From Streptomyces dengpaensis (GTDB taxonomy: Bacteria; Actinomycetota; Actinomycetes; Streptomycetales; Streptomycetaceae), in contig NZ_CP026652.1 in NCBI RefSeq assembly GCF_002946835.1, forward strand, positions 930,001 to 994,000: a stretch of 64,000 bases of DNA. Direction: 5' to 3'. A model generated the notes under the pieces. It ran no database searches. It saw only the letters and a program-made list of their open reading frames with translations, and had not been told where the DNA came from. Shown in pieces: positions 1 to 64,000 of the stretch. Made by a program: the position numbers and the translations under genes. Position 1 is the first letter of the stretch. The number at the start of each line of letters is the position of its first letter.

Positions 1-345
1 CGGGTGCTGCACCACGAGCGGGTCCGCGACGCCCTCCTGCGCCACCTGGAGAAGGACCTCGGTCCGGTGGCACTGCCCCGGGTGCCGGCCTCCCTGCAGC
101 CCTTCACCGTCGCCGAGTACTTCCCGACACTGGGGATCACGCCCTTCCACGACCCCCGCCAGCACGCCGTGTCCCTCGCCTACATCGTCCCGGTGACCGG
201 CGACTGCCGCCCCCGGCAGGACGCCCTCGACCTGGTCTGGTTCAGCCCGGAAGAGGCATCGTCCCCGGTGGTCCTCGACGAGATGCCGGGCGGGCATGGA
301 GTCCTGCTCAAGCAGGCCCTGGCGTATGTCGGCCGCCTGTCCTGA
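1..345 (+). CDS. NUDIX hydrolase-family protein, C-terminal part (5' end outside window)
   Basis: The frame is open from base 1 and ends at TGA 343-345; the start lies upstream of the window. The visible 114 residues look like the C-terminal part of the actinobacterial NUDIX-fold family (DUF4916-like): a FTVAEYFPT stretch, a [13 protein letters not shown] stretch and a terminal [11 protein letters not shown] segment. The Nudix box is not expected in this part and is not seen, so catalytic ability cannot be judged. A GTG at base 4 is in frame but has no upstream context, so I do not propose it as a start. Confidence 0.75.
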
Positions 346-400
346 ACGCGGGCACGGGCCGCCTGAGCGCGCGTACGAGCCGTCCTGAACGGAGACACAC

Positions 401-437
401 GGAAGGCCGTCTTCCCATTGCTGAGAAAACGGCCTCC
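401..437 (-). terminator. Stem-loop downstream of tRNA-Pro
   Basis: Arms 401-414 (GGAAGGCCGTCTTC) and 425-437 (GAAAACGGCCTCC) pair with one bulge around a short loop. It lies just 3' of the tRNA-Pro gene on the minus strand and could also end the NUDIX transcript arriving from the other side. Confidence 0.5.
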
Positions 438-452
438 GACCTGCTCAAAAGC

Positions 453-529
<77 letters not shown>

Positions 530-630
530 ATGCGTTCACCCGCGGTGACCCGCGTGATCGTGCGCAACAGAACTTTACCCCACGTCGGGGGCTGCTCCGA
601 AAAGGGCGTCCGGCGCGCGACAATCGGCGT

Positions 631-1155
631 ATGAGCGGGACATCTGGTGCTCGGCGGGTCGGCGGGCGCGATCGGGACACGCAGGGACGGGCGCGGAACG
701 CCCGGCCGCGCGACGGGCTGGGGCGCCCCCTGCCGTACGACGCGGACGGGGTGGAACGGCAGCCGGAGGGCGTCGTACGCAGCCCCGAGGAGACGGTCGC
801 CGAGGCGCAGGCGCTGCTGGACGCGGGGAAACCGTTCCACGCGCACGAGGTCTTCGAGGACGCCTGGAAGTCGGGGCCCGAGGACGAGCGCGCGCTCTGG
901 CGGGGTCTGGCCCAGCTCGCGGTGGGGCTCACGCACGCGGCCCGGGGGAACACGACGGGTGGCGCGCGACTGCTGCGGCGCGGCGCCGGCGCGGCCGAGG
1001 AGTGGGCGTCGGGGACCGGTCGGACGCGGCCGTACGGGATCGATCTTCCGGAACTGAGCGCCTGGGCGCGGGAATTGGCGGGGGTTGCGGAGCGGGAGGG
1101 CACGGCGATCAGCGCGGCGGCGTGGGCGCCCCGGCTGCGCGGGCGGGACGTCTGA
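631..1155 (+). CDS. DUF309-family protein
   Basis: A 174-residue protein. The C-terminal two thirds carry the DUF309 signature HAHEVFEDAW followed by LWRGLAQLAVGLTHAARG, a helical domain that typically binds or sits near metal; biochemical function is unknown. The ATG at 631 (MSGTSGARR) is preferred over an in-frame start at 487, because the longer version would begin inside tRNA-Pro. The N-terminal ~45 residues are basic and low complexity. The stop codon lies inside the first unit of the downstream 35-bp repeat array, so the C-terminal residues are repeat-encoded. Confidence 0.8.
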   Translation: MSGTSGARRVGGRDRDTQGRARNARPRDGLGRPLPYDADGVERQPEGVVRSPEETVAEAQALLDAGKPFHAHEVFEDAWKSGPEDERALWRGLAQLAVGLTHAARGNTTGGARLLRRGAGAAEEWASGTGRTRPYGIDLPELSAWARELAGVAEREGTAISAAAWAPRLRGRDV

Positions 1156-1320
1156 CGCGTCCCCGCCAGCGGGTCGGGCGGCACGTCTGACGCGTCGCAC
1201 CGCACGAGACGGGCGGACGTCCGACGCGTCCTCCCCAGCGGGGCGGGCGGGACGTCTGACGCGTCCCCGCCAGCGGGTCGGGCGGCACGTCTGACGCGTC
1301 GTTTCCCACGAGACGGGCGG
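1141..1320. repeat. 35-bp tandem repeat, five units
   Basis: The core ACGTCTGACGCGTC (one copy has ACGTCCGACGCGTC) starts at 1148, 1183, 1217, 1252 and 1287, so spacings are 35, 34, 35 and 35 bp. Units alternate between two linker types (CCCGCCAGCGGGTCGGGCGGC and a CACGAGACGGGCGG form), suggesting that a two-unit block was duplicated. It fills most of the 253-bp gap between the DUF309 gene and cobF; no gene is seen there. Confidence 0.85.
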
Positions 1321-1408
1321 CCCGGCGCCGCGTCCGCCTGGGTGGGGCCGCCGGCCTGATCACGGGTGCGGTGCGTCCACTGTCAGTGGCGTGCGGCAGA
1401 CTCTGTGT

Positions 1409-2179
1409 GTGCGAAAGATTCAGGTCATCGGGATTGGGGCGGGCGACCCCGATCAGCTCACGCTGCAGGCGGTCAAGGCGCTGAGGAGCACGGACGTGTT
1501 CTTCATCCTGGACAAGGGCGAGGTGAAGTCGGACCTCGTCCAGCTGCGCCGTGACATCCTCGACGCGCACAGACCGGAGGGGGCGTATCGCCTGGTCGAG
1601 GCCCGCGACCCGGACCGCGACCGGTCCGCGGGGGGTGCGGCGTACTCGCCGGCCGTCGGGGACTGGCGCAGTGCCCGCGCGGATATCTACGAGCGGCTGA
1701 TCGCCGAGGAGCTGGGCGAGGACGAGACAGGCGCGTTCTTGGTGTGGGGCGATCCCGCACTGTACGACAGCACGCTCGGCATCCTGGAGGAAATCCTGGA
1801 CCGGGGCGCGGTGACGTTCGCCTACGACGTCGTGCCCGGCATCAGCAGCGTCTCCGCGCTCGTCGCCCGGCATCGTACGGGGCTGAACCGCGTCGCGCGG
1901 CCCGTCCAGATCACCACGGGCCGCCGCCTGGCGGAGGGCTTCCCCGACGGGGTCGACGACGTGGTGGTCATGCTCGACGCCCACCAGACCTTCCGGCAGT
2001 ACGCCGAGGAGGACATCGACATCTACTGGGGCGCCTACATAGGCACGCCCGACGAGATCCTCGCCTCCGGTCCCCTGGCCGAGGCGGCTCCCCGTATCGA
2101 GCGGCTGCGGGCCGAGGCCCGGGAGCGCAAGGGATGGATCATGGACACGTATCTGCTGCGCAGGCATCCGCGGAGCTAA
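1409..2179 (+). CDS. cobF: Precorrin-6A synthase (deacetylating)
   Basis: A 256-residue SAM-dependent tetrapyrrole methylase. CobF methylates C-1 of precorrin-5 with loss of the acetyl group to give precorrin-6A in the aerobic cobalamin route. Visible features: N-terminal KIQVIGIGAGDPDQLT, the GDPALYDST loop, and the FAYDVVPGISSVSAL segment of the methylase fold. The GTG at 1409 (VRKIQVIG) matches how family members begin; an in-frame GTG at 1391 would add six residues. It converges with cobK, the next corrin-ring enzyme, 20 bp away. Confidence 0.88.
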   Translation: MRKIQVIGIGAGDPDQLTLQAVKALRSTDVFFILDKGEVKSDLVQLRRDILDAHRPEGAYRLVEARDPDRDRSAGGAAYSPAVGDWRSARADIYERLIAEELGEDETGAFLVWGDPALYDSTLGILEEILDRGAVTFAYDVVPGISSVSALVARHRTGLNRVARPVQITTGRRLAEGFPDGVDDVVVMLDAHQTFRQYAEEDIDIYWGAYIGTPDEILASGPLAEAAPRIERLRAEARERKGWIMDTYLLRRHPRS

Positions 2180-2199
2180 GGCCACCAACGGGGGATCCG

Positions 2200-2946
2200 T
2201 CAGCGCGGGCTGAAGGCCAGCCGGGTCAGGGCCGCCGCGACGTCGGGTACGGCGGTCACGCCGTCCGGGAGTACGGGGCGGCGGACGACGACCACGGGGA
2301 GGCCGAGGTCACGGGCGGCGACGAGTTTGGCCGCCGTGGCGTCTCCCCCACTGTCCTTGGTCACCAGGACGTCGATGCGGTGCTCCCGCAGCAGGGTCCT
2401 CTCACCGTCCAGCGTGAACGGACCGCGCGCCAGCAGCACTTCGGCGTCGGCGGGCAGGGGCGGCTCGGGCGCCTCCACCGACCGTACGAGAAAGTGTAGT
2501 TCGGGCAGGTCGGTGAAGGCCGCAAGGCTCAGGCGGCCCGTGGTGAGGAAGACCCGGCGGCCCAACTCCGGGAGCAGCGCGGCGGCTTCGGCGAGGGAGG
2601 CCACCCAGTGCCACCCGTCGCCGTCGCCGGCGCGCCAGCCCGGGCGACGCAGCACCACAGCCGGGACTCCGGTCGCCGCCGCGGCCCGTGCGGCGTTGGC
2701 CGTGATGCCGGAGGCGAACGGATGCGTCGCGTCGACCACCGCATCCACGCCGTGCTCCCGCAGCCACGCGGCCAGACCTTCCGCCCCGCCGAACCCACCG
2801 ATCCGTACGTCCCCTTCGAGCGCCCCCGGCCGGGACACACGCCCCGCGAGCGACGTCGTCACCCGCACACCGGGCCGCGCCGCCAGCTCGGCGGCGAGCT
2901 CGCGCGCCTCGGTGGTGCCGCCGAGGACCAGGACGTGGGGGGACAT
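2200..2946 (-). CDS. cobK: Precorrin-6A reductase
   Basis: A 248-residue CobK/CbiJ-type NADPH-dependent reductase converting precorrin-6A to precorrin-6B, the step after CobF. Evidence: nucleotide-binding N-terminus VLVLGGTTEARELA, DATHPFASGITANA in the middle, and VTKDSGG near the C-terminus, all typical of the family. The ATG at 2946 (MSPHVLVLGG) gives the usual family length. The frame stays open for another ~1.1 kb upstream, but only through the tandem repeat, so longer versions are rejected. Confidence 0.88.
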   Translation of the reverse strand: MSPHVLVLGGTTEARELAAELAARPGVRVTTSLAGRVSRPGALEGDVRIGGFGGAEGLAAWLREHGVDAVVDATHPFASGITANAARAAAATGVPAVVLRRPGWRAGDGDGWHWVASLAEAAALLPELGRRVFLTTGRLSLAAFTDLPELHFLVRSVEAPEPPLPADAEVLLARGPFTLDGERTLLREHRIDVLVTKDSGGDATAAKLVAARDLGLPVVVVRRPVLPDGVTAVPDVAAALTRLAFSPR

Positions 2947-3089
2947 GGGGTCGAGCGTACGGGGCGGGACGGGCGAGCAGCTTCGGGGCCCCGGCCGGGG
3001 GGGGGCGTCGGGCCGCCAGCTCGCTTCCCGCCCAGGGGCACCCGCACCCGCCGGGTCGGGTCCTCGCCCGGGGCAGCCAACCCGCGCGA

Positions 3090-3745
3090 CGGGTGCTCGC
3101 CCGCGTGCAGCGGGACCCTCCGGGGGCGTCCCGCCCGGATGCGGCCAGGACGGCAGATCGCATCCCCACCCAGATACAGCCGCACCCACAGACCGGGCCT
3201 CGCCCGGGGCAGCACGACCCGCAGGTCGGCCCCGCCCGGGTGCAGCCGGACCGGCACTCCGCCGCCCCTCCCGGGGCAGCCCCGCATCCTGCGGACGCGT
3301 CCCGCCCAGGTACGGCCCGGACGGCAAGTCGCATCCCCAACCAAATACGTCCGCACCCACAGGCCGGGCCCCGCCCGGGGCAGCACGACCCGCAGATCGG
3401 GTCCCCGCCCGGGTGCAGCCGGACCGGCACTCCGCCGCCCCTCCCGGGGCAGCCCCGCATCCTGCGGACGCGTCCCGCCCAGGTACGGCCCGGACGGCAA
3501 GTCGCATCCCCAACCAAATACGTCCGCACCCACAGGCCGGGCCCCGCCCGGGGCAGCACGACCCGCAGGTCGGGGCCCCGCCCGGGTGCAGCCGGACCGG
3601 CACTCCGCCGCCCCTCCCGGGGCAGCCCCGCATCCTGCGGACGCGTCCCGCCCAGGTACGGCCCGAACGGCAAGTCGCATCCCCAACCAAATACAGCCGC
3701 ACCGCAGGTCGGACCCCCGCCCGCGTGCAGCGGGACCCGCCGGTT
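3090..3745. repeat. 173-bp tandem repeat array
   Basis: The anchor CACTCCGCCGCCCCTCCCGG occurs at 3255, 3428 and 3601, exactly 173 bp apart. Each unit also holds GCATCCCCAACCAAATAC and a GGGGCAGCACGACCCGCAG block. Degenerate partial units flank the array on both sides (for example the GTGCAGCGGGACC forms near 3105 and 3725). 173 is not a multiple of three, so all long ORFs through here are artefacts. The 886-bp gap between cobK and the HAD gene holds nothing else that I recognise. Confidence 0.9.
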
Positions 3746-3832
3746 GCGTCCCGCCCGGGACCCGCCGGGTGGCGGCCCGGTGCGTTCGTGGCGGGCGTGC
3801 GTGGCGTGGGTGATGGTCGGTATCGTCCGGGC

Positions 3833-4639
3833 ATGGAGTCGGTGCGTGCGGTTCTGATCGATATCGACGGTGTGCTCACGGTCTCGTGGAAGCCGTTGCC
3901 CGGCGCGGTCGAGGCACTGCGGCGGATCCGTGACTTGGGGCTGGGTGTCGCTCTGCTCACCAACACGACGTCCCGTACGCGGGCGTCGATCGCCGCGGCC
4001 CTGGCCGGAGCCGGTTTCCCCGTGGACGCCGGGGACATCCTCACCGCACCCGCCGCGACCGCCGCGTATCTCGCCGACCGTTATCCCGGCGCCCGGTGCT
4101 TCCTGGTGAACAGCGGTGACATCGCGGAGGACCTCGTGGGCGTCACGCTGCTCGACGATGACGCCGCCGACACCGACGCCGTGCCGGATGTCGTCGTCGT
4201 GGGCGGCGCCGGTCCCGAGTTCGGGTACGCGGCACTCAACCTGGCCTTCGGTCACCTCCAGCAGGGCGCCCGGCTGATCGCCATGCACCGCAACCTGTAC
4301 TGGCGGACCGACCGGGGGCTGCAACTCGACACCGGCGCGTTCCTGGTCGGTCTGGAGCGGGCGGCCCGTATGGAGGCGGAGATCACCGGCAAGCCGGCGC
4401 CCGCGTTCTTCGAGACGGCGCTGGCGCGTCTCGGGGTCGGTCCCGGCGAGGCACTGATGGTCGGTGACGACATCGAGTCGGACGTGCTCGCGGCGCAGCG
4501 TGCGGGAATCACCGGTGTCCTCGTCAGGACCGGCAAATACCTGCCGGAGACGCATCGGGCGGCGAGCGGCGAGCCCGATCACGTCCTGGACTCCTTCGCG
4601 GATCTCCCCGCCCTGCTGGACGCCTCGGCTCCCCGGTAG
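3833..4639 (+). CDS. HAD-superfamily hydrolase, subfamily IIA (NagD-like)
   Basis: A 268-residue phosphatase-type HAD protein. Motif I is VLIDIDGVLT near residue 8, motif II is LLTNTTSRTR, the lysine motif is ITGKPAPAFF, and motif III is MVGDDIESDV with a following C-terminal GVLVRTGKY. This order with a large C2-type cap between motifs II and III fits subfamily IIA (NagD and related nucleotide or sugar-phosphate phosphatases). The first catalytic Asp is followed by IDG rather than MDG. Substrate cannot be told. Start ATG at 3833 immediately precedes motif I. Confidence 0.85.
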   Translation: MESVRAVLIDIDGVLTVSWKPLPGAVEALRRIRDLGLGVALLTNTTSRTRASIAAALAGAGFPVDAGDILTAPAATAAYLADRYPGARCFLVNSGDIAEDLVGVTLLDDDAADTDAVPDVVVVGGAGPEFGYAALNLAFGHLQQGARLIAMHRNLYWRTDRGLQLDTGAFLVGLERAARMEAEITGKPAPAFFETALARLGVGPGEALMVGDDIESDVLAAQRAGITGVLVRTGKYLPETHRAASGEPDHVLDSFADLPALLDASAPR

Positions 4640-4651
4640 CCGCCCCAGCGG

Positions 4652-5428
4652 TCAGCGCAGCAGGAGCTGGGCTCCGCCCACCACCGTCGCCGCGATCACC
4701 AGCCGCTCGAAGAACACTTGGTTGATTCGGTTCGCAGCCCATTTGCCGATGAACGCCCCGGGCACGACGAAGGCCACCAACGCCGCGTCCAGCAGCAGCG
4801 AGTTGCCGTCGATCAGACCGAGGCCCACGCTGAAGGGCACCTTGGCGACATTGACGATCAGGAAGAAGAAGGCGGAGGTGCCCAGGAAGCCCAGCTTCCG
4901 GAAGCCTGCCGACAGGAGATACATCGACATCACCGGGCCGCCCGCGTTGGCGACCATCGTCGTGAAGCCGCCGAGCGCCCCGTACGAACGGGCCTTGATC
5001 CGGCCCGTGCGCGTCAGCACCGAGTCGGGTTCCTCCTCCTGGGCGGCCACCACGCGACGGCGCCACAAGGTGACCGCCGCCATGAGCAGCAGGATCGCGC
5101 CGATCGAGGTCCGTACGATCCCGTCGTCGGCCCACGTCAGGAACAGTGTGCCGCCCACGACGCCCACGGCGACCGCCGGGAACAGCCGCCACAGCGTGGG
5201 CCAGTGGGCATGGCGCCGGTAGGTGAGGACGGCGAGCACATCCCCGGCGATCAGGACGGGCAGGAGCACACCGGTCGAGGCGCGGGCGGGCAGCACGGCG
5301 GCGAAGATCGCCAGGCTGACCGTGTTGGCCCCGCTCACGGCGGTCTTCGAGAAGCCGACGAGCAGGGCCGCGGCGGCGAGAGCGGCGAACTCCCAGATGG
5401 ATATGTGCCAGAGCGTCATCGTGTTCAT
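4652..5428 (-). CDS. TauE/SafE (DUF81) family membrane permease
   Basis: A 258-residue integral membrane protein with about eight hydrophobic segments. The N-terminal AALLVGFSKTAVSGANTVSL and the middle YGALGGFTTMVANAGGPVMS are the two repeated half-motifs of the TauE/SafE family, which moves sulfite, sulfoacetate or other small anions. The ATG at 5428 is chosen over a start at 5494, because it begins directly before the first transmembrane helix. It converges on the HAD gene with a 12-bp gap. The substrate is not evident from neighbours. Confidence 0.85.
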   Translation of the reverse strand: MNTMTLWHISIWEFAALAAAALLVGFSKTAVSGANTVSLAIFAAVLPARASTGVLLPVLIAGDVLAVLTYRRHAHWPTLWRLFPAVAVGVVGGTLFLTWADDGIVRTSIGAILLLMAAVTLWRRRVVAAQEEEPDSVLTRTGRIKARSYGALGGFTTMVANAGGPVMSMYLLSAGFRKLGFLGTSAFFFLIVNVAKVPFSVGLGLIDGNSLLLDAALVAFVVPGAFIGKWAANRINQVFFERLVIAATVVGGAQLLLR

Positions 5429-5572
5429 GCGGGAACCGATGCTATGCCCACGTATCTGGTCGGCGTGAGGAGGGTCTCGCCTGGTGGCTCCCACGTCGGC
5501 TCGTGCGGCACGTCCTCGGCTCCCGCTTGCGCCCGCGTGCGCTCAAGACGCCTCAGGACGCCTCAGGACGCC

Positions 5573-6739
5573 TCAGTGGCGTTCGACGAGCACGGCGCTC
5601 CCTTGCCCCACCCCCACGCACATCGTGGCGAGGCCGCGGGTCGCGCCGGTGCGGCGCATGCGGTGCAGCAGGGTGGTGAGGATGCGCGCGCCGGAGCAGC
5701 CGAGCGGGTGGCCCAGCGCGATGGCGCCGCCCGTCGGGTTGACGACGTCGGGGTCGATGCCGAGGCGGTCCACACAGGCGATGGCCTGTGCCGCGAACGC
5801 CTCGTTGAACTCGGCCTCCTCGATGTCGCCGATGCTCCAGCCGACGCGTCCGAGCGCCTTCTGCGTGGCGGGTACGGGGCCGATGCCCATGACGTCCGGG
5901 TGGACGCCGGCCGAGGCGCCCGCGGCATACCGCCCGAGGGACTCAAGATCCAGCTCGTTCAGGACCTCCTCGCTGACCAGCAGGACCCCGGCCGCGCCGT
6001 CGTTCATCGGCGAGGCATTGCCCGCGGTGACCGTGCCGCCCTCGCGGAACACCGGCCTGAGACGGGACAGCTTGTCGAGCGAGGTGTCCTCCCGTACGCA
6101 TTCGTCGCTGTCGACGACGGCGCCGTCGGGGCGCTCCACGGGGAGCAGTTCGGTGTCGAAGCAGCCGTTCTTGCGGGCGTCGGCGGCGCGCTGGTGGCTG
6201 CGCAGCGCGAACGCGTCCTGGCGCTCGCGCGAGACGCCGTACCGCTCGGCGACCTCCTCGGCGGTCTCCCCCATCGACAGGAGCCCGTGCAGCTCCTTCA
6301 TCGCGGGGTTGACCAGGCGCCAGCCGAGGCGGGTGTCGACGGTCTCGATGCGGTGCGGCAGGGCCTCGTCGGGCCGGGGCAGGACGAAGGGGGCGCGGCT
6401 CATGGACTCGGAGCCTCCGGCGAGCACGATGTCGGCCTCGCCGGAGGCGATGGCGCGGGCCGCCGTCGTGACGGCCTCGAGGCCGGAGGCGCACAGCCGG
6501 TTGACCGTGGCGCCGGGCACGGACTCGGGCAGCCCGGCGAGCAGCGCGGCCATGCGGGCGACATTGCGGTTGTCCTCGCCCGCCTGGTTGGCGGCGCCCC
6601 AGTAGACATCGTCGACGCGGGCCGGGTCGAGCGCGGGTACCTCGGCGACCAGGCCGCGGATCACGGTCGCGGCGAGGTCGTCGGGCCGTACGGAGGACAG
6701 GGCTCCGCGCAGCTTGCCGATGGGGGTGCGGCGGGAATC
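5573..6739 (-). pseudogene. Acetyl-CoA C-acyltransferase (thiolase), 5'-truncated
   Basis: Reads as a near-complete thiolase: active-site Cys in VNRLCASGLEAV, GGSESMSRAP, NEAFAAQ, GHPLGCSGAR with the second Cys, and C-terminal CVGVGQGSA. The fold begins abruptly at DSRRTPIGKLRG, lacking the usual start Met and first ~10 residues. Immediately upstream the frame continues antisense into a methyltransferase gene, so the native start has been lost at about 6731-6740. In-frame GTG codons exist in that antisense DNA but none has a convincing ribosome site. A decamer CCTCAGGACG is repeated just beyond the stop (5551-5575). An active protein from a substitute start cannot be excluded. Confidence 0.8.
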
Positions 6740-7333
6740 CGCCAGTTCCTCGACGTCGGCACCGGCATTCCCACCGAGCCGAACCTCCACCAGATCGCGC
6801 AGCTCACCGCTCCGGACGCGCGGGTCGTCTACGTCGACAACGACCCGATCGTTCTCGCGCACGCCGAGGCGCTGTTGCGCGGGACTCCGCAGGGCGTGAC
6901 GGAGTACGTCCAGGCCGACGCGCGCGAGCCGCGGAAGATCCTCGAAGAAGCGGGGCGCGTCCTCGACTTCGACCGGCCCGTAGCCCTGTCGCTCATCGCC
7001 CTGATGCACTTCATCGCCGATGAGAGCGGCGCGTACGAGCTGGTAGACACGATGGTCGACGCGTTGGCGCCGGGCAGTTGTCTGGTCCTGTCGGCGATGA
7101 CCGCCGACTTCGAGCCCGAGAACGTGCGGCGGGGTATCGAGATGTACACGAAGGGCGGCGTCACGCTCGTGGGCCGCTCGCACGCCGAAGTGAGCCGTTT
7201 CTTCAAGGGACTTGACCTGGTCGAGCCGGGGATCGTCTCCGTGAAGGACTGGCATCCGGAACTCGCCGAGGGCGAGACTCCGATCGGGGACGGGCCCATC
7301 TCTCTGTACGGCGGGGTCGGCTTCAAGTCCTGA
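6731..7333 (+). pseudogene. SAM-dependent methyltransferase (Methyltransf_19 type), 5'-truncated
   Basis: About 200 residues of the Streptomyces family of S-adenosylmethionine methyltransferases that normally start with a roughly 65-residue region before the SAM motif. Here homology begins at AGIRQFLDVGTGIPT, with VVYVDNDPIVLAHA and a C-terminal GDGPISLYGGVGFK. No start codon or ribosome site precedes it; the upstream DNA is the 5' end of the oppositely oriented thiolase. It is therefore the head-to-head partner in one junction. Confidence 0.8.
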
Positions 7334-7379
7334 CGTGCGTCGTTGCGGCTGCCGGTCCGCTTTCCGCCGGTGGTGGGTC

Positions 7380-7492
7380 GGGGCCGTGCCGGTACATCCG
7401 CCCGTCGTGGCCGGTGGATCAGACGTTGGAATACAGGAACCGTCTCCAGATCCGAACGGGGCGACGGGCATGTGATGTACCGGCACGGCCCC
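7380..7492. repeat. Inverted-repeat element in intergenic region
   Basis: GGGGCCGTGCCGGTACAT (7380-7397) and its exact reverse complement (7475-7492) flank 77 bp. The sequence around it resembles a dispersed intergenic element that I associate with Streptomyces genomes. With the next entry it accounts for most of the 500-bp gap 7334-7833, which holds no gene that I can support. Confidence 0.7.
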
Positions 7493-7542
7493 TCCCGTGC
7501 GCTGGCGACTGCGGGTGCGTGGGGGCGTGCGTCCAGATCTTT

Positions 7543-7666
7543 CAGCCCGTCCGGCGAAGCCTTTTAGCCCGTCCGGCGTTTGAGGACGAGGCCGATCAGG
7601 CCGATGCGCGGGGCTGGGGGGCGGCAGCCCCCAGGTATGGGATGGGTAGGGGCGGAGGGGCGAAAG
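7543..7666. repeat. Streptomyces-type intergenic repeat (AGCCCGTCCGGCG element)
   Basis: CAGCCCGTCCGGCG near 7543 recurs as TAGCCCGTCCGGCG near 7565, followed by TTTGAGGACGAGGCC, a GGGGCTG...CAGCCCC hairpin around 7610-7632, and GGGATGGGTAGGGGCGG. This consensus is common between Streptomyces genes; the hairpin may act as a bidirectional terminator. Confidence 0.7.
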
Positions 7667-7833
7667 AAGCGCTGGGCTGCACCGCCGCACGTCATCCGCC
7701 CGCCGATCGCGTGTTCGTCCCGTACGGAGTCACGCCACTCCAACCTCACTCGGCCCGAGGGGTCTTGGCGTCTCGCGCGTAAACAGAGACGACGCTGCCG
7801 ACGACACCTGAGGACCAAGGAGCAGGCGACGAC

Positions 7834-8967
7834 ATGAGATTCCTGGAGCGCGAGCGCGCGGCCCTCGGCAAACTGCTGCCCGGCCTGGACGAGAGTCTGC
7901 GGGCCGTCCCGCTGCTGACACTGGAAGGACCGAAGAGCCCGGGAATCCGGCTGTTCCGGGAACACGGAGGTCCCGGGCTGCTGGCTCCGACCGCCTTCCA
8001 TGGCAGGGGTGCCACGGCCCTCGATGCCTTGCGGGTGCAGCGCGCCCTGGGCAGCCGCTCGCCCTCGCTCGCGGTGGCGACGACCATGCACCACTTCTCG
8101 ATGGCCACCCTGGTCGGGCTGAGCGACTCCGGTGAGGGCCTCGAGTGGATGCTCATCGAGGGCGTCGCGTCCGACAACCGGCTCATGGCGTCCGGTTTCG
8201 CCGAGGGACGCAGCGGCACCGGCATCCTGTCGCCGTCGATGGCCGCCACGGTGACGCCCGAGGGGGTGCGGATCACCGGGGTGAAACGGCCGTGCAGCCT
8301 GGCCCGTTCCATGGATCTGCTCACCGCCAGTGTGATGGTGCCGTGCGAGGAAGGCGACGGCCAGGAGCTGGCCGTGGCCCTCGTGCCCGCCGACAGCGAG
8401 GGGCTGAGCGTCAGCGGCTTCTGGTCCAGCAGCTTCCTCGCGGGCGCCGAGAGCGACCAGGTCACCCTGGACAACGTACTGGTGCCGAAGGAACTCCTCG
8501 TGCGGACCGCGTCACCGGTCGGAGCCCGTCTGGACGCGGTGCAGACGGCGGGCCTGGTCTGGTTCGAACTGCTCATGACGGGCAGTTATCTCGGCGCCGC
8601 GAGCGCCCTGGTGGAGCGCGTCCTGCTCAACGACCGGGTGCCCGACGCCGAGCGGGTCCGGCTGCTCGTGGAGATCGAGGGGGCGATGGCCGCCGCGGAG
8701 GGGCTGGCCCGGCGGGTGGACGAGGGCACCCCCGATGAATCCGCACTCGCCGACTCGCTGTACGCCCGGTACACCGTGCAGGACTCCCTCGCCCGGATCG
8801 TCCCTCGGGCGGTCGAACTCCTCGGCGGGCTCAACTTCATGACGTCCGACGAGGTCGGCTACCTCGCCGCCTGCGCCAACGGGCTCGCCCTCCATCCGCC
8901 GTCGCGGTCACGGATGACCGGCCCGCTGTCCGCCTATCTCGCGGACGAGCCGCTGACGGTCGCCTGA
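7834..8967 (+). CDS. Acyl-CoA dehydrogenase-fold flavoprotein, candidate VlmH-like amine N-hydroxylase
   Basis: A 377-residue protein with the acyl-CoA dehydrogenase fold: helical N-terminus, a beta region around 120-215 (LMASGFAEGRSGTG, GVKRPCSLA), and a C-terminal four-helix bundle. Isobutylamine N-hydroxylase VlmH of the valanimycin pathway belongs to this superfamily and works with a separate flavin reductase. The cluster encodes such a reductase (12306-12881) plus VlmA-, VlmO- and VlmB-like proteins, so hydroxylation of an alkylamine is the inferred role. An ordinary acyl-CoA dehydrogenase, for example making an unsaturated acyl chain, is the alternative. AAGGAG lies 11 nt before the ATG. 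First gene of the rightward arm of the cluster. Confidence 0.7.
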   Translation: MRFLERERAALGKLLPGLDESLRAVPLLTLEGPKSPGIRLFREHGGPGLLAPTAFHGRGATALDALRVQRALGSRSPSLAVATTMHHFSMATLVGLSDSGEGLEWMLIEGVASDNRLMASGFAEGRSGTGILSPSMAATVTPEGVRITGVKRPCSLARSMDLLTASVMVPCEEGDGQELAVALVPADSEGLSVSGFWSSSFLAGAESDQVTLDNVLVPKELLVRTASPVGARLDAVQTAGLVWFELLMTGSYLGAASALVERVLLNDRVPDAERVRLLVEIEGAMAAAEGLARRVDEGTPDESALADSLYARYTVQDSLARIVPRAVELLGGLNFMTSDEVGYLAACANGLALHPPSRSRMTGPLSAYLADEPLTVA

Positions 8968-8968
8968 T

Positions 8969-9047
8969 TGATCACATCGTGGGTCACATCATGGGTCACA
9001 TCATTGGTCACTGAGGGGATCACCTCGTTGATCACATGATTGATCGA
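8969..9047. promoter_or_regulatory. Seven helically phased 12-bp repeats upstream of the thioester-reductase operon
   Basis: Heptamers TGATCAC, GGGTCAC, GGGTCAC, TGGTCAC, GGATCAC, TGATCAC and TGATCGA start at 8969, 8981, 8993, 9005, 9017, 9029 and 9041, exactly 12 bp apart. The array starts right after the stop codon of the preceding gene and ends about 200 bp before the ATG at 9254, so it lies where a promoter for the 9254-12881 operon should be. Regular spacing of about one helical turn fits cooperative binding by a regulator; no regulator type can be named. Nothing else is seen in 9048-9253. Confidence 0.6.
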
Positions 9048-9253
9048 CTGGCTCGCCCGGGTCGCCCTGGACGCCCGCGGCACTCGGCACCGGCACCGGG
9101 CCGACGCCGGTTCGCCGGAGTCGGGCCGCATCCCGCGCCGTACGACCGAACCACTGTCCTCGTCAGCCTCCGAGCCGCCGTCCGACAGGCGATTGACACG
9201 AGTCATCGCACGACCAGCACCATCCGCTCACCCGACCGAGGGGGAACACCGAC

Positions 9254-10408
9254 ATGCCTCAGTCCCGGCCCCGGCCCAGCGCTCCGCCCACTCACCGACC
9301 GTCCACGAAACGTCCGACGCTGCTGCTCACCGGCGGCGCCGGGGTACTCGGCAGAGCCCTGATCGACGAGCTGTCCCGGGACATCCGGATCGTCTGCCTG
9401 CGCCATCGCACCCCGGTGAACGACCATCGGGTGCGTGAGGTCCACGCCGATCTGCTGGAGCCCGGACTCGGCCTGTCGCAGGCGGACTTCAAGCAGCTGG
9501 CCGCCGAGGTGGATCTGGTCGTGCACTCCGCCGCCGCGACCAACTGGAAGTCCGAGCCCGACGCCATCCGGCGTGCCAACCTGGACGGAACCTTGGCGAT
9601 GCTCGACCTCGCCGCCCTCGCCGGTGCGTCGTTCTACCACATGAGCACCGCCTTCGTGGCCAATCCGCTGGCCCCGGAGGAACAGGAGCGCTTCCCCGGA
9701 GCCGCCGCGTATCTCGCGTCGAAGACCGCGGCCGAGCAGGTGGTCCGTGAGGCCCCGGTGCCGGGAGTGATCCTGCGTCCCTCGGTGGTGATGGGCGACT
9801 CCGTCACCGGTCGTATCGCCGGGATGCAGGGGCTGACGCGGGCGTTGGGCGCGATCGTCAAGGGCCAGGTGCCCGTGCTGCCGGGCGCGCCCGAGGCGCG
9901 GATCGACATGGTGCCCCAGGACGTCGTCGCCCGTGCGGTGGGCGACCTGGTGCGCGGCGGGGTCACGGACGGCGAGTACTGGCTGACGGCCGGCGCGCAG
10001 GCACTGCTGCAGCGCGAAGTGGTCGACATGTGCCTGGAGTTCGCGGAAGGGTACGGAGCCCGGCCGCATCCGCCGCGGCTCATTCCGCTGGAGTCGGTGC
10101 ACCGTCTGCTGCTGCCCATGATCGAGGGCCCCACCTTCCCGGAGTCCTTGCGCCGCCGCTTCCACACCTACGCGGAACTGCTGCTGGTCTTCCAGCGGGC
10201 GCTCCCCTTCGAGTCGTCCCTGGGCTCACCGCACTGCGGCTCCGCGCTGTCGAAGGACGCCCTCAGGCAGGCGCTGGTCCGCAACCTCACCGCGTGGTCC
10301 ACCGGGCGCGGCGGCATGCGCGCCCACCGCAGGGCGCAGTCGTCGCAGGAACCGGCCCCGTGTGCGCAGCACACGCCGAGCGCGGAGACCCGGGAGCTGG
10401 CCTCATGA
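9254..10408 (+). CDS. Thioester reductase-like NAD(P)-dependent oxidoreductase
   Basis: A 384-residue stand-alone short-chain-type reductase similar to the terminal reductase domains of peptide synthetases and carboxylic acid reductases. TLLLTGGAGVLGRAL near residue 23 is the NAD(P)-binding loop; YLASKTAAEQ holds the Tyr-x-x-x-Lys pair; VILRPSVVMGD and RIDMVPQDVVARA follow as in the family. The likely job is reducing an acyl thioester to an aldehyde. The gene for a class III aminotransferase overlaps its stop codon by ATGA, which would turn the aldehyde into a primary amine. Ribosome site GAGGGGG precedes the ATG. Confidence 0.78.
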   Translation: MPQSRPRPSAPPTHRPSTKRPTLLLTGGAGVLGRALIDELSRDIRIVCLRHRTPVNDHRVREVHADLLEPGLGLSQADFKQLAAEVDLVVHSAAATNWKSEPDAIRRANLDGTLAMLDLAALAGASFYHMSTAFVANPLAPEEQERFPGAAAYLASKTAAEQVVREAPVPGVILRPSVVMGDSVTGRIAGMQGLTRALGAIVKGQVPVLPGAPEARIDMVPQDVVARAVGDLVRGGVTDGEYWLTAGAQALLQREVVDMCLEFAEGYGARPHPPRLIPLESVHRLLLPMIEGPTFPESLRRRFHTYAELLLVFQRALPFESSLGSPHCGSALSKDALRQALVRNLTAWSTGRGGMRAHRRAQSSQEPAPCAQHTPSAETRELAS

Positions 10409-11712
10409 CCGCCCCGGTGACCACCGCCGTCCCCACCGCCCCCGGCACGCCGGACACGCCCGGCCTGGCGGACCGCGGGCACATCGCCCGGCTCTACCGC
10501 GAGCATCTGTCCTCCGGCCGCGCGGTCCTCGGTTCGGTACTCGGCGGCATGCTGGAGACGGCGTCCGACGGTGCGTGGGTGTACACCGAGGACGGCCGCC
10601 CTTACCTCGACTTCGGCGGCTACGGCGTCTTCATCCTGGGGCACCGGCACCCCGCCGTGACGGCGGCCGTGCACCGGCAGGTGGACACGCATCCGCTGGC
10701 CGGGCGGGTGTTCCTGGAGCCGGTCGCCGCCCGCGCCGCCGGTGCTCTGGCCGCGCGCACTCCGGCCGGTCTCGACCACGTCCACTTCGTCAACTCCGGT
10801 GCCGAGGCCACCGAAGCCGGTCTGAAGCTGGCCCGGGCCCACGGCCACACGGCTCTCGTCAGCACCGCCGGCGGCTACCACGGAAAGACCCTCGGCGCGC
10901 TCACCGCCACCGCCAACCCGAAGTATCAGCAGCCCTTCCAGCCCCTCCTGCCAGACAGCACCGTGGTGCCGTACGGGGACACGGACGCGATGGCGGCCGC
11001 ACTCGCCGGACTCGGCCGCCGCGCCTGCGTGATCGTCGAGCCGGTGCAGGGAGAGGGCGGCGTACGCATTCCACCGCCCGGATATCTGGCGGAGGTGAGC
11101 AGGCTGTGCCGGACGTACGGCGCCTTCCTGATCGTCGACGAGATCCAGACCGGTCTCGGGCGGCTGGGCTCGTGGTGGGGCATGGAGGCCGAGGGTGCCG
11201 AGCGCGCGGCCCCCGATGTGCTGCTCGTCGGCAAGGGCCTCAGCGGAGGCGTGGTTCCGGTCGCGGCCATGGTCGCCACCGAGGCGGCGTACCGTCCCTT
11301 CTCACGGGACCCCTACCTGCACACCTCGACCTTCGCCGCCTCGCCGATCGCCTGCGCCGCCGCGTGGGCCGCGGTCGAGACCCTGGACCGGGAGGACCTC
11401 GTCGGCCGCGCCCAGGTGCTGGGCGACCGGCTGCTCACGGGCGTGCGGGCCGCCTGCGCCCCGTACAGCGGCGGTCTGGTGCACGAGGTGCGGGGCCGAG
11501 GACTGCTGATCGCCCTGGAGTTCACCGAGGAGCGGACCGTCGGTGAGCTGATCCTGGAGCTGGTCGGGCGCGGTGTCGTCGTGAACCACTCCCTCAACGC
11601 CACGCGGGTCCTGCGGCTGACGCCCCCCGCGATCATCGGCGACGAGGAGGTGCGGCTGTTTCTCGCCGCCCTGGCCGACGGGCTGCGCGCCGTCGCGACG
11701 CGCGTCGGCTGA
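10405..11712 (+). CDS. PLP-dependent class III aminotransferase
   Basis: A 435-residue fold-type I transaminase. HFVNSGAEATEAGLKLARA, GGYHGKTLGALT, VEPVQGEGGVRIP, LIVDEIQTGLGR (PLP-contacting Asp) and VLLVGKGLSGG (Schiff-base Lys, near residue 275) are all present. ATG 10405 overlaps the upstream stop (ATGA), so the two are translationally coupled. The inferred role is transamination of the fatty aldehyde made by the thioester reductase to give the alkylamine substrate for N-hydroxylation; the enzyme class is certain, the substrate is not. Confidence 0.88.
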   Translation: MTAPVTTAVPTAPGTPDTPGLADRGHIARLYREHLSSGRAVLGSVLGGMLETASDGAWVYTEDGRPYLDFGGYGVFILGHRHPAVTAAVHRQVDTHPLAGRVFLEPVAARAAGALAARTPAGLDHVHFVNSGAEATEAGLKLARAHGHTALVSTAGGYHGKTLGALTATANPKYQQPFQPLLPDSTVVPYGDTDAMAAALAGLGRRACVIVEPVQGEGGVRIPPPGYLAEVSRLCRTYGAFLIVDEIQTGLGRLGSWWGMEAEGAERAAPDVLLVGKGLSGGVVPVAAMVATEAAYRPFSRDPYLHTSTFAASPIACAAAWAAVETLDREDLVGRAQVLGDRLLTGVRAACAPYSGGLVHEVRGRGLLIALEFTEERTVGELILELVGRGVVVNHSLNATRVLRLTPPAIIGDEEVRLFLAALADGLRAVATRVG

Positions 11713-11827
11713 CGTGCGGGCAGCCATTGCCGAACGGCCGTCGCACAACAGCCGTCGCAGGACAGCCGGAGCGCCGTCAGAGGGCAACCGGCGATCAGAA
11801 AAACCTTCTGCGGAAAGGGAATCCCCC

Positions 11828-12313
11828 ATGCGTCACGTGACCGTACGACTGACCGCTCACGACGTCGACCCCGAGACCGCCTACCAGCGGATCCGCGACT
11901 TCCGCCGCTATCCCGAAGTGACCGAGACCGTCCGCGAGGTCGCGGTCCATCCGCCCCATGACGACGGCACGGTGGTGTCGGACTGGACCGTCAGCTTCCG
12001 CAACGGTCTGATGCGCTGGACGGAACGCGACGCCTTCTTCCCGGAGACCCGGACCATCGGATTCACCCAGCTCACCGGCGACTTCGAACTCTTCGAGGGC
12101 ACCTGGCGGTGCGCGTCCGGCGAGGACGGTACGGCGGTGACCTTCGACGCCGTGTTCGACCTGGGCATCCCCACCCTGGCGGAACTCCTGGATCCGGTGG
12201 CCGACTCAACCCTGCGCACCAACATCGAGCGGATCCTGCGCGGACTGCTCGGCAGGGTCACGCCCGCCCCGGCCCCCGCACTCGCCGACACCGCGGCCGC
12301 CGCGCATGGCTGA
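11828..12313 (+). CDS. SRPBCC-fold (polyketide cyclase/dehydrase-like) protein
   Basis: A 161-residue START/SRPBCC-like protein. RIRDFRRYPEVTETVREVAV, the central VSDWTVSFRNGLMRWTE strand pair, and the C-terminal helix TLRTNIERILRGLL match the aromatase/cyclase layout. It could bind a hydrophobic pathway intermediate; true polyketide cyclisation is doubtful because no polyketide synthase is in the window. AAAGGGA precedes the ATG by about 7 nt. The same AAGG(G)AATCCCCCATG start context recurs before the methyltransferase at 19162. Overlaps the next gene by 8 bp. Confidence 0.8.
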   Translation: MRHVTVRLTAHDVDPETAYQRIRDFRRYPEVTETVREVAVHPPHDDGTVVSDWTVSFRNGLMRWTERDAFFPETRTIGFTQLTGDFELFEGTWRCASGEDGTAVTFDAVFDLGIPTLAELLDPVADSTLRTNIERILRGLLGRVTPAPAPALADTAAAAHG

Positions 12314-12881
12314 CCTCACCCTCGCCCTGCGCGGCACGCCGGCCGCCGCGGGATGGGACGCGCTGCGGGACGAGCCCGGCCCGGACACCGTCCGCTGCCT
12401 CGGCCTCTACTCCAAACTCACGGCCGGCGTCACCGTCGTCACGGCCCTGGACGGCACCGGCCGTCCCACCGGGATGACGGTCTCCGCGCTGACATCGCTG
12501 TCGGCCAGGCCACCGCTCGTCCTCGCCTGTCTGCGGAGCGGTTCCCGCACTCTGAGTGCCTTGCGAGAACAAGGATCTTTTGCGGTCAGCTTGTTGACGG
12601 CCCATCAGAAGTCCATGGCCGAACGCTTCGCCGATTCTTCCGTGCCGCCCGCGCGACGCTTCACCGGCAGCCACGTACGGCAGGTGCTCGGTCTGCCGGT
12701 GCTCGTCGACGCGCTCGCGTGGTCGGTGTGCCTGGTCGAGGACGTACAGCCGTACGGCGATCACCACGCCGTCGTCGGACGCGTGATGGCGGTGGAGGTG
12801 AACGGCGGCCGGCCGCTGGTGTGGCACGACCGCGGCTTCCACACGCTCAACGGGCCCCGACCGACGTCGGCCGAGGACTGA
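12306..12881 (+). CDS. Flavin reductase-family protein (VlmR-like partner)
   Basis: A 191-residue protein of the FMN-binding split-barrel flavin reductase family: YSKLTAGVTVVTALDG at residues ~32-47, MTVSALTSLSARPPLVLACL, SFAVSLLTAHQ and a C-terminal PLVWHDRGFHTL. Such enzymes use NAD(P)H to supply FMNH2 or FADH2 to a separate monooxygenase. In the valanimycin pathway VlmR serves VlmH; here the likely partner is the acyl-CoA dehydrogenase-fold protein at 7834-8967. Last gene of the rightward operon, followed by a strong hairpin. Confidence 0.82.
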   Translation: MADLTLALRGTPAAAGWDALRDEPGPDTVRCLGLYSKLTAGVTVVTALDGTGRPTGMTVSALTSLSARPPLVLACLRSGSRTLSALREQGSFAVSLLTAHQKSMAERFADSSVPPARRFTGSHVRQVLGLPVLVDALAWSVCLVEDVQPYGDHHAVVGRVMAVEVNGGRPLVWHDRGFHTLNGPRPTSAED

Positions 12882-12900
12882 CCCAGTCATGGAGCCGTAA

Positions 12901-12930
12901 ACGCCCGGCCGGGGTCTCCCGGCCGGGCGT
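12901..12930 (+). terminator. Hairpin after the flavin reductase gene
   Basis: Perfect 13-bp inverted repeat ACGCCCGGCCGGG / CCCGGCCGGGCGT with a 4-nt loop (GTCT), 20 bp after the stop at 12881. No T-run, as usual in Streptomyces. Confidence 0.8.
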
Positions 12931-12997
12931 TCGCGCGCTCCGCACACCCACTCTCCAGCCCCGATTCCCGATCGATCACCCCGCCCTGGGAGGCCGT

Positions 12998-13867
12998 ATG
13001 TCCTTGCCCCGCATTCCCGGCATCAACTCCGAAAGTGCCGCTACCGAAATCGCCCGCACCCCCGAGCGGATGTCCGGCAACGCCCAGTCCATGGGCCACC
13101 GCGTCGGTGCCGCGCTCGACCCCGCCGCGGCGGAGGACGACTGGGGCCGGCCCCCGGACCAGAAGCGCCCGAACCCGGTCGTGCTGGCGCACGGCACGCT
13201 CGGCGACCGCGAGTCCGTCTGGCGGAAGATCGTGCCCGCACTCAGAACCGAAGGGCATCGCGTCTTCCGCCTGAACTACGGGGAGTTGCCCACCCTGCCG
13301 CGCCTGTACGGGCTCGGCGACATCCGCAAGTCGGCCCAGGAGCTGGCGGACTTCGTCGACCGGGTGCTGGCGGACACCAAGGCGGAACAGGTGGACCTCG
13401 TCGGCCACTCGCAGGGCGGGATGCTGCCGCACTACTACCTCAAGTACCTCGGCGGAACGGGGAAGGTGCGCCGCGTGGTGGGCATCGCGCCCAGCAGTCA
13501 CGGCGTCGAGGTGGCGGGGCTGACGGCACTGGTCCGTCAAGTCCCCGGTGTGCGGGGGGTCGTGGAGGACAAGGTGCTGTTCCGGGTGAGCCCCGCGTTC
13601 ACCCAGCTGCTGCACGACTCGGAGTTCGTGAGTGAGCTGGTGGCGCAGGGCGACACGGTGGACGGCGTCGGCTACACCGTCATCTGGACGACCCGGGACG
13701 AGCTGGTCCAGCCGCCCGAGTCACAGCAGCTGACGCCCACCCTGCCGGCGCACCCCGTCACGAACCTCTGTCTGCAGACCCTCGCCCCGGGGAACCGGAC
13801 CACGCACCTGGCCATGCCGTACGACCCGGTCGTCATCAGGGAGACGGTCAAGGCGCTGGCCGATTGA
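12998..13867 (+). CDS. Alpha/beta-hydrolase (esterase/lipase family)
   Basis: A 289-residue alpha/beta-hydrolase. VVLAHGTLGDRESVW gives the oxyanion loop and VDLVGHSQGGMLPHYYL gives the nucleophile elbow (Ser in GHSQGG). A late TTHLAMPYDP could supply the catalytic His. Related Streptomyces lipases are secreted, but no signal peptide is visible with the chosen start, so this one looks cytosolic. The ATG at 12998 has GGGAGG 5 nt upstream. It is separated from the azoxy operon by a terminator, so membership of that pathway is uncertain. Confidence 0.8.
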   Translation: MSLPRIPGINSESAATEIARTPERMSGNAQSMGHRVGAALDPAAAEDDWGRPPDQKRPNPVVLAHGTLGDRESVWRKIVPALRTEGHRVFRLNYGELPTLPRLYGLGDIRKSAQELADFVDRVLADTKAEQVDLVGHSQGGMLPHYYLKYLGGTGKVRRVVGIAPSSHGVEVAGLTALVRQVPGVRGVVEDKVLFRVSPAFTQLLHDSEFVSELVAQGDTVDGVGYTVIWTTRDELVQPPESQQLTPTLPAHPVTNLCLQTLAPGNRTTHLAMPYDPVVIRETVKALAD

Positions 13868-13880
13868 GCCACGTACGACG

Positions 13881-13921
13881 AAGGGGGTGGTGCGGGCCCG
13901 CGAGGCCCGCACCACCCCCTT
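13881..13921. terminator. Bidirectional hairpin between convergent genes
   Basis: Perfect 18-bp inverted repeat AAGGGGGTGGTGCGGGCC / GGCCCGCACCACCCCCTT with a 5-nt loop, followed by CTTTGT. It sits between the hydrolase (+) and the secreted protein (-) and should terminate both. Confidence 0.9.
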
Positions 13922-13934
13922 CTTTGTCGTCGGT

Positions 13935-14519
13935 TCAGTATGCCGTGCAGCGACCCCTCTCACCGGGCCAGATGCACACCTGGCCGAAGACGTCGAAGCC
14001 CGCTACGCCGTCCGGGTTGATCTTGTCGAACCGGGGCCTGGGGATCTGGATACCGTTGATCTGGTCACCGGCGAGCGGTCCGCTCGTGATGGTGCGGTCG
14101 GGCACCGGGCTGCCGTTCTTGAGGTCGCCCTTGTAGTAGAGGCTGCCGGCCTCGCCGGTGTTCCAGGTACCCACGTCTTTGCCCTCGACCGAGAACGTCG
14201 GCGGCAGCGCACCGAATCTCCCGATGCCTTCGATGTCCCAGACGACATCGGTCAGGTGCGGCGCCGCGCCACTGGGCGACCGGCAGTCCAGGTACCTGAC
14301 GTGCCCGGTCACCCGGGCCTCCTTGACCAGCACGCCGAGCGACGGAGTGAAGTCCAGCTCGGCGTCGAGTCGGCACACGAGGTCGGGAACGGGCTCCGGG
14401 GCTGCCTGGGCCGCGGGAGCGGCCAGAGCCGTCCCCGCCATGAGGACGGCGGCCAGCACCGACCTCCGCCCGACGCGGGCCCGTCGGGCGGACACCTTCA
14501 CTTGCGCTGAGAACGTCAC
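13935..14519 (-). CDS. Secreted protein of unknown function
   Basis: A 194-residue protein that I do not recognise. The N-terminus has basic residues (ARRARVGRR), a hydrophobic stretch SVLAAVLMAGTALAAPAA and a likely signal-peptidase site after AQA, near residue 38. The mature part has four Cys (VCRL, LDCR, QVCIW and GRCTAY), possibly two disulfides. GTG at 14519 is chosen because GAGAGGAG lies about 9 nt upstream; the longer frame reads back through the desaturase gene. It is the last gene of the leftward arm, so it may simply be co-transcribed. Confidence 0.7.
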   Translation of the reverse strand: MTFSAQVKVSARRARVGRRSVLAAVLMAGTALAAPAAQAAPEPVPDLVCRLDAELDFTPSLGVLVKEARVTGHVRYLDCRSPSGAAPHLTDVVWDIEGIGRFGALPPTFSVEGKDVGTWNTGEAGSLYYKGDLKNGSPVPDRTITSGPLAGDQINGIQIPRPRFDKINPDGVAGFDVFGQVCIWPGERGRCTAY

Positions 14520-14540
14520 TGCGTCCAGCTCCTCTCTTTT

Positions 14541-14600
14541 CAGACCGTGGCACGATCGCCACGGAGGCTTCAGGCCGTGGCCGTGCTGCCACGGAGGACT
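14541..14600. repeat. Two tandem 30-bp hairpin units
   Basis: Units 14541-14570 and 14571-14600 share the layout CAG(A/G)CCGTGGC-N6-GCCACGGAGG. Each forms a perfect 7-bp stem CCGTGGC/GCCACGG with a 6-nt loop. The second unit encodes the C-terminus of the desaturase; the first lies after its stop. They may attenuate or process the transcript between desaturase and secreted-protein genes. Confidence 0.75.
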
Positions 14601-15622
14601 TCGCTCGCGGAACCGAGGTGTTGCGCGAGGTCGCGGTACGACTCCAGGACCCCGGTCTCGACGTACGGGATGTCCCGCTCGGCGCAGAACTCCTTGACGA
14701 CGGGGTACGCGCGCCGCAGCGCGGAGCGGGGCATGCCCGGGAAGAGGTGATGCTCGATCTGGTAGTTCAGGCCGCCGTAGAAGAAGTCGCCGAGGTAGCC
14801 GGTGGGAAGGGTGCGCGAGGTGAGCACCTGGCGCTCCAGCCAGCTCCATTCCTCGCCCACGCGGGTCGGCAGGCCTTTGTGGTTGACGGCGAAGGCGAGG
14901 CCGAGCAGATAGCCGAGGAGGACCTGGTGGACCGCCAGGAACAGCAGCACGCTCGGCCAGGGCAGGAGCACGAAAAGCGCGCCGAAGAAGAGCACAGCGT
15001 GCAGGACCATCAGCCCGCCCTCAAGGAGCGGTTGGCGCAGGGCGCGGCGGCGCAGCGCGATGACTCCGGCGATGCGCAGGACCACGGCCTCCAGGCCCAG
15101 CAGCGGGAAGAACAGATACCGCTGGTTGGCGGCGAGGAAGCGGGCGAACCCTTTGCGGTCCTGGGCCTGTTCGGGCGCGAAGATCGCCACGCGGCGCAGG
15201 ATGTCCGGGTCGAGTTCGAGGTGGTTGGGGTGGTTGTGGTGCCGGTTGTGGTGCTGCACCCACCAGCCGAAGCACACCCCGAGCATCAGGTTCCCGTGGA
15301 CCAGGCCGAGCGCCTGGATGAACTTCCGGGACCGGGTGATCTGCCGGTGACCGGCGTCGTGCACCAGGAAGGCGAGCTGCTCGTGCCAGACGGCGAGCCA
15401 CACGGCCGCCAGGACCACCTTCCACCAGACGCCGTCGGAGAGGGCGAGGGCCGCCCAGCCGACGGCGTTCATCAGCCAGACCACGACGATGCCGGTCACG
15501 TACTGCCCCTTGCGGGGCCGCATGAGCCCGGCTGCCTGGACGCGCCGGGTCAGTTCGCGGAAGTCCTCGTCGAGGGAGCCTGGTTCATGCGGTGAGGAGT
15601 TGACTGCCGGGTTGTCGGTCAT
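14570..15622 (-). CDS. Fatty-acid desaturase (membrane diiron type)
   Basis: A 350-residue integral membrane desaturase with all three histidine boxes: HDAGHRQ (~residue 89), HHNRHHNHPNH (~124) and QIEHHLFPG (~288). Four hydrophobic segments lie between them. Such enzymes insert a double bond into an acyl chain or acyl-derived lipid using O2. Aliphatic azoxy metabolites often carry an unsaturated alkyl chain, so a tailoring role is plausible but inferred. ATG 15622; the diiron VlmB-like gene ends 54 bp upstream on the same strand. Confidence 0.88.
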   Translation of the reverse strand: MTDNPAVNSSPHEPGSLDEDFRELTRRVQAAGLMRPRKGQYVTGIVVVWLMNAVGWAALALSDGVWWKVVLAAVWLAVWHEQLAFLVHDAGHRQITRSRKFIQALGLVHGNLMLGVCFGWWVQHHNRHHNHPNHLELDPDILRRVAIFAPEQAQDRKGFARFLAANQRYLFFPLLGLEAVVLRIAGVIALRRRALRQPLLEGGLMVLHAVLFFGALFVLLPWPSVLLFLAVHQVLLGYLLGLAFAVNHKGLPTRVGEEWSWLERQVLTSRTLPTGYLGDFFYGGLNYQIEHHLFPGMPRSALRRAYPVVKEFCAERDIPYVETGVLESYRDLAQHLGSASEVLRGSTATA

Positions 15623-15676
15623 CGGTGTACCACCGACCCTTTCCGTGTTCTGCGTGGGTGGAGCCGGGCAGGGGAA

Positions 15677-16636
15677 TCACGCGGTCAGGCCCATGTCGGC
15701 GAGCCGTGACTCCTGGGTGGCGCGCGCCCATTCGGCGGCCGTCAGCATCCGCTCCTCGGCCGTGGTGTCGACCAGACGGCGGCCCGGCCACAGCTCGTAG
15801 TCGCCGGCGATGTCGCGGTGCTGCTCCAAGCCCTGCTGGTAGAGCTGCTCCCGACGGAATGTCAGTTCCTGGACGGGCAGCCGGGACCACAACTCCGTGC
15901 CATGCGCGACGAGTTCCCTGACACGGTCCAGCTCCTCGGGATGACGTCGTAGATGGCGCCGTACGATCGTGCTGCCGACCGAGAGATGCCGGATCTCGTC
16001 GATGCCCGCGGCCCGTTCGATCTCCGCGGCCGGCGGATCGAAGGGCCGCCACTTGCGCTCGCTCAGCTCGGCGGTCGGCGCGAGCACTCCTTCGACCAGG
16101 ACGGTCAGGGTGATGACACCGCCGATGTAGTCCCGGTCCTGCTCCATGACCGCCAGCCCGAACCGCTCCAGGGGTACGAGGATCGCGTCCCGGTCGGCCC
16201 CGGCGAGCTCCTCCATGGTGGACTCCAACCGGTCGGCGGGCGTGCCGAGTTCGAGGAGGTGGCCGCGGAAGGCGTAGGCGTGGCGGGCCTCGTCCATCAG
16301 CTGGGAGGTGTAGAAGTCCATCCCGGCGAGGTCGGGTGCGTACGCGACGAGGAAGGAGAGGGCGCGGGTCGCCTTCTCCTCCGCCATCGAACGGAAGGCG
16401 AGCTCCCGCATGACGGCCTGGCGCAGCGGTCCGTCCGCCATCATGTGCGCCGGGACCGGTACGTCGGCGGACCGGCCCATCGGGTCGCCGCCGAGGGTGC
16501 CTTCCGGTACGGCTCGGAACCAGTAGCCGAGGTCGCAGCCCTCCGGTGTCAGCTCGGTGTGCAGGGCGCCTTCCAGGAGGCTCGGGGCGCGGTTCCGGTC
16601 GGCTTCCGCCGGGAACTTCGCGATGGATGTGGTCAT
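15677..16636 (-). CDS. VlmB-like non-haem diiron oxidase (ferritin-like fold)
   Basis: A 319-residue all-helical protein with two E-x-x-H motifs, DEARH at 115-119 and DEIRH at 213-217, and further Glu on the pairing helices (MAEEKA ~85, LVEGVL ~181). This is the pattern of a diiron four-helix bundle. In the valanimycin pathway the diiron enzyme VlmB oxidises a hydrazine intermediate to the azoxy group (from memory of the literature). Its position among VlmA- and VlmO-like genes supports the same role here. A different diiron N-oxygenase is the alternative. ATG 16636 has GAAAGG about 10 nt upstream; a 26-bp repeat array separates it from the VlmA-like gene. Confidence 0.72.
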   Translation of the reverse strand: MTTSIAKFPAEADRNRAPSLLEGALHTELTPEGCDLGYWFRAVPEGTLGGDPMGRSADVPVPAHMMADGPLRQAVMRELAFRSMAEEKATRALSFLVAYAPDLAGMDFYTSQLMDEARHAYAFRGHLLELGTPADRLESTMEELAGADRDAILVPLERFGLAVMEQDRDYIGGVITLTVLVEGVLAPTAELSERKWRPFDPPAAEIERAAGIDEIRHLSVGSTIVRRHLRRHPEELDRVRELVAHGTELWSRLPVQELTFRREQLYQQGLEQHRDIAGDYELWPGRRLVDTTAEERMLTAAEWARATQESRLADMGLTA

Positions 16637-16668
16637 TTCAGCCTTTCTGAACCAGGGATTGCTGATGG

Positions 16669-16798
16669 CGACTGCTGGTGGGTGACGCAGGTGTCGACTG
16701 CCGGTGGCGGACGCGGGCGGCGACTGCCGGTGGCGGACGCGGGCGGCGACTGCCGGTGGCGGACGCGGGCGGCGACTGCCGGCGCCGTTCAGACCGAC
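16669..16798. repeat. 26-bp tandem repeat, five units
   Basis: CGACTGCCGGTGGCGGACGC-type units start at 16669 (degenerate), 16695, 16721, 16747 and 16773, exactly 26 bp apart. The array fills the gap between the VlmA-like and VlmB-like genes and reaches the stop codon of the VlmA-like gene at 16789, so the last codons of that gene lie in the repeat. Confidence 0.9.
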
Positions 16799-17793
16799 TT
16801 GGTGAGGCGCATCAGCTGCCATACGGCGGCGGGGCTCACGCCGCCCTGGAACGCCAGGTATTCCGGTTCGATGAGCTGCGGGCGCCACTTGAGCTTGAAG
16901 GACTCCTGGGCGGCCGCCGGGTAGATGGCCTGCCCCTTGGCCGCCAGGAGTCCCACGCAGCGGTGCAGGACGCGGCTGGTCGGGCCAGGCGCATCGGTGT
17001 CCTGGCCGAGCTGCACGAACGGAGTGAACCCGAGGTGCAGCCAGCCGCACCCCTCGTCCTGGAACCGGCGCAGCGCGGTGGCGAACATCAGCTCCACCGT
17101 GCCGGGCGGGGCGTCCGGCAGCCGTCGTGTGAGGTCGTACAGCCAGCCGGCCCGTTCGCCGAACACGGGCGAGTAGGACACGTAACCGACGGTCCGCCCC
17201 TGATGGACGGCGGTGAACAGGCGCCGGTGCGGGGCGCCCGGGCCGCCGCGTTCGCCGATGAGGAACTCGAGTTCCTTGACGTGGCGGCCTTTCGCGCGCA
17301 GCCAGGCGGCGTCCACCGCGTCGAGGGCCTCAGCATCCTGCTCACCCACGGGCACTTCGGCGGCGGTGACGCCTTCCCTTCGGGCCCGGTTGACCATGTT
17401 GCGCACTTTGACCATGCGCTGGCCGCCCAGGCTGTAGCCCTCGAGCGCGATGCTGAAGGAGGCGCCGAACTGGTTGACCACGAAGCCGTGCCCCGCGTGC
17501 AACTCGGCCGCGGTTCGGGAGAGTTGTACGGCCACGACCCGGCGCCCCTCGCCTTCGGCCCGGTCGAGCAGCGCGGTCAGAAGCCGCTCCTGGTCCCGGT
17601 CCGCGCAGACGGGTCCGCCCAGCTGGAACAGATGACGCCGTCCGCCTTCCCGGTACGGGACGAAGCCGTCGACGCCGTCCGCGTGGAAGCGCCGGTTGCC
17701 CCTGTTCATGGCGAGGAACGCGCTGCTGTGGCTGCCGTGGCGGCGCAGCATCTCGTACGCCTGCGTGTCCGCGAGCGCCTGAGGGGGGTTCAC
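16789..17793 (-). CDS. DUF2156 protein, candidate VlmA-like aminoacyl-tRNA-dependent transferase
   Basis: A 334-residue protein of the DUF2156 family (C-terminal domain of lysylphosphatidylglycerol synthase MprF, double GNAT fold). Visible: VKVRNMVNRARREG, LDAVDAAWLRAKGRHVKELEFLIGE split over the middle, YVSYSPVFGERAGWLYDLTRR, and LHLGFTPFVQ near the C-terminus. VlmA of valanimycin belongs here and moves serine from seryl-tRNA to an alkylhydroxylamine. GTG 17793 overlaps the upstream stop as GTGA, so it is coupled to the VlmO-like gene. No seryl-tRNA synthetase (VlmL-like) gene lies in the window; the housekeeping enzyme could serve. Confidence 0.75.
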   Translation of the reverse strand: MNPPQALADTQAYEMLRRHGSHSSAFLAMNRGNRRFHADGVDGFVPYREGGRRHLFQLGGPVCADRDQERLLTALLDRAEGEGRRVVAVQLSRTAAELHAGHGFVVNQFGASFSIALEGYSLGGQRMVKVRNMVNRARREGVTAAEVPVGEQDAEALDAVDAAWLRAKGRHVKELEFLIGERGGPGAPHRRLFTAVHQGRTVGYVSYSPVFGERAGWLYDLTRRLPDAPPGTVELMFATALRRFQDEGCGWLHLGFTPFVQLGQDTDAPGPTSRVLHRCVGLLAAKGQAIYPAAAQESFKLKWRPQLIEPEYLAFQGGVSPAAVWQLMRLTKSV

Positions 17794-18263
17794 CGGGCCG
17801 CCGCCTCGTGCCAGGGCACGGTCGCGAAGTCCCGTAGCGCGGACTGGACGGACGGATGCGGAACCGGCTCGAAGGCCACCGTGAACGACTTGGCGAAGTT
17901 GCCGAACAGGGCCCGGTCCCCGAACAGATGGATCGGCAGCACCAGCAGCGCCCACTCCCAGCCGTACGCCAGAACCCAGGCGCCGAGGACCGCGCCCTGG
18001 AAGCTGAGACTGTGCATGGTGTTGTAGAGCACGTAGTAGACGCGGGAGACCCTCTTGTCGGGGCTGCGGTGGTAGGCGAGCGCCCCGGGCAGATAGCCGA
18101 TGACGTCGACGTACGCGAAGAGGACGACGGCGACCCACCAGCGCACCTCGGCCAGGTGCGCGAGGAAGAATCCGGCGGCCACCAGGAGCCCGAGCAGATA
18201 CTCGAGCCGCAGGAGCCGGTAGGTGGTGGGGGTCTGGCAGAGATTGTGCCCGTCCACGGTCAC
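17790..18263 (-). CDS. Small integral membrane protein, candidate VlmO-like N-N bond-forming factor
   Basis: A 157-residue membrane protein with about four hydrophobic segments: YLLGLLVAAGFFLAHL (~19-34), WWVAVVLFAYVDVIGYLPG (~39-57), a region around YNTMHSLSFQGAVLGAW, and EWALLVLPIHLFGDR. Conserved-looking polar residues lie in the membrane parts (D, H, N, H). It is placed between the carboxyl methyltransferase and the VlmA-like gene with GTGA overlaps at both ends (18263/18260 and 17793/17790). In valanimycin the membrane protein VlmO is reported to convert the O-seryl hydroxylamine into the N-N product. I infer the same role from size, topology and context, not from a confirmed sequence match. 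Confidence 0.62.
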   Translation of the reverse strand: MTVDGHNLCQTPTTYRLLRLEYLLGLLVAAGFFLAHLAEVRWWVAVVLFAYVDVIGYLPGALAYHRSPDKRVSRVYYVLYNTMHSLSFQGAVLGAWVLAYGWEWALLVLPIHLFGDRALFGNFAKSFTVAFEPVPHPSVQSALRDFATVPWHEAAAR

Positions 18264-19162
18264 CGCCCGTCGGCCGGGATCGTCGCGGAGGGGACCGTCG
18301 CGGTCGGGAGCGTCGCCGTGACCAGGATCATGCTGTTCGTCTCGACATCCGGGAACTCCGCGAGAAGCGGGGCGAACCGCTCGACCGCGTACGGCAGCGC
18401 CAGCAGGTCCGCGACCTGGGCCCGCCAGCCGTGGCCGCCCCACCAGCGCTCGGGGTCCGCGAGATGCCAGACCCACGGGGTTCCCGAGCCGGACAGGGCC
18501 TCCAGCCACGGCTTCACGAAGGGCGAGTCGGCGGCATCGGCGTTCAGGCACTCGGCACCGAGGGTGCTGCCCGGCGCGGAGAGCTTGCTCACGGCGGCGA
18601 TCAGGCGCTCCACGGCCTCCGGCTGGAGGTAGAAGAGCAGCCCCTCGCACAGCCAGGCGGTGGGCAGGTTCGGGTCGAAGCCCGCGGCGACAAGCGCCCC
18701 ACGCCAGTCGCCCAGCAGGTCGGCCGCGACCGTGGTGCGGCGGGCGGTGTCCGGGGCGCGGCCCGCGAGAACCCGCTCCTTGAAGGCCTGCACGGCGGGC
18801 AGGTCGACCTCGAAGACATGGGTTCGGTCCGGCCAGTCGAGCCGGTGAGCCCGGGTGTCCAACCCGGCGCCCAGCAGGACCACTTGACGGCATCCGGCGC
18901 GCGTGGCGGCGAGCAGGTGGTCGTCGAAGAAGCGGGTGCGCACGGCGAGCCAGTCGGGCAGCACCCGCTGCAGGACACCGGCGCCGGGCGGGGCACCGGC
19001 CGCCCCCGCGGCGGCCAGGAATTCGGCGGCCAGCGGATCGCTGAAGAGCGCGTCCGCCCGTGCGGTTTCCTGGGCCCGCATGCGTACGGTCCACAGGGCC
19101 GTCTCCGACACCCCTTCAAGGGAGGAACCGGAGCGCGGAGCGTCTTGGTGCGTCATGGGCAT
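18260..19162 (-). CDS. SAM-dependent O-methyltransferase (leucine carboxyl methyltransferase family)
   Basis: A 300-residue class I methyltransferase of the LCMT/TIGR00027 type. SETALWTVRMRAQETARADALFSDPLA is the family N-terminus (read in two parts), VVLLGAGLDTRAHRLDWP is the SAM loop, VFEVDLPAVQAFK follows, and AWLCEGLLFYL is the typical LxEGLxxYL motif. The family often methylates carboxyl groups, which would fit a methyl ester on an amino-acid-derived azoxy product. ATG 19162 has AAGGA 8 nt upstream. First gene of the methyltransferase-VlmO-VlmA overlap group. Confidence 0.8.
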   Translation of the reverse strand: MPMTHQDAPRSGSSLEGVSETALWTVRMRAQETARADALFSDPLAAEFLAAAGAAGAPPGAGVLQRVLPDWLAVRTRFFDDHLLAATRAGCRQVVLLGAGLDTRAHRLDWPDRTHVFEVDLPAVQAFKERVLAGRAPDTARRTTVAADLLGDWRGALVAAGFDPNLPTAWLCEGLLFYLQPEAVERLIAAVSKLSAPGSTLGAECLNADAADSPFVKPWLEALSGSGTPWVWHLADPERWWGGHGWRAQVADLLALPYAVERFAPLLAEFPDVETNSMILVTATLPTATVPSATIPADGR

Positions 19163-19265
19163 GGGGGATTCCTTACGGTGAACCAAGGGGTGGGTGAGGT
19201 GGGACGTACGACCGGGAGGCGGTGCGGCGCCCGGCCGCGCGGCCCGCAGGCGGTGACGCGCCCGG

Positions 19266-20837
19266 TCAGCGGGGCGCCCGGCGGCGGTCGAACAGCAGGG
19301 CCGCGGCGCCCAGGGCCAGCAGGCCGCGCGACGGCGACCAGGGCCGCTGCCCGCCCATGGCCGCGGGCGTGTACGGCTCGTGGACCTGGAGCGCGAGCTG
19401 GCGGTTGGCGGCGTCGGAGAGGAGTCCGCGCCACTGTTCGGGGGCGGTCGCGGTGGCGGCGAGCAGGTCCATCGTGTTGCGGGCGACCTGGTCCAGGGAG
19501 AAGTACTCGCGGATCAGCGCCAGGATGATCCCGCGCGCCTCCGCCTTGAAGACGTCCGCGAGGGCGATGTCCGGGGCGAGACAGCGCACCGAACCCTCCA
19601 GATTCGCGAAGGACTTGCCCAGCAGTGAGATGGCGGGCGACGAGCCGATGCCCCGTCGGGTCGCCTTCTCCAGGACGGTGGTCAGGGACACCCCGAAGTT
19701 GATGTCTTCGAGGGAGGCGGTGGCGACCTTGGGAACGAGCGCGGCCATGTCGGCCGCGAACGCGGGCAGGTTCGACCAGGCGGTGACGCGGCCCATGTCG
19801 GCCCACGCGTGCGCCAGTCCGTGGCCGTCGTTCTGGGCGATGGCCATGAGGAGCGGCAGCAGCTGCAGACTCGTACGCCGGTCGAGCCGGCCGACCATGC
19901 CCCAGTCGATCAGGGTGGCCGGGCCGCCGGGCAGCGCGAAGACGTTGCCCGCGTGCGGGTCTGCGTGGAACATCCGGTCGACGAAGTACCCGCGGTACAT
20001 GAACCGCAGCAGGTCCTTGCCGATCTCGGTGCGTTCCCGGTCGCTGAACGAGCGGCGGTCGAGGTGGCGCACGGAGGCGCCCGGCGCCAGCGACTGGACG
20101 AGCACCTTGGGGGTGGCGTGGATGACCCGGGGCACTTCCAGCGTCGGGTAGCGCCGGATGTTCTCGCGGGCCTCGTCCATGTTGCGGGCCTCGCCGGTGA
20201 AGTCGAGCTCGGGTTCCATCGCGTCGAAGATGGAACCGAGCATCGCCTCCACGTCGATGACCTCGTTGAAGCGGGGAGCGGTACGGGCCACGATCTTGGA
20301 CGCCTTGCGCATCAGGGCCATGTCCGCCTGGACCGCGTCCCGGATGCCCGGCCGCTGCACCTTGACCACCGCGGGCCGCCCGCCGGGCAGGGTCACTCGG
20401 TACACCTGGGCCAGGGACGCCGCTCCCAGCGGCCTGGTCGTCTCGATGTCGTCGAAGCGGAGTTTCCAGTCCGCGCCCAGCTCATGCCGGAGCACGGGTT
20501 CGAAGACGGAGAAGGGCTGGACGTCGACCTGGTCGTGCAGGTTCTGCAGCTCGCCGATCATGGAGGCGGGCACCATGTCGGGCCGGGTGGAGAGGATCTG
20601 ACCGAGTTTCACATAGAACGGGCCGAGGCTCTCCAGTGCGTGCCGCACCGCCTTGGCCCGGCGCGCCCCTTCCTCCGAGGCGGCCCCGTCCCCGGCGGAG
20701 GCCTCGGCTTCCGCCGGGGACAGCGGGGACCGCCCGGCCCGCCGGCGCTCCCGCGTCATATGGCCGACCTCGTCGGCGACGAGGCTTCCCAGTACCTTCA
20801 CAACCAGCCGGAGCCGACTGCCGAGCATGGCACTCAT
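19266..20837 (-). CDS. AarF/ABC1/UbiB-family atypical kinase
   Basis: A 523-residue protein with the UbiB layout: N-terminal KxGQ-type segment FYVKLGQILSTRPDM (~95), a nucleotide-binding region LGAASLAQVYRVTL with the family's Ala-rich loop, VVKVQRPGIRD, EPELDFTGEARNM, FHADPHAGNVFAL (catalytic loop ~285) and LIDWGMVGRLD. A C-terminal hydrophobic LLALGAAALLFD could be a membrane anchor. Family members support quinone and other isoprenoid-lipid metabolism. Its presence beside an N-N bond cluster is unexplained. AGGAGG lies 9 nt upstream of ATG 20837; 103 bp separate its stop from the methyltransferase. Confidence 0.9.
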   Translation of the reverse strand: MSAMLGSRLRLVVKVLGSLVADEVGHMTRERRRAGRSPLSPAEAEASAGDGAASEEGARRAKAVRHALESLGPFYVKLGQILSTRPDMVPASMIGELQNLHDQVDVQPFSVFEPVLRHELGADWKLRFDDIETTRPLGAASLAQVYRVTLPGGRPAVVKVQRPGIRDAVQADMALMRKASKIVARTAPRFNEVIDVEAMLGSIFDAMEPELDFTGEARNMDEARENIRRYPTLEVPRVIHATPKVLVQSLAPGASVRHLDRRSFSDRERTEIGKDLLRFMYRGYFVDRMFHADPHAGNVFALPGGPATLIDWGMVGRLDRRTSLQLLPLLMAIAQNDGHGLAHAWADMGRVTAWSNLPAFAADMAALVPKVATASLEDINFGVSLTTVLEKATRRGIGSSPAISLLGKSFANLEGSVRCLAPDIALADVFKAEARGIILALIREYFSLDQVARNTMDLLAATATAPEQWRGLLSDAANRQLALQVHEPYTPAAMGGQRPWSPSRGLLALGAAALLFDRRRAPR

Positions 20838-20994
20838 GTGTCACAACCTCCTGTGCCTGACGAGTTCCGTCGGTCATGCGGCGCGGTCACTCACCGAGGT
20901 GAGCCGGTACGCACCCGATGGCGGCCGGTGTGCCCCGGCTCGATGGCGGCGCCGGTGTGGCGCCGGCGCGGGTGTTGTCGGGCGCGGCGGCCGG

Positions 20995-21627
20995 TCAGCC
21001 TCCCTTCCTGGCCGCGGGCGCCCGTCCCCCGCCGGTCACGGCGCCGGTGACCTGCTGGACGTTCTCCAGCACGCCCACGAGGGACGAGACGAGCTCGGAG
21101 AGCTGGGCGATCTGCCCCGGCAGTGCGGCCAGTCCCTCCGCCATGTCGGCCGCTCCCGACACGGCCGATGTCACGCCGCCCGCCACCTGTCCGAGCGCGC
21201 CCAGCGGATTGGCTCCGCCCGCGGCACCTGCGGCACCGCTGAGGGCGGCGAGGGGGTTCGCCCCGCCCCCGGCGATGGCGGCGAGCGGGTTGGGCGCCCC
21301 GCCCGCGAACGCGGCCAGCGGATTGGCGGCGCCTCCGGCGAGCGCGGCCAGCGGGTTGGCCGCGCCGGCTCCGGCCGCGGCGTTGGCGGCGTTCGCGAGC
21401 GCGGCCACCGGATTGGCCACACCGCCGAGGGCGGACAGGGCACTGACCGTCCTCAGGACATCGCCCGGCAGTCCGCTCAGCGCCTGATACGGGTTTCCCG
21501 GATTGAACCAGTCGGAATGACTGTCGTCGTCTTTCCGGTCGAGAATCTCGTCGAACGCCTTCTTGGTGCTGTCGGCGATATCGCCGATAAATTCCTTGAT
21601 GGTGTCCTGGGTATTGTTTTTGCCCAC
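20995..21627 (-). CDS. Ala/Gly/Asn-rich repeat protein of unknown function
   Basis: A 210-residue protein that I do not recognise. Residues 1-60 are charged and helical (TQDTIKEFIGDIADSTKKAFDEI in pieces). From ~70 to ~150 there are six or seven near-repeats of a decapeptide of the type GGANPLAALA (variants GAANPLAALA, GAPNPLAAIA, GGANPLGALG). The C-terminal part MAEGLAALPGQIAQLSELVSSLVGVLENVQ (read in two parts) is amphipathic helix, reminiscent of phasin- or coat-type proteins. No signal peptide is seen. Start GTG 21627, with AAGGG 10 nt upstream. It lies between a sigma factor and an AarF kinase on the same strand. Confidence 0.7.
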   Translation of the reverse strand: MGKNNTQDTIKEFIGDIADSTKKAFDEILDRKDDDSHSDWFNPGNPYQALSGLPGDVLRTVSALSALGGVANPVAALANAANAAAGAGAANPLAALAGGAANPLAAFAGGAPNPLAAIAGGGANPLAALSGAAGAAGGANPLGALGQVAGGVTSAVSGAADMAEGLAALPGQIAQLSELVSSLVGVLENVQQVTGAVTGGGRAPAARKGG

Positions 21628-21734
21628 GGAAGAAACCCTTTCCCTCTCGCCTGTTCATCTGCACTCCCGGAATTCGGGAGCCGTTTGACACCCGCGGCGG
21701 CATGGGCCGGCCGCGGGAAGAGAACGGAAATCCG

Positions 21735-22313
21735 TTATGCCGCGACGCCGTCCAGGGCCTTCGCACAGACGAGCCGCAACCGCGCCCGCCCCCGGGTGAA
21801 CGCGCCCTCGGCCGCCTTCACGGAGATCTGGTGCATGCGCGCGAATTCCAGCGTGGAGATTCCATGGGCGCGGGCGAGCACCACCTGGCGCTCACGGCCC
21901 CGCAGCAGGTGGACCTGGCGCAGCAGCCAGCGCCCGAAGTCCTGATCGCACACGCCCTCGTCTGGCGCCTCCGGCGCGTCCACGTCCGCCGCACGGCGCA
22001 ACAACCGGCGCCTGCGCTCCAGTTCACGGTAGTGGTCTACACACAGCCGCAAGGCCACCGTGGTCAGAAAGGGACCGATCCGCTCGCGGTCCAGATTGCC
22101 GTGGGCGGCTGCCCGCAGCATCGCTTCCTGTACGCAGTCCTCCGCGTCCTGGGCGTTCGGGAGCCGCCGGCGGACCAGCCGCATCAGACGCTCCCGGTGA
22201 CTGGCGATCACATCCCAGGACAGCTCGCGCCGCATCTCCTCCTGGGATTCATGGATAGCTCGATCGACGATACCGAATTCACCTAAGTGGTCTGCGAAAT
22301 TCCTGTTGTCCAT
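21735..22313 (-). CDS. Sigma-70 family RNA polymerase sigma factor (ECF-like)
   Basis: A 192-residue two-domain sigma factor. Region 2 runs about 35-95 (RLMRLVRRRLPNAQDAEDCVQEAML then VALRLCVDHYRELERR). Region 4 runs about 130-180 (LLRGRERQVVLARAHGISTLEFARM read in two parts, then ISVKAAEGAFTRGRARLR). No anti-sigma gene is adjacent; the next gene on the strand is the ANPLAAL-repeat protein. ATG 22313 is chosen; the frame extends to 22439 without better signals. It may transcribe its own downstream genes, but no promoter motif could be tested. Confidence 0.82.
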   Translation of the reverse strand: MDNRNFADHLGEFGIVDRAIHESQEEMRRELSWDVIASHRERLMRLVRRRLPNAQDAEDCVQEAMLRAAAHGNLDRERIGPFLTTVALRLCVDHYRELERRRRLLRRAADVDAPEAPDEGVCDQDFGRWLLRQVHLLRGRERQVVLARAHGISTLEFARMHQISVKAAEGAFTRGRARLRLVCAKALDGVAA

Positions 22314-22866
22314 GGCCCCGAGACGATTTGTTGGTGCGAAGTCTGAATATTCGCACAGCCTATCCCAACCCGTCGCGAGGTAACTTTTCCGAGCCGACCG
22401 ACCGACAAACCGAACCTCATGGCTTCCACTCGTCCGCATGAAACCGGAGGATCCTGTTCCGCGCCGCTCCCCGGCGTGCTAAGCATTTAGCGTGGGACTT
22501 CGCGACCCCTTGCGCCTGCTGAAACGTCCCGCCAAAAAGGCACGCACCCCGATACGGCTCAGAAATCACACCGGTATCACTGGCACGCGGTTCAAACACG
22601 CCAAAATTCAAGAGGGCCTTCGGACCGCGGGACTTCCCGTGCGGGCGGCATGGCGCCGCGCAGCACCGGCCCCAACGGCTCGGCGCCACCCGTCACGGCA
22701 CTCCCGCGCCGCTGCCGGCGATGGCCGAAACTTTGCCCATGGCCGGGACCGTTTCTGGTGCGCCGCCCGCGGGGACATGCGCCCCTCCCCCAGCGTTGAC
22801 GTGGCATCTAATTTTAAGACTTCGTTTTCTTGAGTCACTCGTGTTTAGAGGGGTAGGTTCGGTCCC
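22314..22866. other. Divergent intergenic region, sigma factor / furA
   Basis: A 553-bp stretch, noticeably less GC-rich than its surroundings around 22540-22620 and 22800-22860. Short ORFs on both strands show no recognisable domains or good ribosome sites. It must hold the promoters of the sigma-factor gene and of furA. Confidence 0.5.
22814..22833 (+). promoter_or_regulatory. furA: AT-rich imperfect inverted repeat, candidate FurA operator
   Basis: TTAAGA at 22814-22819 and TCTTGA at 22828-22833 pair at 5 of 6 positions around an 8-bp centre, in the only AT-rich patch before furA, 34 bp upstream of its ATG. A TTGACG at 22796 could be a -35 element. FurA-type regulators of catalase-peroxidase operons bind AT-rich operators just upstream of themselves. 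The site is inferred from position and symmetry. Confidence 0.4.
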
Positions 22867-23293
22867 ATGACCGCATCCCAGACTCCGACCACCGCCGAGG
22901 AGCTGCGCGGTGCCGGCCTGCGGGTGACGGCCGCTCGTGTCGCGCTGCTCGAGACCGTCCGGAACGGCGACCATCTCGGCGTCGAGGCGATCGCCTCCGG
23001 CGTGCGTGATCGCGTAGGCCATATATCCCTTCAAGCCGTGTACGAAGCCCTCCACGCGTTCACCGCGGCGGGCCTCATACGCCGCATCGAACCGGCCGGA
23101 AGCCCGGCCCGGTTCGAGGGACGGGTGGGGGACAACCACCACCACGTCATGTGCCGGTCGTGCGGTGTCGTCGCCGACGTCGACTGCGCGGTCGGCGAGG
23201 CCCCGTGTCTGACCGCCTCCGACGACCACGGCTTCTCGATCGACGAGGCCGAGGTCATTTACTGGGGCGTGTGCCCCGGCTGTTCCACCCCTC

Positions 23294-23304
<11 letters not shown>
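22867..23304 (+). CDS. furA: Fur-family redox/metal-responsive repressor FurA
   Basis: A 145-residue Fur-family repressor. N-terminal winged helix (RVTAARVALLETVR, then LQAVYEALHAFTAAGLIRR), the HHH metal site in GDNHHHVMCRSCG, and a second C-x-x-C in CPGCSTP. In Streptomyces, Fur homologues placed directly before a catalase-peroxidase gene repress that operon and themselves until oxidised. The gene sits 77 bp before katG on the same strand, matching that arrangement. ATG 22867 is preceded by GAGGGGTAGG. Its last codons and stop lie in a 22-bp repeat. Confidence 0.92.
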
Positions 23305-25610
<2,306 letters not shown>

Positions 25611-25614
25611 TCCC

Positions 25615-25652
25615 GACGTCCGGGCCGGCCCGCACCGGCCGGCCCGGACGTC
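25615..25652 (+). terminator. Hairpin after katG
   Basis: Perfect 16-bp inverted repeat GACGTCCGGGCCGGCC / GGCCGGCCCGGACGTC with a 6-nt loop, 4 bp after the katG stop. Confidence 0.9.
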
Positions 25653-25745
25653 CCGCACCGCGGCCCTCTCGACGTCGTCAGCCTCCAGCGCTCGACGTCG
25701 AGGGGGCCGCGGCTGCAAGCGGCTCGCCTGCCATCGGGCTCGCGT

Positions 25746-27560
25746 TCAGGGCAAGTCGGCCCGCGCGGGGCTGTCGTCGAGGAAGCCGCCCGACTGGTGC
25801 TGCCACAGCTTCGCGTAGGCGCCGTCCGACGCGAGCAGCTCCTTGTGCGTGCCCTGCTCGACGATCCGTCCGCGGTCGAGGACGACGAGCTGGTCCATGG
25901 TGGCGACCGTGCTCAGGCGGTGCGCCACCACGAGCGCCGTCCGCCCCTTCATGAGCCGCCACAGCGCCTCCTGGACGAGGATCTCGCTCTCGGAGTCCAG
26001 GGCGCTGGTCGCCTCGTCGAGCAGCAGGATCGGCGCGTCGCGCAGGATCGCGCGGGCGAGAGCGACCCGCTGGCGCTGTCCGCCGGACAGCTTGACACCG
26101 CGCTCCCCCACCATGGTGTCGAAGCCGTCCGGCAGCGCGTCGGCGAACTCCGTGACATGCGCCGCCTCGGCCGCGCGGCGGATCTCGGCGTCGGTGGCGT
26201 CCGGCCGGGCGAACGCGATGTTGTCCCGCAGCGTGCGGTGGAACATCGCCGGGTCCTGCGGCACGTAGGCGATCAGGCTGCGCAGGTCGGCCTGGCGCAG
26301 CCTGCTGATGTCCTGACCCCCGATCAGGATCCGGCCGACGTCGATGTCCGTCATCCGCAGCAGCAGCCGGGTGAGCGTGGTCTTGCCGCCGCCGGACCGG
26401 CCGACGAGACCGACCTTCGCCCCGCTGGGCACGGCCAGGTCGAGCCCCTCGAACAGCGGCTGCGCGCCCCCGTGGGCGAAGGTCACCCGCTCGAAGCGGA
26501 CGTCGGCGGCCCCGGGCAGCAGCGGCTCCGGCGACGCCGGGTCGAGCACGGTCGGCGGCGTCAGCAGCAGTTCCGTGAACTGCGCGGCCTCCGTCATCGA
26601 ACTCTCCAGGCGGCGGTAGATCTGGTTGAACTCGAACATGATCCGCGTCGCGTTGGCGTAGTAGGTGAAGGCGACCACGACTCCCTCCACACCGTGCCCG
26701 CCCCCGCCGAGCGTGACCGCGAGCAGCAGGCCCAGCGCGTTGGTGAGTACGGACATCGGCGCGACCAGCGTGTCGATGCGCAGGTTGCTGTAGTCCCACG
26801 ATTTCAGCATGAGCCGCCGCGACTGCGCGACGCGGGACCGGTGCTCGGCGGCCTCGCGTTCCTCGGCGGCGAACGCCCTGACCGTGTCCATGTTCATCAG
26901 GCTGTCGGCGACGTGGCCCGACACCCGGGCGAACGCCTCCTCGCGCTGGTCGACGAGCGCCTGGCGGCGCCGGATGAGGGGCACGACGCACAGCGCCGTC
27001 AGCGCGATCATCGCCAAGAGCCCGACGACGAGCAGCGGTTCGTAGTGCCACAGCACCACCGACCCGAACACCAGCGGCACGAAACTGCCCACGACCGAGA
27101 ACGTCAGCGTGTCGACGCACTCCTCGAAGCGGGAGGCGAAGCTCAGGACCCGCTTGGTCAGCGAGCCGGCGAAGTTGTCGTGGAAGAACGCGGCGTCCTT
27201 GGCGAACAGCTCGTCCATGCCGATCACGTACAGGTGCTCGATGCCGAGGGCGTCCAGGCGGTTCAGGCAGTGCAGGCCGATGCGCCACAGCGCCTCCGCG
27301 AACAGCAGGACACCGGCGAAGCCGAGGACGTACGGCAGTGTCGTACCGATGGTCATACCGGTGCCGCCGGCGATGCGGCCGACGAGCTTCGCGACGACCA
27401 GCGGGGCGATGTAGTTCATGCCGATGTTGCCCAGCGCGGGCAGCAGCATCGCGGGCACCGTCAGCCGCCGGAGCCGGGACAACTCCCGTCCGTAGTAACG
27501 AAGGGCGAGGAGAACCGAGCCCCTGCCCGGTGGAACCTTGCGCGATTCAGGCGATCCCAT
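25746..27560 (-). CDS. ABC exporter, fused membrane and ATPase domains
   Basis: A 604-residue half-transporter. Residues ~20-310 form the six-helix type IV exporter domain (LLPALGNIGMNYIAPLVVAKL, LLVVGLLAMIALTALCVVPL, VEGVVVAFTYYANATRIM). The ATPase follows with Walker A GRSGGGKTT (~400), Q-loop YVPQDPAMFH, signature LSGGQRQR, Walker B ILLLDEATSAL and H-loop AHRLSTV. It could work as a homodimer exporting a lipid, peptide or drug; substrate unknown. ATG 27560 (MGSPESRK) is preferred to a start at 27731, because the extra 57 residues are Pro/Arg-rich and unlike the family. Confidence 0.9.
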   Translation of the reverse strand: MGSPESRKVPPGRGSVLLALRYYGRELSRLRRLTVPAMLLPALGNIGMNYIAPLVVAKLVGRIAGGTGMTIGTTLPYVLGFAGVLLFAEALWRIGLHCLNRLDALGIEHLYVIGMDELFAKDAAFFHDNFAGSLTKRVLSFASRFEECVDTLTFSVVGSFVPLVFGSVVLWHYEPLLVVGLLAMIALTALCVVPLIRRRQALVDQREEAFARVSGHVADSLMNMDTVRAFAAEEREAAEHRSRVAQSRRLMLKSWDYSNLRIDTLVAPMSVLTNALGLLLAVTLGGGGHGVEGVVVAFTYYANATRIMFEFNQIYRRLESSMTEAAQFTELLLTPPTVLDPASPEPLLPGAADVRFERVTFAHGGAQPLFEGLDLAVPSGAKVGLVGRSGGGKTTLTRLLLRMTDIDVGRILIGGQDISRLRQADLRSLIAYVPQDPAMFHRTLRDNIAFARPDATDAEIRRAAEAAHVTEFADALPDGFDTMVGERGVKLSGGQRQRVALARAILRDAPILLLDEATSALDSESEILVQEALWRLMKGRTALVVAHRLSTVATMDQLVVLDRGRIVEQGTHKELLASDGAYAKLWQHQSGGFLDDSPARADLP

Positions 27561-27982
27561 CGCAACCCTGTGGTGTCGTGGGGCGGCCCGCGGCGACGCC
27601 AAGGTGCGAGTACGGGCAGGCCAGGAACCGCAGTGTCCCGCGACGCCGCCCACGGAGTCCAAGCGTTTTCCCGCCGCCGGCGGTTCGCTGAACATCACGC
27701 TCAGGTGTCGAGAGGCAGCGGGCCGTGTCATGGCGCTGCCACGTTGGCCATACTGAACGGGAGTTGGCCGGACGTGATTTCCGGACGGCTTCCTCGGCGG
27801 TCAAGGACACCGTTCATGGCCTTTCTGGCTGACGCTCACCAGCGGGGCGTCCTGCGACAAGTGGGAGCTGTGGACGAATTCCGCCACATGCGGCTGCAAC
27901 AAACGCCGGCAGGCCACGACTCTGCCCCGGGTAACCGGTCCCTGGGTCCCGGATCAGTCCTCTTGGCTTTCAGAGGTACGGC
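27561..27982. other. Divergent intergenic region, ABC exporter / amidohydrolase
   Basis: A 422-bp gap that should hold two divergent promoters. Apart from the shard listed at 27816-27986, no gene, hairpin or clear operator is seen. Confidence 0.4.
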
Positions 27983-27986
27983 ATGA
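27816..27986 (+). pseudogene. Short ORF resembling the C-terminal piece of a STAND/NACHT-type ATPase
   Basis: A 56-codon ORF whose stop overlaps the amidohydrolase start (ATGA). Its N-terminal part FLADAHQRGVLRQVGAVDEFRH resembles the segment 'RRGLLRQVG..YQFRH..LQ' often seen near the end of large Streptomyces STAND/NACHT ATPases; the rest is unstructured. Either a remnant or a small leader ORF. No convincing ribosome site. Confidence 0.3.
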
Positions 27987-28888
27987 CCAACGTCGACGTG
28001 CACCAGCACCTGTGGAGCCCCTCGCTGCTGGCGGCCCTGCGGTCCCGCCGCGAACCACCGTTCCTGGACGGCTGGACCCTGTTTCTGGACGGTGAGCCGC
28101 CCTACGAGATCGCACCCTCCGACCACGACGTCGCCCGCCGTACGGAACTCGCCGCCGCCGACGGCCTCGGCCGGGCACTCGTCTCGCTGTCCGCCCCGAT
28201 CGGCGTGGAGTGGCTGCCCGCCGCCCAGGCGCGGCCCCTGCTCGACGCCTACCACGACGGCGCGGCCGAACTGCCCGAGCCGTTCGGCGCCTGGGCCGCC
28301 GCCTGCGTACGGGACATCGACGCGAACGCGACAGCCCAGGAGCTCGACCGGGGGTTCGCCGGCCTCCAGCTCCCGGCGAACGCCCTTGCCGACGCGACCG
28401 GTTACGCGCGGTGCGCCCCGCTGCTCGATCTGCTCGAAGAGTTCGACCTCCCGCTGTTCGTCCACCCGGGGCCCGCGCCCGGCGCGCCCGAAGGGCCAGG
28501 CTGGTGGCCCACGATGGTCCCGTACGTCCAGCAGATGCACGCCGCCTGGTTCGCCTTCCGGGCCTTCGGCCGGCCGCGCCATCCGCGCCTGCGGGTGTGC
28601 TTCGCACTGCTGGCCGGGCTCGCCCCCTTGCACGGTGAGCGCCTCGCCGCCCGGGTCGGGGGCCGGGAGAAGGCTGACCCCGGCGTCTTCGTCGAGACGT
28701 CCTCGTACGGGCCGCGTGCTGTCGACGCGATCGTCCGCGTCCTCGGCGCCGACGCCGTCGTCCAGGGCTCGGACCGGCCCTACGCGGAACCGCCGCGGCA
28801 TCCCGGCTTCGGTCTGGGCGGAGCCGCGGCGTACGCCTTTCGCATCGCCAATCCGCGGCGGCTGCTCACCGGAGAGGTCAAGGTCTGA
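27983..28888 (+). CDS. Amidohydrolase-family (TIM-barrel) metal-dependent hydrolase
   Basis: A 301-residue protein of the Amidohydro_2 type: metal-binding NVDVHQHLW at the N-terminus, LPLFVHPGPAPG in the middle (His ligand), LRVCFALLAGLAPLH, and late VVQGSDRPYAEPP (Asp ligand). This family includes decarboxylases and lactonases acting on small carboxylic or aromatic acids. The middle segment lacks a clear HxGG motif, so activity may differ. ATG 27983. Stands alone, with no pathway context. Confidence 0.78.
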   Translation: MTNVDVHQHLWSPSLLAALRSRREPPFLDGWTLFLDGEPPYEIAPSDHDVARRTELAAADGLGRALVSLSAPIGVEWLPAAQARPLLDAYHDGAAELPEPFGAWAAACVRDIDANATAQELDRGFAGLQLPANALADATGYARCAPLLDLLEEFDLPLFVHPGPAPGAPEGPGWWPTMVPYVQQMHAAWFAFRAFGRPRHPRLRVCFALLAGLAPLHGERLAARVGGREKADPGVFVETSSYGPRAVDAIVRVLGADAVVQGSDRPYAEPPRHPGFGLGGAAAYAFRIANPRRLLTGEVKV

Positions 28889-29320
28889 AGGGCCGGGGTA
28901 CGTCGTCACGTGGGTACGTCATGACGTCGTCGGGTCCGGCTTCCGTACCGCGCCGTCGGTGGAGGCGCCCAAAGCTCCACCGCCACCGGCCCCTTCGGCC
29001 GCGCCACCTGCACCGGCACGCTGCCCAGCCCGCACCCGACCGGGCGCTGACAACCCGCCCCGAGGCCGGCGCGGCAGCCCGCAGACCCCAGGCCGCAGGC
29101 CGCACCGTGCGCCTGGGAGAAGCCCTGGCACCAAGCGCGGTCCGTGGTGTCCCCACTCGACAGGCGACGCGATGCCCCCTTCGCCGCCCCGGATGCAGGC
29201 CGCCAGTCACGCCAGGAAGCCGGACCGTCACCGGCCACTTCCAAGGTGCTGAGTCGCCGGCGGACCTGGCGGTGCCGCACGGCGGCCGACATGCTCGGAC
29301 GACGGTTCCCCCCACGCACG
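28889..29320. other. Region without a supportable gene
   Basis: A 432-bp stretch between the amidohydrolase and the P450 stop. ORFs of 145-193 codons exist on both strands but are Arg/Pro/Ala-rich, lack domains and contradict each other. The plus-strand frame ending near 29427 (GGQLVERTAFAAT) might be the tail of a lost gene. I see nothing definite. Confidence 0.4.
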
Positions 29321-30619
29321 CTATTGCGGGCGATCACCCGCGGGACACCTTCCGGCACGCCGCCCCGCACCCCGGACGCCCGCAGGGCGGCCAGCTCGTG
29401 GAGCGGACCGCGTTCGCCGCGACGTGAGCGCTGCCGGGATCCTGTTGATGCCGTTGTACTTGTTGCTGCGCGTCCACTCGATGTCACCGGTGAGTTCGAT
29501 GCGCTCGACGCGGGCGGCGAACTGGCGGAGGATCACCTGGAGTTCGAGGCGGGCGAGGCTGGCGCCGAGGCAGAAGTGCGGCCCCTGCGCGAACCCGAGA
29601 TGCGGATTGGGCTCGCGACGGACATCGCAACGCTGCGGGTCGCGGAACACCGCCTCGTCACGGTTGGCCGAGGCGAGCCAGTACACGACCCGGTCCCCGG
29701 CGGAGATCCGGTGTCCCGCCAGTTCGTAGTCCCGCGTGGCGGTGCGGACGTTGTGCGCGACGGGGCTCATCATGCGGACCGCTTCGTCGGGCAGTGTGGT
29801 GAGCACACTCGGATCGCCGGCGACCGTATCCAGGATCGTCGGGTCGGCGGCCATCGCCACGAGCGCCCACGATGCCGCGCTGCGTGTCGCGTCCGCCCCG
29901 GCGCCGAACAGGAGCTGGAAGAACGCGTCGATCTCCGGCTCGAGGAGGTGCGAAGGATCCTCGTCGGGGAGGTGGGCATGGGTGATGACCGAGAGCAGGT
30001 CGTCCTGCGGGTTGCGCCGCCGCTCGGCGACGATCTCCCGGCCGTACTGCAGAAGGCTCTCCGTCGCCGCGGCAGCCGATCCGCCGGCCGTCGAGCCGTC
30101 CTTGACGTCGAACACGTGGTGGACCCGCTCGGAGAGGAGGTGGCGGTCCTGCTGCGGGATCCCCATGAGCATGCAGATCGCCTGCAAGGGCAGCTCGCTG
30201 GTGACCGCCTCGACGAGGTCGCATTGCCCCATCTCGACGGCGGCGTCGATCAACGTCTCGGTCCGCCGCCGGAGTTCGTCCTCGAGCCGGTCCACCATCC
30301 TCGGCGTGAAGCCACCGGAGACAAGGCGGCGCAGCCGGGCATGGCGCGGGTTGTCCATCATGTTCATCATGTAGCCGGCCCATGGGTGATCGAAAAGGAC
30401 CGTCCCCTGGGCGCTCGAGAACACGGCGGGGTCGAGCAGGATCTCCCGCGATTCGGCGTAGGTGTGCACCGACCAGAACCCGGTTCCCTTCGGGGTGTGC
30501 TCGGTGGGCTCGTGCCACCTGACCGGTGCTTCGCGGCGGAGCCGGGCGAACAGGTCCTGCGGGAACCCGTTGGCGAAGTGGTCGAGGTTCGTGAGGTCTG
30601 CTCGGACAGCCGCCGTCAT
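29321..30619 (-). CDS. Cytochrome P450
   Basis: A 432-residue P450. Visible: MMDNPRHARLRRLVSGGFTP (C-helix side), I-helix FGAGADATRSA, K-helix E-x-x-R in DEAVRM, PVAHNVRTATRDYELAG, and the haem loop LGFAQGPHFCLGASLARLE with the Cys ligand. The I-helix acid/alcohol pair is altered (ADATR). Homology normally ends at about NGINRIP; here the frame runs on for ~36 Arg/Ala/Gly-rich residues to TAG at 29321, suggesting that the native stop was lost. ATG 30619. No redox partner is adjacent. It may serve the siderophore region or be independent. Confidence 0.88.
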   Translation of the reverse strand: MTAAVRADLTNLDHFANGFPQDLFARLRREAPVRWHEPTEHTPKGTGFWSVHTYAESREILLDPAVFSSAQGTVLFDHPWAGYMMNMMDNPRHARLRRLVSGGFTPRMVDRLEDELRRRTETLIDAAVEMGQCDLVEAVTSELPLQAICMLMGIPQQDRHLLSERVHHVFDVKDGSTAGGSAAAATESLLQYGREIVAERRRNPQDDLLSVITHAHLPDEDPSHLLEPEIDAFFQLLFGAGADATRSAASWALVAMAADPTILDTVAGDPSVLTTLPDEAVRMMSPVAHNVRTATRDYELAGHRISAGDRVVYWLASANRDEAVFRDPQRCDVRREPNPHLGFAQGPHFCLGASLARLELQVILRQFAARVERIELTGDIEWTRSNKYNGINRIPAALTSRRTRSAPRAGRPAGVRGAGRRAGRCPAGDRPQ

Positions 30620-30739
30620 GGGTGCGATCCTTCGTCTCTCGCCGGTTGCGGCGCACCGGACGCTGCCGCGCCGACGACGTCCCCATGCGGTGCCGAGCCG
30701 TCCGAGCGGCACCTTGGGAGCTGCCGCCGCGGCGCGTTG

Positions 30740-30800
30740 GGCACGGATCATCGACGACATGTTCACGATAGCCCCGGGGCCTCGTTCCCGCATCACAGGC
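30740..30800 (-). pseudogene. Shard of a short-chain dehydrogenase
   Basis: On the minus strand, in the P450 frame but upstream of its start, the translation reads PVMRERGPGAIVNMSSMIRA, the beta-4/5 segment typical of SDR enzymes (RGxGAIVNxSS). Nothing else of an SDR is present on either side, so this is an isolated fragment. Confidence 0.5.
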
Positions 30801-30842
30801 CAGCAGGGCACCCCCGAGTAACTCGCGGACCGGGCGAAGGGC

Positions 30843-31260
30843 ATGGCCGTGACGGGCGTGGTGACCGGCGCGTTCCCCGGCAGGACCAACGAGGCCGAGG
30901 AGCTCCTCGGCGAGCGGCACGGCCGTCGTGCGGCAGGGCGTGTTCATCAGCGATATCCTGAAGGGCATCGGTTTTCGAGCGGCCCGGTATCCAGACCGAG
31001 AAGGGCGAGAACCACTCGACGCCGATCAGCGAGGAGAACATCGAGGAGATCGACGGCGACTGGCTGTTCATCGGCACCCTGTCGTCGACCGGCTCGTACG
31101 CCGAACTCCTCGACGAGCTGGCCGAGAAGCCTGCCTACCAGCAGCTGAATGCCGTACGCGACAACCACGCGACCGTGGGCGACGGCTCCAAGTGGGCCTG
31201 GGCGGTGGGGAGGCGGCGGTCTCGGTGCTCGACGACATCCGGAAGGCGATGGTCACGTGA
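30843..31260 (+). pseudogene. Ferric-siderophore ABC transporter substrate-binding protein, broken remnant
   Basis: C-terminal part of a FecB/FepB-like periplasmic-binding lipoprotein split over frames. One frame gives GVFISDILKGIGFRA, the next (from ~30983) gives IQTEKGENHSTPISEENIEE, DGDWLFIGTLSSTG and AYQQLNAVRDNHATVGDGSKW, and a third (from ~31208, after a G-run) gives [13 protein letters not shown] to TGA 31260. The N-terminal two thirds, including any lipobox, are missing. Its stop overlaps the dhbA start as GTGA, showing that it was once the first gene of the siderophore operon. Confidence 0.75.
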
Positions 31261-32054
31261 GTGCCGACCCTGAACTCTCCGGACGGCTGGCCCTCGTGAC
31301 GGGCGCGGGCCGGGGCATCGGCAAGGCAGTGGTGACGGCGCTCGTCGAACGCGACGCCCGCGTACTCGCCACCGACCTGGACCCCGAGGGCGTGGAGGCG
31401 CTCGCCGAGAAGTACGGCGACCAGGTCGCCGCCCGCCCGCTCGACGTCACGGACGCCGCGGCCGTCGAGGCCCTCGTGGCCGAGACCGAGCGCACGCTCG
31501 GTGCGCTGGACATCGCCGTCAACGTCGCCGGAATCCTGCGGGGTTCCCCGGTCGTGGACCTGACGGACGCGGACTGGGCGGCCACGTTCGCCGTCAACAC
31601 CAGCGGCGTTTTCCACGTCTCGCGGTCAGCCGCCCGCCGCATGACCGAGCGCGGCCGCGGCACCATCGTCACCGTCGCCTCGAATGCGGCCGGCATTCCC
31701 CGCGCGGGCCTGTCCGCCTACGCCGCCTCCAAGGCCGCCGCAGTGATGTTCACCAAATGCCTGGGCCTGGAGGTGGCCTCACGGGGCGTCCGCTGCAACA
31801 CGGTCTCCCCCGGCTCGACCCTGACCGACATGCAGCGCGCCCTGTGGACTGTCTCCGACGACGAGGACCCGGCAGCCGCCGTGCGCCGCGTCGTCGAGGG
31901 AGACCTCGCGACGCACCGCACCGGCATCCCGCTCGGCCGGATGGCCGACCCCTCCGACGTCGCCGAGGCGGTCGCCTTCCTCGTGTCCGACCGTGCGCGT
32001 CACATCACCATGCACGACTTGTACGTCGACGGCGGCGCCACCCTGCGGGCCTGA
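31257..32054 (+). CDS. dhbA: 2,3-dihydro-2,3-dihydroxybenzoate dehydrogenase
   Basis: A 265-residue short-chain dehydrogenase making 2,3-dihydroxybenzoate (DHB) from the dihydrodiol with NAD+. [11 protein letters not shown] near residue 15, [11 protein letters not shown], and the catalytic YAASKAA with an upstream Ser-containing VASNAAG; C-terminal [15 protein letters not shown] matches EntA/DhbA. GTG 31257 overlaps the stop of the broken binding-protein gene. A frame start at 31149 is rejected. First intact gene of the DHB operon dhbA-dhbC-dhbE-isochorismatase-ArCP-NRPS. Confidence 0.9.
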
Positions 32055-32117
32055 ACCCGCCCGCCCCGCAGCGGCTCCGCCGGCCACGGATCGTGCCCTC
32101 CCCCGCTGGAGACATCC

Positions 32118-33314
32118 ATGTCTGCCTTCCTGCGCGACACCACAGCCACGCCTTTCGTCTCGCCCGGCGCGGCAACCGCCCTGCTCGACGCCTACCGCCC
32201 GGCCACCGACCGGTTCCTCGCCTCGCCCCACCACACCCTGCTGGGCAGGGGAACCGCCGCCGGCATACCCCACGACACGCGCCCGTTGACATGGCGGGTA
32301 CGCAACGTGCTGAACGCACGCCGGCGTGCCGGCGCCTCGGCACCGGTCGTCGTGGGCTCCGTGCCCTTCGCCCCGGACGCGCCGCACTCGCTGGTCTCCC
32401 CCCAGTCGGTCCAGTGGGGTCCGCCGCTGCGGGAGGACCCGCTCATCGCCCTGCCCGCGCTGCTCCCGGAAGGGGGCACCGTCTGGCAGGTGCGGGAGGT
32501 TCCGGCGCCCGAGCAGTACGGCCAGGCGGTCGCCGACGCGGTGACGCGGATGCGGTCCGGGGAGTTCACCAAGGTCGTCCTCGCCCGCACCCTGGAGCTG
32601 ACCTCGCCCGACGAGCCGGATCTGCCGGCCATGCTGAGCCGCCTGGCCCGCCGCGACCCTGCCGGATACACCTTCGCCGTCCCCAGCGGCCCCGGTCGCA
32701 CGCTCATCGGAGCCAGCCCCGAACTCCTCGTCGCCCGCACGGGCGGCCGCCTGACCGGGAACCCACTGGGCGGATCCGCGGCGCGCAGCACCGACCTGGC
32801 CGAGGACGTCCAACGCGCGGCGGCGCTCCTGGAGTCGCCCAAGGACCTGCACGAGCACGCCGTCGTCGTCGACGCCGTACGGGAGGCGCTCGCGCCGTTC
32901 TGCACCCGCCTGGAGGTGCCCGAGCGGCCCACACTGGTGCGTACGGCGACGATGTGGCATCTGTCGACCACCGTCACGGGAGAGCTCACCGACCCCGGCG
33001 TCACCGCCCTGGAGCTGGCCTTGGCCCTGCACCCCACGCCGGCGGTGTGCGGCACCCCGACCGATGTGGCCCGTGCCGTCATCGCCGAGTCGGAGCCCTT
33101 CGACCGCGGCCCGTACACCGGCATGGTCGGCTGGCAGGACGCGGACGGGGACGGCGAGTGGGTCGTGACGATCCGCTGCGCCGAGGCCGAAGGGCGCTCG
33201 CTCAGGCTGTTCGCGGGCGCCGGGGTGGTGGCCGCCTCGTCTCCGGAGGCCGAGACAGCGGAGACCGGCGCCAAGTTCCGTACGTTTCTCGAGGCTATGG
33301 GGGCCTCGCTGTGA
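32118..33314 (+). CDS. dhbC: Isochorismate synthase
   Basis: A 398-residue chorismate-binding enzyme of the EntC/DhbC type, converting chorismate to isochorismate. The catalytic C-terminal domain is recognised by [63 protein letters not shown] and [12 protein letters not shown] 32118, 63 bp after dhbA. Its stop overlaps the dhbE start (GTGA at 33311-33314). Confidence 0.93.
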
Positions 33315-34948
33315 CCCTCACCCCTGGCGTGGACGCGCCCACCTGGCCGCCGGAGTTCGCCGAGCGCTACCGCGCGGCGGGCTACTGGCGCGGCGAGACC
33401 TTCGGGGGCGTACTGCGCGAGCGTGCCGCCGCCCACCCCGACCGGATCGCCCTCGTGGACCCGGCGCCCGGGCGCCGCACCTGGACCTACCGGGAGCTGG
33501 ACGAGCGCGCCGACCGGCTGGCCGCCGGATTCGCGGCGCGCGGGATCGGCAAGGGCGACCGGGTCGTCCTGCACCTCCCCAACGTCGGTGAGTTCATCGA
33601 GGTCGTCTTCGCGCTGTTCCGCATCGGCGCGCTGCCCGTGTACGCGCTGCCCGCGCACCGGGAGACGGAGATCGGCCACTTCTGCTCCTTCGCCGAGGCC
33701 GTCGCCTACGTGGTCCCCGACCGTCACGCGGGCTTCGACCACCGCGAGCTCGCGACGCGGGTGAGGAACCGCACGCCGAGCCTGCGGCATGTCTTCGTCG
33801 TCGGCGACCCGAGCGAGCACACCGCACTGTCCGACGTGCCCTGCGATCCGGTCGTCCTGCCCGCCGGACCGGAGCCGCACGAGCTGGCGTTCCTGCAGCT
33901 GTCGGGCGGTACGACGGGAGTGCCGAAACTCATCCCGCGCACCTACGACGACTACATCTACTCGCTGCGGGGCTCCAACGAGATCTGCGGCGTCGACGCG
34001 GACACCCGTTTCCTCGTCGTCCTGCCGGCCGCACACAACTTCCCGATGAGCTCGCCGGGTTGGCTGGGCACGCTGTATGCCGGGGGCACCGTCGTGCTGT
34101 GCCCCCGGCCCGACCCGACGACGGCCCTGCCGCTCATCGAGCGGGAGCGGATCACGATGACGGGTCTGGTGCCGCCGCTCGCCCTCCTGTGGACCGAGGC
34201 AGGTCCGAAAGCGCAGCACGACCTGTCGAGCCTGGAGTTGACGCTCGTTGGCGGCGCCAAATACAGCGCGGAGGCGGCGCGCCGTCTGGAACCCGCCCTG
34301 GGCTGCCGGCTGATGCAGGTCTTCGGCATGGCCGAGGGGCTCGTCAACTACACACGGCTGGACGACGACTTCGAGACCGTGGTCACCACGCAGGGCCGCC
34401 CGATCTCCCCGGACGACGAGATCCGCATCGTCGACGACACCGGACACGACGTCCCCGACGGCGCGTTCGGACAGCTGCTGACCCGCGGCCCGTACACGAT
34501 CCGCGGCTACTGGCGCGCTCCCGAGCACAACGCTACGGCCTTCACGGAGGACGGCTTCTACCGCACCGGCGACGTCGTGCGCCGCACCCCGACCGGCCAC
34601 CTCGTCGTCGAGGGCAGGGCCAAGGACCAGATCAACCGGGGCGGCGAGAAGGTCGCGCCGGAGGAGGTCGAGAACATCATCCTCGCCCATCCGTCCGTGC
34701 ACGACGTCTCCGTCGTCGCCGTGCCCGACGCGTACCTCGGGGAACGCTCCCTCGCCTACGTCGTCCTCCGCGAGGGCGCCGAGCAGCTCAAGCCGGCCGC
34801 CATCAAGCGGTTCGTCCGTGACCGTGGCATCGCCGACTACAAGGTCCCCGATCTCGTCGAGTTCGTCGACGCCTTCCCGCAGACAGGAGTCGGCAAGGTC
34901 AGCAAGAAGGGGCTGCGGTCCGCCGCGGCCGCAACCGAGCAGCATTGA
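33311..34948 (+). CDS. dhbE: 2,3-dihydroxybenzoate-AMP ligase
   Basis: A 545-residue stand-alone adenylation enzyme that activates DHB and loads it onto the aryl carrier protein. P-loop [32 protein letters not shown] (aryl-acid pocket with the Asn typical of DhbE/EntE), [21 protein letters not shown] and C-terminal [20 protein letters not shown] with the catalytic Lys in [14 protein letters not shown] 33311 is coupled to dhbC. Confidence 0.94.
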
Positions 34949-34961
34949 AAGGCTCTGTCCC

Positions 34962-35594
34962 ATGGCACTCCCCGCCATCGCCTCCTATCCGCTGCCGACA
35001 GCGGACGAGCTGCCGGAGAACCGCGTCGACTGGACCGCGGACCCCGAGCGCGCCGTGCTGCTCGTCCACGACCTGCAGAACCACTTCCTCGGTGCGTTCC
35101 CGTCCGGCGAGCAGCCGCTGACGGGGATGCTGGACAACACCGGCCGGCTGCTGAAGCGCGCCCGCGGCCTCGGCGTACCGGTCGTGTACTCGACACAGCG
35201 CGGCGGCCAGACGCCCCGGCAGCGCGGGCTCCAGCTCGACTTCTGGGGCCCCGGCGCCGCCGACGACGCCGCTGCGCTCGCCGTGCCGGACGAGGTCGCG
35301 CCACAGCCCGGCGACAGGGTCCTGACCAAGTGGAAGTACAGCGCGTTCGTGCGCACCCAGCTGGCGCAGCTGCTCCGTGAGACGGGCCGCGACCAGCTGG
35401 TCGTCATCGGTGTGTACGCGCACATCGGGGTGGTGGTGACCGCCTGCGACGCGTGGATGCGGGACATTCAGGCGTTCGTCGTCGCCGATGCCGTCGCCGA
35501 CTTCTCCCGAGACGACCACGACATGGCCCTGCGCTGGGCCGCCGGCCGCTGCGCGTTCGTGACCACCACCGACGCGCTCCTGAAGGAGTTCTGA
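34962..35594 (+). CDS. dhbB: Isochorismatase (stand-alone)
   Basis: A 210-residue isochorismatase releasing pyruvate to give the dihydrodiol of DHB. Asp in LLVHDLQNHFLGAF, Lys in VLTKWKYSAFV, and GVYAHIGVVVTACDAW match the EntB/DhbB N-terminal domain; the usual Cys of AHIGC is replaced by Val here. Unlike EntB and DhbB, the protein ends after the hydrolase domain (LLKEF); the carrier domain is encoded by the next small gene. ATG 34962, 13 bp after dhbE. Confidence 0.9.
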   Translation: MALPAIASYPLPTADELPENRVDWTADPERAVLLVHDLQNHFLGAFPSGEQPLTGMLDNTGRLLKRARGLGVPVVYSTQRGGQTPRQRGLQLDFWGPGAADDAAALAVPDEVAPQPGDRVLTKWKYSAFVRTQLAQLLRETGRDQLVVIGVYAHIGVVVTACDAWMRDIQAFVVADAVADFSRDDHDMALRWAAGRCAFVTTTDALLKEF

Positions 35595-35599
35595 GCACC

Positions 35600-35830
35600 G
35601 TGGCCCTCACTCTGGAGCAGCTCCGCAGCGATGTCGCCGACTCTCTCGGCGAGGATCCCGCGGACATCCCCCTCGACGAGAACCTCCTGGACTACGGACT
35701 CGACTCGGTCCGCATCATGGCCCTGCTCGAACGATGGCGCCGCGAGCACGGCGTCGAAACGGGCTTCGAGGACCTCGCCGAGCAGCCGGCCATCGAGGCC
35801 TGGGCGCCACTGCTGGGGGTGGTCTCATGA
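35600..35830 (+). CDS. Aryl carrier protein (free-standing)
   Basis: A 76-residue phosphopantetheine carrier: LLDYGLDSVRIMALLERWRR carries the modified Ser in the DS pair, as in the EntB carrier domain. It should hold DHB loaded by DhbE for the synthetase. GTG 35600 is 5 bp after the isochorismatase stop and its own stop overlaps the NRPS start (ATGA). EntB-type proteins normally fuse this domain to the isochorismatase; here the fusion is split. Confidence 0.88.
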   Translation: MALTLEQLRSDVADSLGEDPADIPLDENLLDYGLDSVRIMALLERWRREHGVETGFEDLAEQPAIEAWAPLLGVVS

Positions 35831-38800
35831 CCGCCACCACGACGACCGGCACCGACGCCGACACCCCGGCATCCGTGCTGCCGCTGACGGCGGCCCAGTC
35901 GGGCATGTGGTACGCGCAGGCCCTCGATCCGCTCAGCCCCGCGCAGAACACCGCGGAGTGGCTGGAGATCGACGGGCCGCTCGACCCGGAGCTGTTCGCG
36001 GCGGCCCTGCGTCGCGTCACCACCGAGGCCGACGCCCTGCGGGTACGCGTCGAGAGCGGCCCGGACGGTCCGCGCCAGCACGTCAGCGCCACCGTCGAGC
36101 TGCCGCTGACCGTGGTCGATCTGCGCGGCCGTGACGGCGCCGAGCGGAAGGCCGAGACGTGGATGCGCGCCGATCTCGCCAAGCCCTGCGATCTGGCGGC
36201 CGGACCGCTCTTCCGGCATGCCTTGTTCCGGGTCGGCGCGCGGCGATGGCTGTGGTACCAGCGCATCCACCACCTCGTCATCGACGGCTTCGGCTACTCG
36301 CTGCTCGTACGCCGCACGGCCGAGGTCTACACGGCGCTCGTTCGCGGCGAGGAACCCGGCCCGCGCACCTTCGGAGCCCTCGCCGACCTGGTCGCCGAGG
36401 ATGCCGCCTACCGCTCGTCCGACGCCTTCGCGGCCGACCGCGCCCATTGGACAAGGGCGTTCGCCGACCGGCCCGGGGCGCCCCGGCTGGCGGGCCGCGG
36501 CGCGCTGCCCTCGCGCGCGTTCCGTCGCCGCACGACCCAATTGCCTCCCGAGACCACCGAGCGGCTGCGCGACCTGGGCGCCCGGCTCCGCGCGACCTGG
36601 CCGGACGTTCTGATCGCCGCGCAGGCGCTGTACACCTCCCGTGCCACGGCGCAGTCCGACGTCGTGCTCGGCCTGCCCATGATGGGCCGCGTGGGGTCGG
36701 CCGCGCTGCGCGTGCCGGGCATGGTGATGAACGTGCTCCCGCTCAGGCTGGCCGTCACCCCCGACGCGACCTTCGCCGACCTGGTGCACCAGGTCGTGCT
36801 CGGCATCCGCGACGTGCGCCGCCACCAGCGCTACCGCTACGAGGACATCCGCCGCGACCTGGGGCTGCTCGGCGAGAACCGCGCCCTGATCGGCCCGCTC
36901 GTCAACGTCATGCCCTTCGACTACGGCGTCGACTTCGCGGGTGCGCCCGCGCGGGCGCACAACCTCGCCGCGGGCCCTGTCGACGACCTGACGGTCAACG
37001 TCTACGACCGCGCCGACGGCCGCGGCCTGCGCATCGACCACGACGGCAACCCCTCCCTGTACGAGGACGCCGACCTCGCCGCCCACCAGAAGCGCTTCCT
37101 GCACCTGCTGGACCGTCTCCTCCGCACCGACCCGCACCTGCCGCTCGCCGTACACACCATCGCGACGCCCGCCGAACACTCCCTGGTCCTGAACGAGTTC
37201 AACCAGACCGAACGCGCGCTGCCCGCGACCACGCTCATCGGCCCCATCGAGGCGCGCGCCCTGCGCGCCCCGGACGCGACCGCGCTGGTGTACGGGGACA
37301 CCTCATGGACGTACGCGGAGCTCAACGCCCACGCCAACCGGCTGGCTCAGCACCTGCAGAGCCTCGGCGCCCGGCCGGGTGCGGTGGTCGCCGTCGCGGT
37401 ACCCCGCTCGGTGGAGCTGGTCGCCACCGTGCTCGCCGCGCTCAAGTCGGGTGCCGCGTACCTGCCGCTCGACCCGGACTATCCGGCGCAGCGACTCGCG
37501 TACATGATCCGGGACGCGGCGCCGGTGTGCGCCGTGGTCGACCGTACGGGACGCCTTCCCGAGAACGCCGGGGCCCCACTCGTCGTCCTGGACGGACTCG
37601 ACGTGTCCGCGTACCCGCCGACCAACCCGGCGCGTCCGCTCACCCCCGCCCACCCCGCGTACGTCATCTACACCTCCGGCTCGACGGGCCGCCCCAAGGG
37701 CGTCGTCGTCTCGCACGGGGCGATCGACAACCGGCTGCGCTGGATGCAGCACACCTTCCCGCTGACCGCCGACGACCGGGTGCTGCAGAAGACTCCGTCG
37801 TCGTTCGACGTGTCCGTGTGGGAGTTCTTCTGGCCGCTGCGCGAGGGCGCGGCGGTCGTCGTCGCCGGGCCGGGGGTGCACAAGGACCCGGTCGAACTCG
37901 CCCGCCTGATCCGCGAACAGTCCGTGACCACCTGCCACTTCGTGCCGTCGATGCTCCAGGTCTTCCTGGCCGAGGCCGACACGGCCGCCTGCGCGGGGCT
38001 GCGCCGGGTCTTCTGCGGCGGTGAGGCCCTGCCCCGCGAGACGGTGAACGCCTTCGTCAGGGCGCTGCCCGACGTCGAACTGCACAACCTGTACGGGCCG
38101 GCGGAGGCCGCCATCGATGTCACGCACCACGTGTGCGCCCCGAACCACAACGGCCCGGTGCCGATCGGCAGCCCCGTGTGGAACACCCGCCTGTACGTGC
38201 TGGACGCGGCGCTGCAGCCGTGCCCGCCGGGCATCCCGGGTGAGCTGTACCTGGTGGGCCGGCAGTTGGCCGACAGCTATCTGAACCGCCCCGCGCTGAC
38301 GGCGTCCCGGTTCGTCGCCGACCCCTTCGGGCCGCCGGGCAGCCGGATGTACCGCACAGGCGACCTGGCGCGCTGGACCGGTCAGGGCGAGGTCGAGTAC
38401 CTCGGCCGCTCCGACGACCAGGTGAAGCTGCGCGGGCAGCGCATCGAGCTGGGCGAGATCGAGGCCGCGCTGGTGGGGCAGACCGGCGTGGACGGCGCCT
38501 GCGCCGTGGTGCGGGAGGACCGGCTCATCGGGTACGTGACCGGGGGCGCCGACCCCGCGGCCGTACGGGCGTCACTGGCACGCGAGTTGCCCGAGCACAT
38601 GATCCCGTCGGCCGTCGTCGCCATGGACGCGTTCCCGCTGAGCCCCAACGGGAAGCTCGACCGCCGCGCACTGCCCGCCCCCGTCTTCACCGGCGGTGAG
38701 GGCGCCAGACGTCCGTCCGGCCCGGTCGAGGAGGCGCTGACGCGGCTGTTCGCGGAGGTGCTCGGGGTCGGACGGGCCGGTCCCGACGACGCGTTCTTCG

Positions 38801-39759
38801 ACCTGGGCGGGACGTCGCTGCTCGCGGTTCGGCTGGTGGGGCGGGTGCGGGAGGAGTTCGGCACCGAGCTGACCATCGGCTCGCTGTTCGAGGCGCCGAC
38901 CCCCGCCGCTCTCGCCACCCGTCTCGAGGCCGCGGGGCGACCACGCGGTGCCGGCCCCAGAGGGAGCGCGGCCGAGGACGCCCTGGAGGTCCTCCTTCCG
39001 CTGCGTACCGAGGGCGAGCGGCCCCCGCTGTTCGCGTTCCACCCCGGCGGTGGCATCTCCTGGTGCTATGCGGGCCTGTCCGCCCGCCTCGGTCCGAACC
39101 AGCCCCTGTACGGCATCCAGGCGCGCGGCCTGGTCCGCGACGAGCCGCTGCCGCGCACGCTGCGGGAGCTGGCGGCCGACTACGCCGAGCGCCTGCGCAC
39201 GGTGCGGCCACATGGTCCGTACCGGCTGCTCGGCTGGTCCCTCGGCGGGATCCTCGCCCACACCGTGGCCTGCGTGCTCCAGGAGGCCGGGGAGAAGGTC
39301 GAACTCCTCGCGCTGTTCGACGCGTTCCCGGCCGACCAGTGGCGCGAGCGGCCCGCGCCCGAGGAGGGCGACGCGCTCACGGCGGTGCTGCGCATGGCCG
39401 GCTTCGACCGCACCGACGAGCGCACCCGCGACGACGTGCTGGCCACGCTGCGCCGGGCGGGCAGCCCGCTCGCCGGGCTCGCCGACCGGACCCTGTCGAA
39501 GATCATCGACATCGTGCCCCGCCACGCGCGTATGGTGCGCGAACACCAGCACCGCCGCTACGACGGCGACCTGCTCTTCTTCACGGCAGCCGCGCCGCGG
39601 GCGGAGGACTGGCTCAGCTGGAAGGCATGGCGCCCGCACGTCAGCGGCGGGATCGTCAACCACGACCTGGACTGCACCCATCCGCAGCTGTTCCAGGACC
39701 GCCACCTCGACGCCATCGCCGCCATCCTGGCGGCGCGCCTGAAGGAGCTCGACGCATGA
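35827..39759 (+). CDS. EntF-like siderophore synthetase (C-A-PCP-TE, serine-type)
   Basis: A 1310-residue single-module NRPS, close to EntF in length. Condensation domain ~10-440 with HHLVIDG (~148); adenylation domain ~460-970 with YTSGSTGRPKG and YRTGDLARW; PCP with LGGTSLLAVRL (Ser ~996); thioesterase with GWSLGG (~1138). Pocket residues read by eye from FDVSVWEF, CHFVPS, VFCGGEAL, NLYGPAEAAIDVT give about D-V-W-H-F-G-L-I, near the serine code. It should condense DHB-ArCP with Ser; the TE could trimerise it to enterobactin or release the monomer. ATG 35827 overlaps the ArCP stop. Confidence 0.92.
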   Translation: MTATTTTGTDADTPASVLPLTAAQSGMWYAQALDPLSPAQNTAEWLEIDGPLDPELFAAALRRVTTEADALRVRVESGPDGPRQHVSATVELPLTVVDLRGRDGAERKAETWMRADLAKPCDLAAGPLFRHALFRVGARRWLWYQRIHHLVIDGFGYSLLVRRTAEVYTALVRGEEPGPRTFGALADLVAEDAAYRSSDAFAADRAHWTRAFADRPGAPRLAGRGALPSRAFRRRTTQLPPETTERLRDLGARLRATWPDVLIAAQALYTSRATAQSDVVLGLPMMGRVGSAALRVPGMVMNVLPLRLAVTPDATFADLVHQVVLGIRDVRRHQRYRYEDIRRDLGLLGENRALIGPLVNVMPFDYGVDFAGAPARAHNLAAGPVDDLTVNVYDRADGRGLRIDHDGNPSLYEDADLAAHQKRFLHLLDRLLRTDPHLPLAVHTIATPAEHSLVLNEFNQTERALPATTLIGPIEARALRAPDATALVYGDTSWTYAELNAHANRLAQHLQSLGARPGAVVAVAVPRSVELVATVLAALKSGAAYLPLDPDYPAQRLAYMIRDAAPVCAVVDRTGRLPENAGAPLVVLDGLDVSAYPPTNPARPLTPAHPAYVIYTSGSTGRPKGVVVSHGAIDNRLRWMQHTFPLTADDRVLQKTPSSFDVSVWEFFWPLREGAAVVVAGPGVHKDPVELARLIREQSVTTCHFVPSMLQVFLAEADTAACAGLRRVFCGGEALPRETVNAFVRALPDVELHNLYGPAEAAIDVTHHVCAPNHNGPVPIGSPVWNTRLYVLDAALQPCPPGIPGELYLVGRQLADSYLNRPALTASRFVADPFGPPGSRMYRTGDLARWTGQGEVEYLGRSDDQVKLRGQRIELGEIEAALVGQTGVDGACAVVREDRLIGYVTGGADPAAVRASLARELPEHMIPSAVVAMDAFPLSPNGKLDRRALPAPVFTGGEGARRPSGPVEEALTRLFAEVLGVGRAGPDDAFFDLGGTSLLAVRLVGRVREEFGTELTIGSLFEAPTPAALATRLEAAGRPRGAGPRGSAAEDALEVLLPLRTEGERPPLFAFHPGGGISWCYAGLSARLGPNQPLYGIQARGLVRDEPLPRTLRELAADYAERLRTVRPHGPYRLLGWSLGGILAHTVACVLQEAGEKVELLALFDAFPADQWRERPAPEEGDALTAVLRMAGFDRTDERTRDDVLATLRRAGSPLAGLADRTLSKIIDIVPRHARMVREHQHRRYDGDLLFFTAAAPRAEDWLSWKAWRPHVSGGIVNHDLDCTHPQLFQDRHLDAIAAILAARLKELDA

Positions 39760-39944
39760 GCCGTGAAGCCGGTCCGTTCGATCCGGGCCCCGACGGCAAG
39801 GACACCCACCTCGTGCTGGAGAACGCCCACGGGCAGCTGTCCCTGTGGCCCGCCTGGCGCGCCGTACCGCCGGGTTGGAGCGCCCGCTTCGGCCCCGCCC
39901 CACACGACGCCTGCGCGCGCCAGGTGGATGCGGCCCGGGGATGA
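39756..39944 (+). pseudogene. MbtH-like protein, C-terminally truncated
   Basis: 62 codons starting with an ATGA overlap on the NRPS stop. HLVLENAHGQLSLWPAWRAVPPGW matches MbtH proteins (read in two parts), which bind and activate adenylation domains. The conserved ending with the third Trp and the RP motif is missing: after ACARQVDAA the frame stops. The DNA that follows belongs to an inverted ABC ATPase fragment, so the 3' end was lost at ~39938-39960. Another MbtH in the genome might substitute. Confidence 0.8.
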
Positions 39945-39959
39945 TCCCGGCGCCGGACG

Positions 39960-40376
39960 AGGGCGCTGCTGCATGCCGCCGGAGAGCTGCCAGGAGTGGC
40001 TGCCGACGGCGCCGTCGAGGCCGACGCGTTCCAGGATGCGTTCGGCTTCGGCCCGGCGGGTGGCCCGGTCCAGGCCGCGGCGGCGCAGCGGTAGTGCGAC
40101 GTTCTGACGGGCCGTGAGCCAGGGCAACAGGGAGCGGCCGTAGTCCTGGAAGACGACCGCCAGCCGTTCGGGCACGCCGGTGACCGGTGTGCCGTCGACG
40201 GTGATCGTGCCCTCGCGGGCGGAAATCAATCCGGCGATCGCGCGCAGCAGCGTGGACTTGCGGCAGCCCGACGGGCCGACGACGCACAGGAGTTGGCCGT
40301 CGGGCACGCTGAGGCTGATGTCGTGCAGGACGCTGTGGTCGGCCTTGCGCTGGCTCACTGAGTCGAGTCGGAGCAT
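39960..40376 (-). pseudogene. ABC transporter ATPase (nitrate/sulfonate type), 3'-truncated
   Basis: N-terminal ~140 residues of an SsuB/TauB-like ATPase from ATG 40376: LHDISLSVPDGQLLCVVGPS, Q-loop VVFQDYGRSLLPWLT and signature QLSGGMQQR, where homology stops; Walker B is missing. Walker A reads GPSGCRKST, with Arg replacing the essential second Gly, so it is dead twice over. The 3' end abuts the mbtH fragment and the 5' flank abuts a permease tail. Confidence 0.8.
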
Positions 40377-40403
40377 CCCGGTCCTTCACCCTGCCCGGCC
40401 GCG

Positions 40404-40486
40404 GTCGCATGATCCCGGTCGTGGTGATCTTCCTGGTGCTGCAGCGCCACATCGTTCGCGGCATCGCCAGCACGGGCCTGAAGTGA
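40404..40486 (+). pseudogene. Sugar ABC transporter permease, C-terminal shard
   Basis: From ATG 40409 the frame gives IPVVVIFLVLQRHIVRGIAS then TGLK and TGA, the typical end of MalG-type carbohydrate permeases. The intact permease at 47507-48346 ends almost identically (FLVAQRHIVQGIAMSGLK). All upstream parts are absent. It keeps its place 8 bp before the 929-residue gene, so that gene was once last in a sugar-transport operon. Confidence 0.75.
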
Positions 40487-40494
40487 GGAGAGCC

Positions 40495-43284
40495 GTGGAG
40501 ACAGGCGTGGGGCGGACGGTGCATGCCCTGGACGAGCGGGGCACCGTACGGGACTGGCTGGTCAGCCCGGCGTGGCGGGAGCCCGCGGACGACCTGGCCA
40601 GGCATCTGGCCGCGAACGGGGATCCGTGGGGCGAGCGCGGGCGGTGGCGGCTGACCAACGGGCCCGATGTCACGCCGCTCAAGGAGGAGTTGTACCGGCA
40701 CCGGCCGCTGCGCCGTGGTCCGGTGACGGTGCCGGTCGTCGAGGGCGGGGAGATCGAGTACACCGGTCCGGGCGGTGTCCGGCACTCCGGGCAGTGGCAG
40801 CGGGTGCACACGGCGGCCGACGGGCTGGTCGACTGGAGCGAGTTCTGCTTCATCCCGGAGTACCGGGTCGCCCTCGCGGCCTGCGTGCTGGAGGTCGACC
40901 AGGCGGAGTGGCGGACGCTGCGGCTGGCCACCACCGGGCCCTCGCTGCTGTTCGTGGGTGGGGAGTTGGTCGGCGAGTCCGGTTCCGTGACGTACATGGA
41001 GCCGGCCGAGCGGGAGGTACGCCTTTGGCTGCCGTCCGGTACCACGACCGTCGTCGTCGCCTCCTGGCAGGTGGCGTTCCGTGAGGTGCGGCAGGTCGTG
41101 CGGCTGCGCGTCGACGGCCTGCCGGTGCGGGTCGTCGTGCCCTGCGAGGGTGCCGACGAATACGCCGCCGCCGTCGCCGAGCGCGTCCTCGACGCCGTGG
41201 GCGTGACACGGTGGGGGACGACCGACGGCGAGGCCACCCTCACCGGGCCGGAAGGCGCCGCGCTGCGGGTGCGGTGGGCGGGCCGCACCAGCCGGATACG
41301 GCTCACCGGCGGGCAGTCGACGCTGCGCCTGGCCGGACCCGGCGCGGGGAACGAGGTGGGCAGCGCCTCCATGCTGTCCACCGGCGCGACCACGCTGCGC
41401 GTCTCGGTGGACGACGACCGGTCGCCGGTGTTCCGTGAGCTCCCTATAGCCGTCCTGCCGAGCACGTACCGGTCCGCCCCTGAGGGGGAACCCGCTGAGT
41501 GGCGCGCGGAGTTCCTGCGGCACGCGGCGGGCTCGGACGGCACAGGGGGCGAACTCGTACGGGCCCTCACCGACCCCGGCCACCAGGTGTCCGCATCCGG
41601 CCTCGACCGCGCCCTGTGGATGATCGACAACAGGGCGGACTGCGCCGACTTCGAGGCGGTCGGGCTGTTCCACCTCTGGCGGCGGATCCCCGCGGAGCGC
41701 TGGGAGCCGGGGCTGCGCGAGCGCGTGCGCGCCGCGGTTCTCGGCTTCAAGTTCTGGATCGACCAACCCGGTCTCGACGCCATGTGCTACTTCACCGAGA
41801 ACCACCAACTGGTGTGGCACACCGCCGAATTGCTGTGGGGCCTGGAGCTCGCCGGGGAGACCTTCGGCAACACCGGATGGACAGGCGCGGAGCACGCCGC
41901 CCATGCGCGGGACATCATGGTCGAGTGGATGCACCGCAAACTGGCCGGTGGATTCAGCGAGTTCGACTCCAACGCGTATCTCGCCATCGATCTGCTCGCG
42001 CTCGTGTCGCTTGTGGAGTTCGTGGAGTTCGTGGAGTTCGTGGAGTTCGTGGAGTCCGTGGAGTCCGTGGAGTCCGTGGAGTCCGTGGAGTCCGTGGAGT
42101 CCGTGGAGTCCGTGGAGTCCGTGGAGTCCGTCGACGACTCCCCCGACACCGGTGACCAGGAGGTCGTCGCACGGCTCGCGGCGGGCACCGGTGACCAAGA
42201 AGTCGTACAGCTCGCGGCGGGCGTCGCCGACCGGGTGCTGTTCAGCCTGGCGGCCAACTCCTGGCGCGGCATACATGGTTGCGCCCACGGCCGCTCCTAC
42301 GTCTCGACCCTGCGCTCGTCCCGGCTGGAGGAGACCGCGCCGATCATGTGGGTCTGCTTCGGCACCGGCGCCCTCAACGACGCGGTGCTGCCGGCGGCGG
42401 TCGTCGCCACGGCCGGCCGCTATCGGATGCCGGAGATCATCCGGCAGGCCGCGCAGGACCTCCCGGAGAGCTGGTGGGGCCGGCAGAACTACCGCGGTGA
42501 CTACCGGTTCGCCCACGACCTCCTCTCCCGCCCCTACGGCTCCGACCTCACCGTCTACAAGACCCCTGACGCGCTGCTCTCCTGCGTGAACGACTACCGC
42601 CCAGGCCTGCCAGGACTGCAGGAGCACATCTGGGGCGCCACGCTCGGCCCCGAGACCCAGGTGTTCGTCACCCATGCGCCCAACGCCTCCCTGTCGCCCT
42701 CGGCGCGGCCCAACGCCTGGGCGGGCAACCGCATCCTGCCCCGCGCCCGCCACCACCTCGGCACTGTCATGGCGCTCTACCGCATCCCCGCGGACGACGT
42801 CATGGGCTACACCCACGCGTGGTTCCCGCTCGCGGAGTTCGACGAGTGGCTGCAGCACGGTGTGTGGACGGTCGGACGCAAGGGCGGCGGATACGTGGCG
42901 CTGGCGACCGAGGGCGGGGCGCTGCCGGTGTCCTCGGGACCGGATGCCCGGCAGGAACTGAGGCCCGCCGGCCCCGGCACGGCCTGGGTGTGCACCGTGG
43001 GAAGACGCGCCGTACACGGCGGACTCGAAGAGTTCGCGCGTACGCTCAGCACCCCTGTCTTCGGGACGGCCAAGGTCGCCTTCCGTACACCCGAGGGCAC
43101 CGACCTCTCCCTCGACTGGAGCGGCCCGTTCCTGGTCGACGGCCGGCCCGCCGACCTCGCCGAGGACGGGACGATCGCGACCCCGCCACAACTCGACAAC
43201 CCGTACGCCCGGCTCACGGACGAGGCGACCTCACTGGCGATCGGACCACATGTCATCGACCTCGAGCACGGGCGCCCCCTATGA
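40495..43284 (+). CDS. Uncharacterised 929-residue protein of a glycan-use locus
   Basis: Not recognised with confidence. GTG 40495 with GAGGAG 6 nt upstream. Residues 1-350 are beta-rich; ~350-700 look helical and include CYFTENHQLVWHTAELLWG, FSEFDSNAYLAIDLL and APIMWVCFGTGALNDAV, suggestive of an (alpha/alpha)6 barrel as in polysaccharide lyases and GH families. A C-terminal beta region follows. No signal peptide, so it probably acts in the cytoplasm on imported sugar. A run of VEF (x4) and VES (x9) interrupts the barrel at ~507-545, followed by a repeated GDQEVV...LAAG segment. Its stop overlaps an ATG (43281) leading into GH88/105 remnants. Confidence 0.7.
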   Translation: METGVGRTVHALDERGTVRDWLVSPAWREPADDLARHLAANGDPWGERGRWRLTNGPDVTPLKEELYRHRPLRRGPVTVPVVEGGEIEYTGPGGVRHSGQWQRVHTAADGLVDWSEFCFIPEYRVALAACVLEVDQAEWRTLRLATTGPSLLFVGGELVGESGSVTYMEPAEREVRLWLPSGTTTVVVASWQVAFREVRQVVRLRVDGLPVRVVVPCEGADEYAAAVAERVLDAVGVTRWGTTDGEATLTGPEGAALRVRWAGRTSRIRLTGGQSTLRLAGPGAGNEVGSASMLSTGATTLRVSVDDDRSPVFRELPIAVLPSTYRSAPEGEPAEWRAEFLRHAAGSDGTGGELVRALTDPGHQVSASGLDRALWMIDNRADCADFEAVGLFHLWRRIPAERWEPGLRERVRAAVLGFKFWIDQPGLDAMCYFTENHQLVWHTAELLWGLELAGETFGNTGWTGAEHAAHARDIMVEWMHRKLAGGFSEFDSNAYLAIDLLALVSLVEFVEFVEFVEFVESVESVESVESVESVESVESVESVESVDDSPDTGDQEVVARLAAGTGDQEVVQLAAGVADRVLFSLAANSWRGIHGCAHGRSYVSTLRSSRLEETAPIMWVCFGTGALNDAVLPAAVVATAGRYRMPEIIRQAAQDLPESWWGRQNYRGDYRFAHDLLSRPYGSDLTVYKTPDALLSCVNDYRPGLPGLQEHIWGATLGPETQVFVTHAPNASLSPSARPNAWAGNRILPRARHHLGTVMALYRIPADDVMGYTHAWFPLAEFDEWLQHGVWTVGRKGGGYVALATEGGALPVSSGPDARQELRPAGPGTAWVCTVGRRAVHGGLEEFARTLSTPVFGTAKVAFRTPEGTDLSLDWSGPFLVDGRPADLAEDGTIATPPQLDNPYARLTDEATSLAIGPHVIDLEHGRPL
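42013..42129 (+). repeat. 9-bp coding microsatellite (13 units)
   Basis: GTGGAGTTC x4 (42013-42048) then GTGGAGTCC x9 (42049-42129), encoding (VEF)4(VES)9 inside the 929-residue protein. Unit length is a multiple of three, so copy-number change keeps the frame. Just downstream, ACCGGTGACCA(G/A)GA(G/A)GTCGT...GCGGCGGGC is also duplicated (about 42149-42223). Confidence 0.97.
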
Positions 43285-43512
43285 GCGGCGTACCCGCGGC
43301 ATTCTCGAGACTTCGGCGGCCGCGGGTATCGCCGCCGCCATGTTCCGTGCCGCCGCACTCGGCATCGAGCCCGAGCGGCTGCGGGCCGCGGCCTGGCGCG
43401 CCCTCGCGGGTCTGCACCCGTACGTGGCCTCTGACGGCACCCTCACCCGTACCAGCGCGGGGACCGTTCTGCAGCTGATCCCCTTCGGCTACTCGGTGAT
43501 CAGGAACGACCG
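43285..43512 (+). pseudogene. Unsaturated glycuronyl hydrolase-like (GH88/105) C-terminal shard
   Basis: From ~43300 the translation reads ETSAAAGIAAAMFRAAALGI, RLRAAAWRALAGL and then LTRTSAGTVLQLIPFGYSVI, resembling the late barrel of GH88/105-type hydrolases. The ATG at 43281, which overlaps the 929-residue gene, is in another frame, so most of the gene between start and this piece is missing; the end is cut at ~43510. Confidence 0.55.
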
Positions 43513-43600
43513 GATTTCCTTGTCGACTCCCTCGGCGTCGAAGCCGGTCATCGGGCCGGCGGCCAGGCCGGCGGCGCGGACGCCGAGAACGAGCCTGCTG
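43512..43600 (-). pseudogene. Nitroreductase-family shard
   Basis: On the minus strand: LVLGVRAAGLAAGPMTGFDA then EGVDKEI, the internal segment of RutE/NfsB-like flavin nitroreductases (GLxxGPMTGFD). No start, stop or remaining domain. It is joined directly to the GH88/105 shard. 43600-43683 is unassigned. Confidence 0.6.
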
Positions 43601-43683
43601 GGCCGCCCGCTTCGAAGCGGCGCGCGCACGGCAGCGGGTCTGGCGCTCCGAGGGGCGGGCGCGAAGCCGTGGTGCCCGCCCGC

Positions 43684-46071
43684 TCAGTCCACCGCCACGA
43701 GTTCGGTCAGCGTCAGCTCCTCACCGGGCTCCAGGGTCACGGTCGTGCTCCGCCCGCCCGCGGTCACGGTGGTCCTGCGGCCCCCGACACTGCGAAGGGT
43801 CGCCTCGCTGACGCGTCCCCGCTTCCAGGACACGTCCACGGTGAATCCCCCGCGGGCCCCGGCCCCCTTGAGCGAACCGGAGGGGGCCCAGGCCTCGGGC
43901 AGGGCCGGGAGCAGTTCGATGTGGCCGGGGCGGGAGTAGACGAGCATCTCCAGCATCGCGGCGGGTGTGCCCAGGTTGGCGTCGATCTGGAAGATGGCTC
44001 GGGTGTCCGACACCCGGTACATGTCGAAGAAGTTCATGGCCGTGCCGGTGTCACCGCCGGCCCACGGCCGCAGGTTCGTGAGGAGCAGTCGGTACGCCTT
44101 CTCCCCGTCCTTGAGCCGCGCCCAGCACAGCGCCCGCCAGGCGCAGGCCCAGCCGTAGCTCTCCATGCCCCGGGCGGCGAGCAGAGCCGTGGCTCCCTCG
44201 AGGGTGTCGGGGTCGTCGGCATCGGGGCGTATGCGGTCGCCGGGGAACAGGCCCATGAGCGGGGAGAGATGGCGATGCGTCGTCTCACCGAGGTTGTCCG
44301 GACTCATCCACTCCTCCAGCCATCCGGAGGTCGGGCTGACGCGCGGGAGGTAGAGGCGCTCGCGCAGGTCACGGATGGTGTCGGCGTGGGCGGTGTCGCG
44401 GCCGAGGGTGCGGCACGCCTGCTCGTAGTGGCCGAAGAGGGACCACAGGAGTTCCTGGGTGTAGGTGATGCCGCGGGCGTCCTGCGGGCCGTGCTCGGGT
44501 GACCAGTCGTGGTCGTCGATCAGGACCTCGCGTGCGGCGCCGGTGCCGGGGTCGGTGACCGTGGTGGTGATCAGGCGCGCCTCCCAGAACTCGCACGCGC
44601 CCTTCAGTAGCGGAAGGATGCGGGCCAGGTACTTCTGGTCCTGCGTGAACTCGTAGTGCTCGTAAAGGGATTCACACAGCCAGGCGTTGCCCGCCGGGTG
44701 CCACCACCAGCCCAGGCCGCCGTACGGGTTGGTGGAGAAGGCGACGGTCCAGCCGGCGACCTTGCCGGACGTGTTGCGGTAGCGGTTGCGCGGGTCGTTG
44801 AACTGCTCCTGGGTGACCTCGCTCCAGGCGGGAAGCTGGGACAGGCAGTAGTCGGCGAATGCGGTGAAGGTGTCGCCGAGGCCTGCGCGGTCCGACAGCC
44901 AGTAGTTCATCTGGATGTTGACGTCCGTGTGGTAGTCGCCCATCCAGTCCGGGGTGTTGCCCTCCAGCCACAGCCCCTGGAGCCCCACGGGCAGCCCGTC
45001 GCGCGAACCGCAGATCGCCAGGTAGCGGGCGAACTGCAGGTAGCTCGCCTCCAGTTCAGGATCAGGTTCGGATCCCTCGCTCGCCCGCGCCTTCAGCCGC
45101 AACCAGGAGTCGAGCCCGCGCTGCCGCTTGCTGGACGGGCCGAGGTCGAGGGTGAGCCGGTCGTAGCGGGACCGGTAGTCGGCGACATGGGTGTCGCGCA
45201 GCGCCGTACCCGAAGTCGCCGCAGTGGCGAGGGCTTTGGACTCGGCGAGCCGCAGCGGGTCGGCGTCCGGCGTGCGGTAACCGGTGCTGTGGTCGGGCGC
45301 GTAGTCGGTGCCGCCACTGATGACGACGGTGACCTCGGAGCAGTCGGTGAACGTGACGCGGTTGCCGGCGGCGGTCACGGTGCCGTCGTCCGCGCGGGCG
45401 GTGACGGCGGCGGCGTAGCGCAGGCCGTTGGCCAAGGAGGAGTTGAAGGAGGCGAGGCGCCGGGTGCGGTCGACGCCGGTGGTCTCGCCATGGGTGCCGG
45501 ACAGGTGGACGCTGCCGGTGATGCTGCCGCCGCCGCTCTGACGGAGTCTGATGACGATGGTGTCGTCGGCGGCGGAGGCGAACATCTCCCGGACGTAAGC
45601 GACCTTGTCCTTGGAGTACGCCGTGGTGACCAGGCCGTTGCTGAGGTCGAGGGTGCGGCGGTAGCCGGTGACGGCGGAGCGGTCGTGTCCGGGCAGGCTC
45701 AGGGTGACCCGGGCCAGGAGCGTGAAACTGCCGAAGTCCTCGCGTCCGTACGGGAATTGCCCCTCGCTGTCGAGGGTCGTGTTGGAGCCGCCGGTCCACA
45801 GGGAGGCATCGGTCACGTGCAGGAGTTCGCGGGCGGGATCGCCGCCGACGAGCGCGCCCAGGCGCCCGTTGCCGAGCGGGAGGCCCTGCTCGATCAGGAG
45901 GTCCTCGTCGGCGGGCTCGGGGTACCACAGGGTGGTGGCCGCCTCGGCCGGGACGAGCGGAGAGGCGGTGGGGCGGCGCGGTGCGGCGTGGGCGGTGAAG
46001 GCGGGCGGGGTGCCGAGAGCGAGGGCGGTGCCGAGCCCGAGGATCATGCGGCGGGATGGTCCGTTGCTCAT
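43684..46071 (-). CDS. Glycoside hydrolase family 95 protein (alpha-L-fucosidase type)
   Basis: A 795-residue secreted enzyme. The N-terminus SRRMILGLGTALALG is a Tat-type signal with cleavage probably after AHA. GH95 hallmarks: LGNGRLGALVGG and a DASLWTGG segment in the N-terminal domain; the barrel with GLQGLWLEGNTPDWMGDYHTDVN (read in two parts), NPYGGLGWWWHPAGNAW, HDWSPEHGPQD and HRHLSPLMGLFPGD; then a C-terminal beta domain. The family removes terminal fucose, or L-galactose, from glycans. The GH27 gene lies 69 bp upstream and is probably co-transcribed with the sugar transporter. Confidence 0.9.
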   Translation of the reverse strand: MSNGPSRRMILGLGTALALGTPPAFTAHAAPRRPTASPLVPAEAATTLWYPEPADEDLLIEQGLPLGNGRLGALVGGDPARELLHVTDASLWTGGSNTTLDSEGQFPYGREDFGSFTLLARVTLSLPGHDRSAVTGYRRTLDLSNGLVTTAYSKDKVAYVREMFASAADDTIVIRLRQSGGGSITGSVHLSGTHGETTGVDRTRRLASFNSSLANGLRYAAAVTARADDGTVTAAGNRVTFTDCSEVTVVISGGTDYAPDHSTGYRTPDADPLRLAESKALATAATSGTALRDTHVADYRSRYDRLTLDLGPSSKRQRGLDSWLRLKARASEGSEPDPELEASYLQFARYLAICGSRDGLPVGLQGLWLEGNTPDWMGDYHTDVNIQMNYWLSDRAGLGDTFTAFADYCLSQLPAWSEVTQEQFNDPRNRYRNTSGKVAGWTVAFSTNPYGGLGWWWHPAGNAWLCESLYEHYEFTQDQKYLARILPLLKGACEFWEARLITTTVTDPGTGAAREVLIDDHDWSPEHGPQDARGITYTQELLWSLFGHYEQACRTLGRDTAHADTIRDLRERLYLPRVSPTSGWLEEWMSPDNLGETTHRHLSPLMGLFPGDRIRPDADDPDTLEGATALLAARGMESYGWACAWRALCWARLKDGEKAYRLLLTNLRPWAGGDTGTAMNFFDMYRVSDTRAIFQIDANLGTPAAMLEMLVYSRPGHIELLPALPEAWAPSGSLKGAGARGGFTVDVSWKRGRVSEATLRSVGGRRTTVTAGGRSTTVTLEPGEELTLTELVAVD

Positions 46072-46140
46072 GTGCGGTCCTTCCGTGGGGAACGGCGAGG
46101 CCCCGGGAACGCGGGACCTCGCCGGGAACGTCTGAGGGGC

Positions 46141-47472
46141 CTACGACAGCTTGATCAGCCGGGAACCGTGGGCCGGCACGGACTTGGCGGTCCAGGTGTG
46201 CTTGAAGGAACCGAAGTCCTCGCGCGCGACGACGTCGCGCAGCTGCTGCGGGCCGCGCACGCCCAGGTCCTTGAAGTCGACCGTGATGTCGGCGGCCGAG
46301 GAGCCGAGGTTGTAGACCGCCGCGTACGTGTCGTCACCGATGCGCTTCGTCCACACCTGGGTGTCGCCGGAGCGGATCTGCCGGGGCAGGACGGCGGCCT
46401 GGTCGACGGCGATGACCTCGGGGTTGGTCAGGATGGCCTTGGCCTTGTCGTCGAGGAACCAGATGTCGCCGCCGACGTAGAGCGGGGACGAGGCCATCGA
46501 CCAGAAGGTCATGACGGTCTGCCGCTCAGTGTCGCTGATTCCGTCCTGGAGGCCGCTGCCGGTGTTGTTGTTGATCGGCATGGCGTCGAGGTCGGCGAGG
46601 TAGCCGGGGGCGTCCAGCTTCTCGAGCCACTTGGGCAGATCGGTGAAGCGGTCGTCGACGGAGCTGGTCCAGGTGCTGGTCGTCTGGCAGTAGCACTCGA
46701 TGTCGGTGTCGATGCGTACGCCGTTGGCGGCGTCCTTGAGGCCGTCGGCCGCGGCGATGTCGACGGGCCAGCCGCTGGCGCTGAGCCACATACGGCGGCC
46801 GCTGTGGTCGATGGCGGTCGACCAGGCCTTGATGTCGGCGACGTTGTCCTTCGTCACGCCGTCGATCTTGATGAAGTCGACGCCCCAGGAGGCGTACCGG
46901 GCGACGATGGAGTCGATGTAGTCCTGGGCGCAGGGGTTGCTGTAGTCGATCTTCCAGTTGCCGCCCCACATGTTGGACGGGGTCAGCGGCTTCACCGCGA
47001 TGTCCTGTGCATGACAGTCCGTACCGAGGATCGGCGCGTTCTTGTCGTACACCTCCTTCTCCAGACCGGCGGCGCCGTACAGGCCGAGCTTGAGGCCCTT
47101 GCCGTGGACGTGGTCGGACAGCGCGGGCATGCCGCTGGGGAAGCGGCCCTTGTCGGCGTCGGGGATGCCGTTGGCATCGGTGTGGAAGTTCCAGTCGAAG
47201 TCGGCGTTCCAGCCGGCGTCGATGTTGAGGTGGTTGTAGCCGGCCGAGGCCAGCTTGCCGCTGAGGGAGTCGGCGGCGTTCTTGATGTTGCCCTCGTTCA
47301 GCCACCGGGTGCCGTAGTCGCTGTGTGCGGAGGACTCCACGCTCCAACTGCTCCAGCCCATGAAGGGTTTGACGTACGGGGTCTTCGCCTGGGCGGTGCC
47401 GGACGGCAGAGCGAAGGTCAACGGCAGCGCGCAGGCAGCAGCGAGTGCCGTACGACGGGACATTCTGATCAC
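46141..47472 (-). CDS. Glycoside hydrolase family 27 alpha-galactosidase-like enzyme
   Basis: A 443-residue secreted TIM-barrel glycosidase. Signal peptide RRTALAAACALPLTFALPSG, cleavage near AQA. MGWSSWSVESS, NHLNIDAGW, GLKLGLYG, the nucleophile Asp in VDFIKIDGV and MASSPLYVGGD fit GH27; a C-terminal beta-sandwich follows. It is likely to release terminal alpha-galactose or a related pyranose. The GTG at 47472 has GGAGG 8 nt upstream; the ATG nine bases later would be too far from it. Confidence 0.88.
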   Translation of the reverse strand: MIRMSRRTALAAACALPLTFALPSGTAQAKTPYVKPFMGWSSWSVESSAHSDYGTRWLNEGNIKNAADSLSGKLASAGYNHLNIDAGWNADFDWNFHTDANGIPDADKGRFPSGMPALSDHVHGKGLKLGLYGAAGLEKEVYDKNAPILGTDCHAQDIAVKPLTPSNMWGGNWKIDYSNPCAQDYIDSIVARYASWGVDFIKIDGVTKDNVADIKAWSTAIDHSGRRMWLSASGWPVDIAAADGLKDAANGVRIDTDIECYCQTTSTWTSSVDDRFTDLPKWLEKLDAPGYLADLDAMPINNNTGSGLQDGISDTERQTVMTFWSMASSPLYVGGDIWFLDDKAKAILTNPEVIAVDQAAVLPRQIRSGDTQVWTKRIGDDTYAAVYNLGSSAADITVDFKDLGVRGPQQLRDVVAREDFGSFKHTWTAKSVPAHGSRLIKLS

Positions 47473-47506
47473 TGGACGTACCTCCGGGGAAAAAGGGGGA
47501 CGGGAA

Positions 47507-48346
47507 TCAGGACTTGAGACCGGACATCGCGATGCCCTGGACGATGTGGCGCTGGGCGACCAGGAACATGACCACGAGCGGGAGGACCGCCACGGTCGTG
47601 CCCGCGAACAGCTCGGGCAGGTTGACGGTCTGCGAGGCGAGGAAGCTGGAGAGGGCGATCTGGACGGTCCAGCTGCCGGGGTCCTGGCCGATCATGAGCG
47701 GCCACAGGAAGGAGTTCCACGCCTCGATGAAGGAGAGCGCACCGAGCGAGGCGATCATCGTGGTCGAGTTGGGCAGGATGACGCGCCAGTAGACGCCGAG
47801 GTGGCTCAGGCCGTCGAGGCGGCCCGCCTCCTCGATCTCCGCGGGGAAGGAGAGGTAGAAGCTGCGGAAGAGGATGACGGCGAACGCGCTGAACAGGCCC
47901 GGTGCGATCAGCCCCCACATCGTGTTGACGCCGCCCATCGACCCGACCACGACGAAGGTCGGCAGGAACGTGACGGACTGGGGGATCATCAGCGTGCCGA
48001 CGATCAGCGACAGGACGAGGGCCCGGCCGGGCACCGCGAGCCGGGCCAGCGCATAACCCGCCATCGAGGCGAGCAGCGTGGACAGCGGCGCCGTGATCAC
48101 CGCGATGAGCAGCGAGTTGACCAGGGACCTGCCGAACGGGCGTTCCGGATTGTCGAAGAGCCCGGTGAAGTTCTCCAGGCGCAGGGCGCCCGGCAGCCAG
48201 TGCCAGTCCGTGCTGGTGACCTCCGGCGTCGTCATGAAGGCGTTGCGCAGCAGCACGTAGAACGGGATCAGGAAGACCACGGCCAGCGCACACAGCACCA
48301 CATAGGTGACGACGGAGCCGAGCAAGCCGCCTCGGTAACGGTTCAT
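47507..48346 (-). CDS. Carbohydrate ABC transporter permease (MalG type)
   Basis: A 279-residue inner-membrane permease with six predicted helices and the EAA loop EEAGRLDGLSHLGVYWRVILP. It ends FLVAQRHIVQGIAMSGLK as usual for CUT1 permeases. ATG 48346 with AAGGA upstream; a GTG at 48364 would overlap the previous gene more. It pairs with the permease at 48351. No ATPase gene is in the operon, so a shared MsiK-type ATPase is expected. Confidence 0.92.
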   Translation of the reverse strand: MNRYRGGLLGSVVTYVVLCALAVVFLIPFYVLLRNAFMTTPEVTSTDWHWLPGALRLENFTGLFDNPERPFGRSLVNSLLIAVITAPLSTLLASMAGYALARLAVPGRALVLSLIVGTLMIPQSVTFLPTFVVVGSMGGVNTMWGLIAPGLFSAFAVILFRSFYLSFPAEIEEAGRLDGLSHLGVYWRVILPNSTTMIASLGALSFIEAWNSFLWPLMIGQDPGSWTVQIALSSFLASQTVNLPELFAGTTVAVLPLVVMFLVAQRHIVQGIAMSGLKS

Positions 48347-48350
48347 GGGT

Positions 48351-49328
48351 TCAGTCCTTGTCACGGGCGAACCCGAGGATCCGGCCCTGGACGAGCGTGA
48401 CCAGCACGATCAGAAGGGTGAGCAGGAAGGCACCGGCGGAGCCGACGCCGTAGTCCTGGTCCTGGAGGGCGACGCCGTACAGATGCATGAGGGGGGTGCG
48501 TACGGGTTCGCTGCCGAGCGAGGCACCGGTGGAGAAGATCGCGTAGAACTCGTCGAAGGCCTGGAGCGCCGCGATGAGCATGAGCAACAGGATCGCGATC
48601 GACGTGTTGCGCAGCATGGGGAAGGTGATGCTGCGGAAGGTGCGCCAGGATCCGGCGCCGTCGAGGGCCGCGGCTTCGTACAAGTGCTGGGGGATGGCCT
48701 GGAGTCCGGCGATGAAGAGGATCATGTACAGGCCGACTTGGAGCCATAGCCGCAGGGTGACCAGCACGATCCAGTACAGCGGCGGGCTCTGCGTCTGGAT
48801 CCAGGGAGTGGCCTCGGCGCCGAAGAGCGCACCGAGGGTGTTGGCGAGGCCGGACGGCACACCGCTGAACAGGGCCATCTTCCAGATCATCGCGGCGGCC
48901 ACATAGCTGACGGCCGCCGGCAGCAGGAACGCCGTGCGGAAGAAGGCCCGGCCGCGCCGCACCCGGTTGACGAGGACGGCGAGGCCGAGGGACGCGGCGA
49001 AGGTGAGCGGCACGATGAGCGCGGTGAACAGCACGATCATCGTGAGCGCGTCACGGAACCGTTCGTCGCTGAGCAGCTGTTGGTAGTTGTCGAGGCCGAC
49101 CCAGTTGCCGAGTGTGATGGTGCGGCGGGCCTCGCTGAAGCTGAGCAGGAAGCTCCAGCCGATGGCGACGTAGCGGAAGATACCGAGGCCGATGAGCATC
49201 GGCGCGGTGAGCGCGACGAAGGTGAGGATCTTCGACTGCCGCTCGGTCAGCCGCCGTCGGCGCGGCGCCGTGGCCGGCGCCGGCCGGGCGGCACTCTTGC
49301 GGGGGCGCATAGTGCCGGTGGCGGTCAT
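48351..49328 (-). CDS. Carbohydrate ABC transporter permease (MalF type)
   Basis: A 325-residue permease: basic N-terminus (PRKSAARPAPATAPRRRR), first helix ILTFVALTAPMLIGLGIF, and the EAA loop YEAAALDGAGSWRTFRSITFP. Six bp separate it from the binding-protein gene upstream. With that protein and the MalG-type permease it forms a CUT1 importer, presumably for sugars freed by the GH95, GH27 and GH36 enzymes. Confidence 0.92.
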   Translation of the reverse strand: MTATGTMRPRKSAARPAPATAPRRRRLTERQSKILTFVALTAPMLIGLGIFRYVAIGWSFLLSFSEARRTITLGNWVGLDNYQQLLSDERFRDALTMIVLFTALIVPLTFAASLGLAVLVNRVRRGRAFFRTAFLLPAAVSYVAAAMIWKMALFSGVPSGLANTLGALFGAEATPWIQTQSPPLYWIVLVTLRLWLQVGLYMILFIAGLQAIPQHLYEAAALDGAGSWRTFRSITFPMLRNTSIAILLLMLIAALQAFDEFYAIFSTGASLGSEPVRTPLMHLYGVALQDQDYGVGSAGAFLLTLLIVLVTLVQGRILGFARDKD

Positions 49329-49334
49329 GTGGCG

Positions 49335-50603
49335 TCAGTCCATCTGCTTGTCGAGGTCGGACTGTGCCCTGGCCTGGGCCTTGAGCAGGGTCTTCTCGGG
49401 CGCCGCCCCCTTGGCGATGTCGGCGGCCGCGGCGATGAAGCCCGTCTGCATGGCCTGGGTCCACTCGGCGGGGAAAGAGACGCCGTTCTGGTTTGCGATG
49501 GCGACAGCGTCCTTCGCCGCGCCCTTGCTCAACTCCAGGGTCTGCTGCGCCACTTCCGTCTGCGGCGGCACATGGAAGCCGTACTTCACGGCCCAGTCGA
49601 CCTGGATGTCGGTCTGCTTGATCCACAGCCACTCGAGGTACTTCTTGGCTTCCGCGACATGCTTGCTCTTGGCGTTCACGCACTGGCTCCAGCCGCCGAG
49701 CCGGGCGACGGCCCGGCCCGAGGAGTCGTACGCCGGCCAGGGCACGACCCCGAAGTCGTCGCCGAGCGCCTCCTCGACGGCGGGCAGCGACCACAGGCCG
49801 CCCCACTGCATCGCGACGGCGCCCTGGTTGAGGGCCCCGGGGTCGTACCAGTCGGTGGTGAAGCCGAGCAGCAGCGACTTGTCGGCGTGCAGCTCGCGCA
49901 GGCCGCCTATGGAGCGTGCGGCGTCCGCGTAGGCGACCTTGTCTCCCTTGATGATGTCGACGCCCTGCGACCAGGCGAGGAGGTAGGGGCTGTCGCCGAT
50001 GCCGTCGTTGCCGATGAACAGGCCCTTCACGTCGCCGTCCGTCAACTTCTTCGCGGTGTCGACGAGTTCGGCGAAGGTGGTGGGCGGGGTGACGCCCGCC
50101 TTGTTCAGCATCGACTTGCGGTAGTACAGCATCATGATGTCGTCGATGGTCTTGATGCCGTACAGCTTGCCGTCGACGGTCAGGTAGCCGAGGTCGGCCT
50201 TGTTGAAGCCGGCCTTGGCGGTGCCGTAGACATCGTCGAGCGGTTCGAGCTGCCCCTTGCGGGCCATCTCCGCCCGGAAGTCGCCGAGTTCGAAGATGTC
50301 GGGAGCGTCCGCGCCGAGCAGCGCGGCGTTGAGCTTGGTCTCGTACTGGGAGACGTCGGCGCCCCACACGACATTGACCGCGATGTCCGGGTTGGCCTTG
50401 GTGAACTCCTCGGCGTACCGCTTCACCGCGGCCTGGGTGCCCTCCTCCCCGTACTGGTGGTACCACTGCGTGAGCGTGACCTTGGCGCCCTTGGCGGCGG
50501 CGGTGCCCTGCGGGTTGCTGGAGCAGGCGACGGCGGTGCCGGCCACGAACAGCAGGGAGGTGCCGAGGAATGTCCGGCGGTTCAGAGCGGAACTGGCGGT
50601 CAT
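49335..50603 (-). CDS. Sugar ABC transporter substrate-binding lipoprotein
   Basis: A 422-residue lipoprotein of the extracellular solute-binding family 1. N-terminus NRRTFLGTSLLFVAGTAVAC combines a twin-Arg-like start with a lipobox (Cys27). Mature regions: VTLTQWYHQYGEEG, APDIFELGDFRAEM, and AMQWGGLWSLPA near the ligand cleft. First gene of the SBP-permease-permease-GH27-GH95 operon. Regulation is probably by the divergent-side ROK protein 66 bp upstream. Confidence 0.93.
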   Translation of the reverse strand: MTASSALNRRTFLGTSLLFVAGTAVACSSNPQGTAAAKGAKVTLTQWYHQYGEEGTQAAVKRYAEEFTKANPDIAVNVVWGADVSQYETKLNAALLGADAPDIFELGDFRAEMARKGQLEPLDDVYGTAKAGFNKADLGYLTVDGKLYGIKTIDDIMMLYYRKSMLNKAGVTPPTTFAELVDTAKKLTDGDVKGLFIGNDGIGDSPYLLAWSQGVDIIKGDKVAYADAARSIGGLRELHADKSLLLGFTTDWYDPGALNQGAVAMQWGGLWSLPAVEEALGDDFGVVPWPAYDSSGRAVARLGGWSQCVNAKSKHVAEAKKYLEWLWIKQTDIQVDWAVKYGFHVPPQTEVAQQTLELSKGAAKDAVAIANQNGVSFPAEWTQAMQTGFIAAAADIAKGAAPEKTLLKAQARAQSDLDKQMD

Positions 50604-50669
50604 GGCGGGGTCCTTCCGGGGGACGGCTCGGGGTGTGCAGGGACTTGGGGTTTCACGACGACTTGGGCT

Positions 50670-51824
50670 TCACGCGGCGAAGAGTGACTGGATGCTGACG
50701 GAGGCGGCGCCCCGCGCCCACTCCTCCCAGGGCAGCGGCCGCACGACGAGCGGGCAGCGGGCGGCTGCTCCGAAGAGCTGGGTGGTGAAGGCGGCGCGGA
50801 TGTCCTCCTCGAAGAGGTCGTACGCGGCCAGGCCCTCGCCGGAGACAACGACCCGCTCGGGTCCGACCAGGTTGACCATGGCGGCGAGGCCGAGCCCGAT
50901 CGCCTGGCCCGCCTCGGCGAACACGGCGCGGACTGCCGCGTCGCCGCCGTGGGCACGTTCGATCGCGCCGGCCATGTCGAGCGCGGGGTCACCGGAGACC
51001 GCACGGGCCCGGCCGACGATGGCCTCCTCGGAGGCGATGGCCTCGACACAACCGCGGGCACCACAGTGGCACGCGGGACCGTCACCGGCGGCCACCGGTA
51101 CATGGCCGATCTCGCCGGCCACCCCGTAACCGCCCGCCACCAGACGGCCGCCCACCACAAGGCCGCAGCCGATGCCGACACCGACCGTGGCCAGGGCGAA
51201 GGAGTCGGCGCCCACGCCCTCGCCGAACCACTGCTCGGCGACGGTCAGCGCCTTCACATCGTTCTCGACGGTCACCATCAACGCGGTTTCCCCGGCGACC
51301 AGTTCGGCCAGCGGAACATCGTGCCAGCCGAGAAACGGCGAGTAGCGCACGACGCCGCCGGGCCGGTCCACGTCACCCGAGACCGAGAGGCCGAGGTGAT
51401 GCGTGCGCTCGGCGTACTCGGGGCCGAGCTCCCGCACGAGCGCGGCGATGTCGGCCACGACCTGCTCGACGGACCGCCCGGACACGGCCATCCGGTGCGC
51501 GTCGCGCACCTGTGCCCTCAAGTCCGTGACGACACCGATGAGTTCATCGGCGGTGACCTTGACGCCGACGAAGAACTCCCGGTCTGCCCGGACAGCGAGG
51601 GGGTACGCGGGGCGACCCGCGCCTTCGACCGCCCGCTCCCCCTGTGGCAGCTCTTCCAGATAGCCGGCCTCGATCATCGGCTTGACCGCCTTGGTGACGG
51701 CAGCGGAGGAGAGACCGGTGATCCGGGCGATCTCGGGACGGACGACGGGTCCACGGGTGAGCACGGTCGTGAACACCGTGTTGGCCGCCGGAGACGCGAG
51801 CAGCTCCGCTCGGTTCAGCAACAT
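50670..51824 (-). CDS. ROK-family transcriptional regulator
   Basis: A 384-residue NagC/XylR-like repressor. N-terminal helix-turn-helix VVRPEIARITGLSSAAVTKA; sugar-kinase-like domain with VGVGIGCGLVVGG, the zinc-site GEIGHVPV and CHCGARGCVEA. ROK repressors release DNA on binding a sugar or sugar phosphate. It sits between the transporter/glycosidase operon (same strand, downstream) and the divergent GH36 gene and probably controls both. Confidence 0.92.
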   Translation of the reverse strand: MLLNRAELLASPAANTVFTTVLTRGPVVRPEIARITGLSSAAVTKAVKPMIEAGYLEELPQGERAVEGAGRPAYPLAVRADREFFVGVKVTADELIGVVTDLRAQVRDAHRMAVSGRSVEQVVADIAALVRELGPEYAERTHHLGLSVSGDVDRPGGVVRYSPFLGWHDVPLAELVAGETALMVTVENDVKALTVAEQWFGEGVGADSFALATVGVGIGCGLVVGGRLVAGGYGVAGEIGHVPVAAGDGPACHCGARGCVEAIASEEAIVGRARAVSGDPALDMAGAIERAHGGDAAVRAVFAEAGQAIGLGLAAMVNLVGPERVVVSGEGLAAYDLFEEDIRAAFTTQLFGAAARCPLVVRPLPWEEWARGAASVSIQSLFAA

Positions 51825-51835
51825 GGGGGAAACGT

Positions 51836-51880
51836 AGGGGCATTAATTTCCTTCGTCAATATTTAAATTCAAGGAGTTGA
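51836..51880. promoter_or_regulatory. AT-rich divergent promoter/operator between ROK gene and GH36 gene
   Basis: The 74-bp gap has an AT-rich core (ATTAATTTCCTT...AATATTTAAATTC). CCTT at 51850-51853 and AAGG at 51871-51874 bracket it with partial symmetry. It is the only low-GC patch of the locus and the natural place for a ROK operator. The exact site is not resolved. Confidence 0.5.
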
Positions 51881-51898
51881 GATCTAGGCTCCTTGCCC

Positions 51899-53959
51899 AT
51901 GTCACAGGTGACCTTCGACGCGCCCACCCGCACGTTCCTGCTCACGACGCCCGCCACCTCGTACGCGCTGCGCATCGGCGCGGACGACACCCCGCGGCAC
52001 GTGCACTGGGGCGCTCCCCTCACGCTCGACCAGGCCGCCGCCCTGCCGACGTACGACGGAGCGACCAGCAGCTTCGCCTCGACCAGCGGTGAGGAACTGG
52101 CGGTTGAGGGCGGACCCCGGTTCGGCGTGCCGTCGCTGCTCGTGCGGTACGAGGACGGGGCGCGCGGTGTGGAATGGGCGTACGAGGGCCATGACATCGA
52201 CGGCGGCCGACTCGACGTACGGCTGCGCGACCGCCACTACCCGCTCGCGCTCACCCTCCACTACGCGGTCCACAAGGACAGCGACGTCCTCGAACGCTCC
52301 TTGACGCTGGGCCACTTGGGCACGGGCCGGGCGGACGCTCCGATCGAGATCCTGCGCTGCGACGCCGCCGCCTGGTCCGTCCCCCCCGCATCCGGCGTCC
52401 GGCTGAGCCACACGGTCGGCGAATGGGCGGGCGAGACGCAGCTGCGGCGGACCGAAGCGCCGTACGCGGAGACCGTGTTCACCAGCCGACGCGGTGTCTC
52501 GGGGCACTACGCGAACCCCTGGCTGATGGTCGACGCGGGCAACGCGGACGAGGACCACGGCGATGTGTGGAGCATGGTCCTTGCCTGGTCGGGGAGTTGG
52601 CGGATCTCGGCGCACCGCGACCACACCGGTGGCCCGTTCACGCTCACCGGCGGCGCGGGACACGAGGGACTGACCTGGCGACTGAACCCCGGCGAGAGTC
52701 ATCGAACGCCGGTCTTCGCCGGGCAGTTCAGCCGGAGCGGCTTCGGCGGGACGAGCCGGGGCTGGCACCGTTACGTCGCCGCTCATGTGCTGCCCCGCCC
52801 TGACGAGGTACGCCCCGTTGTCTACAACAGCTGGGAGGCGACGGGCTGGGACGTCACGCTGGAGGGCCAGCGCGCGCTTGCCGAGCGCGCCGCGGGACTC
52901 GGCGCGGAACTGTTCGTCGTGGACGACGGCTGGTTCGGCCGGCGCACCAGCGACCGGGCCGGACTCGGCGACTGGCACCCGAACCCCGACCGTTTCCCGC
53001 ACGGACTCGGCCCGCTCGTCGACGAGGTCCGGCGACGCGGAATGCGCTTCGGCCTGTGGGTCGAGCCGGAGATGACCAACCCGGACAGCGATCTGTACCG
53101 CGCGCACCCCGACTGGGTGCTGCACATGCCGCACCGCCGCCGCACCGAACTGCGCCACCAGCTCGTCCTGAACTTCGCCCGCACCGACGTCACCGAGTGG
53201 GCCTTCAAGTGGCTCGACCGGCTCGTGGCGACGCACGCGATCGACTTCCTCAAATGGGACATGAACCGCGCGCTCACGGAGGCCGGCTGGCCCGGCCACC
53301 CCGACGCCGAGCGCCTGTGGACCGATCACACGCGCGGCGTGTACGCCGTACTCGAACGCCTGCGCCGCGCCCACCCCGGCCTGCGCATCGAGGGCTGCGC
53401 GGGCGGTGGCGGCCGTGCGGACCTGGGGATGCTGGCCCGCACCGATCAGACCTGGATCTCCGACAACACGGACGCCGACGACCGGATCGCCATCCAGCAC
53501 GGCTACAGCCAGATCTACCCGGCCCGCACCATGTCCGCCTGGGTCACCGACAGCCCCAACCCGCACACCGGACGCACCACACCCCTCCCCTACCGCTTCC
53601 ACATCGCGATGGCCGGCGCGCTCGGCATCGGCGGCGACCTCGCGCGCTGGACCGATGCCGAACTGGCCGAGGCCCGCGAGCTGGTGGCGCTCTACAAGGA
53701 GATCCGCCCGGTGGTGCAGTTCGGCGAGCAGTACCGGCTGACGGACGCCGTGCAATACCGTGCGGACGACCGGATCGTAGTGATCGCCTGGGGCCGGACC
53801 CGCACCCTGCGCCTCGCCGGGCTCTCCCCTTCGGCGGTCTACGTCGACGACGCCACCGGCGCCGAATATCACGCGGCGAGCCTGCTCACGCACGGCCTGC
53901 CGATGCGTCTGCCGACGGGCGACCGGCCGAGTGCGGTGGTGCGGCTGACCCGGCGGTGA
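51899..53959 (+). CDS. Glycoside hydrolase family 36 alpha-galactosidase
   Basis: A 686-residue cytoplasmic enzyme (no signal peptide). N-terminal beta-supersandwich, then the barrel: VVYNSWEATGWDVT, LFVVDDGWFG, FGLWVEPEMTNPDSDLY, nucleophile Asp in FLKWDMNRAL, and acid/base Asp in WISDNTDADDR; also LRIEGCAGGGGRADLGM. It hydrolyses alpha-galactosides taken up by the adjacent transporter. ATG 51899 is used; an in-frame TTG lies two codons earlier. A 58-bp piece of it (53606-53663) recurs at 57237-57294 with about 4 mismatches. Confidence 0.94.
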   Translation: MSQVTFDAPTRTFLLTTPATSYALRIGADDTPRHVHWGAPLTLDQAAALPTYDGATSSFASTSGEELAVEGGPRFGVPSLLVRYEDGARGVEWAYEGHDIDGGRLDVRLRDRHYPLALTLHYAVHKDSDVLERSLTLGHLGTGRADAPIEILRCDAAAWSVPPASGVRLSHTVGEWAGETQLRRTEAPYAETVFTSRRGVSGHYANPWLMVDAGNADEDHGDVWSMVLAWSGSWRISAHRDHTGGPFTLTGGAGHEGLTWRLNPGESHRTPVFAGQFSRSGFGGTSRGWHRYVAAHVLPRPDEVRPVVYNSWEATGWDVTLEGQRALAERAAGLGAELFVVDDGWFGRRTSDRAGLGDWHPNPDRFPHGLGPLVDEVRRRGMRFGLWVEPEMTNPDSDLYRAHPDWVLHMPHRRRTELRHQLVLNFARTDVTEWAFKWLDRLVATHAIDFLKWDMNRALTEAGWPGHPDAERLWTDHTRGVYAVLERLRRAHPGLRIEGCAGGGGRADLGMLARTDQTWISDNTDADDRIAIQHGYSQIYPARTMSAWVTDSPNPHTGRTTPLPYRFHIAMAGALGIGGDLARWTDAELAEARELVALYKEIRPVVQFGEQYRLTDAVQYRADDRIVVIAWGRTRTLRLAGLSPSAVYVDDATGAEYHAASLLTHGLPMRLPTGDRPSAVVRLTRR

Positions 53960-53990
53960 CCCGGGACTGCGGCTCAGCCGAGGGTGGTCA

Positions 53991-54401
53991 TCATGGCTGG
54001 GTAACCCGCAGGTGTCGCCGTTCGGCCAGCTCCTCCGCGCTCACCACGGTCAGAACCGGGGTACCCGGCAGCGCGAACATGGTCACCACCAGCTGCGACT
54101 GCGCGTCCGGAAGGTTGTTGGCGCCCTGGTAGTGGATCACGTCGCCCCCGGGCTCGAACAGGGCGTCACCGGCCTTGAGCACCCGGGGCGGCTGCCCCTC
54201 CAGCTCGAAGAGGATCTCACCCTCGGACACGTAGCCGAAGAGCGGCCCGGGGTGCCGGTGCGGCGGCGCGCCGGGGTCACCGGGCGCCAGGGTGACCCGG
54301 ACGGTCCTGGCCTCGGCGCCGGCCGGGATCCGGACCGCTGCATCCGGCAGGGTCGCGATCACCTCAACGCCCGGGTGCAGGTGTGCGTGCTCAGCACTCA
54401 T
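53991..54401 (-). CDS. Cupin-domain protein
   Basis: A 136-residue single-cupin protein. Motif 1 is PPHRHPGPLFGYVSEGEILFE (first metal His pair and Glu) and motif 2 is GDALFEPGGDVIHYQ. Likely metal-binding; role unknown (dioxygenase, isomerase or regulator partner). ATG 54401 with GGAGGA 5 nt upstream. Convergent with the GH36 gene. Confidence 0.85.
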   Translation of the reverse strand: MSAEHAHLHPGVEVIATLPDAAVRIPAGAEARTVRVTLAPGDPGAPPHRHPGPLFGYVSEGEILFELEGQPPRVLKAGDALFEPGGDVIHYQGANNLPDAQSQLVVTMFALPGTPVLTVVSAEELAERRHLRVTQP

Positions 54402-54579
54402 GTATTCCTCCAGAAGGAACTGTCCACGGTAAAGACAAGGCAGCCTCCCCGTTTGTGACAGCCCTACGCGGCGAACCTGCCCAGGGCCGCGCCGGGGATC
54501 CGGTCGCCCGAGCAAATGTTGCCGCAGTCCAGGCTGACGAAGGTTCGACCTCATGGAGGGTTACTGCTGGCTCTGGTAG

Positions 54580-54669
54580 TCGTCACCACCCGCGCGGGGA
54601 GGGCTCTGTCACACCATCGGCGCGAGGCCGGTCTTAGTTGTCGTCCCGCCCCCGCGGGGATGGTTCGGT
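54580..54669 (+). CRISPR. Vestigial two-repeat CRISPR (type I-E-like repeats), no cas genes
   Basis: Repeat-like units at 54580-54608 (GTCGTCACCACCCGCGCGGGGAGGGCTCT in type, degenerate) and 54641-54668 (GTCGTCCCGCCCCCGCGGGGATGG...). Both start GTCGTC and contain a short CCCGCGGGG palindrome, like actinobacterial type I-E repeats. Start-to-start distance is 61 bp, giving a 32-nt spacer (54609-54640), the normal I-E geometry. The two units differ from each other, and no further units or cas genes are seen, so this is at best a decayed remnant. Confidence 0.45.
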
Positions 54670-54688
54670 CGGCTGTAAGGAGAGAACC

Positions 54689-55093
54689 GTGACTGTTCGG
54701 TCCAGGGAATTCGCGTTCGGTATGCCGTGGGAATCTCTTTACGGGTTCAGCCAGGCCGTGCAGGCCGGCGACACGATCTACGTCTCCGGGCAGTTGTCGC
54801 ACGACAGCACCGGGGCCTTCGTCGGGGCGGGCGACTTCGAGCTCCAGGTGAGGACTACTTTCGACAACCTCGACCGGGGGCTGGAGCACTTCGGCGCCAC
54901 CCGCGACCAGATCGTCGAGACCACCGTCCTCGTCAAGAACCTGCGGGAGCACGTCGACACGGTCGCCCGCCTGCACGCCGAGTACTGCGGCGACCATTGG
55001 CCCGCCAGCACCGTCATGGGTGTGTCCGACCTCGCGCTGCCCGACCAGCTCGTCGAGATCGGCGCGGTCGTCCGCCTTGACGTGACGCACTAG
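54689..55093 (+). CDS. RidA/YjgF/YER057c-family protein
   Basis: A 134-residue Rid-fold protein: GFSQAVQAGDTIYVSGQLSHD, TTFDNLDRGLEHFGATRDQIVETT (in pieces) and a C-terminal LPDQLVEIGAVVRLDV. The Arg that binds substrate carboxylate in true RidA is not evident (…STVMGVSDLALPD), so it is more likely a Rid-subfamily relative than an enamine deaminase proper. GTG 54689, AAGGAGAG 5 nt upstream. Confidence 0.87.
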   Translation: MTVRSREFAFGMPWESLYGFSQAVQAGDTIYVSGQLSHDSTGAFVGAGDFELQVRTTFDNLDRGLEHFGATRDQIVETTVLVKNLREHVDTVARLHAEYCGDHWPASTVMGVSDLALPDQLVEIGAVVRLDVTH

Positions 55094-55114
55094 CTTGATC
55101 TTTGACCTCGGTCT

Positions 55115-55453
55115 TTGAGCGACGCGCCGTACTTGATCACTCGGTGTCTGCTGCTTCGCGATACCCCCATGGAGTCGCTTGCGGAACTTCCGTGCTTCTG
55201 GGGCGTGTTCCACTCCTGTCCGACCGCACGTTTGGACGCGGTATTGGAGCTGGTCGACGCAGTCCCGTGTGGCGACGGGCCGGTGAGGTCGCTGGCCGAG
55301 CTGTCGCTGGTGGGTGAACATCGCCGCGGTTATGGCGGGCTCTATGCGGCCGTGGCCCGGGGCCGGGTGGATATGTCCCGGCTGCGGCAGGCACTGGCCG
55401 CGGCCCTCTGCCGTTCCAGATCGGTGGCCTGGGCCGGCGCGCCGACTGAATGA
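55115..55453 (+). pseudogene. Transposase N-terminal remnant
   Basis: 112 codons resembling the start of a Streptomyces transposase family (NF041680-like): LDAVLELVDAVPCGDGPV, LAELSLVGEHRRGYGGLYAA and GRVDMSRLRQALAA are typical. The catalytic core is missing; the ORF ends at TGA 55453 and the next gene fragment follows. No inverted repeats or target duplication could be defined. Confidence 0.6.
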
Positions 55454-55571
55454 GAAGACCAGTCACGATCGAAATCACCACCGTCCCAACGGCCTTCAGG
55501 CCTGGCGGGCCACCCTCACCCGCATCTTTGAACACCGCGCAACCCTCGCCACGCCCCCCATAAGGACCTTC

Positions 55572-57281
55572 ATGCTGATCGCCGAAGCCCACGTTCGGAC
55601 CGACCGCCCGAGCCGATATCTGACACAGCTGTGCAAGCAACCCAGCCAGATGGGCGGCCACATGCGGTCCCGCCTGCACCGCGACGGCAAAACACCGCCC
55701 CAGATCCAGCACGTCGAATGGTCCGACACACACGGGACCATCGACGTCGGCTCGGGCCGGTGCACCCTAGAGGCTGGCCCCGATTCGCTGACAGTCCGCG
55801 TCGAAGCCACCGACCAGGACAGCCTCCAGCGCATCCAGCAGCTGATCACCGGACGCCTGCAGAAGATCGGCAAGCGCGATGCACTGCAGGTCACTTGGCA
55901 ACAGGCCGAAGCCGCCGATCGCCAGCCCGACGATCGCGCCACCGCGGCTCCCGCCCCTGCGCAGAGTCCCGTGCCCCGGTACATGCGCGAGATCAGCCGA
56001 AGGGGCTTGCTCGGGGCGGGACTCGGTGCCGCAGCGGCGATAGGAACCGCCGGCTGCGGCACCGCTTCCGGCAAGGACGGCCCGGCAGGGTCGGGTGGCG
56101 GTGGCGGGGGAAAGGGCGGGGGCAACGGCAAGCCGCCGGGCTCCACCGCCAAGCCCGTCCGGCTCATAGGTGACGGTTCGACCGCCGACACCGGGAAGCA
56201 GCCGAACCAGCCTGAACGGCCGGTCCCGCTCCAGCCGGGCGAGACCCCACCGCAATTCGTGATCTTCTCCTGGGACGGCGCGGGCGAGGTCGGGAACGGA
56301 CTCTTCCCCCGTTTCCTGGAACTCGCCAGGAACCACGACGCGGCGATGACGTTCTTTCTCTCCGGGATCTATGTGCTGCCCGAGTCGAAGAAGACGCTCT
56401 ACCGGCCGCCGAACAACGGGATCGGCGCGTCCGACATCGGCTATCTCACCGATGACCACATCAAGGACACCCTGAAGTACGTCCGCCAGGCCTGGCTCGA
56501 CGGCCATGAGATAGGCACCCACTTCAACGGGCATTTCTGCGCCGGCTCCGGCTCGGTCGGAAACTGGACGCCCGCGCAGTGGCAGAGCGAGATCGACCAG
56601 GCCGTGTCCTTCGTCACCGAATGGAAGACGAACAGCGGCTGGACGGACGTCGAGCCGCTGCCCTTCGACTACCGCAAGGAACTCGTCGGCGCCCGCACGC
56701 CCTGCCTGCTCGGCCGGGACAATCTCCTGCCCACCGCCAAGAAGCTCGGCTGGCGCTACGACGCCAGCTCGCCCGGCGGCCGCCAGATGTGGCCCGAGAA
56801 GCGGGGCGGCGTCTGGGACCTGCCGCTGCAGGCCGTGCCGTTCCCCGGACGGTCCTTCGAGGTGCTCTCGATGGACTACAACATCCTCGCCAACCAGTCG
56901 CAGAATTCGACCAAGGGCATGCCCTCGCGCTATCCGGGCTGGCGCAAGCAGGCCACCGAGGCCTATCTCAACGGATTCAACCGGGCGTACGAGTCGAATC
57001 GCGCGCCCTTCTTCATAGGCAACCACTTCGAGCAGTGGAACGGCGGCATCTACATGGACGCCGTCGAAGAGGCGCTCAAAGGCATGGCCGGCAAGAAGGA
57101 TGTACGCCTCGTGTCTTTCCGGCAGTTCTGCGACTGGCTCGACGTCCAGGACCCGAAGATCCTCGCGAAGCTCCGTACGCTCGAGGTCGGACAGTCGCCC
57201 GAGGGCGGCTGGAACACCTTCCTGCGGACGACCACCGCGATGGCCGACGCGCCCGGCATCGGCGGCGACCTCGCGCGCTGA
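55572..57281 (+). CDS. DUF2218 domain fused in frame to a polysaccharide-deacetylase-like lipoprotein
   Basis: One uninterrupted 569-codon frame with two parts. Residues 1-~112 are a DUF2218 domain (AHVRTDRPSRYLTQLCKQ, GRCTLEAGPDSLTVRVEA, and VTWQQ at its usual end). From Met138 (ATG 55983) a Tat-type lipoprotein begins: ISRRGLLGAGLG, lipobox at GTAGC, a Gly-rich linker and a deacetylase-like domain (FVIFSWDGAG, GHEIGTHFNGHFC, LSMDYNIL). An internal export signal would not work in a full fusion, so the second part is probably also translated from 55983. AAGGA precedes ATG 55572. The last 15 codons come from a GH36 shard that supplies the stop. Confidence 0.72.
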   Translation: MLIAEAHVRTDRPSRYLTQLCKQPSQMGGHMRSRLHRDGKTPPQIQHVEWSDTHGTIDVGSGRCTLEAGPDSLTVRVEATDQDSLQRIQQLITGRLQKIGKRDALQVTWQQAEAADRQPDDRATAAPAPAQSPVPRYMREISRRGLLGAGLGAAAAIGTAGCGTASGKDGPAGSGGGGGGKGGGNGKPPGSTAKPVRLIGDGSTADTGKQPNQPERPVPLQPGETPPQFVIFSWDGAGEVGNGLFPRFLELARNHDAAMTFFLSGIYVLPESKKTLYRPPNNGIGASDIGYLTDDHIKDTLKYVRQAWLDGHEIGTHFNGHFCAGSGSVGNWTPAQWQSEIDQAVSFVTEWKTNSGWTDVEPLPFDYRKELVGARTPCLLGRDNLLPTAKKLGWRYDASSPGGRQMWPEKRGGVWDLPLQAVPFPGRSFEVLSMDYNILANQSQNSTKGMPSRYPGWRKQATEAYLNGFNRAYESNRAPFFIGNHFEQWNGGIYMDAVEEALKGMAGKKDVRLVSFRQFCDWLDVQDPKILAKLRTLEVGQSPEGGWNTFLRTTTAMADAPGIGGDLAR

Positions 57282-57294
57282 ACCGAGGCCGAAC
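57237..57294 (+). pseudogene. GH36 alpha-galactosidase shard at the 3' end of the deacetylase gene
   Basis: 58 bp nearly identical (about 4 mismatches) to 53606-53663 of the GH36 gene and in the same reading frame: AMADAPGIGGDLAR here, AMAGALGIGGDLARW there. The GH36 Trp codon TGG is TGA here and is the stop of the deacetylase ORF. Similarity starts and ends sharply. Confidence 0.7.
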
Positions 57295-57487
57295 GGGGTC
57301 GCTGCTGCTCAACGGTGGCGGCGCGTGCCTTGTGATGCGCGCGTCACGCCCCCCAGAGAACCGACACCAGAGGCTTTCCACGCGCCGCCACCGCCCGGAT
57401 CGCCTGCTCGGTAACTCCTGGTAGTTCACACTCGATCGCCCCTCCGCACTCGCCCACAACCCGGAAACGCACGTGAAGAGCCACCCG
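57282..57487. other. Intergenic, no gene seen
   Basis: 206 bp between the deacetylase stop and the convergent P-type ATPase stop. After the GH36 shard no coding signal or strong hairpin is recognised. Confidence 0.4.
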
Positions 57488-61864
<4,377 letters not shown>

Positions 61865-62027
61865 AGCACATCACCAGCTCCCTGCGGTCCGGCACTCACT
61901 CCGCGTGCACGGTCAGGCCAGGCATCCCTCGTTTCCATGGCAACGCTTTCCATGCGCGCACGCCACCGGAAGCGCGAGAGAATTGAGGAGGCACACCACA
62001 CCGACTCCGATGAAGGGAGGAGTGGGG

Positions 62028-62357
62028 ATGGCCAAGACAGCGGAGAAAACAGGACAGGAAACCCATGCGCACGACGGCGCAGGTCTGCACCTGCACATGC
62101 GCACGCTGCATCCTCCGGTACCGATTCCGTACCTCAGCAGGGAAGACGTAACGAGCACGGCCCGAGCCGCGACGGCACGGCTGCCCGGTACGCCCGCCGC
62201 CAAGGATCTCGCGTTCTACGGAGGCCTCGGAGTACTGGCCGTGGCGGGGGCTCTGGAATGGCCGGTCGCCCTGGCCGTCGGCGGAGCCACTTGGCTGGTA
62301 CGCAGCGGACGGCAGAGGGAAAAGGAGGAGAAGCAGGACGTGGATGCCAAGACATAG
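62028..62357 (+). CDS. Small membrane protein divergent from the P-type ATPase
   Basis: A 109-residue protein that I do not recognise. The His-rich N-terminal part (HAHDGAGLHLHMRTLH) is followed by a single hydrophobic segment LAFYGGLGVLAVAGALEWPV, LAVGGATWLV and a charged tail. ATG 62028 with GGGAGGAG 6 nt upstream; an in-frame ATG at 62010 lacks one. The His cluster and position beside a cation pump suggest a metal-related accessory role, which is inference. Confidence 0.65.
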   Translation: MAKTAEKTGQETHAHDGAGLHLHMRTLHPPVPIPYLSREDVTSTARAATARLPGTPAAKDLAFYGGLGVLAVAGALEWPVALAVGGATWLVRSGRQREKEEKQDVDAKT

Positions 62358-62474
62358 GCGTCCAGGCATAGGGGACGTTCGGCGCCCGGGCCGGTCGCTC
62401 GGCCGGGAAGGCCGCCGGACGAAGCCACAACCAGATGGCGCGCGGTGGCGTGAGCGCTGCCGGGCGCCGTGGTG

Positions 62475-62612
62475 TTACGCGGCGGCCGGTGCGGAGACCG
62501 TGCGCACAGAGCGTGAGTAAGCGGACCACAGCTGCCACACCAGGCGCATGATGAACGCCTCAGCGAGCGCTACGGCGATCTTCGTTGCCACGGCTGCCAG
62601 TATCTCGGCCAT
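62475..62612 (-). CDS. 45-residue hydrophobic/amphipathic peptide
   Basis: ATG 62612 to TAA 62475 region encodes MAEILAAVATKIAVALAEAF followed by IMRLVWQLWSAYSRS and a short Ala-rich tail. It is mostly one amphipathic to hydrophobic helix with a Trp-rich middle. Too short for family assignment; may be a membrane-active or regulatory peptide. The ribosome site is weak (AGAAAG). Confidence 0.45.
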   Translation of the reverse strand: MAEILAAVATKIAVALAEAFIMRLVWQLWSAYSRSVRTVSAPAAA

Positions 62613-63032
62613 GTTGGCTGACTTTCTGTACTCGGATACGGGTGTCTGAAACCAGACAATGCAGCACTTTCCTGCACCGCGGGTGCTGCTCCGGCGCATT
62701 TTTGATAGCTCTCAGGTGAACATGTGGTGTCTTAATCCGGCGGTTCTTGTACTGCCGCGTCGTTTTCACCGCCTCTTCCCCCCTGTCCTTCCGGGCCAGG
62801 GGAAGGTTCCTTCACCTCTTCCGGCATGTCCTCCGTGGGCGGCGGGTCCCGCGGGACGGTACCGGGCGAGTCCGGTCCCTCTCCATGCGTCCCGTTTCGA
62901 TGACGGTGCGCATGACCTTCAGATGCACTCGCGAGTGCAAGGACGGGGTGCCCGAGGAGCAACCGGATTCGGGGGTGGTCGAAGATCAGGAGTCGGAGAG
63001 TCATCAGAGTAATTCCGTGGATCGGGGATCTG
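62613..63032. other. Intergenic with one doubtful small ORF
   Basis: A 420-bp stretch. Apart from the minus-strand ORF at 62732-63004, nothing is recognised. The half nearest 62650-62760 is lower in GC than the average and may hold promoters. Confidence 0.4.
62732..63004 (-). CDS. Possible small Pro/Glu-rich protein
   Basis: A 90-codon ORF from ATG 63004: a hydrophobic start LRLLIFDHPRIRLLLGHPVL, a His stretch, then an acidic, Pro-rich disordered tail (PPTEDMPEEVKEPSPGPEG). No strong ribosome site, no family. It may be spurious. Confidence 0.3.
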   Translation of the reverse strand: MTLRLLIFDHPRIRLLLGHPVLALASASEGHAHRHRNGTHGEGPDSPGTVPRDPPPTEDMPEEVKEPSPGPEGQGGRGGENDAAVQEPPD

Positions 63033-63713
63033 TCACGCTGCCTTGGCGGCGGCGAGCACCTCGTCGGCCAGCGGCTTGTCGAGGGCCGCGTGGACGAGGC
63101 CATCCGCCAGGCGGGGCATCTCGCGGCCGGCGACGAGGCCGCTGAGCTTTTGGGGCGAGGCCGGCAGTCCGAGCCGTCGGGCGCCGTCCAAGGCCTTGCG
63201 GTCGATGTACGGTGCGAACTCCGGCCACACCCCTTGGACGTCACGCAGGAAGATGTCGGCCCCCGTGGGCCCGATCCCCGGTACGTCCATCAGGGCCTTC
63301 TTCGGGTCGGGTTCCTCGCGCAGGCGGCGCAGATCGCCGTCGTACCGTTCGAGCAGCAGCTCGGCTCCCTTGCCGAGCATGGTCGAGGTGCGCTCGTCGT
63401 AGCGGCGGTAGCCGCCCTCGCCGAGCGCGTCGACGCGTTCTTGCCAGGATGCGTTCGCCATCGACCGCGGGTCGCGCAGCCCGGCATCGAACAGCGCCCG
63501 GGCCGCCGCCACCGCGATGTCGGCCCTGATACGGGCGCTGAGAAGTATCGCGAGTACGAGCGTCTGGTACAGCGGCGCCGGGGTATTGCGCAGTCGGATG
63601 CCGGCCTGCGCCGTATAGGTGCGCTGCTGCCGGTCGAGCAGTGCGCGAACCACCGCTTCGTCCCTCGCGGCGGTCGCCTTCCCACCAGACGTCCTGTCGG
63701 TCTTCGTAGTCAT
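63033..63713 (-). CDS. HhH-GPD-type DNA glycosylase/endonuclease III-like protein
   Basis: A 226-residue protein of the helix-hairpin-helix GPD fold. LVLAILLSARIRADIAVAAA is the early helical core, DVPGIGPTGADIFL is the HhH motif, and PYIDRKALDGARRLGL supplies the likely catalytic Asp region. The C-terminal 4Fe-4S Cys cluster of endonuclease III is absent. It could excise damaged bases; substrate unknown. ATG 63713. Confidence 0.8.
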   Translation of the reverse strand: MTTKTDRTSGGKATAARDEAVVRALLDRQQRTYTAQAGIRLRNTPAPLYQTLVLAILLSARIRADIAVAAARALFDAGLRDPRSMANASWQERVDALGEGGYRRYDERTSTMLGKGAELLLERYDGDLRRLREEPDPKKALMDVPGIGPTGADIFLRDVQGVWPEFAPYIDRKALDGARRLGLPASPQKLSGLVAGREMPRLADGLVHAALDKPLADEVLAAAKAA

Positions 63714-63832
63714 CGCCTAGTCACCGATTCAACGTTTCACGGGTCTTCCAAAGTGCCAAAGCGGGTTTTATTGGGAGTACCCGTCCAGGTCCGAACGATG
63801 CGGCCGTTTGTCACCAACGGTCTCGGGCACAC

Positions 63833-63901
63833 GGGCCGTGGGCGGTCCCGAAGGGCCCGTCCACCAACCCCGAGGACAAGCGCCTGGCGATGCGCACGGT
63901 C
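63833..63901 (+). pseudogene. LigD 3'-phosphoesterase-domain shard
   Basis: Translation PWAVPKGPSTNPEDKRLAMR T matches the phosphoesterase domain of bacterial NHEJ ligase D (WAVPKGPSxxPxDKRLAxRxEDHP), but it breaks off after RT, before the conserved EDHP. No start upstream. Confidence 0.6.
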
Positions 63902-63912
63902 CGTCGTGTGCG

Positions 63913-64000
63913 GTCGTGCTGCTCGTCGTGCTGACCCACCTCAAGGACCGTCCGCTGGTGATGCAGCGCTATCCCGACGGGTACCGGGGAAAGTCCTTCT
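63913..64000 (+). pseudogene. LigD polymerase-domain fragment, runs off the window
   Basis: A different frame from the preceding shard reads LTHLKDRPLVMQRYPDGYRG KSF, the N-terminal part of the LigD-type polymerase/primase domain. It may continue intact beyond 64000; the 5' part seems replaced by the phosphoesterase shard, so the start is missing here. Confidence 0.55.

Follow-up and report, generated by a model that had tools for sequence, protein, structure and literature searches.

Introduction

In the valanimycin (vlm) pathway, the amine is isobutylamine, which is made from valine by the decarboxylase VlmD. Activities have been published for VlmH/VlmR, VlmA, VlmO, VlmB and Ady1, and residues D51, H82, H110 and D114 are reported to be essential in VlmO, the hydrazine-forming enzyme (PMC11705231). 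The closest published azodyrecin clusters are ady (Streptomyces sp. RM72, A1C6; LC712331, LC712332) and azd (S. mirabilis P8-A2; BGC0002805). The ady set includes the methyltransferase Ady1, the putative dehydrogenase Ady2 that makes the aldehyde, Ady3/Ady10, Ady4, Ady6, Ady7, Ady8 and Ady9 (PMC9379638).

We analysed a window of 64,000 nucleotides from Streptomyces dengpaensis (contig NZ_CP026652.1, positions 930,001 to 994,000). Positions 7834-19162 of the window very probably hold an azodyrecin-type biosynthetic gene cluster, with an azoxy lipid as the predicted product class. The cluster type is already published, and the S. dengpaensis locus is an additional member of it.

Results

Gene content of the locus

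The nine enzymes at 7834-19162 correspond, by family and not by identity, to the published ady pathway, and the roles common to both are the methyltransferase, the aldehyde-forming enzyme, the two-component monooxygenase, the aminotransferase, VlmO, VlmA, VlmB and the desaturase (PMC9379638). Likeness to the Ady, Azd, Vlm and elaiomycin proteins was judged from families, residues and published descriptions. The genes of the cluster and its edge are as follows.

7834-8967, plus strand: VlmH/Ady3-like flavin-dependent N-monooxygenase of the ACAD fold, 377 aa; expected alkylamine N-hydroxylase
9254-10408, plus strand: SDR thioester-reductase-like protein (TR), Ady2 role (PF07993, 137.9 bits); fatty acyl thioester to aldehyde, predicted
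10405-11712, plus strand: class III aminotransferase (AT), Ady4 role (PF00202, 292 bits); aldehyde to alkylamine, predicted
11828-12313, plus strand: SRPBCC/START-like protein; possible upstream start at 11714
12306-12881, plus strand: flavin reductase (FR), VlmR/Ady10 role (PF01613, 132.8 bits)
13070-13867, plus strand: lipase-like alpha/beta hydrolase, accessory (PF00561/PF01674)
13935-14501, minus strand: small secreted-looking protein, accessory; no Pfam match at E 1
14570-15622, minus strand: fatty acid desaturase, Ady9 role (PF00487, 130.8 bits); 1',2' olefin, predicted
15677-16636, minus strand: VlmB/Ady8-type ferritin-like diiron oxygenase with DEARH and DEIRH motifs; hydrazine to azo to azoxy, predicted
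16789-17793, minus strand: VlmA/Ady7-type aminoacyl-tRNA transferase ("DUF2156"; PF09924, 200.6 bits)
17790-18263, minus strand: VlmO/Ady6-type membrane hydrazine synthase, 157 aa; VlmO residues kept
18260-19162, minus strand: LCMT-type SAM methyltransferase, Ady1 role (PF04072, 183 bits); methyl ester, predicted
19266-20828, minus strand: UbiB/COQ8-like atypical kinase, cluster-linked (PF03109, 183 bits)
20995-21627, minus strand: repeat protein, 210 aa, partner of the UbiB-like kinase, with "NPLAALAG"-like units
21735-22235, minus strand: ECF-type sigma factor (PF04542; TIGR02937 above cut-off); probably regulatory, at the edge of the cluster

All nine enzymes named in the original prediction are thus present. 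The SRPBCC, lipase-like and secreted-looking genes and the flanking genes from 19266 to 22235 did not figure in it. The SRPBCC gene, the three edge genes and the lipase-like and secreted-looking genes, the last two lying mid-cluster, have no place in the pathway of the ady main text (PMC9379638). That text gives no description of Ady5, and it mentions no genes of the lipase-like, UbiB-like kinase, repeat-protein or sigma-factor kinds, all four of which the window has. Stop/start overlaps connect TR with AT, SRPBCC with FR, and LCMT with VlmO and VlmA, and the cluster looks intact. Intergenic repeats lie at 8958-9045 and 16666-16782. The former was considered as an operator and rejected, its hexamer being missing from the VlmH-TR gaps of eight relatives.

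The azoxy core

The 157-aa membrane protein has only sub-threshold Pfam matches, the best being PF14079 (DUF4260, E 0.037), and DUF4260 is the family given for Ady6 (PMC9379638). Its residues D53, H84, H112 and D116 correspond at equal spacing to the four essential residues of VlmO, and these are conserved at all 81 VlmO loci surveyed as well as in 21/21 sequences of a smaller alignment. An AlphaFold2 model of VlmO built from the 21 sequences is poor (pLDDT 69.8, pTM 0.54). Among solved structures, the diiron protein is best matched by a "Putative VlmB homolog" (PDB 6d9f/8wvr; E 1.2e-95), the alignment with 6d9f covering 6-317. Residues E86, E116, H119, E182, E214 and H217, which from the fold we take to be the metal ligands, are conserved in 61/61 VlmB sequences. 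The VlmB gene adjoins both the desaturase gene and that of the VlmA-like transferase, which scores far above the PF09924 cut-off of 27.5 bits; its nearest solved relatives are aminoacyl-phosphatidylglycerol synthases, and the only other PF09924 gene in the S. dengpaensis genome lies near C1:3884 kb. The VlmH-like protein matches PF02770 below the family cut-off (E 8.2e-05), and its best PDB relatives are DszC-type flavin monooxygenases and acyl-CoA dehydrogenases; fold and neighbourhood of the VlmH-like/FR pair fit a putative VlmH/VlmR system, the sub-threshold PF02770 score keeping this assignment tentative.

VlmO relatives occur in 82/392 genomes of the genus, S. dengpaensis included, and 81 loci around VlmO were compared (the S. 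dengpaensis window and 80 others). VlmH lies near VlmO in 79 of them, VlmA in 68 and VlmB in 61. The azoxy assignment of the original prediction stands: the matches of the DUF2156, membrane and diiron proteins were not found to fall outside azoxy clusters. The vlm cluster and the window share the VlmA, VlmO and VlmB core, together with a putative VlmH/VlmR pair in the window.

Proposed pathway

By analogy with these systems, the SDR reductase would convert a fatty acyl thioester to the aldehyde and the aminotransferase would convert the aldehyde to the alkylamine, which the VlmH/VlmR-like enzymes would N-hydroxylate. The VlmA-like enzyme would then attach an amino acid, probably alanine, to the hydroxylamine as an ester, drawing on the aminoacyl-tRNA pool of the cell. 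The VlmO-like membrane enzyme would rearrange the ester to a hydrazine, forming the N-N bond, and the VlmB-like diiron enzyme would oxidise the hydrazine to the azoxy group. Methyl ester formation would fall to LCMT, and the desaturase would introduce the double bond next to the azoxy group. This step order, as originally proposed, matches the azodyrecin proposal (PMC9379638). For this strain, each reaction, the amino acid and the chain length are predictions from sequence.

The route would differ from that of vlm in taking its amine from acyl reduction and transamination, and a Pfam scan of the cluster genes showed no decarboxylase. The whole genome has one SerRS gene (single PF02403 match) and one AlaRS gene, so a VlmL-like enzyme, a second SerRS found in the vlm system, is absent genome-wide, which extends what had been noted for the window. 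In this the locus agrees with ady, which has no aminoacyl-tRNA synthetase gene.

Azodyrecin tailoring genes and gene order

An Ady1-like LCMT, an aldehyde-forming enzyme, an AT and a desaturase, identified by family, all lie beside the azoxy core. The SDR reductase scores 126 bits with TIGR01746, under its cut-off of 213. LCMT, scored in a longer form from 19186, reaches 256 bits with TIGR00027, over the cut-off of 93.6; its start is the ATG at 19162, preceded by AAGGAA. Among the 81 loci, AT is present in 74, the desaturase in 30 and TR in 14, with LCMT alongside TR in 13; of the 15 loci with at least one of TR and LCMT, 13 have both. The lipase-like gene (E 1e-60) was found in 11/150 genomes, all of which carry either a cluster of the azodyrecin type or the second layout, that of genome G063, and we infer that it has an accessory role.

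The same gene order and orientation occur in nine other genomes, namely at eight of the 80 other loci (L054-L060, L063) and in G040; four further genomes (G370, G097, G077, G153) share the block but were not counted beside four of these eight loci. Because order and orientation recur in nine other genomes, the block is not a chance arrangement. The secreted-looking gene is present at nine of the 81 loci, the S. dengpaensis locus and the eight sharing its gene order. In the VlmO tree, the window groups with loci of its own gene order, in a set of 10 rows (100/100), all with reductase and VlmB. L060 and L117, also with reductase and VlmB, lie outside this set, the L060 row being badly trimmed. 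Trimming left seven rows of the tree less than half filled and gave L060, L083 and L086 very long branches, and conclusions were drawn from the window's own set only. One genome (G079, locus L146) retains only VlmH-TR-AT and the edge genes, and this remnant indicates that azodyrecin-type clusters do decay.

An SRPBCC gene that accompanies the aminotransferase

The SRPBCC/START-like gene is present at 73 of the 74 loci with AT and at none of the seven without it. Many proteins of the SRPBCC fold hold hydrophobic ligands in a cavity, and the most likely role of this one is that of a holder or carrier handing on the hydrophobic aldehyde or amine. That it instead catalyses a reaction, such as imine formation or a rearrangement, seems doubtful. 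The gene is missing from 7/7 loci without AT, all of which keep VlmO, so the N-N step does not depend on it in general; the ligand-holding habit of the fold also counts against a catalyst. PF03364 takes in proteins of this kind. No COQ10-named match occurred among the 50 matches listed or in a further search, and the likeness to COQ10 is a comparison, not membership. Among the papers searched, none was found that brings an SRPBCC protein together with an azoxy gene cluster. The gene may be Ady5 of the ady cluster, and it may already be listed in the published ady gene tables.

Genes at the cluster edge

Three genes at 19266-22235, for the sigma factor, the repeat protein and the UbiB-like kinase, show linkage to the cluster. 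The kinase scores far above the PF03109 cut-off of 22.9 bits and has COQ8A/ADCK3 among its solved relatives. Because it reaches 278 bits with TIGR01982, below the equivalog cut-off of 487.6, we do not call it the ubiquinone UbiB itself. At 73% identity or more, it occurs in 12/150 genomes, S. dengpaensis included. The repeat protein, with a conserved N-terminal motif, "NPLAALAG"-like repeats and a helix-like C-terminal end, occurs in 13/150, namely these 12 and G022, where the kinase is at 65%. Seven of the 13 repeat-protein matches are short, broken and of low complexity, and the N-terminal motif alone recovers the same seven. The sigma factor (at least 68% identity) is found in 14/150 genomes, and the kinase accompanies it in 12.

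Are these genes neighbours by chromosomal position only? The sigma factor occurs in G091 and G128 without kinase or VlmO, and the kinase and repeat protein occur in G022 without VlmO, as position alone would allow. Against this, all 12 kinase genomes are tied to cluster genes: VlmO lies within 10 kb in 10 of them, in G001 the kinase has LCMT/FR/SRPBCC/AT as its neighbours on a short contig, and in G079 it adjoins the VlmH-TR-AT remnant. In addition, the kinase stands beside LCMT in two different cluster layouts, that of the window and that of L126/G063. A purely positional association is therefore unlikely, and the most likely function of the linked kinase, its repeat-protein partner and the sigma factor lies in regulation, self-tolerance or hand-off at the membrane.

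A UbiB-family (AarF/ABC1/UbiB) kinase inside a natural-product cluster has a parallel in tnmR2/tnmR3 of tiancimycin, a likeness by family description and not by sequence, in an unrelated enediyne chemistry. Deletion of tnmR3 is reported to lower the titre about fivefold, with premature cell death, and deletion of tnmR2 to leave production unaffected, and TnmR3 is proposed to be a sensor kinase (PMC9464397). At nine distant kinase loci, an N-terminal profile detects the repeat-protein partner in three (L155, L158, L161). At other loci of the nine a resemblance to the partner was noted by eye only, with none at L157. Biosynthetic-looking neighbours were seen by eye at seven of the nine, L156 and L157 being the exceptions, and the L157 kinase itself was not located by the scan.

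A more speculative reading, which we regard as quite improbable, is that azodyrecin-type and unrelated hydrophobic Streptomyces products share a membrane-lipid module of a UbiB/COQ8-like kinase and a small partner with an amphipathic-looking N-terminal motif, a low-complexity middle and a helix-like C-terminus. In the azoxy pathway this module, together with the SRPBCC carrier, would move the fatty amine, hydroxylamine or hydrazine to and from VlmO, much as COQ8 and COQ10 act in coenzyme Q synthesis.

Alternative products

Most of the 81 loci have AT, SRPBCC, VlmH and VlmO. One of these is L086 of S. atratus, the species linked with elaiomycin, and L086 shares VlmH, AT, SRPBCC, VlmO, FR, VlmB, VlmA and the desaturase with the window. 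Such sharing would allow another aliphatic azoxy product of the elaiomycin, maniwamycin or KA57-A type. However, at L086 the SDR reductase is replaced by ketoacyl-synthase genes and by an aldehyde-dehydrogenase-type gene next to VlmH (its family, PF00171, being that of the L066 member), and neither LCMT nor UbiB-like genes were found in the 20 kb examined, whereas the tailoring genes and the clade of the window are those of azodyrecin. Another azoxy product is thus very unlikely, and the predicted class is narrower than first proposed: of the azodyrecin, elaiomycin and maniwamycin types originally named, azodyrecin is retained and the other two are not, the tailoring genes and clade being azodyrecin-type.

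A VlmB match (E 0.001 or better) was found nowhere in 11 of 15 VlmO-bearing genomes, most of them chosen because VlmB was missing in the neighbourhood of VlmO; it seems that VlmO can function in the absence of VlmB. S. djakartensis (L066) is an example of a VlmB-less cluster. Yet S. dengpaensis has a VlmB that keeps the conserved residues, adjoining the desaturase and transferase genes, and a silent cluster, or one whose in vivo product is a hydrazine or hydrazone lipid because the azoxy step is idle, is extremely improbable.

Discussion

With its complete and apparently intact azodyrecin-type cluster, S. dengpaensis becomes a further candidate producer of natural products with the rare N-N bond. 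The distribution of VlmO shows that this N-N bond class is common in the genus, and the existence of VlmO clusters that lack VlmB suggests hydrazines or other N-N compounds as the products of some "azoxy" loci. The near-strict pairing of SRPBCC with AT gives a conserved gene a testable role, and the kinase and its partner raise the general question of how actinobacteria handle hydrophobic or self-toxic products.

Gene content and predicted azoxy core

In the 8.71-Mb genome containing the window, a codon-position gene caller and an ORF list place twelve genes in two facing groups at 7834–19162, with three further genes behind the methyltransferase.

7834–19162, plus-strand group: VlmH-like protein, SDR reductase (thioester-reductase-like), class III aminotransferase, SRPBCC protein, flavin reductase, lipase-like hydrolase
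7834–19162, minus-strand group: LCMT-type methyltransferase, VlmO-like, VlmA-like and VlmB-like proteins, desaturase, small secreted-looking protein
16666–16782, between the VlmB-like and VlmA-like genes: 26-bp unit, 4.5 copies
19266–20828, minus strand: UbiB/COQ8-like kinase
20995–21627, minus strand: 210-aa repeat protein
21735–22235, minus strand: ECF sigma factor

The families named in the original prediction of an aliphatic azoxy (N-N bond) cluster were recovered by profile search, with the VlmH-like protein and the reductase scoring below the curated cut-offs; the Pfam search gave no family above cut-off for the membrane and diiron proteins. A review gives D51, H82, H110, and D114 as essential in the valanimycin (Vlm) protein VlmO (PMC11705231), and the 157-aa membrane protein carries D53, H84, H112, and D116 at equal spacing with an offset of two. 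These four residues are kept in 81/81 VlmO loci. Residues 6–317 of the diiron protein align to a solved 'Putative VlmB homolog' (6d9f, 8wvr) with an E-value of 1.2e-95. Its E86, E116, H119, E182, E214, and H217, the expected ligands of such a fold, are kept in all 61 VlmB-bearing loci and in the 6d9f alignment. The closest solved relatives of the PF09924 protein are aminoacyl-tRNA-dependent lipid synthases, in keeping with a VlmA-type assignment. Judged from sequence, the VlmO residue match and the VlmB homolog alignment are the weightiest tests of the azoxy reading.

Azodyrecin clusters contain the SAM methyltransferase Ady1, whose activity was shown in vitro, a putative dehydrogenase that would yield the aldehyde (Ady2), a monooxygenase (Ady3/Ady10), an aminotransferase (Ady4), VlmO-, VlmA-, and VlmB-like proteins (Ady6, Ady7, and Ady8), and a desaturase (Ady9), and they lack an aminoacyl-tRNA synthetase (PMC9379638). 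All nine roles described there have a gene in the window, and Ady5, absent from the main-text description, may be the SRPBCC gene. Together with the VlmO residues and the VlmB homolog match, these roles bear out the predicted azoxy cluster, of a kind that is already known.

Elsewhere in the window, 3126–3759 holds 3.7 tandem copies of a 173-bp unit, with 92% matches. Genes for an SDR, a chorismate-binding enzyme, an AMP ligase, an isochorismatase, a carrier protein, and a C-A-T-TE peptide synthetase at 31296–39759 presumably form a catechol siderophore-like cluster. A 925-aa frame at 40507–43284 carries a series of V-E-F/V-E-S units in frame, and the Pfam search at 1e-10 found no family for it.

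Distribution of the cluster

The survey covered the window and 80 named VlmO loci, taken as the top 80 of 241 confirmed relatives; some loci end at a contig edge, so some absences are possibly false. Among these 81 loci, VlmO is present in 81, VlmH in 79, the aminotransferase in 74, SRPBCC in 73, VlmA in 68, VlmB in 61, and the flavin reductase in 60, followed by the desaturase (30), reductase (14), methyltransferase (14), and kinase (12). Reductase and methyltransferase occur together in 13 loci, and each occurs once without the other. The window's gene order, lipase and secreted genes included, is found in eight named loci (L054–L060 and L063); in three of them two neighbours appear swapped owing to the sorting of overlapping stop-to-stop frames. 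The cluster genes of S. purpureus (L061) lie in one run; the lipase and secreted genes are absent from L061 and L062, and both are therefore accessory. In the VlmO tree, the window falls inside a starred ten-row set, every row with reductase and VlmB, that includes S. regalis, S. olivochromogenes, S. diastatochromogenes, S. albicerus, S. spinoverrucosus, and S. purpureus; S. spiralis (L060, a badly trimmed row) and L117 fall outside. Across the genus, 82 of 392 genomes, counting that of the window, carry a VlmO relative. Five other genomes have VlmO at 88–94% identity to that of the window and the remainder at 66% or less; all five share the cluster order, followed by kinase and sigma factor, although in three of them the stretch ends within the VlmH match.

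VlmO clusters without VlmB

VlmB was not seen in 20 of the 81 VlmO loci, some of which end at a contig edge. We searched 15 whole genomes, picked mostly for VlmB missing near VlmO, and 11 gave no match at E 0.001 (G136, G118, G007, G063, G133, G001, G079, G026, G142, G135, and G113; two are less than 80% complete). VlmO is present in all 11. The VlmB-less loci include L064, L065, L066, L068, L071, L073, L075, L079, L099, and L126, and all of these except L126 have in common a block of methyltransferase, P450, and MMPL exporter, with families read on L066. Other oxidases near VlmB-less VlmO include, in G063 and L094, an FAD-dependent oxidoreductase (PF01266) and, in L066, the P450. The VlmB-less clusters may make products other than azoxy compounds, or a diverged oxidase may score below the E 0.001 threshold in these genomes.

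Flanking kinase, repeat protein, and sigma factor

The kinase occurs at no less than 73% identity in 12 of 150 genomes, the window's own among them, and in 10 of the 12 it shares a contig with VlmO, no more than 10 kb away. The G001 kinase sits next to other cluster genes on a short contig, and the G079 kinase next to a cluster remnant with VlmH, reductase, and aminotransferase. The G079 locus (L146) looks like a decayed azodyrecin-type cluster, in which these three genes are directly followed by kinase, repeat protein, and sigma factor and the middle genes are gone. The repeat protein is found in 13/150 genomes, namely the 12 kinase genomes and G022; the G022 kinase, at 65% identity, adjoins ketosynthase- and carrier-protein-looking genes without VlmO. 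The lipase-like gene is found in 11/150, the kinase genomes minus G079. Against membership of the sigma factor in the cluster, it is also found without the other genes in G091 and G128.

Distant kinases (52–58% identity) have terpene, isoprenoid, polyketide, or acyl-ligase-like neighbours in 7 of 9 loci, as read by eye. A 37-position profile of the repeat-protein N-terminus was run on 1,642 six-frame ORFs from these nine loci. At E ≤5 it hit three of them, in each case the ORF that lies upstream of the kinase (L155, 2.2e-09; L158, 0.0028; L161, 0.011), and nothing in the other six loci. Run on the ORFs of the 81 loci, the same profile hit just ten, every one in a kinase locus and most of them rows on which it had been trained. 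Across L152–L161, UbiB-like kinases lie near terpene-, polyketide-, or acyl-ligase-like genes and are frequently preceded by a small ORF of low complexity. The N-terminal motif reaches significance in L155 and in L152, itself a training row, and is weak in L158 and L161. Deletion of TnmR3, a kinase of the UbiB family encoded in the tiancimycin cluster, is reported to alter titre and survival (PMC9464397).

Assigned by family and residue match, the window cluster is a predicted new member of the published azodyrecin class, and its helper genes are the part that a specialist might not expect.
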